Source: Pseudofabraea citricarpa
Taxonomy: Eukaryota; Ascomycota; Leotiomycetes; Helotiales; Dermateaceae
Direction of reading: 5' to 3'
Length of the DNA stretch: 64,000 bases
Assembly (NCBI GenBank): GCA_029641185.1
Contig: JAPWGK010000015.1
Span: 310,001-374,000, forward strand
Every line of letters starts with the position of its first letter. Position 1 is the stretch's first letter. This document shows, one piece after another, positions 1-64,000 of this stretch. The position numbers and the translations under genes were made by a program. Under the pieces are notes generated by a model that ran no database searches, was not told the origin of the DNA, and saw only the letters and a list, made by a program, of their open reading frames with translations.

Positions 1-3000
1 ATCCCATTAACAATGGGTGAGTTGCCAGTTGATTGTGGAGTTAGCTGGCAGGAAACAGGACTTAGAACCCCATGGGGCAATGCAGTCGGCGCCCACGCAA
101 GCTTTGATCACGGGAGGTCGCGCGATGAAGTAATAGCCATGAACTTACCGCCCCTTTTCGCGTTGGTCCTAGAATGGATAGAAGGCGAAGAAGGCCAAGA
201 AGGCGAAGAAGATGAGAAGCAATTGGTATACCAGTCATTGATCGTTGCCTCAGATGGCAGTGGGAACGAGCGGATGAAGAGGCTGGGGGTTGTATGGTTA
301 GAAAGAGAGTCACTTGGAAATCTCAGCGCTGTTCAAGACTCCACCCAATTCGCTGTTGTTACGCTTGTTTGAGAAAGAAATTTCGTTTTGATGTGGTATA
401 CGAATTTAAGAAACCAGTACAATCTCTTTGCGGCAAACTTCCTTATGTTGCTTTTACCCATATTTATTTCATATTCGTTTGAACAACCAAATTCATAAAC
501 GGAAAGAAAAATAAGAGAAGATTTACATAGTGCTTCAATTCAAATATCAAGAGTAATATTTGATTCAGAATCCGCGTTTCAAAAACACGCCGTCTAAGCT
601 ATCAAACTCTAAGTAGATTGAACAGAATTCGTCGGATGGCTACTTGGCAGTTTTATACCGCAAAAGTTATATGACAGATAGATTACGTATCTGCTGCTTG
701 GTATAACCCAAACTTAGTGTCGGCTATGCTGCTCACCATATTGCGGCTTGTTCGGCCGTTTGATGGATATCCAAAATTTTAGGTGGACTTCCTTCCATCT
801 GCTCCCTAAGCCAAATCCAAAATTGGAATATCTCGAAAGAGCCAAAAACATGCGGTTTAATACAAGATCAATAGACAGATCTCCCACGATGCTTATGAAA
901 ATACATGTGCCTTAGTTGATAGAGAATACAGAGACTACCGAGGATTTCAGGATCACTTAGCTCTTCACAGTAAGCAGCGAGTAGAAGATTAATATGTACG
1001 TGGTGGAGCTTGAAGCTATCATAAAAATAGCAAAATTGGCGATAGACTTCCTGACGTAGAATTGGATGGCCCGTGGGGAATTATTGCTAACTCCGATAAT
1101 ATATCTGCGCTTCAGATAATCTCCGATCATAGACTCTAAAGTGGCGAGAGCATGGTCAAATGATCGGCCACGGCTATCGAGATATTCTTTGTAGACGGCA
1201 GATATATTCAGCTTGTCAGGGTCCCAGGCTATGCAGCCTGCAGGAGCTGCCGGTAATAAGACAGCGGAGAGGCTGGCTACCGGGCGTGCGAAATCGGTTG
1301 GTTTGTAAGGACGCCAAGTTTAGGGAAGGTTCGTTCAGGTCGGTTGTGAGAAGGAAGCTCAAATCAGCCTAGCAAGATTCTTCTTTGTGGGGGAGATAGA
1401 CACCGAGAAGCGAGTAAGGAAGTTAGACTCTGCTCTTCCAGGGAAGCATGCCAGGCTCTTGGCTCCTTTACGACAATTTAAGAAGACTAGATACGCAAGT
1501 GTTGGCTTAACTCCGAATTAGACATTCCATTCCAAGCTGCGAGAATTCGTGTTTATTGTCGGACCGGTAGATGGCGGGTAGTACGAGGGAAGGTAAAGAG
1601 GACAAGGGGCAATTTATGCATCATTGCCAACTGTATTAACACCTGCGAGTAAACATAATTAAAGATGGAGGCAGGAGATACAAATATCCATCCCACATGT
1701 TAGGTGAAACTCTCTAGATGACATGTTCAATGCAGACGGGTATCTAGAACGAGAGACACAATCAAAACAATCCATACCATTACGCAAGCTTGACGCTCAG
1801 TTGTAGCTATTATGAAGATTTCAGTATGATTCGGGAGGCCTTGCACTGGGTTATTTAGATAGGCACTCATACATTATTAGTTTACTCAAAAGTTTTATAG
1901 GTAATTGGTAATAGGTACATCACCTGCAAGCAATCTCGGCTACGGTTTTAACGAGCTTCTAGGGAGGGCGTGTCAAGAGGATCAGGTACTTGGCAGAGCT
2001 AATGCATACTGCTGATGGGCAGCGCTAATGCACTCTGCTGACGGCCCGCACCGGGGTCTTCCTACGGTCATGCTTATTTGATACAACGTCAGTCTTCCTC
2101 CATTTAAGATTTCCTGTAACTACTTTAGTACAAGGGTATTGGCCAGTATCTAAACAAATACATGTAAAAGGGTGATATTTAAGATAGGTGATTGGTTGGA
2201 TCACCCTTGAATGCAGGGCTACAATCACCTGACAATTAATATTATTTCCTCCTTGTGCGAGGTTAAGGCATTTATCTCGCATGATGTGACGATAGGCGAG
2301 AAGTTTGTATCAGCCGCCAGTTCTAGAAAGAAGGAAACGCATTAGGTTGTAGCTTAAGCGAGGGTTGACTCTATAACAACGACGCATATACAAACTGATT
2401 CTAAAGATCTTCGCAGATTAGAAATCGACGTAGTACTCAGATCAATATCCATTCGATAGGCATATCATGGCTCACGCGGCCTTACACTCGGCGTGATATC
2501 TAACAGTGCTTGACTATCAGGTATGCCATGACTCGGACCACGTCACCTATTACCGAGAGAATGAGATTCCCTGGCCGTTACCATAAAATAGCCAAGATGT
2601 ACCAACTCTCCGCCAGATCGACATGAACAGTTTCCTGGTTATACGAGGTAGGAGGTACCCGCTCGGGCAAACGAGTCCATCCTAATCGTTAAAATAAGCA
2701 TGCACATCACTTAGGCGCTCCGAGTTGCGAATACCGCTGGTTTATACTATTCCCTCCGTTAATAAAGACGAGAATCGATTGGATTGATTGGCTTTGGGGG
2801 TAAATTGTTAGATGTGCAACATGGGTTCATCCTAGAAGCTCGTTATAAACGGAATTCCTTGGTCTCGGTGCATTCAATTTCTTGTGTAAACTTTATCACA
2901 GTTTCTGCCAGTGCTAGTGACGTCGGCGATGGCAGTGCAAAATTTCGTTACCCACCTCATCGGCTATAAGACCAGCAAGATGCTGCCCAAGTAGCAATCC

Positions 3001-3062
3001 TTTTGTTACCGACATCCACAAGTTACTTTGGTGTTCAGACATAACTCGCAACCAACAACATC
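1..3062. other. Gene-poor region, nothing recognised
   Basis: Only short open frames without recognisable motifs occur on either strand (the longest about 119 codons near the left edge). The sequence is AT-rich and irregular, unlike the coding stretches elsewhere. A short imperfect tandem duplication (two 26-bp copies) lies at 1993-2044. It could hold decayed repeat or gene remnants, but I can support no gene. Confidence 0.5.
1993..2044. repeat. Two tandem 26-bp copies
   Basis: Two adjacent 26-bp units (1993-2018 and 2019-2044) differ at only a few positions; both share the core GCTAATGCA. It is a simple local duplication with no evident function. Confidence 0.6.
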
Positions 3063-4109
3063 ATGAAGATGGGACGTAGCATTGCCGCGCTCGGCATGAT
3101 CACTATTTTAAACATAACATCAGCAATGGCGCAGAATATGTCGTACGGAGCCGACAACTTTTACCGCAATGACAACGTGACGGTTCAACCTATCACCTTC
3201 CAGACTCAATTCCAGACGACTGTCGCCGGCAATATCTTCACCCGAAACGATCTCAATCGCAGTGCCGTTGCGCCGGCCATTGTAGTCGGCCATCCTATGG
3301 GTGCAGTCAAGGAGCAGAGCGCCAACCTCTACGCCACGAAGATGGCCGAGCAGGGCTTCGTGACAGTCTCACTCGACCTCCCGTTTTGGGGCGCCAGCGA
3401 GGGTATGCCGCGCAACGCCGTATCGCCAGACTTCTACGCAGAGGCGTTTAGCGCAGCAGTTGATTATTTGGGAACGCAGGACTTCATCGATCGCGAGCGT
3501 ATTGGTGCCCTTGGCATCTGTGGTAGCGGCTCCTTCGTTATCAGCGCAGCCAAAATCGATTCCCGCGTGAAGGCTATTGCAACCTCGAGCATGTACGACA
3601 TGGGCTCTGTCTTCCGCAACGGGTTGGAGAAATCCCAAAGTGTCGAACAGCGCAAGGAGGTCATTGCGGGTGCTACACAGCAGCGCTGGATCGAGGTAGA
3701 CGGCGGCGAGATTGAGTATATGGGCGGCACCCCGAATGAACTCACAGCGGAGTCAGGTGCAGTCGATCGCGAGTTTTACGACTTCTATCGCACCACTCGT
3801 GGTGAATTCACGCCTGAGAGCACGACGGCAAATCTCACGACGCACCCAACCCTCTCAAGCCACGTGAAGTTCATGAATTTCTACCCGTTCAACGATATCG
3901 AGACGATTTCGCCGCGTCCCATGCTTTTCATCTCGGGTGACCAAGCACACTCGCGCGAGTTTAGCCAAGACGCCTATGAGCGTGCAGCCGAACCAAAAGA
4001 GCTGATTTGGGTGGCTGGCGCCGGTCATGTCGACCTTTACGATCGCGTGGATCTGATCCCTTTCGATAGGCTCACCCAGTTCTTCCAGACGAACCTGGGG
4101 GCAAACTAA
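3063..4109 (+). CDS. Secreted alpha/beta hydrolase, dienelactone-hydrolase/YcjY-like
   Basis: A single-exon 348-aa protein. Residues 1-23 form a signal peptide with a hydrophobic core and an AMA cleavage site before Gln24. The body is an alpha/beta-hydrolase fold: an oxyanion-type HPMG segment near residue 78, an FWGASEG turn, a nucleophile elbow GICGSGS in which the likely nucleophile is Cys as in dienelactone hydrolases, an Asp in the SGDQ strand and a His in AGAGHVD near the C-terminus. The substrate is unknown; the family contains esterases and dienelactone hydrolases. The gene has no introns, its coding sequence is visibly more GC-rich than the roughly 3 kb and 1.5 kb of empty sequence on its two sides, and the protein resembles proteobacterial periplasmic hydrolases. 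Horizontal origin is therefore plausible but not shown. A role with the downstream mycosporine genes is not supported. Confidence 0.82.
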   Translation: MKMGRSIAALGMITILNITSAMAQNMSYGADNFYRNDNVTVQPITFQTQFQTTVAGNIFTRNDLNRSAVAPAIVVGHPMGAVKEQSANLYATKMAEQGFVTVSLDLPFWGASEGMPRNAVSPDFYAEAFSAAVDYLGTQDFIDRERIGALGICGSGSFVISAAKIDSRVKAIATSSMYDMGSVFRNGLEKSQSVEQRKEVIAGATQQRWIEVDGGEIEYMGGTPNELTAESGAVDREFYDFYRTTRGEFTPESTTANLTTHPTLSSHVKFMNFYPFNDIETISPRPMLFISGDQAHSREFSQDAYERAAEPKELIWVAGAGHVDLYDRVDLIPFDRLTQFFQTNLGAN

Positions 4110-5207
4110 GAGGCCGGGAAGCGGGTATCTTTGCTCTCTCGCGAGGGTCAGAGCATATCATACAGGGCTTGTGAGTGTCGCTTTAAAAAGGAAAAGTGAA
4201 CGAATCGGGATACTATCGCTAGGCTTGTGGGTGCAGTGTTCAGCAAGTAGAACGTGTCTTCCAGAGTAGAGGATGGAACTTTGGATTGTCCACTTAGTGT
4301 CAAATAGTATTAGATTTGGTTTCAAAAAATGCTTTTCCTAATGCTCATCGTTATGTTCCTGAGGTCCAAAATTTGAGTGCTGCGGATGGCGGTCGTGGTA
4401 GCTTCTGGTATAGCAATGAGCTGGGAGACTGCAAAAGGGGTAGGGCTTACGGTATGTCCAGTACAACGGCAAGCCCTTGTCACAGGATTCAAATGAAGAT
4501 TTGAAGCTTCGTAGCTTCCGTCAAACGCAGTATCTGCCACACAAATTAATGCTCTGGCGTCGAGTGTACACTAATTAGCCGTATATACCATTCCATTTCC
4601 TGGAGGCTGGTAATATCATCAATATTCTGATTTGTAGAGTCGGAATCTCTCTGAAGGGGAGGGTCGTATTGAACTTCAAGGAGAGAAAATCATGCCCATC
4701 TGCAGCAAACTTTTCCTTCTGCTCTCACGGACTAGATTTGTCTCGTGAGTGAGGCATGTGGTAATGTGGTAAGGCCAGCTAGGTCGTCGTACGGATGCAC
4801 CGGAGCGTTGATTGTTGCTATTACCGTAGCCATGCCTTGCCCTCCAGAAGAATGAAATATAAACGAGGGGTTGGCACAGCAGGAGAGGTCAATGGTCGAG
4901 GCACAGCCTACTTTGTACGGCTCGGGAGGTTGGTGAGAGGAGACGTCGAGGGGCTGCGCTCGCAGAAAAGAGGCGGTGATCGCGCTGGATAATACGATGT
5001 TGGCAATTCCAAGGGAATGACCAGGGCCAAAGAAACTAGAACAAGCCTCTTCGTATTTGGGGATTGGTAGTTCGTGGATGCTTAAACAGGATCAAGCAAC
5101 GCAAACGAAAGAGTGATGTTGAGATCCGTGGATGGCTGCACACGTGACTGTGGTTCGCTCGCCTAATTGTGCAGCTAATCGGCTTAGCGAGCAAGACTGT
5201 CTATGTA
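4110..5207. other. Intergenic, nothing recognised
   Basis: No convincing reading frame, RNA gene or repeat family is visible between the hydrolase stop and the TIR element. Short frames here lack motifs and overlap on both strands. Confidence 0.5.
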
Positions 5208-5366
5208 CGGAAGGGGGTTACAAGAATCAAGGAGCACCCCCATGTAGGCGGTGAATAGGAACCGACCATAGAACAACTGAAGTTTCTACAAACTTCTCCA
5301 CGATTTTCCTTATCAAGTACTGGCAGAAACCGGGGGGTGCTCCTTGATTCTTGCAACCCCCTTCCG
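5208..5366. mobile_element. 159-bp MITE with 34-bp terminal inverted repeats
   Basis: The left end (5208-5241, starting CGGAAGGGGGTT) and right end (5333-5366) are inverted copies of 34 bp with one mismatch. The element is flanked on both sides by the dinucleotide TA (5206-5207 and 5367-5368), as expected of a Tc1/mariner-type target-site duplication. The interior is about 90 bp and non-coding, so it is a non-autonomous element. It sits about 280 bp upstream of the A-T-R reductase start codon. The family is assigned only from the TA flanks. Confidence 0.8.
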
Positions 5367-5648
5367 TACGGTGGTGTCACTTCGAGAACTCATGACGTCT
5401 TGATTTTCGAAGTCAATTATCCACAACGGCAACCATTCCGTTCTAGGATATGCACCAGGAGCAGCATGCATAGCGCATACCTACATTCATAACGACATGT
5501 CAACATTGGCATCTCAAAAGTTGTCAATTTACGAAAATGTATGACACAATGTTTCTAGCCCAGTGATCAGAAACCTTATTTGCGGACAGTTGGTACGGAG
5601 GCACTTCGAATCAAGAATAACCCCTCAACTTTCTGTGGTTCAGCAAAA

Positions 5649-8600
5649 ATGTCGAGTTCTACCAAAGATGCAAAATTTGGGGGTAGAGTACTTCCTGCGG
5701 CTAACTATTTTACCTGCACGTTGGGTGAGGCTGCAATTCTCGACCGAACGAAGCCTCATTCACAGGCTACAATCAATGATTTTCTCGATTATCAAGCAGA
5801 AACAATTCCTCTACTACCAGCTGTGGCATTTCCAATTCCGGGGCTTGATGGCCAGGACTGGACGCATGAGCTTCTCAGTAAGAATTCACGACATGCACCC
5901 ATTGGTAATGTCACAGGATGCAAGCTGACGAAATCTAAGCATTTCGGGATCTCAGAGATAATTCAGCTACTGTAGCGCACAACTTGATCAACTCTTTGCC
6001 TGACCTTCAACACGATGAGAGTAGCAAATCTACATGTGTAGCTTTGATTTGCCCAAGTTCGCTAGAGTTTCTACTTACGTGGCTGGGTTTAATCAGAGCT
6101 GGATTTCAGGTGTTACTTATTTCGTATGTAGCTACCTTGGCATTTTCAAACCTTCTCTGATTTATACAGACCAAAATGTGGCCCAGAAGAGATCACACAG
6201 CTTTGCAGGACTTGCGAAGTGAGTGTGTTGTTCTATGATACCTCGCTTGAAGAGACCATGAAAGTCTTAAAGTCAGACCAATCTTTCAATTATCACATTC
6301 GAGGTATTCCGTGGCAGGAATCAGGCAAGCCATTATCGACTGTTCTTCAATTAACCACAAATTCGAAGATCCACACAAAGGATATACAGCCATCAGATAC
6401 AGCTTATCTTCATCATACATCGGGCACTACTAGCGGCATGCCAAAACCAATTGCTCAATCTCATTTCGCAGCGGTCGGAGCTCTACCAAACTTAGCCGGA
6501 CAAGATTCATCAACGTTTACCACCACACCTCTCTACCATGGAGGCATAGCAGATTGTTTTCGAGCCTGGACGAGCAATGCACTAATCTGGCTATATCCCG
6601 AATCAGAAGTCGCTATTAGCGCGAAAAATATTGTCAAAGTCCTGACTCTCGCCAAGAGCCAGGAGCATAAGCTCCCACGAGTACGATATTTCTCCAGTGT
6701 GCCTTATGTCTTGCAGATTCTTGCCGAGGATGAATTGGGGTTATCTTGGCTCAAAGAAATGGATTTAGTTGGTGTTGGTGGTGCTGCACTACCAAAGAGC
6801 ATAGGAGACTCTCTGGTTGCGGAGGGAGTCAAACTAGTATCACGTTATGGAAGTGCAGAGTGCGGGTTCCTGCTATCATCACACCGGGATTACGAAACTG
6901 ATAAAGATTGGCAATATCTGAGTCCTCCGTCCAAAAGTTTGTATCTCAGTTTCGAGTTGCAGAGTGATGATAGCGGATTGTCAGAATTGGTCGTTTTGCC
7001 TGGATGGCCTCACATGGCCAAGAAGAACCGCAAAGATGGTAGCTGGGCTACTGGTGACCTGTTTGAGCCACATGCTCAAACGAAAGATGCATGGAAGTAT
7101 CATTCAAGAAACGATGGGTTGATTACGCTGGTAACGGGAAAGAAGTTTGATCCTTCTCCTTTCGAGGAAGACATCTGCAGTTCTTCGGCAATTATCAACG
7201 AGGTTCTTGTCTTTGGGAGCGGCAGACAATATCCAGGAGCTTTGATATTTCCGAAGGTTAATCCAGGGCTAGATTCGACCAAAGATATCATCACTGAAAA
7301 AGTTTGGAAAGATATCGAGAGCATCAACCAACAAGCACCAGCACATGCCCGAGTATCAAAAGATATGCTTGTTATTATGGAGCACACACCAAGTGCGCTT
7401 GCGAGGAGCAGTAAAGGTACAGTCCTTCGAAAACAAGCTGAGGAGAAGTATAAAGCTTTCATTGAGGCAGCTTACGAAGAAGATACATCGTCAGAAACAC
7501 TCAGTATTCAAGACTCCGAAGTGTTTTCCTATGTCCAGGAAATCATACAGCGAGCCATCGGGAGTCAGAAAATTCTGAACCCACACGAGGATTTTTTCTA
7601 CCAAGGAATCGACTCGGCAAAGTGTGTTCAGATTCGGGCACAGTTACAAAAGGTACCTACTCATTCAGAATCGTTGGGGAATGAATTGCTAATAAAGGTC
7701 TAGATCGTACCAAAAGCCCAAAAGTTACCTTGGAATGTGGTCTATGATCAGGGAAATGTGCAAAAGTACTTAGAGCTTCCCACTATTTCCCTTCGTTATT
7801 CATCTGCTAAGATTCGTGCTGCAGCCTTTCTGAATTTCTCATCCAGATCAGAAATGGTTCGCTAGAAATTACGACAAAAGACGAGACGCGATTGATGCTT
7901 GATCTCGTAGACAAATACTCCAGATTCGACCATCCTGCAGGTTTTCATACTCAAAACGACCAGACAAATCAGCATGAGAGCAAACATACAGTGGTAAGCC
8001 ATTTCTACAAATTGCCAACCCTTGTAAATGCTGAAAAGCACAGTTACTTACCGGGGCCACCGGCACCCTTGGAGTCAACACCCTTTCCCTTTTGCGAAAT
8101 GATACCTCAGTCGCCAAGATAATCTGTTTGGTTCGGGCGGAGAGTAATGCTGCAGCACATTCTCGTGTCTCTAAAGCTTTGCAACAAGCGAAGAAAGAGG
8201 AGCTCAGCCCAAACGACAAGAAGGTCCTATGTTTAGCGGCCATCATATCTGACTCGAATCTCGGCCTTTCCGAAGCAGAATTCTCCATGGCTAAACAAGA
8301 GAGTACAATTATCATCCATGTAAGCGAACCCCCCGAAGAAAACCGACAATTTGTTAATTTCCCTGAAGACTGCATGGGCTGTAAACTTCAGCCTCCCACT
8401 GCAAAGCTTCGTGCCCGATCATATCAGCGGTCTTCACAACCTCTTAAGCATTACCAGCAGTCAAGAAACCCCAGCAAGGTTTATCTTCTGTTCGTCGACC
8501 GCCAGTGTTCTCGGCCCCGGTCACGACCAAAACATCCGCGAGCAGATATCTGAAAACCCGAATGATTCGGACACGCTTGGGTACTCGAGGAGTAAATGGG

Positions 8601-9256
8601 TAGCTGAAGCGATTTGCGCTCGTGCTTCTCAACTGGGAGCAAGAGTGTCCGTTCTGAGAATCGGCCAGCTCACAGGCGATACGCTCACCGGGGTGTGGAA
8701 TATGAAAGAGGCGTGGCCGCTTATGCTCAGTACCTCTGTACCGGGTGTCCTGAATTGCCTGCCAGCTTTGAGAGAGAGGATTGCTTGGCTTCCTGTTGAT
8801 ATTGCTGCTCATGCTGTGATTCAAATCGCGCTTTCGAATTCTGTCCAGAGACAGACAGAATGCTCGGTATTTCATGTCGCAAGTACCGATCGGTCTATCA
8901 CTTGGATGGACATCCTCTCCTGGGTGCAGAAAACACGCAAGGGCGATGAACAACCTTTGCAGATTGTTTCTCCTTATCTATGGCTTGAGAAATTAGAGGC
9001 TTTGGAAACTGATCATCCTGCGAAGCAGCTTTTGGGGCTATGGAGAAAGGCGTATTCTGATCAAGAAACGGAGAATGAAAATGGCCAAAATACGAAGGAG
9101 ATTCTTGCATCCGGACCGCATTTCATTACTGAGAGGACCAACGAAATTATGGGTGAAAGAGAATGGAGTGCATCTGGGGTAGATGAGCAACTTGTCAGAA
9201 AGATCTGGAATTGGATGGAGGGAGAGATGGGAACGGACAAAGAAGTGAACAAATAG
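5649..9256 (+). CDS. NRPS-like adenylation-thiolation-reductase (A-T-R) carboxylate reductase
   Basis: Seven exons by eye (5649-5877, 5940-6123, 6170-7652, 7704-7765, 7825-7993, 8044-8319, 8369-9256) give 1,096 aa. Adenylation domain about 20-540: HTSGTTSGMPKP near 221 (A3), YGSAECG, WATGDLF, and RSSKGTV with the A10 Lys. The thiolation domain carries GIDS with the phosphopantetheine Ser620. The thioester reductase about 705-1095 has the Rossmann motif TGATGTLG at 712-719 and the catalytic pair Tyr873/Lys877 (YSRSK). There is no condensation domain. Enzymes of this layout activate a free carboxylate as AMP-ester, load it as thioester and release it by NAD(P)H reduction as aldehyde or alcohol. 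It converges on the ATP-grasp gene and stands with the cyclase and O-methyltransferase. I infer that it reduces the amino-acid carboxyl of a mycosporine or its precursor; an aryl acid or other acid is the alternative. The ATG at 5649 is the first that fits the domain start. Confidence 0.9.
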
Positions 9257-9869
9257 TTTCGAAGCGGTTTCTTATACGCCGAAATATATATAATTTGACA
9301 GATCAGATCAGATCAGATCAGATCAGACAATGAAATATTTTCTCCATTCAACTCTCCCTTCAACCAAGAAGTGACAAAGTAGTTTTTTACAAACTCAAAC
9401 ATGTCACTTTGCCAGATCATGTGAGATCACACAAGGAAGTGGTTTTCCCGTTCGCCTCTCCCCCCAGCCAAAAAGTATAAAGCGCAAGCCACTATCTCGT
9501 CATGTTTAGGACAACCAGCAGGCATTCATCGACGGGGGATCGTACATACCACCCGAAGCCACATTAGCAGCATTTTCACCAACTTCTCTTCTGGTCACAA
9601 GCAGCATCGACAGGTCCTGAGGACGTTTTTGCACATCTGATTCTTTGCGTTTGGCATGTTCTAAATCGTTCGGTTGTCATACTCTACACGGTTGTCAGAG
9701 GATCATCCACACGCACACAGTTGTCTTTGGAGGCTATTCTGTTGTCAGAGGCTATTGTGTTGTTACTCGGGTAATGAAAGTCCGGCGATCTGCAAAAAGA
9801 AATCCCGAGGAAAGAAACGCTGTCATTGTACATTGTATTATATACATAGCTAGCTTCTTCGAAACTTAA
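9257..9869. other. Convergent intergenic region with (GATCA)5
   Basis: The 3' ends of the reductase gene and the ATP-grasp gene face each other here. A perfect (GATCA)5 array lies at 9301-9325, close to the reductase stop. No gene is recognised. Confidence 0.7.
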
Positions 9870-11387
9870 TCAACAGCCAAACATCTTGCCTGTGCTCACG
9901 TTGCATCTACTCCACCAGCTGCTCTTCAGGACAGCGACCAGAAACATAGCCGGCCAATACGCGACATATAACCAGAAGGCCGGCCACGGATCCCAGAATT
10001 CAAAAGTGCCATCTTTCCAGTGCAGTAAATGCGTGACAAACTCAGTTGTTTTCTTTTCGAAAGCCTTGAGGGTTATCTCTGCTCTGAGAAGACTGAGTAA
10101 GGGCAAGAAAAGCCTTGTGACAACATCATGACCAACCCAGTAAACACCGCTTTCATTCGTATTGTCGGGCTGTAAGATGATCTCTTTGTCGTTTGAGGGT
10201 TCTGTTGATAGGAGAGAGAGGTAGATCTGCGAGAGTTGGCGGGATTTGGTCGAGAATAATACCACGGCTGTGTGGGCACGAGGATTGCATTCGATCGGGT
10301 AGATGTTCGTTAACAACTCCTCAATTTGATGCTCTTCCTTCACGGCAGACGGAGCATATCCAGAATCAACAATGAAATCCAATGAGAAGTGACCTATGAC
10401 CTGATCATCCATCGACTGGACATAGAGTTCAGTGTAGCGCGCCATAGCTTTCGAGAGAATGCCCTCAGCTGGTAAAGTCTCGTAGTGCATCAGGATATCA
10501 GCTGACGGGCAAGCGACAAACGCCTTGACCTTGCCTTTGAGAACGAGAGCATGTGTGCAATATTCGCGACCATCGACGTACTGCTGCAGAACAAAGGGCC
10601 TCTGAGGCGAGAGGCTGGATTTCTGCAGGTGTATTTGCGTCTGTGGAGAGCTTGCAAGAGGAAGAAGTGTCATATCTGCACGACTTGAATCCTCCATTCC
10701 CACCGGCTTAAGAATAAACCGCTTCTTACTCTTCTCTCTCTCTTCTCCATGTAGGATAGACAAAGCTTCATCCTGCGAGACCACAAGATGCGTCTCAGGG
10801 ACATTCAAGCCCACACATCGCGTGTTCTCAATAAACGTATACTTATCATGCAGAATCTGCGTGAGGTTCTTCGAGAACTGGACCACTTTACAGCTCGTCT
10901 GTTTCTGTACGGCATCTGCGGCAATCCCATCCTCTAGAGCTGTAGCGACTCCCGAGCAGCTGACCCAGAGCTCGATCTTCTCCTTCTTGATAATCTCGAC
11001 CAGCTGGGTGGTATATCGCTTAGAAGCTTCTCCCGAACTCGAGCTGGGCCGTGACAGGCGGTAGAATTTGGCGAGGCTGCGAGAGAACCTCCCACTAACG
11101 GGGATCAAGTAAGGCTCGAAATCGGCCCCGACGACTTGGTTCCCATCGAGGTGAAAAGCGCGTGCGAGGAACAGCCCTTTGGACATTCCTACGCCGGTCA
11201 CAAGAACGCGTGCACATGACTTTGGCGGTTGGGGTTTCTTGATAGCTGGCGAAGAAGTGAGGATGGAGAATGCATGGCTAGAGATAGCGATTACCGCACA
11301 GAGAGGAGCGAAGAGAATCGATAGGAACACCAGAGCTAGATTTTGCGCGACGTGTAGATATGTAGGTGAGGTGCTGCTGAGCGGCAT
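9870..11387 (-). CDS. ATP-grasp ligase, MysC-like (mycosporine synthase)
   Basis: A single-exon 505-aa protein starting at an ATG on the minus strand. An N-terminal hydrophobic segment (about 17-38) precedes a Rossmann-like pre-ATP-grasp domain (VLVTGVGMSKG near 61-71). ATP-grasp features follow: Lys227 in FILKPVG for ATP binding, the peptide-grip loop QQYVDGREY at 268-276, and the metal-binding Glu366/Asn368 in YPIECNPR. The C-terminus is again hydrophobic and tryptophan-rich (464-490), suggesting membrane association. In cyanobacterial mycosporine clusters the ATP-grasp enzyme MysC phosphorylates 4-deoxygadusol and joins it to an amino acid through an imine/enamine. The neighbouring cyclase and O-methyltransferase support that role. 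Which amino acid is used cannot be read. Confidence 0.86.
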   Translation of the reverse strand: MPLSSTSPTYLHVAQNLALVFLSILFAPLCAVIAISSHAFSILTSSPAIKKPQPPKSCARVLVTGVGMSKGLFLARAFHLDGNQVVGADFEPYLIPVSGRFSRSLAKFYRLSRPSSSSGEASKRYTTQLVEIIKKEKIELWVSCSGVATALEDGIAADAVQKQTSCKVVQFSKNLTQILHDKYTFIENTRCVGLNVPETHLVVSQDEALSILHGEEREKSKKRFILKPVGMEDSSRADMTLLPLASSPQTQIHLQKSSLSPQRPFVLQQYVDGREYCTHALVLKGKVKAFVACPSADILMHYETLPAEGILSKAMARYTELYVQSMDDQVIGHFSLDFIVDSGYAPSAVKEEHQIEELLTNIYPIECNPRAHTAVVLFSTKSRQLSQIYLSLLSTEPSNDKEIILQPDNTNESGVYWVGHDVVTRLFLPLLSLLRAEITLKAFEKKTTEFVTHLLHWKDGTFEFWDPWPAFWLYVAYWPAMFLVAVLKSSWWSRCNVSTGKMFGC

Positions 11388-12003
11388 CGTGACTGCTTGG
11401 AGACGAAAGTGAAATTCCTCTCGACGTCGGAAAGGAAAAGCAGGCCACGCAAGAAGAGGAAATGTATGATTCGGGTCTAGTCGTCATCCGAGCCTTTCTT
11501 TCAAAAGTAGCATGTTCTTAAGTTTTTGCTTACTCCCAAACATGTCTAGACTGGCAAGTGGGCTGGCATACATGCAACGACGTCATCACTTTGTTGACTC
11601 GCAGGTCTTGCATTTCCGGAGCTAATGTATGGCAGCAGAATTGTCTTGCACCTAGTAACCAAAAATCAAACGATTTTCTGCACCCATTCTGATATATGAT
11701 ATTTATTTCAAGGTGGGGGAACTAGAACAAGTCTAGACTATTCGTGAAGTGGGCATGGAAGTTTGCCATGGTGTCACAATAACTGGGAAAACAAACACAC
11801 AGGTTTGACACTTATCCGTCCAAGAGAATTTATGATCTAAATAACTATAGCGATTCGCGAATTAAATCTTTAGATTCCATCAATGGCAAGAACCAACTCA
11901 TTGGCTCTTATCCTCGCCAAGACATCGTGTCACCTCAACGCCATCCTATCAAAACATCAGCAAGGAGATGCGAGAAAACAAAGAATTTTTAGGATGAATT
12001 AAT
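11388..12003. other. Intergenic, upstream of the ATP-grasp gene
   Basis: This holds the promoter side of the ATP-grasp gene and the 3' side of the O-methyltransferase gene. I see no gene and no repeat worth naming. Confidence 0.6.
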
Positions 12004-12876
12004 TCAACGTACCGGTACTCCAGTAGGCTCAAAGCTGTTCACGAGTTTGCTCTCATAAATCAGATGCGGGTTTCCCTTGACATCTGAGCTCAAAACCTCG
12101 ACGCCGTTATACTGCGTCGCAGCTCTGCCGGGGAAATTCTCAGTGTCGGCTTTAGCCGCCACCGTGAGCTTCAATCTCTTCTCGTGCACACTGCTGCGCA
12201 CGTATTCGAGGTATGGCGGGTTTCCAGGCTTGATGACGTTGTCAGCTGCGAGAATGGTTCCTTTCTGAATGAGGCCCAATTCCTCGCATAGCTTGAGATC
12301 GGTCGTATACGCAGGCTTATAGTGGTCCAGAAACATCATGTTGATGTTTTGGATACCGCGAGAGTGCAGCTTCTTGATCCCCTCGTCGCTGGGTCCGACG
12401 ATGACTTCTACGGTATCTTGAAGGCCTGCAAACTCAACTAGTGTCTGAATGACCTTTGCGAACTTGGGGCTCCTCTCTAGGGAATAGTAGTTCTTCCCAC
12501 CTGCTTCTCGGACTGCTGAACTGAACAAGATGGTCGAGTAGCCGCAGTAGCCTCCGAGTTCAACCATCACTTGTGGTTTGGCTTCTCGGATTAGATTCGT
12601 GACGATCTGACCCTTGTCCTCGCCCACATTCATGAGATATTTCTTGGTGCGGCCAAACTCATCAATGGCTTGCAGAACTTTTGCTGGAGATCCCTGAATG
12701 CTGGCTTTCTTGGGATGGTTGACGACAAACTCCACGAGCTCTTCCTCTCGGCCATCATCGAACTAGACGGATCAATATCATGCTGACCCGTTGGATAGAA
12801 ACAACCATACAAAAACGTCTTCTTGCTCGGCATAGGCCTTGCTGGTATCAAACTGTGAGTTGCTGTTGATCGTCAT
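12004..12876 (-). CDS. COMT-type class I O-methyltransferase
   Basis: Two exons (12811-12876 and 12004-12762; 48-bp intron with GTATGG donor and CTAG acceptor) give 274 aa. The SAM-binding strand is VELGGYCGYST at about 89-99. Metal ligands match catechol O-methyltransferase: Asp168 in FLDHYK, then Asp196 and Asn197 in ADNVIKPG, 28 residues apart as in mammalian COMT, with the catalytic Lys171. It is therefore a Mg-dependent, SAM-using methyltransferase acting on a vicinal diol or enediol. In a mycosporine pathway this step methylates the cyclase product to 4-deoxygadusol; that is inferred from the neighbouring cyclase and ATP-grasp genes. Taken alone, a generic catechol methyltransferase would be equally possible. 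It is divergent from the cyclase gene across a shared 1.6-kb intergenic region. Confidence 0.9.
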
Positions 12877-14444
12877 TGTTATTGTCTCGATCACGGTTAT
12901 GTGTTTTCAGCTTGGTTGTCGAGCTTCTTCGAGAATTACTAGTTAATGGGTGTGCGAAAGCGATGACACAAACTTTGATGTGTGTTTTTCGGATTAAGCT
13001 GAGAAGTATGACTTCATTAGTCTAGTCTATGTCTAGTCCTGCTATTGAAACGTGGTTCGGTCAGCTTGCGGCTCCCGTGTATGCATGATGCAAGGAAGAG
13101 AGAGAGAGGAAGAGAGAAGGGCAGGACAAGAACCAAGAGCTAGCGTACCGTAGGAAAACGTTCTAACTTGAAAAGAAAATAGCAAGGGAACTCGTGTTCG
13201 TGTTCGGGGAGGCTGTTTCTTGCCCGGTAGATGTCAAGAAGTCTAAGTTCGAAAGCTTCAAAGGGGATGCATCGTTTGCAAGAGGACGTCTAGAAGCGGG
13301 GAAGGCCGGCCAGAAACTCTAACCAAGGTTATCATTCAGGAAGCCGGGCAAAAAGTCGTGACGAGATGGGGTTTCTCGGCTAAGCGAGCCGCTGGCCACC
13401 TACCACCCCCACTGTTACTCTTCATTGGCCCGGCGCCAGGAACCATGCAAGGTCCAATCGCCATAGAGCCGCTCCAAGAAGCCTGGCCCGGTTGCAAGCT
13501 GCACGGGTTTGTGCTGTGCGGAAGTATGTACTTACAGTACTGTATCATGACAGCTCTCATCATCTTAGACGTGCAGCGAACAAAACCTAATCTCTCGCTA
13601 TCCCGCGATCTGCACGTCGCTAATCGACCGACATGTACTTTCGTACTGTACTACTGTAACCCTGCCAAGGTCTCTCTCCCTTTAGTGCATTCTGCTATGC
13701 CCCCGCCTCCTCCTCCGCCTCATCTTGCTTGCGGCTTTTCCCCTCTAGCCCCCCACACGGGAGTTTAGGTTTCCCTGCATAGTCGTACAGTGCAGTGCAG
13801 TGCGGTGCGGTGCAGTGCAGGACGGGTCCATACCGTAGAGCACAGCATGCAAAAGAGCCAACCTCACATGCAGAATTTGGAAATCCGATGCGGGCTAGAG
13901 TCTTGCACCTGCGCACCATCTTTGTACTATCTACCTAGGTACCTCCGCAGGCCCAGAGTCCGACCAATCAGCGAGGCACCTTGTGGCCGTGGAGCACGTC
14001 TAGCAAGTCTCTCTCTGTCTGCCTGTCTCTCCTTAGCGAGCCAGAGTGTCATGATCGGAGCACTTTTGGCAAAAGACGTCGTACGGTTTAGGTTCTAGAC
14101 GCTTGCCCTTGGGCAGCTGAGCTAGCTAAGCACCAGGCACTTGCGACAGCTCAGAAATTTAACCAAGAACCGACTCGGGTCGGGTTGGGATGTACAAGGT
14201 TCAACTACCTACCTTGTGTATGTATCATGTACATCCTTAGATGGCTTGATGGCGTGATGGCATGGATACCTCATCGATTGTTCTTACATGTATGTCATGG
14301 ATTCTGTCGAGCTGGCTCTCCTGGACATGTTAAAAAGCTCGCGTATATCCAGTACCTTTTGATGTACCAAAGCAGCATCATTCTCCAGCAGTCTCTCTAA
14401 CTGAAGAGTTCCTCTCATAAAAGTTCTTTCTTTTTAAAAAAAAA
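12877..14444. promoter_or_regulatory. Shared divergent upstream region of O-methyltransferase and cyclase
   Basis: A 1.57-kb stretch between two divergent pathway genes, so it must hold both promoters. It contains a run of GTGCA/GTGCG units (about 13788-13822), a TACCTAGGTA palindrome (about 13932-13941), TACAGTACTGTA-like palindromes near 13530, and an A-run directly before the cyclase ATG. Short frames on both strands show no protein motifs. Co-regulation of the two genes is inferred from the arrangement. Confidence 0.55.
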
Positions 14445-16224
14445 ATGTCAGACCTCAAAGCCACCGTCTCGTCGACGACGTCCTCGTCGGGCCATGCAGG
14501 CTTCCACGTCGAAGGCTACGAGAAGATCGAGTACGACTTCACCTTCATCGACGGCGTCTTCGACCCCTCGAACCCGAACCTGGCCGAGTGCTACAAGCGC
14601 TGGAAGCGGTGCCTGGCCGTGACGGACCTCAACATCTACAACGTGTACGGCAAGCAGATGGAGAGGTACTTTGCCCACTACGGCATCGAGCTGAAGGTGC
14701 ACAAGACGAAGATCGGCGAGAAGGCCAAGACGATGCCGACGCTGCTGAGCATCGTCGACTCGATGACCGAGTTTGGCATCTACCGCAAAGTTTGTACTCT
14801 GGCCTACGAACACCATAAGCTGAACACGCCCGAGGAGACCAAAAGTAGCTAACGAATGCTGCAGGAACCTGTCCTGGTTGTGGGAGGAGGACTCGTAACC
14901 GACGTCGCTGGGTAAAATAGCCCATACTCTAGTCCCCTGCACTCCAGCCCCCGTCCTCTCTCCTCTTACCTTCTCTCCTTCGCTAAAGAGATGAGCAAAA
15001 TCCCCAAAAAAAAAAGCCAGAGATGATATCAAGGCACTCTCCCAAACCTCTCTTTCTCCTCTCTCTCAGCCATCTCCAGAACCTTCGCTAACCAGCGCTC
15101 GCTCGCTACAGCTTCGCATGCGCCGCGTACCGACGCAACACGAACTTCATCCGGGTGCCGACGACGGTCATCGGGCTGATCGACGCATCCGTGAGCATCA
15201 AAGTCGCCGTGAACTACGGGAACTACAAGAACCGGCTCGGGGCGTATCACGCGCCAATCCACACCTTCCTGGACTTCACCTTCCTGCGCACACTGCCGAC
15301 GGCCCAGATCCGCAACGGCTTTGCCGAGCTGATCAAGATCTCGACGTGCGCGCACCTGCCGACCTTCGACCTGCTGGACCAGTACTGCGAGCAGCTCATC
15401 GAGACCGGCTTTGGGCGCGCCGATGGCTCGTCAGAGGAGCTTGTCCACGCTGCTGACACTATCAACCGCGAGGGCATCCATGAGATGTTGAAGCTGGAGA
15501 CGCCTAATCTGCACGAGATCGGCCTGGATAGAGTGATTGCTTACGGACATACGTACGTACACTCCTCTCCCGATTTGCACTTCATATTTACTAACAAAAA
15601 GAAATTAGCTGGTCGCCGCTCCACGAGCTGGTGCCAGAAACACCGCTCCGTCACGGCCATGCCATATCCATAGACATGGCCTACTCAGCGACGCTAGCAA
15701 ACAACCGCGGTCTGCTATCCGACGACGAGCACCGCCGCATTCTGAAGCTGTTCTCGCGCGCCGGCCTGTCGATGGACCACTCGTCTTTCACAGCCGAGAT
15801 CCTCGAGAAAGCCACGACGGCGATCCTGAAGACGCGCGACGGGCTGCTGCGCGCCGCCGTGCCTAATCCCATCGGGACGTGCGTCTTCTTGAACGACGTG
15901 TCGCAGGAGGAGATGGAGAAGGCCCTCACGAGGCACAAGCAGCTCATGAAGGAGTACCCCCGCAATGGCGAGGGTCTCGAGGCGTTTGTCGATTCGAGTG
16001 ATACGGGATATACGGAGAACGAGAAGAGCACCGAGGAGGTGAAGGTCGAGGCGGCGGCTAAGAAGGCCGGTGAGGCTAATGGCACGAATGGGCATGTTGA
16101 GAGTCCTGCTTCGAACGGCGTGGCCAAGAAAGAGACGAATGGTATCAATGGCCATAAAATCGCCAATGGGGTTAATGGACATGCCAAGGAGACTGCGAGG
16201 GCCCTCTCGTTTGTTCACTCTTGA
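14445..16224 (+). CDS. Sugar phosphate cyclase, DDGS/EEVS family (MysA-like)
   Basis: Four exons (14445-14789, 14865-14911, 15112-15552, 15609-16224) give 482 aa. The second intron is 200 bp, long for this locus. The protein belongs to the dehydroquinate-synthase superfamily. NAD-binding [11 protein letters not shown] lies at 122-132, followed by the sedoheptulose-phosphate-cyclase signatures [16 protein letters not shown] and [10 protein letters not shown]. Likely zinc ligands are Glu203 (AELIK), His277 (YGHTWSP) and His293 (LRHGHA), with spacing like EEVS enzymes rather than true DHQS. The reaction is cyclisation of sedoheptulose 7-phosphate to desmethyl-4-deoxygadusol or 2-epi-5-epi-valiolone. 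With an O-methyltransferase and an ATP-grasp partner the desmethyl-4-deoxygadusol route is favoured; sequence alone cannot fully separate the two. The last 60 residues form a low-complexity tail with repeated NGxNGH units. Confidence 0.93.
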
Positions 16225-17056
16225 TCTCGCGAATCATCATTTCAAGTGCACGTCAGTGGGAGTTCTAAGACATGGAAACAATTAAATGAAGTAGAGAAGA
16301 TGATATATAGTTAAAAGCAAAGAAATGGAACGAAAATAAATATGAAAGAAATTTAGCTCCCTTCTCACGTGTACGTGTCTCAACCTCATCAGTTGGTTTA
16401 AACATAAGTCGGTTTAGATATGAAATAAACCAACACATACTTGTTACACAACTCACTCACTACTTATAGTCATTTAATTTCTCGTATACCAAATTTCAGA
16501 CGTTAAAAACAATAAATCACACAAGACAAAACACGAGGCAAGATCGAAGAATGTATATCGTTCGGCATTAAAAAGGTATATACAATTATTTACATCTTCT
16601 TTTCTTTTCTCTCCTCTTCTCTCTCTCTTCTCTCGATCCCTTCCGAAGATTTCTAAAATCCCAAAAACGAAAAATCCGCTCTATTTGCGCGATCCGATGC
16701 GATGCGATGATGTGACGATGAGAGTTTGCATCTCGGTTTCTTTCCACTCCAATCCGACCCCCAACCCTTGAGAATTAATGAAAAAGACGAGAAAACAAAA
16801 AGCAAAGGAAAGACGCAGGAAGACAAGCGAAAGACACTGCGCGTCCGAGTCGGGAATAATCCAAGGCCCCGGTTCTAATAGACAATAAATGGAATGAGGT
16901 GTGCGCGCGTGCTATGTTGATGATGATGATGAGAGGACTTTGTCGAGAAAACGTCAAGGTATCCGCACTATTCTTACAGACAGGAAAATGCAAAGAGATA
17001 AACAGAGGGAGCCGTTGTGCTGGTCATTAAAGTGGTGCGAGTCGTCGAGGGCTGAT
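16225..17056. other. Convergent intergenic region
   Basis: 3' regions of the cyclase gene and the ABC transporter gene. It is AT-rich with CT-rich tracts near 16590-16640. No gene is recognised. Confidence 0.6.
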
Positions 17057-20000
17057 CTATTCGACCTTGGCCTTCTTGGGCGTCTTGGGCACACGTGCGA
17101 GCCAGTAGAAGAACACGGCTGCAGCGATGTTAAACATGATGTACACCCACATCAGGCCAAAGTTTCTCCATCTTTCGGAGTACTTGGAGCTGACGCTGGC
17201 CAAGAAGACGTTCGTGTACTCTGTGGTGCAGTAGTTGCAGTTGCTGGTGGCGTTGATGGTATCTGCGCTGACGTATCCACCTGCCTCGGCAATGTAGTTT
17301 GCCATGTAGGCACCGCATGTCTCTCCGGATGGTGGGTCGAAATGAAGTAGCTCGATGCTACTGCAAACAACCTTTGCGTTGGCAAGACCAGTAGACAAGA
17401 CACCTGATACTAGATAGGTAAACGGTGATACACGGTACATGAAGATCCAGAAGCCTGGGAGAGCGGAAGGACCGGCGAGGACACTGTGACATGATTAATA
17501 AAGGGATCTGAATATAAAAGGTGGCAAAACATACCCGCAGAAGATCAAGCAAAGAGAGAACATCAAGTTGCCAATATTTCCAGCTGATTCTGCTGTATCT
17601 ACACCAGCGATAACCATGTTCGTAAAGGTACTGGTGAAGAGCAAGAAAGTCTGGATGAACAACATCATCAAGGCACTACGCTCATGGAGTTGACCGGCGA
17701 ATTGAGCATTCTTGTACATTCCGATAGGATAATACCAGCAAATGAAGATGATCAGACCCATGAGAGAGTTCCAGGGTAATTCAACGATGATGTTGGAGAG
17801 CATGAATACTTGCCACGAGTAAGTCTTTGATGGGCGCTCGCGTACTTCATAGAGGGATCGTTGGGTGACGAAGTGGGGCATGATCTGCTGGGACAAGTTG
17901 CCGAAGATGGTTAAGAGCATGAAAATACTGAACATCTGATTTTGTAGACCTTGAAGGGAAGTTCCGGCGTCGTAGAACGAGAATCCGATAAACAGGGACT
18001 ATACAGGTTAGCCAAGGAAGGTACGTTGGAAATCATGATGACATACCGAGAAGAGACACAATGCAACCTTGGAATACAAGTAAGATGGTGTTCGCCAATA
18101 TTGCTCGAACACTCGTACTACGACAGTCCAAAGTTGGAGACCGAATGGAGCGGCGAAAGAGTCTAAAGCGAATGGGTCCTCTTCAACTGGCTTTTGAGAG
18201 AGGGTTGATTTCATCTCAGCAAGGGTTCTCTTGACTTCTCTTCTCTCTTCGGATTCTTTCCAGACTACTGGCCAGTCGATCGTGTTTTCAGAACCAGGAG
18301 CGGCACCAATAACGTCAAGCATCCATTCTAATTTCAACGCGTTAGTATACAATACACATGAAGATCGATTTATGCTTACCAGCAGGGTTCTCATCAGCAC
18401 CACAAGGGCGGGATCCATTTCTCTCGAAGTAGTTGGTCAAAATCTTTGAGCTTTGGCCGATCTCTCCGAAGTAGACAGTCCTTCCACCCCTTGCGAGGAA
18501 GAGCAGGCGATCGAATTCTTGGAACAGAATAGCAGATGGCTGATGGATAGTGCAAAGAATAGCTTGGCCGTTGTCAGCAAGTTTACGCAAAAGAGCGCAG
18601 ATAGACCAGGCAGTTTGACTGTCGAGACCGGAGGTAGGCTCGTCGAGGAAAAGCAGCAATTGAGGTTTAGCAGCCATTTCGACACCAATAGTAAGTCGTT
18701 TTCGCTGTTCGACGTTGAGACCTTCACCAGGTACACCGACGACGGCATCCGCGTAGGATTCCATTTCGAGGACCTTAATGACTTCTTCGACGTATTGAAG
18801 CTTCTCAGCGATAGGGGTAGACTTGGGCTGTCTCAAGAGAGCACTGAAGTTCAATGCCTCCCGGACTGTGGATGTACCGAGATGGAGATCTTGTTGTTGA
18901 ACGTAACCTGTCTTTCGCTGGAAACCAGTGTCTCGTTCTCGTCCATCGACAAGCATTTGACCGCTGACAACACCCATGGTAACACGACTGGCAAGGACAT
19001 CCAAGAGAGTGGTCTTTCCGGCACCTGATACACCCATCAAAGCAGTAAGCGTACCTGGGCGGACCCAACCATCAACACCGTCCAGCAATTTGCGAGGTTC
19101 GTTCTTGATCTTGATATCGTAGTTGACCTCGTCCCAATGGAAGATAGCAGTTTGCTTTTGAATACTTGGTGGGGCATCTGGGACGGTCTTCTCACGTGTC
19201 AGGACCTGGGTGGTAACGCGATCATCGGGTCTGGACTCTTCATCGTTGGCTCGAGTCGTGAGAGTTGGAATTGCAGTACGAGGGAACAACAAAACTTCAC
19301 CCTTGGATTTCTTGGCTGAGATATACTCAGTGCAAACCAAGTAGATACCACAAGTGAAGACCATGAGAGCAATGAGGATACCAAAGTTTCTACGCGCGAC
19401 ATATTAGCCTAGACCAGTTTCGCGGGAGTGGGAGTTCTGACCTCCATAAGTGGTCCTTGTTGTATTTGAACGTGACCTCGATGTAAGAATCACCATTGAG
19501 GAAGCTTGCTCCTGGCTCGGAGCCAGTTGCGGAACAAACACGTCCAAAGTCACTAGCATCGGCATAGTTGGGCACGAATAGTGAGCATGGAATATCTCGG
19601 CCGGAGAACTGAGAATGATTAGCAAAATGGTGTCAATGTGGGAGTGCTAGGCATACCTCATTGATCATCAAAGCCTCGAACGCATAAGCCACAGGATCCA
19701 GATAATTGAGCCATCTGAACCAGGGATGCATGTCTCCAGTCGGAATGACGAATCCGGTGTAAATGACAAGTGCGAGGATCAGAATGGCTGCTGGTGCCAT
19801 TGCCTGTGACAGAGTCCGCGATGCCGATGCAATCGTACGGAAGATCATAGACATGCAGAGTACGCAGGTGAAACTGAACAGTAGGAAGACAAAGAAGTGC
19901 CCTGCAGTTCTTCGGAGATTCGTCATGAAGTAGATCGTGATATTGAACATTAGAGCAACACCGATTTTGCTAGGTAAATCGCATAGCATGGATGCTATGG

Positions 20001-22027
20001 CTTCGGCGAAGGGGTGATAGAATGCATACTTGGCGTGCTTCTCGACAATAGGTCGTTGGGCATAAAGAGTCAAAATCTGTTCCTGTCAGTGATAGACAAT
20101 CTATTAGTAGAATTTTCCTTACCTCAAGTGCACTTGCAAAAGCGTTGAGCAAAATAGCAAAGAAGAGCAATGCGCCACGGCTGTAGAGAACGCCAGTAGT
20201 ATCCTCTAGATTAAAAAACACACTCGAGACAATGAGTGCCATTACACCATTTGCAAAGATGCCGGAAAAGAAGATTGTCATATCACCACGCAAACGCTGG
20301 AATCCTCTTTCGAGGCATAACTTGACTTGTCCACCGACGGACAATGTGTATGGAGATTTAACACGTCTATAAAGAGATTAGTAGAGAAAAGGGCTACTAC
20401 GAGGGCAAACATACTGTCCCTTGGCTTGGGCAGCCTTGCGCGAATCCGTGAACTTGCCAAGCGCTTCTCCGCCAACAGGGTACTGTTGGTTGAAGGCATC
20501 GATTTCTTGCAAGAGCTGGGCTCGGTCTTGACTCGCGTGCCAAACAGCCGCAAACTCGTCTGGGGTATAGGGAGTCTTGCCCTCCCAACCGGGGCGGGTA
20601 ATACGTTCTGCCGGACTGGTAATGGATGTGAGGAAATCGGCACTGCGATGCGTTAGAATAATCCTATAAAGTCACATGATCAAGTAACTGACGTTGTCTG
20701 ACGTTCTGGGCAGTCAAATCCCATGTCGAGGAAGAACTTCTTTGCCGCATGGATATTACCGAAATAGATTTGTCTTCCCTCGTACAGCAGCGCAACCTTG
20801 TCAAAAATCTGTCATCGTTAGTGGGGGCCAACACAATTGGCGATTTTTAACGTACATCGTAAATTGATTGCGAAGCTTGGTAGATGGCCACAACAGGTGT
20901 GCAACCAGTCGTTTCCGCTGAATGTCTCAACGTCTTGACGAACTCGAGAGCAGTAGCACTGTCGAGACCTCTAGTAGAATTATCCCAGCACTGCAGAGGA
21001 CTTCCACCCAGTGCGGCTTCAGCGATGGACACACGCTTTCTCTCACCTCCACTAACTCCTCTGATGAAATCGTTGCCGACCTTGGTGTTCAAGGTGTGGG
21101 ATAGACCGAAGATGGCCATGATCACATCTCGCATGTGAGCAGCATACTGCTTGCGTGAAACACCTGGAATTCTGTTGCGTGGTGCTCTCGCTTGTGCAGC
21201 AAACATCAACGTCTGACCGACAGTCAATTGCGGGAAATGGACGTCGACTTCAGCTTGGTAGATACACTCTCCTCGGAAGTCTTTGTGCATCATCTCCATC
21301 GGGATACCTTGATAGTTGATCTCTGAAGCGGTGTCGACAAAGAAGCCATCGGTCTCTCCTGAGATTGTCTTCAATAGAGTCGAGCAACCACTAAAGCATA
21401 AAATTAGTTCCTGTACTAATATCCCTTTCATCGGTGAGATCTATACCTTCCCGGACGTCCTAGCACTACCAACATCTCACCACTTCGGACCAGACCATCG
21501 AAGTTTCTCAGAATCTGGATCTTGGATTTCGTCTGCTTTCCCATAATCTTCTTCACCAAACCCGGGATCTCCAGCGGGTAATTGCCGAAAGTCTTTTGGT
21601 AATCCGTCGCCTCGCCGAAACCGTGGGCGCTCAAGTTCTTGTAAGCGATACCTGCGGTTCTCTCTGGATACCTCTCGGGGTCGCGTGACTGCAAGGCGAA
21701 CAGAGCTTTGGACCAAGCTTTGGCGCTGAACTTTCCTGATCTGGGGTCGAGGGCAGGATCGTCAGATCCCAAGAAGGGGTTGACGTGCTCGCCGTGTCCA
21801 TTCTTGACGGAAGCTTCTGTGATGGCTCGTGCCAGTTTGTTGACCTGCACCTCTTCCTCGTCTGAGGAGCCCAGTGTCGAGGTGCCCGTCTGGGCGGTCT
21901 GTGTCCCGCTGGCCATGCGTTTCTCGTCGATGGTGCCTGAGATTGTCTCGTCGAGTGAAGTGTTCCTCTTGTCTGAATCGTATGCCTTCTCCGCGGCGGG
22001 CGCATCCCAAGGGCCTGAAGAAGCCAT
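17057..22027 (-). CDS. PDR/ABCG-type full ABC transporter
   Basis: Eleven exons (21447-22027, 20856-21390, 20693-20808, 20415-20642, 20123-20366, 19657-20076, 19442-19608, 18380-19389, 18047-18327, 17535-17998, 17057-17483) give 1,490 aa in the order NBD1-TMD1-NBD2-TMD2. As in fungal pleiotropic drug resistance pumps the two ATP sites differ. NBD1 has the deviant Walker A GRPGSGCST (Cys for Lys) and WDNSTRG, but a canonical VSGGERKR signature. NBD2 has canonical Walker [10 protein letters not shown] (Lys889) and Walker B Asp1013/Glu1014, but a degenerate LNVEQRKR signature. It is a plasma-membrane exporter of amphipathic compounds. It is convergent with the cyclase gene, so export of a mycosporine or of a toxic compound is possible; the substrate is not readable. 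The start used is the first ATG (22027). Confidence 0.95.
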
Positions 22028-24373
22028 TGCTGCTGGTTGACCGAAGGAGAGTCGTTTAGCAGGTGTGGGCGTGCGAACTAACAACGAGCAAGCCGAGCTT
22101 TACCAACGTTATTCCTGGAGGTTCTGCAGAAGGGAGGAGGAGATGTGGAAAAGCTGGGGGGGGCATATTCTTTTAACGCGGCGAGCACACACCACACGCA
22201 ACCAACAACACCCAAGGCCAAGGGTTCGTCGTCGCCAAGTTGGACTCGGAATTAAAGTAAAGTGAATGCTCTCAGTGAATGCTCCGCCCAGGGGACGAAC
22301 ACGACGGGGTGTGAAGGGGGCCTGTCAATCGGCCGAATCAGGGGTCCAGGCAGGCGACAGCAGGGAGAGAGAGTGTGGGCTCAGTAGTGGAGGCACAGCC
22401 AACAGCCAGACAGAGATGGCACTGGGCAGAGAGTGAGAGAGAGGGTAAAGATGCTCGCTATTTTGCTTTTTGGGTGGGTCTACGGGAAGATGAGTTCAAT
22501 GATTGATTATCTTATCGCGTCTTCCGGATATCTGGAGCAGCCGATCCGGGAATGAGAAGTGGCACGTCAGCCATTGGCTCAGGAACACGACACTGACACA
22601 ACAGCTAGAGGCAATTCGTGCAGAGTACGAATACGACAGCAACGATCAAGTCAGGAGATGGTTTTATACATGTCATGTCAAGCCTCAAGAGCCCATAATA
22701 ATGTGAGTACCCTCCCTCGATATTCAGGTTGGCCAGTAGATGATCAATTGGGATGTACATGTATAGTACATACACTGGCAACAGATCAGCTTCCGTCTTA
22801 TGCATATGTTATTATTATTATTATTCTTCTTCTTCCTCTTCTCACTCCTCTTCCTCAAACACGGCTGCAGCATCACAGACACACACACACATACATACAC
22901 ATACACATACAAACCCAAAGTGTGGGTCATGGCACGAGGGGTGCTGACTCTGCTGAGTCCCGGCTCGAGCAGTGGAGGCAAAGCGGCTTGCGAGATTCCC
23001 ACACAGCTACAACAGGCGAGTGAGTCTGTCGCCGCCCGGAACTGGACAAAACTCCTCCGTCCACGGCGGACGAGCCTTACCCGCATCTTCGGGTCATCTT
23101 TGCTACCGAACTTGTGTTCTCTTGTGCATCATCTCGTGCTTGTTCCACCAGACACCAGAGCGAGGGCCAGAGGGCAGATCCACGATGGGACGCATCTCGC
23201 TTCCATGGGGGACCCTGGAGATCCGAGGGGGGTTGCATGCTCTTGTTCTTGTTCTTGTGCTGTGCTTCATAAATATATGATATGATACTGTATGATGAAT
23301 GATGATGACACGAAGTGACGAAGCAGATAGCCTGTCAGCGACGACGAGAGACCCCTTCTCCCCCATTCGGGCAACTCACCCACTCCATCATTTACCCAAT
23401 TCTATTTTCGTGGTGATTCCCGTCATGGGCTGGAGGCACGGCGGCCGCACAGAGCAAGAGGGGTTTATGAGAGGCCATGGATGCTGGATGGATGCTGGAT
23501 GCTGGATGCTACCGTACCGTACCGTGGGCACGCCGCAGTAGGGGGAAGGCGTAGCGAGATGGCAGAAGAGAAGAAAGAATCACCGGATGCGGGAATGACA
23601 GCTGCCCAGGCGAGCGAGCGGAAGTAAAAAGGGGGTGATGCTTGTGTGTGTGACTTGCATCTCGCACTCGTTGTCGTTTCGTCGTCGTCCCATTCGTCAT
23701 GATGATTCATAAAAAATAAAATCAAAAGGCTCAACGGGTACTGTTCAGTACTTCACGGTAAACCTTGACAAAAACTCTACCGAATCCTTGTGGGGTACAG
23801 GACGGACGGTATGACTGTTGGTGGTGATACGTTGTACTGTATGGTGCTGCGTTGGCGAGCGCTTGGAATCCTTAAACCATTATCTCCGCCTGTTAACGGC
23901 GGTTGTTTTGAGCGAGCCTGTGCCTGTGCCTGCCATCAACAGCAATCACTCTACTCTGGCTGCGGGCGCTTCGGCCGCCGACGACATTCTTGTCATGAAT
24001 GCGAGATACGAGACGACAGGCCGAAAACTCTCTTTCTTTGCGGACAGCATTCCGCAAGTCTAGGCGACCTGGAGCGCCCACGGCGGTGGAAGGGAAGGTT
24101 AATCACTCTGCAAAAACAAAAACAAAAACAAAGACAAACCATCAACCATCGCAACAAGATGATCCCAAGCCCCCCTCAAGCCCACATCGATGTCAACGAT
24201 ACAACACCCCCGGACCTGTCAGCCGTAATGTTGTTGTCCATTGCACCTTCATCTCACGGATCTATCAATATACCTGTGCAATCTCCGCAATCTTCAATCT
24301 GCAATCTGCAGTCTGCAGTCTGCTGCACAGTGCACAAGGCTTCCTTCTAGAAGATGGCTGCAGGGTTGACCTG

Positions 24374-24403
24374 CATCCACATCCACATCCACATCCACAT
24401 CCA
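24374..24403. repeat. (CATCCA)5 array
   Basis: Five perfect tandem copies of the hexamer CATCCA. Simple repeat in a gene-poor region. Confidence 0.85.
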
Positions 24404-25362
24404 GGAGAGCAAGGCAAGGTGTCATTCTCGGCGCGCGGCGGTGGAAGCAAATGCTACCCGGGAAAGTACTCAATGACATGCCTAGCTTTGTGCATGCGAT
24501 TCAACGGTACTCGGGAAGTCGAGAGCCCCCTCCCAACGGGCGATCCAGCAGCACCACCAACACCAACATGTGAGGGCTTGATCATCAATACTGTACAGTA
24601 CGGTACGGCGCCGATCGCCCTGCGAATTCCCGCACATTACAAAGCTCCTGCATGCAGGTCCCTCCCTATCTGTTCTGTACTGTAGAAATCCCACATGCAA
24701 AAACTCAGTCGCCAAGTTGGATCTAGTCCCTCTTGACTGGCTGAGGGTTCGGCGTGGCCTGTTACGGTACGGTGCAGTACAGTGCTGCAATTAAACCATT
24801 ATTATTGCGCCTTCACGGATGCGATTATCTGGCCACCTCCGAATCCTCATTATTGCGAGAGGCAATTAATTGATCCTCGTGGAGAACGCTATCAATCTCA
24901 TACAAGCTCGCTCTTTCGCTTAATATCTTCTCGTGATTTGGAAAAATACCCTTCTCTTGCACCTGTGACTTGACTGACAAGGTGTGTTTCGTAAGAAGGA
25001 AAGCTCTTCGGATTCGGTGGGCGGCTGTTGGGTTTGCTGGAGCGGGTGCGGTGTTGTTGGCGTGAGGGTAAGGGATCGTGGTCTACCTACCGCAAGGCAA
25101 GGGGTGAGCAACATGTCAGACTGTACGGTACGTCCTAGGTAGGGCTGCCGTAGTCGAGCTGTATGAGTGCTATAATTGGAGCCTAGAGGCCTGCAAGATG
25201 ATGCTACTATACTACATCCTGCTACTCCTGGGCTTCTGTTTCCATAGAAAGGAATAGCGACAGCATAGCCAAGTGAACAATGACAGTCTTAAACCCTCCC
25301 ATCAGAAAAAAATACCCTCTATTGGATCAAGATTCCAATGACTTGACATCTCTCAAGATCTC

Positions 25363-25397
25363 TTTCCTTCCTTCCTTCCTTCCTTCCTTCCTTCCTT
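25363..25397. repeat. (TTCC)n microsatellite
   Basis: About eight tandem TTCC tetramers. Simple repeat, with no sign of being inside a coding region. Confidence 0.85.
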
Positions 25398-26674
25398 TCT
25401 GCCTTCTCTCCTCCACCTAACCGGCCCCTAGCTCTCCCATCGAAGTAAGACTTCTTAAGATGCTATCCATCAAGCATCAGGCTGAAGACGAAACGTAGGT
25501 TTCTGTCTTTGTTTTTGCTTTTGTTTTGGTCTTCTTCAACCCAGCCCAGCCCAGCCCAAACTAATCACTTCTTCTCACATCGGAGCCAGAAATAACGCCC
25601 TTCCCACAAACAGCAGAAGAACTCCCACCAATAGAACCTCTCAAAAAGCTGAAGGAACCCGCATGCATTACCACGTATGCCCGAAGACCAGCGTCTAGAC
25701 GGTCGGTCTTGTTCGTTCCCTTTGGCACAAGAGACAGGAGGCGGAGAAGTAAAGAGAGTTGAGATGTGTCGCTGCAGAGCTCACCCGGGCGGGCGTGTGG
25801 AGGGGATATAAATACAAAGAAGGGAGAAGGGCAAGTAGAACACATCGCAGTGAAGTTTTTCTAGACTCTAGAGATACGAGGACAATGCAAAGAAAGCAGA
25901 AGGAGAGGCAGTCGAGGAAATTGAAATATTTCTCTCAAACGCTCATTCGGCTGGAACAGCAAAGCGATGGGTTTTGCTTGGTTTCGTCAAAACACGTCGA
26001 GTCGAGCGAACAGGAGGAAGAAACAACGAGATAATCAGGCAATACACAGAAGGCTAGGAAGTAGGTCCTGGACAGGAGAGGGGGGTTCAACGTCAAGCAG
26101 AAACAGCGATGTTTACCTATTTCGATGGGCAATGTTGGAGGATTTGCAGCACGTAGACAAACATCAAGAAATACAGCAACAGGCCAGGCCAGGCGTCGCC
26201 TCCACGTCTTCTTACTGGTAACTAAAAATCAGCCATATATACATACGTAGACACACCATCGCATACAGTGTCTGGTTAAACTGCCTACTTGCGGTCATAG
26301 ATGCTCATCTAGAGCTGCTCATGAGTCTTTTGATATAGGGATGTTCTGAAGAGCTCGCACCTTCGTCCCATCTAGACATCTGCCGTCTAGATCCTAAAAG
26401 AAATAATTCGCACACGCACACGCACACACGCACACTCTCTCCCCTTCTCTCTTCAACTTAAAGGAAGAAAAAAACAGCATCTCCAAATAAAAGTCGACCA
26501 GGAAAAGTATATTCACAGCGAAGCAAATGACCGCCAACGAGACGAGATGTGACGAGACGAGATCTCGTGACATGCATGCAAGGATAGACACCCCACAAAA
26601 CCACTCAGTCCATCCATCACGCATTCCGCCAAAATAGGAAATGGGCAACGAAAAAAAAAAAAAGATTCTTGACC

Positions 26675-26680
26675 AAAAAA
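26675..26680 (-). terminator. Pol III T6 terminator of tRNA-Leu
   Basis: Six T residues on the minus strand, 15 nt after the tRNA 3' end, followed by a longer T-run (26663-26651). Typical RNA polymerase III stop. Confidence 0.75.
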
Positions 26681-26695
26681 CGAAAGCGACGATGT

Positions 26696-26826
26696 TGAAC
26701 AGGAGGGGATTCGAACCCCTGCAGGTTTCCCTACGAGAATGCTCTCCGAGTTTGTACCTCGGAGTAAGAATTTTCTTTTGGGAATATTTCTTGAGTCACG
26801 CGCCATAACCACTCGGCCACCTGTCC
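26696..26826 (-). tRNA. trnL-CAA: tRNA-Leu(CAA) with intron
   Basis: On the minus strand GGACAGG (26826-26820) pairs with CCTGTTC (26703-26697), with discriminator A at 26696. A D-arm GCC...GGC, the anticodon loop CTCAAGA (anticodon CAA at 26793-26791), an extended variable arm (AGG-GAAA-CCT) as in class II tRNAs, and a T-arm AGGGG-TTCGAAT-CCCCT complete the cloverleaf. An intron of about 50 nt (roughly 26740-26789) follows the base after the anticodon, as is usual for fungal tRNA-Leu(CAA). It contains a 7-bp hairpin (CTCCGAG/CTCGGAG). The anticodon stem as I pair it (CGTGA with TCTCG) has one T-T mismatch, so the exact 3' splice point is uncertain. A T6 run on the minus strand (26680-26675) is a Pol III terminator. 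Confidence 0.92.
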
Positions 26827-27195
26827 TGGTTTGTCTTCGTCTGTGTTGTGTTGTCGCTTCTCCCCGGATTGCACTTATGAAGGGAGGGAGTCGGGAGGGG
26901 GGGTTGGATAAGAGCATTGGAACATGCCTCTGCAAAAAGAGGGAGAGGAAAAGAAAAAGATTAAAAAAGGCAAGGTAAAAACAGAGAGAGGAACAAAAAA
27001 GCGAGTTAAGAATAGAAGACAAGTGACATGAAATACTGAATTTTGCTTATTTATTTTCTGCCGAAAAATACCAATAGGCTCGTTGGCCCTTCGCTCGCGA
27101 CTCTTTTAATAACCACCTAGGTAGGTATGGTACATCAGAGCGAGCTTTCCTACGATCCTGCTAAATATCCTGTAACATCCAGACCATTGCCTATC
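26827..27195. other. Intergenic between tRNA-Leu and cap methyltransferase gene
   Basis: Upstream side of the tRNA and 3' side of the cap methyltransferase gene. It contains an ACCTAGGTAGGTA motif at about 27115-27127. No gene is seen. Confidence 0.55.
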
Positions 27196-28668
27196 CTAAA
27201 CCTTGTAAAAGCAGAAGCCCACGTAGAAGCTAGCAGCTTCCATTTCCTCGTCGCTAACGAGAAGTGCTCCTCGACCTCGTTCCCGAACTCCCATTCTCTC
27301 GCTGAGAGGTCCCAATACATCGTCATCTTTCTCCGTTTTCCAAATCTCGTCGAACGATTTGTGATACTGCATCTCAAGGTTGTAATCTTCTGCAATGGCA
27401 CGGAAAGCCTCCCACGGTACGACGTATTCTGGAACTTCTTCGACTGCCTCATGAAGAAAGAAATTGTACTTCCAACCAAACGGAGGTCGAAAGATGCCAT
27501 CTTCCGGTGTCTTGCCAGGGAATCTGACCCGGTAGACTTCGTTGCCCCATTCGGCGGTCTCATCTGCTTCTCCTTCTTCAATCTCTCCTTCATCTTCCTC
27601 CTTGGGTTCGGACTCTTCAGCTTTTTCAGGTGGATTGGCCTTTGCTGCCATGCGAGCATTAAACTGCTCTACTTTCCCACTCAAAACATCAGAGTTGGGA
27701 ATGCATCCAAGGAATCTTCCGCCCTTCTTTAGAGCTCCCGCAACGTTCTTTAACATGATCCGGGCCTTTTCCTCGCTTTCAAAGGCATAGTGCATGCAGA
27801 ACATCATGCTAACGACATCAAATCCACCACCACCAAATCTCGAAGGGCCACCAGATCCATTAAATCCAACATCCCTGACAAGGGAGATCTTGTCAATTGA
27901 TTCTCCGAAGCAATCCTGGACGTAGAACTCTCCTTGAAATAGATGACGCTGTGGCCTGCTGTTGTAACCACCACGTCCGCCGCGTCCTCCACGCCCACCA
28001 CGATTGGACATCTCCCTATACCGATCCTTTGCTTGATCAATTGAGATATCTGCTGGATCCAAGCCAACGTATAGATCCACTGGCTGTGGTGCTTGCTGCC
28101 ACTTGCCCAAGTCCCCTCCCTTTCCACAACCTATGTCCAAGACCAGAAGTCCCTTCGCATTTTCCGGATTTGGACCTTCGGCAAAAACCATACCTCCTCG
28201 CTCTTGTGCTCCAGGAGTGTAGTCCTCGTTAGGTGAAAACTTCTGAATGATGGTGCTCTTGATCCAATTGTTGAAACTCCGAAGGCCCTTGATGCGACTA
28301 TCCGTTTTACGCCAGTCTCGGCCTCGTTCTGGAACAGCATTGTAATGTTGGCGGACCGCATCATGAATCCCCTTCGCTTTGTTGATAGCTTCTGCTTCGC
28401 GTTCGCGCTCTAGTTGTTTCTGTCGGATATGTTCGCGCTCAGCATCTGTGATTCGGGCTCGCTGCCCTGGACGCTTTTGTTTTCTGACAGGTGGTGAAGG
28501 TGATCTTTGACGTTTTGTAGCACTCGAAGGCGAAGCTGAGTCTGCACCAGTTCGTCTGGGAGTAGAATGTGAGGGTGATCGTGATCTTTTGCGCTTCTTT
28601 GCGGGTTCAAGCTTAGTGGCATTGAACGGCTGAGGTTGTGCCTCGACGGGAGGCATTTTCCCCGACAT
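27196..28668 (-). CDS. ABD1: mRNA cap guanine-N7 methyltransferase
   Basis: A single-exon 490-aa protein. The frame stays open upstream but has no ATG before 28668, so MSGKMPP is taken as the start. Residues 1-100 are a disordered basic/serine-rich tail (KKRKRSRSPS), a likely nuclear signal. The methyltransferase core has SAM motif I LVLDIGCGKGGD at about 177-188, the cap-binding segment SFNNWIKS, and VSMMFCMHYAFES (motif IV region), all typical of Abd1/RNMT. It methylates the guanosine cap of nascent mRNA in the nucleus. An insertion with four RGG units (about residues 223-235) sits in the catalytic domain after the second strand, and an acidic insertion (EEDEGEIEEGEADE) lies further on; both are unusual additions to the core. 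It is convergent with nothing, and divergent from RPN7 over about 320 bp. Confidence 0.95.
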   Translation of the reverse strand: MSGKMPPVEAQPQPFNATKLEPAKKRKRSRSPSHSTPRRTGADSASPSSATKRQRSPSPPVRKQKRPGQRARITDAEREHIRQKQLEREREAEAINKAKGIHDAVRQHYNAVPERGRDWRKTDSRIKGLRSFNNWIKSTIIQKFSPNEDYTPGAQERGGMVFAEGPNPENAKGLLVLDIGCGKGGDLGKWQQAPQPVDLYVGLDPADISIDQAKDRYREMSNRGGRGGRGGRGGYNSRPQRHLFQGEFYVQDCFGESIDKISLVRDVGFNGSGGPSRFGGGGFDVVSMMFCMHYAFESEEKARIMLKNVAGALKKGGRFLGCIPNSDVLSGKVEQFNARMAAKANPPEKAEESEPKEEDEGEIEEGEADETAEWGNEVYRVRFPGKTPEDGIFRPPFGWKYNFFLHEAVEEVPEYVVPWEAFRAIAEDYNLEMQYHKSFDEIWKTEKDDDVLGPLSERMGVRERGRGALLVSDEEMEAASFYVGFCFYKV

Positions 28669-28985
28669 AGTGTCGAAAACAAGATTGGTCGTGGCTGGTT
28701 GATCTGCACGAGCTTCTTGAGGTGGGGATGGTGTGTTTCCTTGTGAACGGAAGGGTAGGTAGATAAAGAAAGGAAGAGCTGGTGGTTTCAATCTAGGGTA
28801 CTATCACGTGCTCTAGCCTCGTCTGCCTCGCGTCGCGCTAATGCCTGGCACGACTGGAAGCTGTAGCTCTCACAAGTAACAACGAGCAGTAAATACATCA
28901 TCGTCTTTCAAGACTACAGCCTCCCCAATCCCATCTTATACTCAACAATACACTCAAACTCATCCCCTCAACTCGAAAGGCCAAG
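28669..28985. promoter_or_regulatory. Divergent promoter ABD1 / RPN7
   Basis: A 317-bp region between two divergent housekeeping genes, so both core promoters must lie here. The right half carries C/T-rich and CAA-rich leader-like sequence before the RPN7 ATG. No specific site is claimed. Confidence 0.55.
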
Positions 28986-30559
28986 ATGGGGTCCGATCCT
29001 CAGTATGCGAAGTATCCTCTGCTTCCTCTAGCCCAACATATCTTCACTCTATCGAATCCGTCTGCACCTAAAGCTATCCAGCAATCATCGCTGAAGAGTC
29101 TTCAAGATGCTATCACTGAGCATAAGATGGCGCCACTGTACCGATATCTATCCCATCCTACTGAAGGGATCCTGAATTCCTCAGGCGAAAGCACGTCACA
29201 ACAAGCCAAACCACTAGGACGGAAACCAAGTGCGGCAGGGATGGTGGCAAGCAAGCACTCGATACCGAAGATTGATTTGCCATGGGATCAAGGCCTCTAT
29301 GAGAAGCTGAAGAAGGAGAATGACGAAGAATTAGAAGGGTTCAAGAAGGAAGAAGAGGAAGCCGCAGAGAAGGCTGGCGAGACCGAGGTTCAAGCTGCCC
29401 GAGGCAAACGGGCTGAATTTTGGGCCAGAGTTGGAGACAAGGTAAGGGACATTTGCGCTGAGGATGTGCTGGGCCAAGAATACTAATGAATTTCTTGTTA
29501 GGACCGCGCAATTGCTGCTTACGAAGAAGTGTTTGAAAAGACTGGTGTTTTGGGAAATAAGATCGACCTTGTCCTTGCTATCATCCGAATGGGCCTGTTC
29601 TACGGCGACAAGTTGTTGGTGAAGAAGCATGTCGATCGCGCAAAGACCCTGGTTGAAAGCGGTGGTGATTGGGATCGCAGAAATAGATTAAAGGCATACC
29701 AAGGGCTCTACCTTCTGACGGTCCGCTCCTACAATCTCGCAGCACCATTACTTCTGGATAGTTTGTCAACTTTCACCAGTTACGAGCTCTGCACATACTC
29801 CTCGCTTGTGGTGTATTCGGTTTTGGCTGGCTCTGTATCCCTGAAGCGTGTTGACTTCAAGTCAAAGGTTGTTGATGCACCTGAAATCAAGGCTATCTTA
29901 GGTGATGGGGAAGATAAGCTTCTTGCTTTGTCTGGAGCTATATCAGCTGGTCCTGGTGCTGATGAGGAGATGAAGGATGCATCAGCCACACCGACACCTG
30001 CGAAGGCTGCCGTCAACCTTACAACCTTGGGTACTGGAACTGATCAACCGGAAGCTGAGGCAGCTATCGATTTCTCTCCTCTGTCACAACTCGTGAGCAG
30101 CTTATACACGGGTAGCTACCGTTCCTTCTTTGGTGCCCTGGCTGCTGTTGAGGTTAGCTTTCTAAGCCAAGACCGCTATCTGTACGAGCACAGAGGGTGG
30201 TTCGTTCGAGAAATGCGTCTTCGGGCATACCAACAGCTTCTGCAAAGTTACCGAGTTGTTGGACTTGAGAGCATGGCTAACGACTTCGGTGTTTCAGTGG
30301 ATTTCTTGGACCGGTATGTTACATTCCCCTTATTCTGCCAACTCCACTAACGCCGAATAGTGATCTTGCAAAGTTCATTGCCGCCGACAGAATTCCATGC
30401 ACCATTGACCGTGTTACAGGCAAGGGTGTGATTGAGACAAACAGACCTGATGACAAAAACAAGCAGTACAACGATGTTGTCAAGCAAGGTGACCAGCTTA
30501 TCACCAAGATACAGAAGTATGGCCAAGCCGTGAGATTGAGAGGCAGTGAGCGAGCATAG
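28986..30559 (+). CDS. RPN7: 26S proteasome regulatory subunit Rpn7 (PSMD6)
   Basis: Three exons (28986-29441, 29502-30313, 30361-30559) give 488 aa. The N-terminal TPR-like helical repeat region is clear (FWARVGDKDRAIAAYEEV, LVLAIIRMGLFYGD, GDWDRRNRLKAYQGLY), followed by the PCI domain (FFGALAAVE, YLYEHRGWFVREMR, ANDFGVSVDFLDR) and a winged-helix end with an IDRVTGKGVIET-like strand. Rpn7 belongs to the proteasome lid and helps join lid and base. The protein is longer than most orthologues because of a low-complexity linker (about residues 320-360, rich in Ala, Thr and Pro) just before the PCI domain. The start ATG has an A at -3 (CCAAGATGG). Confidence 0.96.
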
Positions 30560-31162
30560 ACGGAGGAAGTTAATCTAAACGGTTTAATGGCGCTCTGTAA
30601 GGCTTAGGAATGTACAATATCATCATGAATAGAGCAAAGTTATCTTCGGGTACTCTGTACTAGCCTTTCTACGTACATCTTCTAGTATTGCAGTGGCAAG
30701 TGGTGTAGTGAGTTTCGTTGACTCACTAGTATCGTATTCTTCATCTACATAGACGGCAAATACCCTACGAAATCTTGTCTTGAAAAAAGAAAACGCTTCC
30801 ATTTGAGGCATGCGGCATGTTGGCAGTATTTTTTAGTTCTGTCATGTTACCACGAGAATACCACTAAAGACAAAATATGAAAATGACCCCCAGAACAGGC
30901 AAATGAAAGATAATAAATGGCTGTACATATCCTGTGTCAATCTTTTGCCGGTTTATGTACCCTTCTCTCCTTAAAAACGCTGGATAAATTCAATTAGCAA
31001 GCATGTCGTGATGAAACTCTTCTAGGTTAATAAATTTACGCCCACTACTTCACTTCCACCTTTTACAGCAAATATCTCGAAAAAGTTGTTCTGATCAGTA
31101 AATCTATGCTTCTCTTCTATCTACCAAGGTCTGATTTAACATTGATGGTAGCTTTATACAAT
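30560..31162. other. Convergent intergenic region
   Basis: 3' regions of RPN7 and the fused flavoprotein hydroxylase gene. AT-rich; no gene is recognised. Confidence 0.6.
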
Positions 31163-33498
31163 CTACGGATATGATCGAATGCCGCTGGAAACGACCTGCC
31201 ATACCTCTACCCTCCTCAAGCCATCAATAACATTGGCAAGTGTTGGGAAAGCTAACTCAAGTTCTTTCCCTTGGAGTCCAGTGAATTTGATCTCCGCTTT
31301 GCCGGCTCTCCATCTCTTTTCTTCGGCGCCCTCTACAAGCACGAGCTGTGAGACGGTTGTGTATTCTGCATCCACCTTTCTTACCTCATTTGATGATGGT
31401 ACGGTCTTGTGATGATAGAGTGGAGGATCTGGCGTAGCCACAGCCGATTCTTGTTCCGCCAGATCTGATAAGCTGATATGACAGAATTCAGTACCCTCCC
31501 AGCCAGCACTCAGCTCGTAGCTGCTCCCAGACTGCTGTGTTTCAAGTGTCGCAAAGACCTTTGAAAAACCAAGCTCCTCTCGTCCAGTGATGATAGGATC
31601 GGCCATATTTTCGAAAAGAACAGGCAAGAAATCTCCCGTCTTTTCAGCGTTTTCAGCTTTTGCCGAGAGTCCCGAGACAGTACCACTGTTTGCTACCTTG
31701 TGGATATATAATCCAAAGTGACTGTATCCTCTACCACCCAACCACGCCACATTACTCAACTTGGTAATTGAGAAAGTAGCGGTGGTCCACCCTCCTTGAC
31801 TCTTGATGCTGAAATCCGCCGAGGGTAGAAGTGTTGAGAGATAGCTTTTCTTTGTCCTGAAGGTTACGTATGTAGTGTGGTAATTGACATTGCCACCCAG
31901 CCCAGCACGGAATTTTCCATCGAGGCCTTGTCGAGGTCCAGGGCTTGGTCCGAAGCCCAGTGGCATTCTTTTGTACAGCGCTTGGGAAGCAATGTGGCGT
32001 TTCAAAATGCCGGAAGCGTGGTCAAATGCATCGTGGTCAAAGTTGTATCCTGTGAACTGCATTGGATCCATCACTTTCCCGCCGTGATCGCTATGCTTTG
32101 TTTTAAAAGCCGAGTCTCGTGAGTATTGTTGAATAGTGGTAGCTCGCTCGTATCGTGCTTCGAGGTATAACTTTAAGCGATCGCTTATCTCCGAAACTAA
32201 TGTTCCTCTAGGAAATAGAGCCCCCAAAGCCGCAGAATCTTCTATCGCTTGAGCCCCACCTTGCCCTTGATGAGGAAGGAAGGGATGGGCAGCATCACCG
32301 AGAAGAGCAACTCGGCCCTTAGTCCACTGGTATCAAGTCAATTGACAATATTTTGAAAATAGTCGGACAGGAATACTAACCGTAGGTAAGGCAGGCAGAT
32401 CTAGTAACTTCCACAGCTTGATTGAATCTGGCTCAACTTTCGAGAGTAATGCTTTGACATCCTCTGGATACTCATCATAAATCTTCAGTAGAAGATCCTT
32501 GCTCGCCGACTGATTCCAGTCATCACCACTACTCTCACTCTCTTCATCTGGATGGAGGCAGACAAAGTTGAACTCGGTGTTGTCCCTGCATGGATAAATC
32601 ACAATTCTTCGCGTATTGCCATAGAGAAGTCTCAACTCGCCACCCCTCTCTGCGAAGTGTGCCGTTTTTGGATCGGCCTTTGCAGCTTCCACAGGGATTA
32701 GAAAGCGGAAAGCACTTGTTCCAGAAGGTTTCGAGACGCTATCGGTGCCAACAATGTACTTTCGTAGTACTGACTATATTGTTGTCAGTGAATTATTGCA
32801 GAAATGAAAATTAGTACCTACATGAGTGCCGTCAGCGCCGAGTATCAAATCTCCCTTTACTTTCTTGCCATTTACAAGTGTGATCTCAGTTGCGTCGACA
32901 TCTACTTCTTGTACTCTACTTTGTAGATTGATCTCGGCACCAGACTTGATCGCTATTTCTTTGAGAGCATTATGGAGATCGATTCGATGGCAAAGTTGCC
33001 ACGGCTAGGAACTTGATTAACACCGTCCCATTTCAGTTTAAAACTGATGTTGATCTTACATATGGGAACGCATATTTTAAGCCACTGACGTCCTTCAGAA
33101 ATACTTGCTCGCCGTCGGGCCGGTATTCTGAAATCCAATTACAAGTGACACCTCCATGTTCTTCGGGGTTTAATCCAAAACGCCGTAAAAGCCCGTTTAC
33201 ATTCGAAGGAAGATGAATCGCTGCACCAGTTTCTAGAGCAAAACGAGATGATTCATAAATCTATTTTGTGTAAGTAAGTTTATTTGGAAAAAGCAAAAAG
33301 TTTCCGGTTCGAAAAGTCTTTGTGTATGTTCTTATGGCCGAGACTTACTTGGACTGTGTGCCCCGACTTGCGTAGTGCTATGGCTGCACAAAGACCACCT
33401 ATTCCTGCTCCTACAATTACAATTTTTAAAGGCTGTGGGTCGTGTGCTGTTCCACTTGTATAGCCGTTTGTGTAGTGGATAGAATTCATTTGGGTCAT
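31163..33498 (-). CDS. FAD-dependent aromatic hydroxylase fused to an acetoacetate-decarboxylase-like domain
   Basis: Five exons (33349-33498, 33060-33260, 32822-33004, 32381-32773, 31163-32326) give 696 aa. Residues about 25-420 are a class A flavoprotein monooxygenase: the dinucleotide-binding VIVGAGIGGLCAAIAL, the PWQLCHRIDLH segment, GADGTH, and the FAD-ribityl motif GDAAHPFLPHQGQGG at 319-333. Residues about 440-690 form a second domain with SHFGLYIHKV, GDFLPVLFENMADP and GREELGFSKVFA (557-568), as in acetoacetate-decarboxylase (ADC) superfamily proteins. The Schiff-base-type lysine may be Lys565, but the usual lysine next to it is Val. The likely reaction is NAD(P)H-dependent hydroxylation, perhaps oxidative decarboxylation, of an aromatic acid; the ADC part could act on the product. 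The start is the first ATG; a further upstream in-frame codon is TTG. Confidence 0.88.
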
Positions 33499-34157
33499 TT
33501 TGAGAGTCTTTTTCAAAGTTTTCGCGAAGTTGCAGTAACTTGTTAAAAAACAACCTCAGAAGTGAGCTTATTATACACTTTCAGATGGCAATCAATTTGT
33601 CTTTTTCTCCACAGCATCTAATTGTGGTAGATGTTTTTACAGCGTTCTGACCATACATCCCAATAAAGTGTGGGGTAATGAGTGCGGGATGTGGACCGCC
33701 ACCTCCGGAAGCACTTCGTGGTCTTTCGTGCCTATCGGAATGCTTTAATTTGACACATACGAGTCACGCGCCACCCGGATAGCAGTGGTTTGTTTCGAAT
33801 CCGTATTCGATGTCTCCAGAAATATGGAAAAGTAAAAGTCCGTGGCTTTCCCACGGTCGGCTTTAACGGGCGAAGGCTATGAATAGAGGGTTGCATTGGG
33901 ACTTTTGTGTTGGCTGCATATTTCGCAATTATAGCATATTCGAAGATAACTTAATTACGAAGTTCTTTTGGGTCATGACTCAATCTGCGAGATTATCTGC
34001 GTGTGGTTAGAGCCTATGGTGATATCCCATGAATTGATGCTGAGACGTGCATGAATTGAACATTTGCAGGAGAGATAAATGTTGTAAAATATAAATCAAA
34101 TTCATTCGTCTGCTAACCGACTTGCATGGATTCATGACATATTCGCTGTAAGAAAAA
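33499..34157. other. Intergenic, promoter side of the fused hydroxylase gene
   Basis: 659 bp with no supported gene. It contains several CGG/CCG triplets (around 33690-33790) of the sort Zn2Cys6 regulators bind, but no clear spaced palindrome that I would call. Confidence 0.45.
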
Positions 34158-35080
34158 TTACCAAGAGCCCAGAGTATACTGAGAGTTACACATGTTCTGA
34201 AGCTCCCAATCTTCACCACCCAATACTGCTTTAGTACCTTCATCTTCTGGAGCACCAGCCAAACCAGCAACAAATAGTGCTGCCATAAAATGATCATCCG
34301 TCGCATGAGCCTCACGATAGTTGGGCATCTTCATCAACATCGTCATACTCCTTCTCAAAGCTGGTCCACTGTGCTTCGTGATAGCGTCCTCGAACTCCTG
34401 TCGAAAATCAAGCAAGGGTGCTTCTGGTGGGTTCTCCATACCGAAATTATCACGGTACATGAGCATTTGTCCCCAGGCATTTCGGTACAGATTGTGAACT
34501 GCTCCTCCAGTGCCGATGAACAGTACCTTCTCCTTCTCAAGACGCAGTGAGCGCAAGGCAGAACCAACCTTCATATGATAATGCGGGTCGTAGCGAGCAT
34601 TTATACTGATGATAGTCGTTGGTGGACAACCACCGGGGAACATTCGAATAAGAATGAGATAGGTATCATGGATCCAGTCAAATGTTGGGTTGGCTTTGGC
34701 TTTGAAGCCTGCGTCTTTGAGAAGGTCAATGCAACGCTCAGCCATCGGCAAATCGGAATTTAATTTATAGTCGACATATTTCGAAGGATGCACGTATGCC
34801 ACCGGGCTCTTTTGTGGATTTGGGTTTGTCGCTACTTCTATTTCATCTCTCAATGTAGCCCAGTGTGCCCCCTGTAATATGTTAGCTTGGGGATTGACTT
34901 ATACTTAATGATTTTATTTACCATCATTACGATGTGCTTGACACCATTCGCGAGTGCCTCATCACCACATTTTTTCCAGTATGTTGCAGAGTTGGACTCT
35001 TCCCCAAGCATCATTGTTGAGCCATGGGAAAAGAAATGCACTGGAGTAGCATGAACTTGGTCGTTAATAGCTGAAGGCAT
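34158..35080 (-). CDS. Extradiol ring-cleavage dioxygenase, class III (LigB/DODA-like)
   Basis: Two exons (34922-35080 and 34158-34871; 50-bp intron) give 290 aa. The metal site of the LigB/4,5-DOPA-dioxygenase family is intact: His19 in HFFSHGS, His56 in GAHW (spanning the intron junction), the His179 of GGAVHNL, and His247 in ATDDHF. These enzymes bind one non-haem Fe(II) (sometimes Zn in fold relatives) and cleave a catechol ring next to the hydroxyls with O2. It lies head-to-tail behind the fused hydroxylase gene and divergent from the transcription factor gene, which fits hydroxylation followed by ring opening. The substrate is unknown; a betalain/muscaflavin-type DOPA activity is possible but not implied by the neighbours. 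Confidence 0.9.
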
Positions 35081-35602
35081 TCTTTCTGTTCCAAATGATT
35101 GATTTGGTTAAATATCTTGGAAAGAAAATTGATATTGAAGTTTTGACAAAGACCATGCCAGATGGTATCTTCTGGGCTACCTGATGTACTTCTTCGTTAT
35201 CACCCCGGCTGTCTTTCGGGTAGTGGTCCTTTGCCGCTTTGCGGGGAGAAGTGGGCGTCGCTTAAAGTTTTGGATCGCTCCAGATTTTGAAAATAGACGG
35301 ACTTTTAGTCTCTTGCAGTATTGTGTTTAGAGTTAGCTAAGTTGCATAGATCACTATATGCACACAGAAATTTCTCTCATTCAACTGAACCCTTGTAGAC
35401 ATCTCCAAAAGACCGACCGGATTTTGAGAGCTTGACAGTCCGAAGGCAGGGATTTCGCCTCGGCATGTGTAACATTTAATATTCCCGAATCCGTCCCCAC
35501 CTCCACCTGTTTCCTTAAACCTTACCCCGCCTCCCATCTTTCTTCTCACCCTTTCCCCTTCCCTTCGCCCTCCGCGGTGTGAATCATACCACTCTAACAA
35601 TA
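35081..35602. promoter_or_regulatory. Divergent promoter dioxygenase / transcription factor
   Basis: 522 bp between the divergent dioxygenase and regulator genes. CCCCGG/CGGGTAG sequences occur at 35200-35245, and a C/T-rich leader precedes the regulator ATG. Functional sites are not proven. Confidence 0.45.
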
Positions 35603-38600
35603 ATGGACACTGATTCCGGTATGAGAGTGTTGTGCGACGCCATTGGAATCGGATCAGGCCATCTACCCTCCGAACAGAACACCTTCCCGGACATTCCGAC
35701 TCCCCACAGCCATACGTCTTCTGAACTCGAGCGCTCTGGCCCAGCTCACCAATGTCGCATTTGTAGTAGGACCTATGAACGAGCAGATCATCGTAAGCTT
35801 CATTCATCTACTCTCTCCTGATTTTGTGTGATGTTTTTCGAAAGGCCCTGCAGATTTTGGCGTCGTAATCGCAGAAAGATCATTGGCTCCGTTTAGTAAT
35901 CGAGCAGTATCTAGACCGAGAAATCTTTAATTCTTTATCTGTTGGCTTGATTGCGAGGGGAAAACATTTAGTTTTGTTATCTTTAGTCTTGCATGTGCTA
36001 CTTACCACAACTACTAAGTTGTAGAATGATCTTCTAGAAGTGATAGATTTTGCATAATTATGTTTCCCAACGTTCAATTGCGAGGATCTGCACATTCTGA
36101 TATATCTGTGATGAGTCTAAAAAGATATCGAATAAAGCTAATTTCATATTAATGAGCGTCTCTTAATCAACTATTGTCAATAATACCACATTTTGATGAT
36201 TGCGAAGATTGCTGATTTCGTCGATAGTAAATCGCCGTTAGTATACCTCTGTAGCAAACACAGTTAAATTTAAGTCTGATAACATTTCAGACCTTAAAAG
36301 CCACGAGAATGCAAGACCATTCAAGTGTGAACAATGCGCCAAAAGCTTCAACAGAGCAGATCTCTTGTCGAGGCACCGGACAAGTCATGATCGGCATTTA
36401 AAAGGCAATCATGTGCGAACAGAACGAGCAGATCGTGCCGCCGCAGCATGTATCGGATGCATTACAGCAAAGGCCAAGTGCCAGGATCAAAAGCCTTGTA
36501 CGAGATGTCTGAAGAAAGGAATACCTTGTGAGATGACCTCAAGCTCATCTTCTCAAGGACCTTCGTCGGTGTCAAGTAGGACAGAAGGACTGCGCCCTGG
36601 CGATGTTGACTCGCCGCAACAAAGCATTGCCATAGAACATCAAATTGGTCAGATAAGCCATCGCCATGAGTACCCTCAACTGTATGACAACAACTTAGCC
36701 AATGGATTATCGTTGGATCACAACATTGGTTACGAACATACCTTAAGCAATGGAGTGGATCCCATTCCAGCCACGTTCGAGGATCCATTCAACAACTTTT
36801 CATTTTCAGGAGTACCAAACTTTGGCTCTGATTTATCGTATGCGCCTGGTAATTTCAGTCAGAATCTAGATTTCAACATTTGGGACATTGATCTAGATAG
36901 CATTGAGTTAGCATACCAAAATCTGACTGGTACGACTCCTGGTGGTGGGCAACAGCAAAATCAGCAAGTCGATGTAGAACCCAAGGTCCCCAAAGAAGTA
37001 TCAAAACGGTACGCAGCTTTTGAACGATCGCCATGGCTGTATAGACCAACATCAAATGATCATGCACTGAACGACCAAGCAAATCTGGCCTTGGACGAAG
37101 AAAGTATTCCGTCGGCCCTCACTCCCTCTTCACCAGAGTCAAACTCAGCAGAGTTTGCTTCGTGTCTTATAAATCCTAAAATCAGAGATCAAATGCTCTC
37201 AGTACTTTTTAACGTGCGGAGAGGACAAAATCAAGTCCCGTCGTTCCCATCACTAGCTCTTTTGAACAACATCATTCAAGTCTTCTTTGTCCAGGAGAGT
37301 TACCGAGTAGATAGTTTCATACATACTGGGACTTTCGAACCTCCAGGCTCAATGCCCCAGCTCTTACTCGCTATTGTATCCGCTGGTTCAACTTTGATCT
37401 CTATTCCTGCGATATGGAAAATGGGAATTGCTTTACAAGAAGTGGTTAGGCATACAGTGGCCGACCTTGTAAGTTTTCACTCACAATTGCCCAAACCAAG
37501 AAATCCAGTTACCCTTCTGAATCATTGTTCCTTAGATTGCCGATTCATGGAAATTGTAGACTTCAGATTGCTTACGGTTACAGTGGGAACAAGACAATTG
37601 CAACATACGAAACATACAAACCCTGCAAGCTTTCATGATCTGCCTTGATATTGGTCTTTGGAGTGGCTTCAAGAGGCAGATGGAAATCGCCGAAAGTTTC
37701 GCACAACCAATCGTTGTTGTAAGCATATATCAAATTCAAATTTCGCAATGTTTAAAAGCACCGAAAAAAATTAATCGGTTCTCATTTCCTTTCAGGAAGA
37801 AGTGCTGACAAATAGCTAACAGATGTTACGTCGTGCTGGTGCATTTGGAGCACAGCGAAATTCAATACTTCCTGGAAGGGAAGATTCTGACGCAGTACTG
37901 GAATCAAAATGGAAAAGATGGTCCGAGGCAGAGTCATACAAAAGGTAGAACATATTGATAACCTGGGTGACTAAATTACTAATTTATATCAGACTTATTA
38001 TTCATCTCTTCATTCACGATATTGATGCTTCCATTGGCCTGCAAAAATCGCCGTTAATTTACCTTACTGAGCTGAAGTTTCCACTGCCAGCTTCACGGGA
38101 GCTTTGGCTTGCAAAGACAGCTATTGAGTGGCGAGATCTCTACTTGTCACGCTCTACTCCAGTTTCAGAAATGCCGAATTTCATCGATGCAATACAAAAC
38201 GTTGATGGACTTGATTCAATATCGGAATACGTAGATCTTCATCTCTGTGTGTTGACACTTATTCATGGTTTCTGGGGTCAAATATGGGCTTACCACGAAT
38301 CCAAACGTTTTTACCCAGAATCAAAATCTGCACATCGCCTGTGTCTGATGACTGAACACCGAGAGTTATATCGTGATCTATCAGAATTCGCAGCCAAGAT
38401 TCCGAGTATGACGAGAAATTCTGTCGAAGCCACTCTACTAGTAGAACTACTCATGATGCTGCTTCATGCTTCGCCCGACGAATTGCAACGGTTTGCTGGG
38501 AAATATGGCGAGGACGAGGCTAAACAGGCATCCGCAGGATTCCGTAGCTGGAGTCAAAGTGCCGATTCTCGAACGGCCGTGTGGCATGCTGGTCAAGTGT

Positions 38601-39079
38601 TTCGTGCAGCGAAGAGATTAACACCAGCACGACTCCGCGGCTTCAATGCTATTGCAGTGTATTACGCTAGCTTGACACTCTGGATCTACGGTCTAATGTC
38701 GTCTCCTTCCGACCAGACACTCGCAAATCCAAGACCAAGTCATCGTCTTTCAATTCCAACAAATGGAAAACAGGCCACGCCGATTTCTTTGAACGACCCA
38801 GAGACGGCCAAATCACGCATCTTTCTTAGTAGCGACGAAGGAGTCCCGGGCTTGGCAACCTTGAACAAACATGGAGAAACCCAATTTGTTCCTCTTGAAG
38901 CTACTGATCGTATCCTCAAGGTAGCGAGAGAAATCTATAGAACCAATTACCCAGTTTTTGAGGAACCCTTACCGCCACTAGTGGAGAATCTAGGTAATCT
39001 TCTTAGAGATCTGGGCTCATTACCTGGATGTAGGGTATCTCGGGCGGGAAGTGAGATACGAGATGGTTTTGGTGGTTGA
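35603..39079 (+). CDS. C2H2 + Zn2Cys6 fungal transcription factor
   Basis: Six exons by eye (35603-35792, micro-exon 36227-36235, 36291-37468, 37584-37718, 37823-37944, 37993-39079) give 906 aa. Two C2H2 fingers come first (CRIC...H...H and CEQC...H...H, linked by SHENARPFKC), then a Zn2Cys6 cluster (CIGCITAKAKCQDQKPCTRC...C), a polar linker, and a fungal-specific TF domain (LQAFMICLDIGLWSGFKR, MLRRAGAFG). The 9-nt micro-exon is needed to give the first finger its normal C-x2-C-x12-H-x3-H spacing (reads LNR). The junction 37468/37584 is the least certain. The protein sits in the middle of the aromatic-catabolism genes and is the likely pathway regulator; its DNA target cannot be read. Confidence 0.87.
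36227..36235 (+). other. 9-nt micro-exon of the transcription factor gene
   Basis: Nine bases TAAATCGCC between an AG acceptor and a GTTAGT donor. With the C from the preceding exon and AC of the next exon it encodes Leu-Asn-Arg and completes His, giving ADHLNRHLKSHEN, the usual sequence of this finger class. Direct joining of the flanking exons leaves the finger three residues short. Confidence 0.75.
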
Positions 39080-39304
39080 ACATCTGTAGAATTGGATGAT
39101 ATTATCTGCATCTTAACTTCCCAGTAAATTATTCACTTAGACTAAAACTTCATACGTGGGAAATGTGTGTTAGAAGCAGATCCTTTAGCAAGCACAAGTG
39201 CAATCACTTCTGCGGGCAACCATGAAACGGAAACAGTAATTGAGGAACTATTCGGACTATCAGACCCCCAACAATAAAGACAAACACTCTCTAACGTCTG
39301 ATTA

Positions 39305-40794
39305 CTACATCGAAGTTTTCAAGGCAAACCTCCAAGCCTCTCTCCCAATACGAAAAACGCCATATCCCAGACTAGGAAGGATAACGAAAGCCGTAATTCC
39401 CAATCCTAAAAAGATACCTTGCTCAAAGAAACCAACAGCATGGCCTGGTCTCTGGCCAGTGGGTTTCAAATCCTTGATCTCCTTGGGGATTTCTAGTTCT
39501 TTAATCGGTTCAATGACTTGTGGCCGCGGCTGTGAGAAAATTTCCGTCGTATATCGAGGGTGTAGCTGATGAGGATACTCAGTAGGCGATGCGGGACCGA
39601 TCAGGAGATTCAGTGGAAGTTGGTTGATATAGCATACGTGACTCGAGATCTGTTCGCTAAGAAATTTGGCGGCTTTCGGAGAAGAGAAGATATATGTTGC
39701 AAGAAAGGTTGGTTCGTCGCGTAATGAAGATACGCTAGATACTAAGCCGCTGCTTGGGAAAGTGACAATGTAAGGACCGTTGATCTTTTCTTTGAGAGGT
39801 TTGAAATCCCTGTTACAAATTCAGAAATTTTGTTTTTCTTCAGGGGGGGGGGATACGAGTCTACTTACGGGTCTGTGATCTCTATCACTGTGAGCCCTGG
39901 CACATGGTTGTGCGTCTTAACTTGGCCCTTTACTTTTGCCTCCTGCAGAGACTTTGGTAAATCGGTTTTCTTATCTGCTCCAATTTTATCGGAACCAAGT
40001 TCCTGTGCATGTTTGAAACATAGTTTTCCAAATGCCTCGCCAACAAATTCATTCACAAGGACCACATCGGGAGCGTATGGCGAGCTTCCATTTGAAAACA
40101 GTCGTGCTGTAACTATGCTCTTTGCTGCTTGGTAAAGATCCGCTGATCTGTCGATCACAGCAATGCTGCGGGATGTTTGCGGTGCAGTAAATTTTGTTTG
40201 ATCTACTAGAAAGTTGATTTTTGAGAGTTGATCTGTGTTCAAGGGACTCGTAGATACAGAAAATGTATCTTGATCTAGCAAAGTAGGAAGAGTTGAAAAC
40301 AGGAGTTTATCGATCGAAGATTGAGAGGATCCAATCTAGTTGAATTGTCAATTACTTGCTCAATTGATTCTCGCAGAAAATCTCACCTCGAGAAGAACGC
40401 AGTTTCCCGCAGCGATTGCAGAAGCCAGCGGACTTATGATAGAGTAGAAGCGGCTATGTTCAGTTGGTCTGATAGCTATCAATCCCAACCCAACTCTTCG
40501 TTTGGAATTATCTGCTCCCGTCGTAACAAGATATTCGTCTTTTACCGATTTGTCGAAATCGAGTCCCTCATATGCTCGTCGGAGTGCATCCATGCCAAGA
40601 AAGAATTCCGTCTCGGCCTCTTTTATACTGCCGAAAGTACTTTGTGAAATTGCCAGACGTATCTCATTCGATTTCTCTTTTAATCCCGTAAACAGTCGAT
40701 AGAGCTCGTTTTGTCTGTATCTCACATTTTCGGTTCTGCCGTCCGTCACGGCAGCTAATAGAGTTTCCATAGCGAATTCGAGTTGTTTTGCCAT
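39305..40794 (-). CDS. Aldehyde-dehydrogenase-like protein without catalytic Cys, C-terminal membrane anchor
   Basis: Three exons (40387-40794, 39869-40335, 39305-39809) give 459 aa from the ATG at 40794; the frame continues upstream to another ATG at 41004. ALDH features are visible: NVRYRQNELYRLF, the cofactor-binding region PTEHSRFYSIISPLASAIAAGNCVLLE, and AKSIVTARLFSNGSSPYAPDVV... at the active-site strand. There the canonical GQxCxAP cysteine is replaced (NGSSPYAPD), so ordinary aldehyde oxidation looks impossible. The C-terminus has one hydrophobic helix (FLGLGITAFVILPSLGYG) suggesting a tail anchor. It may be a regulatory or binding protein, or a decayed enzyme; the open frame and clean introns argue that it is still under selection. 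Confidence 0.83.
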
Positions 40795-41148
40795 GATATT
40801 TGCAACAGAAATGTAGTCAATGGACTGGAGACGAAGGAAGAAATTTATTATGAGAATTCGAGGTTGAAGATAAGTCAAATCTAATGGCATGAGCTTTCCC
40901 CTCGCACTTCGGTCGGCCCCAGCCCCAGCCCAGGCCCTGCACCCCGCAGTTTTGGTTTCGACAAGACCCACACCGGATATGTGGGCGCCAATCTGATATG
41001 CCATACCTCCCCACCTTCGTGATGGCCTGGAGCTGATTATTGAAACCTACAAGGCGAACTTTTGATGTAAGAATATCCCGACGAAGGTCCCTCAAATAAC
41101 CAAAACCTCAAGTCACTGTGTCTTTCTTTACAAGCAAAACTTATCATC
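40795..41148. promoter_or_regulatory. Divergent promoter ALDH-like / small protein
   Basis: 354 bp between divergent genes. The left part is open in the frame of the ALDH-like gene up to an ATG at 41004, so part of it may be coding. Confidence 0.45.
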
Positions 41149-41551
41149 ATGGCCACAACGACGATTACGACCCAACAACTCGACCAAGTCTTAGAGGATT
41201 ATAAGATCCGTCTCACAGGTGCAGAAGCGGAAGTGGCAGAGCAGGCACAAGCTGCTCCCGTTGTCAATCCTCCAAACTGGCCAACAGGTCGAAATCGAAT
41301 TCCTTCTTATCGACCCATCAACCGAAACCTCAATCTTGAAGAACGTTCTTTTGGAAGCAGTGGGCCTGAAACGGCTTTCTTGACAATTATGTTCAGTGGT
41401 GTAGTTTTGAATGCTGTAAGAATTTGTAGCCACACCAATTTGTACAAGTTATGAAAGCTGACTTGAATAGACAATTGCGAAGGTATGGGGAGCGACCGGT
41501 GGACCATTGTTCCCCAAACTTTTCAAATATGCCATAGGCGGAGAATGGTAA
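41149..41551 (+). CDS. Small unknown protein with one hydrophobic segment
   Basis: Two exons (41149-41415, 41471-41551; intron with GTAAGA donor and CTGAC branch) give 115 aa. I do not recognise the family. The N-terminal half is helical and Gln/Ala/Thr-rich, a Pro/Asn/Arg-rich middle follows (NPPNWPTGRNRIPSYRP), and a hydrophobic segment (about residues 78-92, AFLTIMFSGVVLNA) spans the splice junction. The end is Gly-rich with GGEW just before the stop. It could be a single-pass membrane protein. It is divergent from the ALDH-like gene, with about 350 bp between them. Confidence 0.65.
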
Positions 41552-42342
41552 AGTCATGATGAGGAATTCATACCGATGGAGCTTTTGGGATAGATTTAAA
41601 GGGCTTGGATTTACCTCACTTTGTTCTTCATTTCGGTGTTTGTTGTCTTTCAGAGTTGCCATTATGTAGACTTGCATCCACACCTTTACGCATTTAAGAT
41701 GCCGTTAAATTGCTACTCATAAGCAGCACACAAAACCACACAGAAATTATATTCAATCCTCATTCACGTCAATCAGCCTCGAGCCTTGCCTCTGTGATAA
41801 TAAATCGCATACTTCTTTACTAGGTATTCGCAATGATGATGGTGATGGTTTCAGAGAAATTGGGGCCGACGCGTGCGGGGTCCCGACACTATTACTGACC
41901 CCAAGGTTCTGGTGATTATTCCAGCAGATAAGCGAGCATGTCTTCACCTAAACCCTTTTTCATCGGGCTTGCATCACGAAATGTGCCCACTTTTACAAGG
42001 AGTTAGATAGCACCATAAGTCCGACTTCTTTTGATTTCTGTCCGGTATCTCCATGAGTAAAAGTTGCTCGAATGGTAAGACACTCGAAGGATTGAAATCG
42101 AACAAGTGCCGATCTCTTCGGCCCCACCATGCAAGACATGCTTCCATCGTTGACCCACCTCCACTCGTTCCGGAAGAGGCCCTGCAATAGCTAATTCCGA
42201 ACCACAGAGGCGTGCTAGCCCAGGTACGACCCCTCATCACGTGTACCCATACATCATTTCTCAAGAAGCTCTGAGTTGAAGCTTTCTCACAATTTCTTTT
42301 GGTTCTTGAGTTCGAAAAATCCACCGAATTCTCTCTGGTATC
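41552..42342. other. Intergenic, upstream of the CocE/NonD hydrolase gene
   Basis: 791 bp without a supported gene. Short minus-strand frames show no motifs. A TCCGGAAG stretch occurs near 42170. Confidence 0.5.
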
Positions 42343-44290
42343 ATGACGCAAACCAATACTCTTAAAGATCTCCTCGAGATTACAACGGATAAAGAGAATG
42401 GCCTCGTCTTTGAGAAGAACGTCTCGATCCCAAGAGGAGAAGACTTACCGATTCGTTGCAATGTTTATCGGCCCATAGCTGAAGAGGGCAAGAAGTTTCC
42501 TGTTCTTGTAACCTACGGGCCTTATGGAAAAGACATTCCGTATTCCAAGTATGTTTGCAAATTTTGAGAAGCATATATGCATTAGATTACTGACGATTGC
42601 ATAGTTTCTTCGCGCAGTCTTTTAGTGAAGTAAATCCGGAACACAAGTCCAAGTACAGCGCGTGGGAAACTCCAGATCCCGTCTATTGGACAAAAGAAGG
42701 TTATGTCATCGTTCGTGCAGATGAACGTGGTCTCGGGCAATCACCTGGCGTTCTTGATACCATGTCCAAAGGCACAAGCGAATGCTTCTTCGACGTTGTG
42801 GAATGGGCAGCAGCTCAGCCTTGGTCTTCTGGAAAAGTTGGCCTCTTAGGTCAGTCGATATTTTCGAGCTCATGTTTAACTTCGTCTAATCCGTACAGGC
42901 ATTTCCTACTATGCGGGGAGCCAATGGCGTGTAGCAGCTCGCAAACCAAAAGGTCTTGCGGCTATTATTCCCTGGGAGGGAATGTCAGATTATTACAGAG
43001 ACCGATGTCGCCATGGCGGGATATTCTCTGATGCTTTTATCCGGTTTTGGTGGAACCGTCAAGTAATCACCAACCAATACGGAAAGCCAGGCCGAGCAGC
43101 ATCTAAATGGGGCGAAGACACCATTGAAGGAGACCTACCCGCTGATATACTCAAAGTAAATCGCAGAGACCAGAACGAGGACAACGAAGTGAACAAATTC
43201 CGCGATGACGAGTACTATGCCTCAAAGGAATTTAATCTTGAAGATATTGAAGTCCCACTACTCTCTGTTGCAAACTGGGGTGGCATATTGCTACATCTAC
43301 GCGGCAATGTAGAGGGTTATACCTGGGCTGGTTCTAAGTTTAAATACCTCCGATTCATTACTGGTCGTCATGACTTACCATTCTACTACCACGACGAGGT
43401 CGAAGTGCAGAAGAGCTTTCTGAACGCATTCCTAAAAGGAGAAGACACTGTGGGCTGGTCACAGCCCGGGAAAGTAGCGCCAGTGAGTATGGTTCTCCGA
43501 AAGGGCAACGTAGGTTTCAACAATCCCAAGTTCGAAGCGACATATGAGCGGAGGGAAGAAACCGCTTGGCCGATTCCACGCACTCAATATACCAAGTACC
43601 ACCTCGCTCCCGATGGAAGTTTATCCACGAACCCATCCTCAGCAGCTGGGAAGAAGTCATATACAGCACTGGGCACGCTTGAGAAACCGAGTTTGGTGCA
43701 ATTCACAACCTCGCCATTCGAGCAAGATACCGAGTTCACGGGTCATATCGTTGCGCACTTGAACGTTTCGGTCACGCCAGAGACTTCTCCCGAAGATAAC
43801 GATATTGACTTGTTCCTCACACTTCGTTACATCTCCCCAGATGGTGTAGAAGTACATTATACTGGTACAGCAGGAGACCCAATTCCGTTAGCGAAGGGTT
43901 GGTTACGTGTCTCGCTTCGCAAGACAGATCCCGACCACCCCAAGAACCGTCCGCATCTCCCTTACCGCCACTACTTTAAGAGTGATGTGCAAACAGTTGA
44001 GGCTGATGAGGTCTATGGGGTTGATGTGGAGATCTGGCCCACCAATGTGATTGCTGAGAAAGGAGGAAAACTCGTGTTTGAAGTTGCTTCAGGAGATACG
44101 CAAGGAAGTGGAATCTTTCAGCATGGCTGTGAAAGTGATAGGTAAGCCTCCAGACTCTCTGCGTGGGTAGAATATAACTGACAGATGGCGTAGACCACAA
44201 GTTAAATTTGGAGGAGTGAATCATGTCCATTTTGGTGAAGGGTTGGAGAATTATGTGACATTACCAGTTATTCCTGCGAAAGAAACATAG
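42343..44290 (+). CDS. CocE/NonD (X-Pro dipeptidyl-peptidase S15-like) hydrolase
   Basis: Four exons (42343-42548, 42605-42849, 42899-44141, 44194-44290) give 596 aa. The N-terminal alpha/beta-hydrolase domain has VLVTYGPYGKD, VRADERGLGQSPG, and a nucleophile elbow GLLGISYYAG with Ser153, formed across intron 2. The helical cap contains WWNRQ and the later HDLPFYYHDEV segment supplies a candidate His. The C-terminal 200 residues are the jelly-roll PepX_C domain (FTGHIVAHLNVSV, DIDLFLTLRYI). Relatives hydrolyse esters (cocaine esterase, cephalosporin esters) or amides. Inside this cluster it may hydrolyse a ring-cleavage product or an aromatic ester. It is a complete gene of normal family length. 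Confidence 0.92.
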
Positions 44291-44584
44291 AGAATGTTTA
44301 TCATATAAAATCTGGTTCAAGGTATTATTCGAGTGCCTGATTTGCGCTAAACTATGCAATTTAAATTCATCTCGCATCCATTTCTGCATATTATTTCACT
44401 TTGTATCACTCAATGTTCCCTAAAAGCTTAAATCTTGGTCCAATTGACACCCCTAGAGAGCGAATCAATCATCACAACAATAAATAGAAAAGTCTAGATA
44501 GTCAAGCACAGCTTAAGCTGAAACATTTTATCTTAATTCGTTTTGATTTGATTCCAGTCATGGATAACATACCGAGCTACAGAA
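44291..44584. other. Short convergent gap, no gene
   Basis: 294 bp between the hydrolase stop and the cupin stop; AT-rich 3' UTR-like sequence. Confidence 0.6.
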
Positions 44585-45206
44585 TCACTCACTGCTTTTC
44601 ACATCCATACCCCCAAGACTCTCCTCTATACCCTCATCCTTCTCAACCGGAACCAGGACATACATCATTCTAACCCAGAAGTCATTTGGGTTCCTCCAGG
44701 CATGATTCGTCGCACGTTGAATGCACACATCACCACGATACATCATCTTGGTCTCGCCGCTATCGAGGACCAATTCCACCGGGCCCTCGATCACAACACC
44801 ATAATCAAGACTGACCGTCTTGTGCATTGGCGAGATCTCATTAGGCGCCATATCCACGAACCGGAGCACTGTGCCATTGGATACTGGTTACGCTAATTTT
44901 AGTAGAAGGTCTTCATCGTGCAAAGAGATAACTGTGGGAGAGTAATCAAGCTGTCATACCAGTAAGGCCCGGAGGCGAGGACAGATCCTTCGTGTAAGAA
45001 TCAAGATCCGCCGACTTAGCCAGCGAGACCGGAAAGCCGCGCGTGGTAAAGCCGAGGAAGAAATTCGCTATGTTTCCAATCTTCTGCCAGACAGAAGTCG
45101 ACGAGACGTCTGGAGAGATGATAGCTTTCCCCGCTGCGTTGACGCCGGTGACGTAGCGAGAGATGTTCGGGAGTCCGTTCTCGAGGGTTCCTTGAGGACT
45201 GGCCAT
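44585..45206 (-). CDS. Small cupin-domain protein
   Basis: Two exons (44960-45206 and 44585-44883; 76-bp intron with a CTACTAA-type branch) give 181 aa. After an N-terminal part with conserved-looking ISRYVTGVN and a central segment, the single cupin barrel shows MHKTVSLDYGVVIEGPVELVL and YRGDVCIQRATNHAWRNP. Possible metal ligands are the two His in MHKT and NHAW with Glu in IEGPVE. Fungal proteins of this type often sit beside aromatic hydroxylases; they may be dioxygenases, isomerases or small-molecule binders. It is too short for a gentisate dioxygenase (a bicupin of about 350 aa). The start is the ATG at 45206; upstream frame is non-coding in look. Confidence 0.88.
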
Positions 45207-46057
45207 TTTTGAGCTTGTTTGAGAGAAATGTGACGAATTTGTTTGAATGGGGTGGTACAGAAATGAAAGAAAAAATGGTTTCTGTATACTTTGGATAGGA
45301 TAGAGGGGTAGCAATCGTATATGCAGTTCTGTCTTCACCTTGTGAAATGTCCTACCCTACCTGCTCTGCTCTAAGCGACGGAGTCTCGGAAGCCACAACC
45401 CCACCCCCTCTCTTCGTCTACCTCTCTCGCATAAATAAACTCAATTGGACAATCAAATACTCCGAAATTATAAAATATCGGGGCGAAATGCCGCACCCCG
45501 GTTACCGACCTACCTGGGTAGGTACTCATGGAGCAGGCTTGCTCCCCCACTGACACCCACCACGGTCCAATAGCTATTGGAGTGTAACCATTAAATCAAG
45601 GCAAATAAAGTATGCCATAAGTCTAAGCGTAGAGAGAGAAACCTAAAAACTTCCGCTGAGGTTCGTGAAAAGGTAAAGAAACCAGAAAACGGTTTCGGCA
45701 TTCAGGATGATGCTTTCAGAGATCTGTCAGGGGCTTTATAACTTTATGAAAGAACCAGCAACGACCTACCAGATCCATTGAAGAAACATTCTTTCGAGGC
45801 GGAAACGTGCGGCGGAGTATCAAATTGCGAAGTTTGACTGAATAGAAAGTCCGAAAAAAACATGCGTGTGCTCCAGTGAAGTCTATTTCTGGATAACGGC
45901 CGTATCGGAAGTGTGGGGGAAGGCTGGGTTGCGGGGTCGTTACCTCAAATCACTTCCACCCATTTACTATGCTATTCAATATCCACAAGAAATTATCTTT
46001 TGCTACTGCTGAGAAGTTAAACAGAAATTTGCAATAGAAAAATAAGAGCAAAGGAAA
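45207..46057. promoter_or_regulatory. Divergent promoter cupin / fumarylacetoacetase
   Basis: 851 bp between divergent pathway genes. It holds a near-palindrome ACCTACCTGGGTAGGTAC at 45508-45525 and a GTATCGGAAGTG stretch near 45902. No gene is seen. Confidence 0.5.
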
Positions 46058-47390
46058 ATGTACGCAAGCCACTTCTCCATCCAGAATATCCCCTTCGGGA
46101 TCGCGAGCAGCGCGACACATGCGCACAAAAGCGTAGCGACACGAGTCGGGGATACAGTATTCTACCTGGACGAGCTCGCAAAAGCAGGGTTTTTAAAAGA
46201 AATTCCAGATGGAACAATCGGGACATTTTCCTCTGTAAGAAGCACCGATAAAAAGAAGAAGTAGAAGAATCGTAGGAAAAACTAATAAATCATACCAGGA
46301 AACCGTAAACGCATTCGCAGCCCTCTCGAAATCCGAGCAGCGAGCTACACGGACAGCACTCCAAAAATTGCTCGCAGACTCACCAGACAAACTCCCCTCG
46401 AATACCTACTCTGCAATCGCCGAGACGGCTCTGCACCTCCCGCTGTCCATCGGCGACTTTACCGACTTCTCGTGCTCGCGCGATCACAATTTAAATGCAA
46501 GCGAGGCCATTGCCGGGAGGCGTGTGCTCCCGGAGGGCTTTGAGTATTTCCCAGGAGGATACACAGCACGGACATCAAGTATCGTAGTGTCGGGGACGAA
46601 CGTGCGGAGACCGAAGGGCCAGTATAGGGACGGGGAGAAAATCGTCTATGGAGCGAGCCGGCGGCTTGACTATGAGCTGGAGATCGCCTGTGTGATTGGG
46701 AAGGGGAATAAATTGGGCGAGAGCATCCAGGTTGGGGATGCGGATGAGCATATTTTTGGGTTGGTTCTGCTGAATGACTGGAGTGGTGAGTATTTGCCAT
46801 CCGAATGCTTGGGTTTGTTGGGCTGACTCTTTTTTCTTCCAGCGCGTGATATCCAGGCTCTGGAGATGTTTCCTCTTGGGCCCTTGAATGGGAAGTCTTT
46901 CAGTACGTCTATCTCGCCTTGGATCGTCACGCTCGATGCACTGGCGCCATTCAAAACTGCCTCTCCAAAGAGAAATCCAGATATACAACTCGCCTCGTAC
47001 CTCCAAGACCCAGACACAAAGTCCAGCTATAGCATCGAGCTCTCTGCGACGATGGAGAATCCAGTGTCAACGGACACGATTTGTAAGACACAGTTCTCAT
47101 CGCTTTACTGGACGTTGAGGGATCTTGTCGCTCACCAGACGGCCAATGGCTGTAATGTTAACACGGGTGATCTTCTCGCTACCGGTACGGTTAGTGAAAC
47201 TTCGGCAGAGAGTCATGGGTGTTTGATGGAGTTGGCTGTTAGTGGTGGAGTTGAGGTCAAGAATGCAAGTGGGCAGGTCGAGAAGAAGATGTGGTTAGCC
47301 GATGGTGATGCGATTAGGGTAACTGGTTTGGCTGGACCTGGTGTTGGTTTTGGAGACTGCTATGGGGAGATATTGCCCGCTGATGTGTAA
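46058..47390 (+). CDS. Fumarylacetoacetase
   Basis: Three exons (46058-46234, 46299-46785, 46843-47390) give 403 aa. Both the N-terminal SH3-like domain (FSIQNIPFGIAS, VATRVGDTVFYL) and the catalytic domain are present. Residues that bind Ca/Mg and substrate in mammalian FAH are kept: Asp in FTDFSCSRDH together with the base His, ELEIA (two Glu), NDWSARD, GKSFSTSISPW and GDLLATGT. It hydrolyses 4-fumarylacetoacetate to fumarate and acetoacetate, the last step of tyrosine/homogentisate breakdown. Its place among hydroxylases and a dioxygenase suggests a pathway-specific paralogue for another fumaryl-type intermediate; a separate tyrosine-pathway copy would be expected elsewhere in the genome. 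Confidence 0.94.
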
Positions 47391-48239
47391 TGATCTGAAA
47401 CTTTAGAGACGGATATACAATCGCGTTGTAATCGTGCCAAAATGCTATCTCTAAGTATATTGGCAGATCTGATGTAGTGTTGTCATGTTGTCAATATTCA
47501 ACTTGCTAACCACTTAATCCCTGCATATATCTATTTATTAAATGGTAAACAACGCCTCGAAAGAATTAGTTTTAAAATGAACATTTATTTGCATCTGAGC
47601 CCGTGGAGTATTGTCGTTTGTCTAATACTTAGCTAGTTGCAACAATTCTGTTGCAAGCATGAGCTCAAGGGATCAAAACAGCATGTCTCGCAAATCTCCA
47701 ACCGGCAAACAAATTCACACAGCTCTTTCGGACATAACAAATCTTGTCCCCCTCTCCCAAGATCACGGAAGAGGATTTATACCTTGGATCTAACATGGAT
47801 CTACGCATCAAAGTAGCACCTGCTCTGCATTCGGCTCGAGGAAATGTTCCGCCAATACGGACTTTCGATGTTCTCCGACCAGAGCTCGAAGATAAAAGGA
47901 AAACAACAACGACGAGCTCTGCGTACTAAGCCTCCGCGCGGAACACGGCAGTTATTGAGATCTCCCAGCGACCAATACGAGGCGACATTTTACATTCCGG
48001 GAAGTCAACCCCGCATGCACAAGTCCTGGCACCGGCCCCTCGCTAACATATTGGTTAGAGGTGGAGCACAAACCTTCCACTGTGGGGGACGGGAACCAGA
48101 AACTGGGGAACGACTGCGTGCAGTAATTTTAAGATATCTTCATGGGGGGTCCCGATCAAGTTGCCATATGCTTTTCTCGTTACCTTCTTCTAACCTTATC
48201 ATCACTTGAAGGAGGAGACCAAAACCGTACCCGATAATC
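47391..48239. other. Intergenic, upstream of the MFS gene
   Basis: 849 bp. Short frames (for example around 47744-48209) have no motifs and no splice partners that I could find. No gene is claimed. Confidence 0.5.
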
Positions 48240-49834
48240 ATGCCGCAAACTTTCAGCACCTGCACAGAAGGCGATCCCAAATTCTGGCCGACATGGATTC
48301 GTTATACTGTCCTGGCTAATTTATCGGTGTTTGTATTCATGGGCAATATGTATTCTTCCGGAATATCGACAGGATTCGAACAGCTGGCTCAAGAGTTCCA
48401 TGTTTCTTTCACTAAGCTTGCCGACCTCATTTCTTGGTCGGTATTTGCATTAGGCGTATCAAACCTGTTCTGGATGCCTACTGCGCTGTGCATCGGCAAA
48501 AGACCTACCGTATTGATATCAATGGCCATATTCGTAGCCGGAAATATTTGGAGTATTAAAGCACAGAGCTATGATTCCTTGATGGGTTCCAGAATCGTCG
48601 CTTCTTTCGGTGCTGGGTCTGTCGAAGCGCTTGGCCCTTCCATTATCGCAGGCGAGTAATTGTTAGTGGTTCAACCAAGCTTCCTTATTGACACTTAATA
48701 GACTTGTTTCTCGAGAGATATTTTGCATCCGCCATGGCTATTTTCGCTTTGTGCCTTTCGGGTGGTTCTCAAGTTGGCCCCATGATAGCCGGGTTTTTAA
48801 TAGACTCCGACGGCTGGCGTTGGTTTTTTATTCTCTGTGTCATTCTGAACGCTGTCAATCTGGTCGGATGCATCTTCTTTCTACCCGAAACAACTTATCG
48901 ACGTGCCGTCTATGATGGCGAGACGGCTGCAGAGGCAGATAAAGATGCGGTAGATATGATTGAGAATAGTGGGAAAGGCACCAATCTTGAAGCGGCGACC
49001 AATATCCAAGCTGATGGCGTAACAAGACCCCCTTGGGCTGGAAGTTATTGGAAGGACCTTTTCCAGTTCCGAGATCGTGGGCTTGAAACCCGTGGACTTG
49101 CAGCCTGGCCAAAACAAGTATCATTGCCATTCCGCTTCATCATCGTTCCGTCTGTCCTTTATGCAACATGCTCTTATGGCATCTTCCTTTCAGGGTATGT
49201 ATCCGTTCTTGAGAGCTAGACTTGCACTGCTAACTGCTGTATCAGAATTGTTGTTATTTCAACATTGACACCGCAATTGTTCTCACCTCCACCGTATCTC
49301 TTCACATCTTCAGACATCGGCTTGTATACTCTTTCTTCCTTCATAGGAATCATCATCGCTTATCCGATTGCCGGCCCGTTCACAGATCTACTTTCTAGAG
49401 CAATGTCTCGAAGAAACAATGGCATTCACAAGCCTGAGCACCGTATGCCAGCCTTGATTTTCCCTTTCTTGGTTGCTCCTCCAGGACTCATTCTGTTCGC
49501 ATACATGGTAGGAGACCAAAAGTCGTATTACAAATCAGCAGTTGGATATGCGATGCAGGCTAGTGGATTGGTGTTCGTTCCGTCCGTGGTGCTGTCTTAT
49601 GTAGTCGACGCCTATCCTCAAAATGGCGGCGAAGCATTGGTATTAATCAATGCTGGCAAGAACTTGGTTGCCTTCGGTGTGACGCTATCGTGTAACGATT
49701 GGTTGGAAAAGGAAGGCCTGAAGAAAATGTTCAATGAGCTAGCGGGTGCAGAGTGGATTGTGCTAGCTTTTGGAGTTCCTTTGTATTTTGCTGGTCCATG
49801 GCTTCGCAAGGCCACCCTGAAGCTTGTTAGTTAG
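48240..49834 (+). CDS. MFS transporter (DHA1-like)
   Basis: Three exons (48240-48651, 48702-49194, 49246-49834) give 497 aa. Intron 1 starts with GC (G|GCGAGT) and ends with AG; the GT at 48656 cannot be used without breaking the frame, so this is a GC-AG intron. About 12 membrane helices can be traced, with a central acidic loop (about 225-275). The segments DLFLERYFASAMAIF, GGSQVGPMIAGFLID and PETTYRR after helix 6 are typical of fungal drug:H+ antiporter-type facilitators. It probably moves an aromatic acid or related small molecule across the plasma membrane; direction is not readable. It lies next to the second flavoprotein hydroxylase gene. Confidence 0.92.
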
Positions 49835-50530
49835 ATAGTTGCGTCAAGATGTAGATATGATGGTGGAGCTACCAATAGGTGATAAATTGATTAGGGAAAT
49901 TGTGCAAATTGTTTCTTCAATTGACCTTGGCTTTACAATAGCCAGTGTGACCAGTGATCACCACTGCTTCATTTTGCTCCAGCTGCTGAGATGTCTTTCT
50001 TCTCTCCAAATAGGTCTTTGATCAATCATAGCTCAAGCAAGATATGCGTGGTTCTTCCCATGACCAAAAGCTATGTCCAAGGTGACGGGCTCTTCGGAGC
50101 ATGATTCCGGAGGGTATCGAGCATTACGTTGGATCATAGCACTTCACTATCGAGCCAACATAGAAGATCTGAAGGTAGCCAGTCTCTTTTTAAGTGGATG
50201 CTCGTTCTTTAACGGTGGATGTTTAGTGACGTGTGGGGTAGAATCCGAGCTCGGTGTCCCAGCGGCTTGGAAGATCGGTTCGGAGGACAAGCTCGGTTCG
50301 GAAAGCATTAAACAACAACAGACACCACTTCTCTTTAAAGATCCGTGAAAGGGAGTTTACCCCACACGGAACAGATATTAGATTGCCTTGTGCTTCCGTT
50401 AGTCTAGATCAATCGAGGAATTCCTACTTCAATTTCCGTTTCCTTTTGTACAATAATTTGGTACGGTCCCTTTTACACAGTACAATATTTCCCCTCGGTT
50501 TGTGTACTTTTCTGCACACATATTTCTAAA
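49835..50530. other. Intergenic, promoter side of the second hydroxylase gene
   Basis: 696 bp. One 91-codon ATG frame (50073-50348) has no recognisable features. The last 60 bp before the ATG at 50531 are CT-rich and leader-like. Confidence 0.5.
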
Positions 50531-51931
50531 ATGGCGATCAAAGAGCCCGCAGACACATTCAGGATTCTCATCGTCGGTGCAGGGATAGCGGGTCTAGCAT
50601 CCGCGATAGCACTTCGCAAGCCGGGACGAACGATCCTGGTATTAGAGCAATCAAGCCAGAGCCGAGAGATCGGAGCCACGATATCACTCCAGCCCAACGC
50701 ATCGAAGATAGTCGAGAAAGAATGGGGGCTGGGCGCAGAACTGAAAGCGAGAGGTTCCATGATCGATGAGGCCTTCCGGATATGCTCGACCGATGGCAAG
50801 GAACACAATCGGATCAACCTCCGGGCGAAGGTGGAGTATGGAGGCGATCGGGTTGTCTATCATAGACAAGACCTGCATACGGTTCTGAAAGAAGCCGCGA
50901 CAGCAAGCGGCGGAGTAGGCGAAGCGGTAGCGATTCGGCTTTCCAGTCGCGTCGTCTCGTGTGATTGTGATGCGGGTTCTGTCACGCTCGAGAATGGAGA
51001 GGTTCTTGGAGGGTTTGATCTCGTCGTGGGAGCAGACGGGATCCACAGTAATGTCAGGACGAGTGTCCTCGGAAAGGAAATCAGCCCGGTTGCCACTGGA
51101 GTATCTGCTTATAGGCTGATGATCAAGGCATCAGATATTGAAGGCGATGAAGAAATAAGCAGGTTCTTGAATCCTCGAGATTCCTGCACGACTATGGTCA
51201 TGGGCCACGAATGTCGCTTGATCATGGGCCCAGCTCGGAATGGTGAGATCTACAGTATCGTGGCAATGGTTCCTGACAGTAAGTAGCAGCACCATCCACG
51301 TCTTAGAAAAACTTTAACAAGAAGTAGAACTCGCGAATGAGGATGTGAAGGGCACATCTTGGACCTCAAATGGCGATATGGAAAGCCTGCAGGAGAGTTT
51401 TAAAGATTTCCCAGACTGGTGCAAGAGACTGTTTAAGCATGCGCCAGAACTTGGATTGTGGCAGCTTCGTGACCTGGTATGCTCCTCATCTGCGAATAGA
51501 TTGTGTTTGAGAAATTGACTTGGATCGTCAAGGAGCCGTTGGAAACCTGGGTCAAGGGCAGAACAGTTATTATTGGAGATGCAAGTCATGCAATGCTCCC
51601 AACTCAAGGGCAAGGGGCAAGCCAGAGCATAGAAGATGCGGTAGGTCGTATCGCATGAGCACGCGAAATATGGCTCACCTGTATCCAGGAATCGCTCGGT
51701 GTATTCTTTGCAGATGTACCTCCTAATCCAACATTGATAGAGATCAGCAGCAGACTTCAGGTATCTCTCTCTGTTTGATTTGAGAACACCATGGATTGAT
51801 CAATATAGGAGCTCGAGCAGACCAGAAAACCACGAGCGACGATAATCCAATCATTCAGCAGGGAGAGTGCAAAACCTGCTACTGAGAAAGGCAAAACCGA
51901 CATCAAGATGTATGCCCAACAACTATTTTAG
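50531..51931 (+). CDS. FAD-dependent monooxygenase, salicylate-hydroxylase-like
   Basis: Five exons (50531-51278, 51328-51476, 51533-51640, 51689-51760, 51809-51931) give 399 aa. Class A flavoprotein motifs are all present: [14 protein letters not shown], the LQPNASKI and YHRQDLH segments, [12 protein letters not shown], and [22 protein letters not shown] around Asp315. The family hydroxylates aromatic acids with NAD(P)H and O2; salicylate hydroxylase is the best known type. The C-terminus is short: the frame stops at MYAQQLF shortly after the last conserved helix, where relatives often run 20-40 residues further. A later splice is not obvious. One oddity is RKPGRT after the first helix where RxGH is common. 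Confidence 0.92.
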
Positions 51932-53464
51932 AAGGGTAAATCATGAAAACTGATATGGTGCCTTAGAAAAACTGATGTGTACATGGACTTCAACTGCACC
52001 TACAGAGGCGCAAAAGAGTGGCAGACCAACCAGCAAAAATACATGGCACCCATTTCTTAACAGACAGCCTTTGTATATGTCTGGATCTGGGTTGGGAACA
52101 GAAATGGGATGGATTATGAGGAAAACGATGAACTGGGGTTCAAGAGATTGATGTTCAGTTTTCATTTCATTGTTAGAATGGCTTCTGTTGCGATTCTTCT
52201 CGATGAAAAGATTTATGGGTTTCGGGGATTTCTTCTTTCTTGCCTATTCCGTTGTCAGGAGGAGCTTTACTGTTACCCACTTGGAAGTTTAAAGATACTA
52301 AGCGAGCAGTGCCAGAGTATTTAAATTCCGACTTCGTTTTTAACGATGGGATTTGAGTGCTTGCTTTCTAGCTTGAGTAAACCAAGTAAACCAAAACTCT
52401 GATTTTTGGATCAGATGTGAGATATTGAAGAGGTTGTATGGTCTGACAAGGTAAAATCAGAGATGGTGACGTCCCCCATCCACTCGGATGCTGTTGAAAC
52501 CCACCCGCGGTCGAAGTACAAGATACTATCTAGTTTTTTCTTCTTCTTTTCTTCTCTTCTTCTTCTTCTTCTTCTTTCTTCTTTTCCCTGCCTCTGATTT
52601 GATTGCTCAATCTTGAATCAGCTGCTATCTTATTACTACAAGATAGACGTCGTACCACTTTTCATAATCTCAAGCAAGAAGCAAGATCCCCCCGGAAACC
52701 CCACACTATGTACAGACATCACTTGATTCCATGTCAGATCACAGAATAATGGAAACCAGAGTGATTACTTTTTCCAACCCCGTGCGGTGGTAACCTGTCA
52801 GCCCCGCGGTGGCGGCAGCACAGTCGGTAAAATGCAGCTGTTGGTGTTTGTTGGTCCAATGGCCGGGCACACGAGCAGGCCACTCGACCTCTCGACCTGC
52901 TCACGAACACGAACATCTGATTTCTTCTAGCACAACGTTGTGATCTCGGGGTATTGATCGTGGAGCCCCAGGTCAGTGAGGAATTCATCACCCCATTTCG
53001 TGTCGTCCCCGCTCCCGCTGCCCCCCTCACGCCGGAGCATTTTGTTCCCCAGCATTCCAGCCTCCCAGCATTCCACAGTCAGAAGTGCAGACCTCCGAGC
53101 ATCGGGGCTGGCGCTCAAGCCCCGTCAGAATAGTTTCTTATCTGGCTGTTATCGCTGCTACTGCTGCTGCTGCTGCATTCATTCTGCATTTCTGCGTCTG
53201 CACGTTCTTGCATTGACTTTCGCCAAAAAATCAATCACCGACAACATCTCTCCTCCCATCTCATCTCACTCAATCCGTCCGAGCAGAGACAGCCCACTGC
53301 CGCCGCCATCCCATCCCATCTCATCCCATCTCGTCGCATCTGATCCCACTCACCGAGCAGACACGATAAGCACCGCTTGAGCTAGGAAAAAGTTCGCCTG
53401 GTTCTGGTCGGTGTGGCTGTTTCGGCGTGTCAGGTCTCGCTCTCACTCTGCTACTGTACTCATC
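51932..53464. other. 1.5-kb intergenic region with CTT tract
   Basis: No supported gene. A CTT-rich microsatellite lies at about 52538-52586, TGC/CTG repeats near 53152-53176, and CATCCCATCTCAT-type repeats near 53310-53345, close to the aminotransferase start. Confidence 0.5.
52538..52586. repeat. (CTT)n tract
   Basis: Interrupted CTT trinucleotide run on the plus strand in an intergenic region. Confidence 0.8.
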
Positions 53465-55477
53465 ATGTCTGCGTCATTATTATTATCGAGACGGGTCGCC
53501 CCTCGAGCGTCGTCCATCTCCGGCACCCGTTCCCATTCCCATTCCCACACCCCCAACGTCTTCTCTCTCCCTATCGCCAGGTCCGCGGCAGTATTGACAT
53601 CAGGTATGTGCCATCTCTCTCTTCTCTCTCTCCCACTCAGTGACCACAAGACTGAATGAAGAACGAGTTGTGTCCGACGTCGGGCGACTGTTTTCACCCC
53701 CCGCTCTGCCTCATGCAAGACTGTGGGGTCATCTGAATGCGTGTGTGTGATCAGGAAAGGATTTTGTCTGCGGTCTTGCCTCAGCTGCCGCATTTAATAA
53801 TTGACTCGCTGAAACCTCGAAAAACCTTGTCCCGCTCGCTCTAACATCTGCCTTTTCCGAACAGAACTACCACGCTCCTCTAGACAATTCTCACAACGAG
53901 CCCGCAACATGTCGAACGTCAAGGGCCACCAAAGCCTGAGCATACACAACATCAACCCCCATCTGAAGGAGGCAAAGTATGCCGTGCGAGGAGAGCTGGC
54001 GACACGCTCTGCCAAGTACAGAGACGACTTGAAGAAGGGTGAACAAGCACACCTGCCATTTGACAAGGTCATTGCCGCCAATATTGGAAACCCGCAGCAG
54101 CTGGACCAGAAGCCCATTACCTTCTTCCGCCAGGTTCTAAGTCTGCTCGAGTACCCTCCACTCTTGGAGAAGGAGGATGTTCTGTTGCAGCAGCTGGGCT
54201 ACAAGACGGATGTGATTGCGAGAGCGAAGTGGTTACTGGAGCATGCGCAGAGTGTAGGAGCTTACAGCGACAGCACGGGAGTCAAGGAGATCCGAGAAAG
54301 CGTTGCTGGATTTATTGAGAGTGAGTCTCACCGCTCTAACGTGGGAGTTTATATGCTAACGTCTAAACCCAGGACGCGATGGCTTCCCAGCTAAGGCTGA
54401 AGACATCTACCTCTCGGGCGGAGCATCCTCAGGAGTAAACACCCTTCTCAACGTCATCTGCGATGGCCCTAAGACCGGTGTTCTCGTCCCAATCCCACAA
54501 TACCCGCTGTATACCGCATCTCTCGCTCTTCTCAATTCTACATGTGTACCGTACCTTCTCAGTGAGTCCAAGGGCTGGGGAACTGATCTTGAGGCTATCC
54601 GGACTGCCCACGAGAAGGCCGTTGCAGACGGAATCGAAGTACGCGCTATTGTAATCATCAACCCTGGTAACCCAACCGGTGCTAGTTTGTCAGAAGATGA
54701 TGTGGAGGCGGTTATCGACTTCGCTGCTGAGGAGAAGCTCGTAGTTATGGCTGACGAGGTTTACCAAACCAACGTCTTCAAGGGTAAATTCCACAGCTTC
54801 AAGCGAGCTCTCCGAACGTTGCAGAAGAAGGATGCCGAGAAGTACAAGAACGTCGAGCTCGCCTCGCTACACAGCGTCTCCAAGGGAATGGTTGGAGAAT
54901 GTGGACATCGTGGTGGATACTTCGAACTTTGCGGCTTTGATCCTCTCGTGCAAGATCAGATCTACAAGTTTGTCAGTATCAGCTTGTGCGCTCCCGTCAT
55001 TGGCCAATGCTTGGTAGAGTTGATGGTCAACCCACCTAAGGAGGGCGAGCCAAGTTACGAACTCTACAAGAGCGAGTACGATGGAATCTTCAAGGGCCTT
55101 CAAGAGAGAGCAACTGCTCTGTATGAAGCTTTCAAGGATATGGAGGGCGTCAAGTGTGATGAACCCCAGGTAAGCTTTCTGAGCCAATTAATTAACTTGA
55201 TGCAATTCTAATCTATACTCAGGGATCCATGTACCTCTTCCCAACCATCACGCTTTCTCCCAAGGCCATCGAAGCCGCTAAGAAGGCAAACAAGGTTCCA
55301 GATGAATTCTACGCCTCGCGTTTGTTGGATGCTACCGGAGTCTGTGTTGTGCCCGGATCTGGTTTCGGCCAGAAAGAGAACACGTACCATTTCCGAACCA
55401 CCTTCCTCGCACCCGGTACCGAGTGGGTAGGAAGGATCTCCAAGTTCCACGCCGAGTTCATGAACGAGTTCAGATGA
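53465..55477 (+). CDS. ALT1: Alanine aminotransferase, with mitochondrial presequence
   Basis: Four exons (53465-53603, 53865-54320, 54373-55169, 55223-55477) give 548 aa. The first exon encodes an Arg/Ser/Ala-rich leader (MSASLLLSRRVAPRASS) typical of mitochondrial targeting. The rest is a class I/II PLP aminotransferase of the ALT type: NIGNPQQLDQKPITFFRQV, LSGGASSGV, PIPQYPLYTASLAL, INPGNPTGAS, ADEVYQTNVF, and SVSKG with the PLP lysine followed by ECGHRGGYFEL. It interconverts alanine and 2-oxoglutarate with pyruvate and glutamate. Intron 1 is 261 bp, much longer than its neighbours. A second ATG at 53910 (MSNVKGHQ) just after the leader could give a cytosolic form by internal initiation; this is inference. 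Confidence 0.96.
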
Positions 55478-56106
55478 GAGGCGGTTGTATGACAGGATAC
55501 TGTATATATGATGATGACGACGATAGCTTGGGTTCATGATCTACTTCTGCCTTGCAATTCTTCACGCGTGGTTTGGCTCCTCTCATTCTTGTTTCGCCGA
55601 GCTCGAGGGTTTTCATAAAAACTGGGGGGTTAAGGTAGAGGCAGGAGTTTGAACAACCGGAGTTGAGATTTAAAAAGCATCCCATCTTCTTCAATCTTAG
55701 ATCAACTGCACAAGCTGCAAGGCTTCTCCTAGTCTCTCTAAGTTGCTAGGATAAGAATCAGAATCAGAATCAGAAAATGAGATTGGAATACCACTTTCAC
55801 CTCTTTGACTTGCCGAATGTGCTGCTCACTCATGAAGAGGGAAAAGTGATCTTGCCTTGCCTCACTTGCACATGACATAATCACGTGAGCACGCACCGGA
55901 AAATCCCATGTCCCGCAATCAACTTGGAGCCTCGATATCAAGGCATGAACCGAATTTCGCATCCGCGAGCTGCAGCTACATTATTGAGCCTCACGAAGCA
56001 CCCGAGTAGTCCCCAACCCGTCATCACCACCTGCCTCCTGCGCGCATCTAGCTCACACGACAGCAGCAGCAACAGCAGCAGCAATTGGCAAACCCACTTC
56101 CACAAG
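55478..56106. other. Intergenic, ALT1 to bL33m
   Basis: 629 bp with no supported gene; an (AGAATC)n-like run occurs near 55755-55775, and CAGCAG-rich leader sequence lies just before the ribosomal protein ATG. Confidence 0.55.
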
Positions 56107-56390
56107 ATGGCGAAAAAAGGTCCGCTCTCTCTCTTTCTTTCCCCACCCTCTTCCAAACAGACAGACAGACAGACAGAGATACAGATACAGATACAGAAGA
56201 GAGAACAGGCAGCTAACAGAAGGAACGAAAATAGTCAAGAGCAGAACGATCGCCGTGCGACTCGTGTCCATGGCGCTGACGGGCTACTACAAGACGCTGA
56301 TCCGACCGCGCACGCATCGGCCTCTGAGCATGCTGAAGTATGATCCTGTTGGTATGTTTTTTTCTTTGTGTTTCTGTTTTCTGAAAGAGA

Positions 56391-56427
<37 letters not shown>

Positions 56428-56530
56428 GAGAGAATAAGAGAAAGAAGAAAGGCTGATTTGGTGCTGCTGCTGCGCTTTATTAGTTAGGAAGAAGGTTCTG
56501 TTCCTTGAGGCTAAGAGGGGTGGGAGGTAG
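56107..56530 (+). CDS. MRPL39: Mitochondrial large-subunit ribosomal protein bL33m
   Basis: Three exons of 13, 117 and 47 nt (56107-56119, 56235-56351, 56484-56530) give 58 aa, so simple ORF searching misses it. The product reads MAKK, then [19 protein letters not shown], the [14 protein letters not shown] block, and [14 protein letters not shown] at the end, which matches bacterial/mitochondrial bL33 (yeast Mrpl39) over its whole length. It is a structural protein of the mitochondrial large ribosomal subunit. Both introns are longer than usual here (115 and 132 bp) and carry simple repeats: CAGA in the first, GA in the second. The first exon codes for only four residues plus one base. Confidence 0.92.
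56394..56434. repeat. (GA)n microsatellite in intron 2 of the bL33m gene
   Basis: About 15 GA dinucleotides followed by imperfect GAGAGA sequence, wholly inside the second intron of the ribosomal protein gene. Confidence 0.85.
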
Positions 56531-57361
56531 AGGGATTTACCTAGGGGGAGGGGGAGGGTTATGGAGGTTGGAGGGTGGGTTGTGAAGAGGGATGGGATGG
56601 GATGGGATGATGGGATTGATGGGATGTGCAGTGGAGTGTGGTGGCTGGCTGCGGACGGATATGCACCTGCACCTGGACCTGGACGACGATGAGGTCGACT
56701 TTGACTCGATCCTTTCCGATTCTCATTCGCCATCTACTCTCCTCTATTCTGCTCTGCCTACCTTACCCTACTTCACCTATCTCATCGCCAAACTCGACTC
56801 GACTCGACTCAACCCTCTCTTCATTGCGAACCGTATGCGGAGCTGGAAATCGAGAATTGGGAAATCTAGAAGGGAGGGAGGAGATTAAGAAAAGAGCCCA
56901 TGAACCGCGCGTGTATGAATACAGCAAGCTACCTTAGCATCTTTGTACAAGAATCAGGCATGGAATCGGCGTTTTGGGACCAATGGAAATTTCACCAACT
57001 CAAAATTGCAGTCACACGGTGCTTCTGATAATCGAGTTGTATTTGGAAGGCTTTGTGAATTGTTGTGGCTAGCTACTTGCAAGATCTTCCTGGTGATATA
57101 TGTGTTACAAAGGTTTGTTATATGTATGGAGCAAACTCTTCAATCAACATCGTTCCCGTCCGTCTAAAAGATATATATGCTGATCTTGAACAAGAAGTAA
57201 ATTTCCTGTTCAATCTCCTGAACCACTCACATTGTATAAAGACCACAAGGAAGAGAGTAAGAATTTGTATCCACCTGAAAATATATTGTAGCAAGCCTTT
57301 CAAGAAAGGAGACTCCAAAATAAGGATACTGCATCTTTCAAGTTGGCAGAAGTCTTTCGTT
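56531..57361. other. Convergent intergenic region
   Basis: 831 bp. GGGATGGGAT repeats occur near 56588-56608 and CTCGACTCGACTCGACT near 56790-56808. Frames here show no motifs. Confidence 0.55.
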
Positions 57362-60300
57362 TCAATTCAAGCGAACATCTTGTGAGTCTGGGATTTCCAC
57401 CCGAGACGTTCGTTTTGAGGGTTTGAGGGCAGAGATAGACACGCGTGGCTTCTTCGATGAACCCTCCTGTTCCAACTTACCACCACCACTTCCTGCACGC
57501 TTGTTGTGCTTTGGTAGAGGCATGGGAGGTGATAATTTTCTCGAAAATTCCTGTTGGTGTGTCGCTGTAGAACTATGGAGTTCTTTCACAAACTGAGATG
57601 TTGAGGCACCACTAACAGGACGGTTGTACATAGGTCGAGCCAGCAAGTTATTAGCACGTGCTGTACCATTTTGTGATTGCAAATCTCGCGCTACAGTATT
57701 TTGGTTTTGAGACGTTCTGGGAGAACCCTGCTCAGGAGGAGTAGCTGAAAATTCAACATTCCGGTGGGCGGCTGCCATGTCTGAGGATCTACCGGAAGAG
57801 GGTTTTCGCAGGGCACTTTTGAGTTGTACCGCATTCGCTGTAGTCCTCGAAGGCTTTTGGACCGAGTTCCTTGGTGATACACCAATATTTGCTGAGATCG
57901 GAGATCTTTCTCCGTCTTTAGAAAAGTATTCAGATCTATTTGCGTTTGGTAGTACCGGAGCCTGAGATGGTGTCTTTTCTAGGGTTTGATCCTTTTGGTA
58001 ACTTGGTGGACTCTGTTGTATATGACTTGTATCACTCACTCTACGAGCTGCGACACGTCGTTCTGGTCTTGGAGGAGGCGGCATCTCTTCCCCCTGTTGA
58101 GTCATCTCCGAGCTCGTTGCTTGAGCGATGAGACTTGCTGAACGTGTAACTGGTTTTGATTGACGAGGTCGAGTTGAATTAGCCGATACTATTTGTGATT
58201 CGGCCGTTGAAGGATCATAGCTGGCCGTTCCAAAAGACTCGGGCTGGGAATTTGCATGGGTAGTTTGGGTGAAGATATCCTGTGGCGGTGGAGATTGTAA
58301 GAAATCATCAATTGTTTGTGTTCCTTTGATAATACCATAGCGAAGCAAGTGGGCTTCGACACTCTGTTGCCATTGTTTGGTTTTTTCTTCAAAACCATTG
58401 TACTTCTCCGAGGCAAGTAACAGATCCTTCTCGAGGGCATCTTTGAGTTTGAGTTCCTTCGAAAACTCTCGCCATTGCTTTTCACCTTGCTCCTTGATAG
58501 TAAGACTGAACTGAGCATGTTCTTGCTGCGCCTGTTTGATTTTCCGAAGTTCATCTTCACTAACTTGATGTTGGCGTTGACACTCTCCAATTCTCATCAC
58601 CTGCCTGTCGATTTCTTTTCGAAGTTCTAGGATTTGACCATTGAGCTTATCACGTTCTTCTTGATTTCCAACAACCTCTGAGCGAAGCTGCCAAATAACG
58701 CCGTCTTTGCTTGAACTTTGAGTCTCAACCTTGCCCAAATTCTTTACTGCTTCCCGCTTCTCCTGTGTCAATCGTTTTACGATCTGCCGAAGATTTTTGA
58801 TCTTGACATCAGAGTCTAGTTTGATATCGTCAAGCTGTGCATTTCCGGCTTCGGAGACCTTTGCGCAAGCTTCCTTGACAGCTTTCTTGACAGCTTGCTC
58901 TAAAGCATTGCCCTGTTGTTCCTCCTTGAGGGCGTACTGCTCGATCTTATTTTTGGTTTCTTCTAATTCCTTTCTCAAATCCTCAACCTCTTGATTGGGA
59001 ACCGTTGGTGATTCTTGAATAACACTTATCTGGTCTATCAGCTCTGAGCACTCCTTGTTTGCTGTATTCAACTGTTCAAAAAGCGAATCATTCGATCTCT
59101 CCAAGTCTTGTAATCGAGTCTCGTGTTCAGATGCCAATCGTGGGTCGTTTTGAAGGAGAGCAAGGTCTTCTTCTAGCTTCTGCATTTTCTCGGATTGTTC
59201 ATTCTCTCTGCTAATGTAGCCAGCAAGAACTTCACTCTGCTTCTCGAACTCGTTCTTGGTATGTTGCAACTCTGCTTCTCTAGCCTTGATGACATCTTCC
59301 AAAAATGATTTGGCTTGACCAAGTTCCTCAATAGATTCCTTCAGGCGGTTTTGTTCTTTTAGTCCGGAGGATAATTCTTGAACGTCCTTTTCAACTTTGT
59401 GCAAAGTCTCTGAAAACTGTTTACGTGTTTCAACGTCTTCTATAACGTTGGCTTGCAACTGTGCTTGTATTCTATTTCACAAAATTAGCTCCATGTAACA
59501 CTCCATCTCCTGGGAACAAACCTTGTAACAATATCTTCCAGCTGCGCAGTAAGAGTAGAGGGAGAAATTCCCTCAGGAATTCTCAGGTTCTTAGCCAATG
59601 CCAGTAACTCTTCGATTCTAATAAAATCAGTCAGTGGTATCCGAAATAATCTAGACAACAATCGTACTTTGTTTTGCTGGCTATCCCGGATTTCAATAAA
59701 CATGCAAAAATCCCATCATCTTTTGTAAAATCTTTGAGGAGCGCTTCGCGGTTACTAGTCAAAAGATCTGCCGCCCCTTTATACTGAGCTTCCTGCTTCT
59801 CCAATTCCTCCTTGAGACGTTGTGATTTTTCCTTTTCTTTCCCTAATTCATGTACAATCTTCTCGAGATCACTCTTGAGAGCTTGGTTGGCGGCTTTCTC
59901 TAAGTTGACTTCCCTATTTGCCTGCTGGAGTCCGGCTTTGACAGTTTTACTCAATCTGTCTCTCTTTTGCTCCATGTTCTGACAGAGCTCCATCCTCTTA
60001 ATGTCTGAATCCTCCACGGCCTTCTTCATCGTAGCAGCCTGTTTCTTTACAGTCCCCATCTCCAACTTGATTCTTTCGATATATTCGTTCTGCTCGCTAT
60101 AGCTGTCTGAAAATGCCTTTGCTTTTTCTTTCATACGACGTTTTAATTGTGCCATCTTCTTCAAGCAAATTCGCACTTTGAGTTTCAATCTAGTATTTGC
60201 ATCTCTATTCACTTTCAACGCTTGCTTCAGCTCGAAAGAAATAATATCTTGTCTTTCTTTATCATGCTCAAATACCTCTTGGAAAAGTCTTAGGTTGGTA

Positions 60301-62638
60301 CTCTGTTCATCAAAGAGCTTACACACCACCTCTAGTGCTTTAGATTTACGCTTCTGCACCCGCGAAGAACTCTTAAAACCTGAGCCTGAGCCTGAGGGTT
60401 GAGAATCTCCGGATCCCAGTTGGTTGGCTGTTAGTGGACGGTTGGTTTGACCCCGGACATCAACACGCTGTGACTGGGATCGAGGTACAGTTTGTAAGGA
60501 GTTTTGATACGGAGATCGTGGATGATTTCTAAGTATGGCATTGCCTTCTTTTGGTGTTTGCGAAACTTGACGACCAGCCTCAGCGATCCCATGTTGAGCG
60601 GCATCGCAGTTGCGAGTTTCACAGCCAAAAGTTGTCCCTTTCGAGTTTTCACCGGAACCAGGTATCATGCTATCTGAAGACATGTCCTGATATTCTGTTG
60701 CGAGTTGATCAGATGGCAATTCTAATTGGGAGTCACTATCTCCGACGATGCCATCAGACTCAAGTTCATGATCATACTCGCTCTGAATATTTACACCAGG
60801 AACAGTATTCGGTAAAAAGATAGGAGCTTTTGAAGGGCGAACGGTCTCATCTTCTGGCTGGTTTTCATAACCATGGGTTTGACTCCCCTCTGCCTGTAGA
60901 GGTATGTCATATCTGCCTTTGCCTTCAGAAACCAAAGTATCTTTGTTAGTATCATGAACGAATCCAACATCATTCGGATGTTCTTGCTCAGGGGCTACTG
61001 GCTCCGTAACGCCGTGTTGATCAATATTAAGGTCGCTTGTAGAATTTGGTTGCGGACTCTCTTGAATAGATGTTGACCCATGCATATTATTGGTGTCCTT
61101 CTCGAGAACGGGGGCTTCGGATCTCTCAACAATAGACTTAGATGAACGCATTTTTCTGTCGGCCAGTGATTTGCGAGCATTAGGTTTGTTTGTCGTACCA
61201 CCGATGTGGGTATTATTCTCTGAGCTACGCTTCAAGATAGGGAACGGTAAGTCCTTCCTAAATTCATAAAGAAAACTGGTCAGTATTATGTACAATAGGC
61301 AATTTTGATTGGGAAGCCATACACCAAGCTTCTAGAGTGGGTTTTAATGGAATTGGGAGTTTTGCCCGGTGTGGGAAGCTGTGGACGTGTAGTTGGTATT
61401 GCTTTCTGAGGACCCGGCTGAATTGCAGTATCTCTATCTCCCAATGGTTGGGAAGGAGTAGTCAAGTCTTTAGGAAGTGGACGACTATTCTTAGTGATAC
61501 TATTGTCGGCATTTTCCAAAGGATTGCAAGGCTGCATGCGCTTCTTCTTACGGCTCCTCTTCTTATCTTCTACTGGGCTACCTGGAACTCCCGCATAAAT
61601 ATCTTTTGGTGATATCTGGACCGGTTCTTCGTGCAGGTTCTTGTCATCTCGATGTGTTGCATGTTTTATTCTTGCTGATGCTTGCTTCGAAGATTGATCA
61701 TCAAGTGTTTGGTTGGCCAGAATATCTCTCCCAGAAGGCTTTGAATGCATGTTTATATCTCGTGGTCGAAGGACGTGAGGTTGATCAAGTGAGGAGTTAT
61801 CGATTGGTACATGTGAGTCTCCTTTTGCAGCTGCCACCAAGCCAGATATTCCTTGGTTTAAAAGATTAGTTATGACGCAGAAATATACAGACAAATAGAG
61901 CATACCTGAAATATTTTGCGGTAGAGGATCTGATGATGCATGTCTGACTTGGTTATATGACTGGATCTTTCTTCCAGTATGATATCCTTGAGTAGCAGGG
62001 GTTCTGGAAGCTTTGAACCATGTGAAGTTATGAGTGTCTACTACATCCTCTGCTCGTTCCCCTGGTGTTCCTTTACCAATAGCGCCGGTTGATTTGCCCA
62101 AAGTATGCATCTGCATTTGGCGAAGCTTTTCTTGTGAGTCCGATAAAGTTCGATGTTCATTGTAAGGTTGCTCGCGAGGTTGAGACACTGCGCTGTTCTG
62201 GATCGCTGATGCATCTACGGACTGGATACTGTCTTGCTGTGTTTCGAACTCTAGCCCTACAAATTGTGTTTCTGACACATGAGTCCCGATGCTATCTTGT
62301 TCTAAAGGATCCTCTGATATATTATCACTGCTAGGCTGGTTTTGCTCGGCACTTTCCTGCATTGTAGCAGGAGCTTTAGGATTATGGAAACTTGGACGTG
62401 GAGGTTCGTTATTATTTGAATCTTCAAATTGATCTTCTCCATCTTCTTCGGGTTGGAACATGTTGTCCGGGGCTTGAGGCTGATATGGGTCTCGCTGGCT
62501 TTCGTCTATCAAATCGGACAAATGATGATTCGGATCTGCTTGTGCCTGGCTATCATCCTCAAAATCAGGAAAGTCTGCAGCATAAGCAGGTTCGGATGGC
62601 AGAACGAACTGGCTCTCTTGTTCCTGAGGGGAAGGCAT
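57362..62638 (-). CDS. Large coiled-coil protein, function unknown
   Basis: Five exons (61906-62638, 61323-61851, 59668-61257, 59522-59617, 57362-59471) give 1,685 aa. The N-terminal 700 residues are acidic, Gln/Ser/Pro-rich and look disordered, with a basic patch KKRSRKKKRM near 355. A long heptad-like coiled coil follows in two blocks (about 730-940 and 985-1350) rich in Glu, Lys, Gln and Leu. The last 330 residues are again disordered, basic, and rich in Ser-Pro (for example SPPSYQ, SPRTSQ) with KKPRVSI near the end, consistent with a nuclear or chromosome/spindle-associated scaffold. I do not recognise the family. Intron 1 (61852-61905) is 54 nt and free of stops, but has good donor, CTAAT branch and acceptor. 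Confidence 0.82.
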
Positions 62639-64000
62639 TTTGGAAGGTGCTAGTTCTTAGGTTTGCGTCAGTTATTAATGCTATGTTAATGCCGAAGACT
62701 GGATCAAGACATACCTTATGCATGAGAGAAGAACGATGCGAATGACTAGCTCCTTCATGTAGCAAACCCACTGGTGTAGACAAGGCCCTTATGGGGTGGT
62801 GAAGAGTACAGCTTTTATGGAAACCATAGAGCTGAGTCAACTTCAAGCAGAAGTGATGGTATAAAGAGACCCAAGGCTGATACCAATCTGGCAAACAACC
62901 TCTGGGGAGGAGACTACCAACTAACACAGCCAATGGAGTTGATATTGGTGTTGATGGTGATGGGTGATGGGTGAAAAAAATGAGGTTTGTGGATTTAGTG
63001 CCTGCCTGCTGTTGCTACTCACTTCGGAAAAAAGGTCTGCCGCCCGCAGCAACCATAGCCACGGTCAGATACAAAGTAGAGCAGGTAGCTATGGACAACG
63101 CAGACTGAAAATCACCAAGTCCATCTCACAGTCAATTTTCGACTAATAAATTTGTATTGTCCAATTTCGGGCATGCTGTGCTGCCAAGTAAAAGTTTTGA
63201 TACCTGCAAGACACCTGGGTCTTTCTTCAGCGACCCAATTAGAGGAGGATCCTGATAACTTTGAGCGGGCCAATAAGAAGTTGAAGGCTGGCCATTGTAG
63301 CTACCTAGGTAGGTAGTAAACGCTGCTGAGTACCAAAATACACTTGCTGATATTTGCTGAGATTGCTACCTACACAATGTTAACAGCACGTGATGATATT
63401 GGCCGTGGTATAAACATTCCATCTTGCATCCTTGCCTTTGAAGCGCTAGCTATAAAAATAGCAAAGACTCAACGTGTACACCCAAAGAAGCTGTTGTGCA
63501 ACATGCTACCTTGTAGCCTTAATGTGTGTGCTGTGACAACGCCCAGCAGAAATTGATGGGAGCCCAAGCATTTATTTGAAGCAACCTAAGAAAACAGTTT
63601 AGATGGTAGTATAGACACCCCGAGATGTACAAAGATGGCGACCATAGTGTGCTTGCCGAGACCTTACTTGCAGGCCATATTTCTATTTATTTTAGGCCGT
63701 CTGAACTTTAAAGCATTCGATGATTCCTAGCAGCTGCTTCTTTTCTCCGGGCCTCCAAGCATACCAAGCCACAGCCGCAGTGACTACTTCTGACCTTGAG
63801 TGAAGCATCAGCGGCCGTGGAGCAAGAGTCTGAGAACTAGAGGCCATACTTAAGGCCTCTGAGGAAATATAATGTAGGTGGACCATATTACTATGCCACA
63901 GAATTGACTCTTTCCGAGCTGTTATCAAACGCACAACAATTACAAAAGACATGCAGAGGGGTTGGATGACACAACAACCGTGAATGATATATACTTAGGT
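62639..64000. other. Right-edge region without a supported gene
   Basis: 1.36 kb upstream of the coiled-coil gene. It contains a CTACCTAGGTAGGTAG palindrome at about 63301-63316. Frames are short and without motifs. The window ends inside this region. Confidence 0.5.

Follow-up and report, generated by a model that had tools for sequence, protein, structure and literature searches.

Fungal mycosporines carry amino alcohols, unlike most bacterial ones, and the question raised by the locus described here is which enzyme performs the reduction. No enzyme for this step was found named in the available portions of the mycosporine literature. The locus lies in a 64,000-nucleotide stretch of Pseudofabraea citricarpa DNA (contig JAPWGK010000015.1, positions 310,001 to 374,000; hereafter the window, whose own numbering is used throughout), where it occupies 5649-16224, from the start codon of an A-T-R adenylate-forming reductase to the stop codon of a desmethyl-4-deoxygadusol synthase (DDGS). 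A first-pass annotation had placed a cyclase, an O-methyltransferase (OMT), an ATP-grasp ligase (ATPG) and an A-T-R reductase here. All four genes were found where it put them, and the set is real, far beyond chance. Its proposal of a mycosporine cluster is supported by the gene models, the best structural match of the cyclase, the Mg site of the OMT, the ATP-grasp fold of the ligase and comparison with Phaffia; the locus can accordingly be described as an ascomycete mycosporine cluster with a putative product.

The cyclase gene (14445..16224, + strand; exons 14445-14789, 14865-14911, 15112-15552 and 15609-16224) encodes 482 aa with an Asn/Gly-rich C-terminal tail and matches Pfam DHQ_synthase at 8.8e-31. 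Against solved structures the protein scores 490 bits with 5tpr, which we take to be the DDGS of Anabaena, 254 with 4p53, presumably the EEVS ValA, and at most 116 with any DHQS, and it is 75% identical to an Ascochyta fabae record named Desmethyl-4-deoxygadusol synthase. We therefore regard it as a fungal DDGS with a predicted enzyme activity; both EEVS and DHQS are more distant. The OMT gene (12004..12876, - strand; exons 12817-12876 and 12004-12762; 272 aa) has COMT matches down to 1.5e-44, with LDHYK at 165 and ADN at 193 aligned to the LDHWK and ADN of COMT; as the Mg ligands of COMT are Asp, Asp and Asn, the intact Mg site reported on first pass stands. A divergent intergenic region of 1568 bp (12877..14444) separates OMT from DDGS, and the three genes are contiguous, with DDGS divergent from OMT and ATPG as expected of a mycosporine cluster. 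The single-exon ATPG gene (9873..11387, - strand) encodes 505 aa with an N-terminal hydrophobic segment; a Pfam profile search returned no family for it, and the NCBIfam match to PRK06849 (1.1e-50) falls well below that model's cut-off. When a structure model of the orthologue from Phlyctema (pLDDT 85) was used in a fold search, ATP-grasp enzymes came out on top, and the lowest E-value belonged to the L-amino acid ligase YwfE. ADC-like, LigB-like, FAD-dependent and aminotransferase genes start at distances of about 15 kb and upwards on the far side of DDGS.

The same three enzymes make up the experimentally demonstrated MYC cluster (DDGS-OMT-ATPG) of Phaffia rhodozyma (PMC10057719), and the likeness extends to protein length (477, 284 and 500 aa there; 482, 272 and 505 aa here), to a DDGS divergent from OMT-ATPG across a likewise divergent spacer, and to the stretch by which the Phaffia authors tell Ddgs from Dhqs, identical at 24 of 30 positions. 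Phaffia belongs to another phylum, and its cluster differs in that it is described, in the available text, without an A-T-R. Expressed in S. cerevisiae, the three Phaffia genes were reported to give mycosporine-glutaminol, a product identified by HPLC retention time and spectrum only, and the authors propose direct attachment of glutaminol by ATPG (PMC10057719). The first-pass annotation had held that absence of the A-T-R from mycosporine-glutaminol producers would speak against a role in forming the alcohol; this is partly the case, in that three genes are reported to suffice in Phaffia, on a product assignment of that kind. It had also remarked that none of the three core genes obviously encodes an enzyme for the reduction. 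That point can still fairly be raised, as no explanation for the source of the glutaminol was found in the accessible part of PMC10057719, whose reference list includes a paper by Pittet et al. (1983) with ‘reduced mycosporine-glutamines’ in its title.

Bacterial mys clusters (MysA/B/C with MysE or MysD) offer a second comparison. Among the 80 bacterial DDGS loci kept of 98 found, mostly from actinobacteria, DDGS was accompanied by a ligase homologue in all 80, with the window ATPG outscoring the C12 paralogue every time, and by an OMT homologue in 53. Together with the ATP-grasp fold of the Phlyctema model, this bears out the description of the ligase as MysC-like. An A domain comparable to that of the A-T-R occurred in none of the 80 loci, and three weak R-like matches (21-26% identical) were seen.

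The A-T-R gene (5649..9256, + strand), assigned from its gene model, domain profiles and orthologue family, has seven exons (5649-5877, 5940-6123, 6170-7652, 7704-7765, 7825-7993, 8044-8319 and 8369-9256) and six GT...AG introns, which give a single uninterrupted frame of 1096 aa. The residue numbers of the first-pass annotation are reproduced exactly, with GIDSAK beginning at 617 (Ser620) and YSRSK at 873 (Tyr873, Lys877); A, T and R domains are thus present with the PPant serine and the SDR Tyr-x-x-x-Lys, and the catalytic motifs are intact. Matches to AMP-binding (1.4e-27), AMP-binding_C_3 (7.2e-39) and NAD_binding_4 (7.7e-36) all exceed the Pfam cut-offs, and the NCBIfam thioester reductase match (3.2e-57) falls slightly below its curated one. 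The Pfam profile search listed no carrier domain for the window protein, and the T domain is assigned because the GxDS motif is found in 115 of 120 relatives and PF00550 in many of them. The A-T-R constitutes a conserved family of its own; with the next paralogues detected in the genome it shares only about 32% identity. MysE (A-T-TE) ends in a thioesterase, and the window protein, which ends in a NAD_binding_4/thioester reductase domain, is not of that type. Nor does it belong with ChNPS10 and the ATRR glycine betaine reductase, in which A-T is followed by two reductase/dehydrogenase domains (PMC2823734); it has one R domain and stops at 9256. The Neurospora crassa carboxylate reductase and the bacterial CARs are among the nearest known systems; the R domain is 26% identical to 8aep in alignment, and the A-T-R is a family apart, marked by a near-invariant A4 motif not shared with them. 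MxaA-type terminal reductase domains close a PKS-NRPS line, whereas this A-T-R stands alone.

A search of fungal genomes for joint occurrence, as suggested on first pass, showed an A-T-R orthologue sharing its contig with DDGS or a cluster-type ATPG in 23 of the 32 species that could be decided, against an expectation of 0.8-1.1. By locus tag the gene is adjacent or within three genes in Claussenomyces, Oculimacula and Cadophora gregata, and in Lachnellula occidentalis it shares a 17-kb contig with DDGS. In six other linked species, lichen fungi and Dothideomycetes, the A-T-R lies 23-112 genes away, so far that ancestral conservation of the chromosome could by itself account for the linkage, and in the remaining 9 of the 32 it is on a different contig. 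Botrytis, Hymenoscyphus, Exophiala, Cercospora, Fulvia and Apiospora are all present in the DDGS match list and do not appear among the named entries of the 120 A-T-R matches listed (of 893), which suggests that the A-T-R may be dispensable. What emerges newly from this survey is that the A-T-R is no casual neighbour of the mycosporine genes; its linkage is conserved.

Branching in Venturia, a member of the Dothideomycetes, points the same way. All three of its sequences, A-T-R, DDGS and ATPG, group with those of Leotiomycetes, and constraining Venturia to the Dothideomycetes was rejected for the A-T-R (AU p 3.7e-42) and for DDGS (0.017 with the cleaner set, 0.0066 with all rows); the ATPG tree included no Dothideomycete rows against which to test the placement. 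It looks as if the cluster had moved whole between fungal classes. Because of the conserved linkage and this joint branching, the A-T-R is likely to act in the mycosporine pathway, as proposed when it was first described as an added cluster gene, a conclusion weaker than that for the three core steps.

By analogy with Phaffia, DDGS would convert sedoheptulose 7-phosphate to desmethyl-4-deoxygadusol, OMT would methylate this to 4-deoxygadusol, and ATPG would attach an amino acid to the ring, most likely glutamine or glutamate. Next, the A-T-R would adenylate the carboxylate left free on that amino acid, carry it in thioester linkage at Ser620 and release it reductively with NADPH as an aldehyde or alcohol, delivering two or four electrons, to leave a glutaminol/glutamicol-type mycosporine. 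We give this scheme as a whole a probability of roughly 0.45, with the A-T-R a plausible maker of the amino alcohol. In its favour we count the core genes and layout shared with Phaffia, the linkage in 23 of 32 species, the Venturia branching, the conserved Asp and Arg near motif A4 of the A domain and the Pittet title; against it, the three-gene glutaminol of Phaffia, the DDGS-bearing genera for which no A-T-R is listed, the nine unlinked species and the tied fold comparison described below.

In amino-acid-activating NRPS A domains, the Asp of motif A4 binds the alpha-amino group. The window A-T-R reads PLYH, with His at that position as set by motif and in-genome paralogues rather than by a solved complex, and departs from that class in this respect; the relatives have PL[YF]H in 119 of 120 and PLHH in the remaining one. 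A pattern search recovered a nearby Asp and Arg in 119 of the 120 relatives listed, and inspection showed them in the remaining one as well, which argues for one conserved substrate. With the amino-holding Asp missing, an N-substituted acid fits better than a free amino acid, and we favour the ligated mycosporine-amino acid as substrate. The nearest solved A domains by sequence are 4-coumarate-CoA ligases, ahead of a proline ligase and SrfA-C, all of them weak matches; by fold, acyl/aryl-CoA synthetases, NpsA and the NRPS ObiF1 tie, and acyl/aryl and amino-acid A domains are not told apart in this way. On grouping with aryl-acid reductases, named on first pass as a contrary result, these comparisons thus give a weak lead by sequence and a tie by fold.

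It is unlikely, though it deserves weight, that the A-T-R belongs to the cluster and reduces some other acid, giving a decorated mycosporine rather than an amino alcohol, as A-T-R enzymes of polyketide clusters do. The A4 His, the similarity between the R domain and the Neurospora enzyme, a distribution apparently patchy relative to DDGS among the matches listed, and the glutaminol reportedly reached by Phaffia with no clustered A-T-R would suit such a role (PMC10057719); however, a scan of 20 window ORFs showed no PKS or acyltransferase, the other enzyme genes lie at the distance given above, and the pathway already includes a carboxylate that is known to occur in fungi in reduced form. Reduction of free glutamine or glutamate before ATPG couples the amino alcohol to 4-deoxygadusol, the order implied by the Phaffia authors, seems to us improbable. 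It shares the linkage and branching evidence, agrees with the glutaminol incorporation ascribed to ATPG (PMC10057719) and is left open by the tie with ObiF1, and the invariant Asp and Arg could still bind an amino acid, but the A4 His and the lead, however weak, of the 4-coumarate-CoA ligases speak against it. Least probable is an independent, conserved ascomycete enzyme of primary or stress metabolism that shares the chromosome neighbourhood, which would account for the nine unlinked and six loosely linked species, gene content in Dothideomycetes often staying with its chromosome while order is lost, but not for the tight linkage in several Leotiomycetes or the joint Venturia branching, which chromosome conservation does not produce.

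Should the A-T-R indeed reduce the ring-bound amino acid, a long-known chemical difference between fungi and bacteria would be explained, and presence or absence of the gene in a cluster would serve as a chemotype marker. A bolder version, which we put forward only tentatively, is that a dedicated ascomycete A-T-R activates and reduces the carboxylate of a ring-bound amino acid, itself a vinylogous amide, and so gives rise to the amino-alcohol sunscreens of fungi by a route distinct from that of basidiomycete yeasts, and that the four-gene cassette entered Venturia in one piece from a donor resembling Helotiales; a trait for UV protection would then be moving whole from one fungal class to another. 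NRPS-like ‘mycosporine-like’ clusters have already been published for Hypoxylaceae (PMC8403587); compared by description rather than by sequence, they are alike in grouping an NRPS-like gene with a mycosporine-type cluster in ascomycetes and differ in that this gene is given no product or step in the available text. If the reductive role proves false, the A-T-R would still point to an additional, fourth component in many mycosporine clusters of ascomycetes.

The genes for the adenylation-thiolation-reductase protein (A-T-R; 1096 aa; forward strand), the MysC-like ATP-grasp ligase (ATPG; reverse), the COMT-type O-methyltransferase (OMT; reverse) and desmethyl-4-deoxygadusol synthase (DDGS; forward) together fill positions 5649-16224 in our gene models, within contig C7 of the 44 Mb fungal assembly (G000), and this four-gene region is almost certainly a mycosporine cluster. 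The closest relatives among the matches listed all belong to Phlyctema vagabunda, placed by taxonomy in Helotiales, Dermateaceae (DDGS, 91% identity; ATPG, 75%; A-T-R, 71% with 79% of the query aligned). DDGS aligns to 5tpr with 490 bits and to 4p53 with 254 bits; we take these structures to be a DDGS and an EEVS respectively. It matches 24 of 30 residues in the stretch used by the Phaffia authors to separate Ddgs from Dhqs. ATPG has no Pfam match, and PDB searches gave it no convincing relative by sequence; the confident model of its Phlyctema orthologue (pLDDT 85) has an ATP-grasp fold, with an L-amino acid ligase as top hit by E-value, and a homologue occurs in all 80 bacterial DDGS loci retained out of 98 (predominantly Actinomycetota; some of the loci lie on short contigs), which bears out the MysC-like assignment of the first-pass annotation. 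An OMT homologue occurs in 53 of these 80 loci. The COMT-like character and metal site proposed for OMT held on sequence comparison, and the A-T-R residues named at the outset, Ser620, Tyr873 and Lys877, are exact in the gene model. The Phaffia MYC cluster has the same layout, with DDGS divergent from OMT-ATPG, and both clusters have a 1568-bp spacer between DDGS and OMT, an equality we take as coincidence. Fungal DDGS proteins (window 16012-16224; relatives P0121-P0232) carry a variable Asn-Gly-rich C-terminal tail beyond the alignment to 5tpr, 56-105 residues long in the 12 of 13 inspected sequences with SDTGY.

The suggestion that fungal genomes be searched for co-occurrence of these genes was followed using the best 120 relatives of A-T-R, DDGS and ATPG (of 893, 3239 and 1262 matches), a shared contig being judged from the equal size of contigs carrying both relatives. 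Within these sets there were 19 A-T-R/DDGS and seven A-T-R/ATPG contig pairs, and, after two paralogue cases were dropped, 23 of the 32 species that could be decided had A-T-R on one contig with DDGS or a cluster-type ATPG, where contig sizes predict 0.8-1.1 such species. Locus tags place A-T-R next to its partner in Claussenomyces (002762/002763) and three apart in Oculimacula (6783/6786) and Cadophora gregata (010804/010807); A-T-R lies with DDGS on a 17.2-kb contig in Lachnellula occidentalis and with a core gene on a 35.8-kb contig in Podosphaera aphanis. Where tags show distance in lichen fungi and Dothideomycetes, A-T-R is farther away: 23 genes in Xylographa bjoerkii, 25 in Neocucurbitaria (if tags step by ten), 54 in Lecanora, 69 in Meristemomyces, 76 in Oleoguttula and 112 in Neophaeotheca. 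Unlinked cases were Lambiella, Xylographa soralifera, Pseudocyphellaria, Sclerophora, Bipolaris oryzae, Aplosporella, Periconia, and Circinaria and Lachnellula suecica, whose A-T-R contigs (13.7 and 11.3 kb) are too short for judging linkage.

The A-T-R tree appears mostly vertical. Venturia is a Dothideomycete by taxonomy, yet its A-T-R groups with Leotiomycetes (support 100), and constraining it to Dothideomycetes was rejected (AU p 3.7e-42). The same constraint on DDGS was rejected with all rows kept (p 0.0066) and without Eurotiomycetes, Cercospora and Fulvia (p 0.017); the two DDGS trees support Venturia with Leotiomycetes at 95 and at 88 (the latter not starred). Venturia ATPG nests within Helotiales cluster-type ligases (inner forks 87-91, 19-row fork 98), in a tree with no Dothideomycete rows for comparison. 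In Venturia effusa all three genes lie on one contig, and the simplest reading of these trees is that the cassette, A-T-R included, may have been transferred as a unit. An apparent second transfer is suggested by the DDGS of Cercospora and Fulvia (Dothideomycetes; P0189, P0213), which fall inside Exophiala and Lithohypha (Chaetothyriales; P0175, P0208, P0219) with support 98; its lineages are not among the named A-T-R matches (best 120 of 893).

Linkage, shared history and conservation argue that A-T-R is a functional member of the cluster (probability about 0.85, covering reduction of a ligated mycosporine-amino acid, a free amino acid or another acid). The window copy is the only family member found in the source genome, the next paralogues being about 32% identical. 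A pattern match near motif A4 finds an Asp and an Arg in 119 of the best 120 relatives (of 893), and direct reading of the last sequence shows that it keeps them too. Two paralogues could be read at this site; both carry Ser/Thr in place of Asp, and one of them retains Arg.

That A-T-R makes an amino alcohol, before or after ligation, is somewhat favoured, and of the two orders we prefer reduction after ligation. The R domain resembles those of MxaA and the Neurospora carboxylate reductase. Amino-acid-activating A domains carry Asp at motif A4; A-T-R has His in its place, and the ATPG product, a ring-bearing N-substituted amino acid, would suit this better than a free amino acid, an unlikely substrate. 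Another acid is also improbable, if less so. In sequence, the A domain comes closest among solved structures to 4-coumarate-CoA ligases, with a proline ligase and SrfA-C behind them, every match being weak. In fold, it fits acyl/aryl-CoA synthetases, NpsA and an NRPS equally well, so this comparison picks no substrate class.

In the passages seen of the Phaffia study, fungal clusters comprise three core genes, deletion of DDGS, OMT or ATPG abolished mycosporines, and S. cerevisiae expressing the three cDNAs produced a peak that was assigned, from its retention time and absorption spectrum, to mycosporine-glutaminol (PMC10057719). As described there, this result needs no A-T-R, and we count it against an A-T-R role. 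Botrytis, Hymenoscyphus, Exophiala and Lithohypha, like Cercospora, Fulvia, Apiospora and Pestalotiopsis, appear in the DDGS list and not among the named A-T-R rows; these being the best 120 of 893, each a sequence cluster, such absence is suggestive and no proof. Botrytis cinerea is the species from which mycosporine 2 was described; should this compound be the glutaminol and Botrytis truly lack A-T-R, the amino-alcohol role would be weakened. Ascochyta, a genus that includes a producer of mycosporine-glutaminol-glucoside, has A-T-R (P0048, P0052). A survey of Hypoxylaceae describes NRPS-like clusters with homology to those for mycosporine-like amino acids in most of the genomes it covers, its relevant passages giving no product or role (PMC8403587). 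Among the matches listed in open-licence literature we found no paper that gives an A-T-R a part in fungal mycosporine synthesis.

Elsewhere the genome encodes a second ATP-grasp ligase (positions 4980-6698 of G000:C12:561000-570999), which shares 37% identity with the cluster ATPG and has no mycosporine genes recognised beside it in that locus; other Helotiales also have ATPG rows outside the cluster-type clade. A 165-bp MITE-like element (window 5205-5369; 37-bp terminal inverted repeats, 97% complementary) lies 279 bp upstream of the A-T-R start codon, where it may affect the promoter. Seven genome copies were found including this one (96-100% identity over full length), and elements of about 1.38 kb with ends matching its terminal repeats occur at G000:C10:902742-904117 and within G000:C39:1636400-1638200; in the latter no transposase was found and no ORF above 85 aa seen. 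An alpha/beta hydrolase ORF (3045-4106, forward) lies upstream of A-T-R, and a PDR-type ABC transporter (17498-22099, reverse), its frames broken by introns, adjoins DDGS. ORFs with acetoacetate-decarboxylase-like, FAD-dependent, LigB dioxygenase-like and aminotransferase domains at 31166-34898 and 50408-55208 are possibly other metabolic genes.
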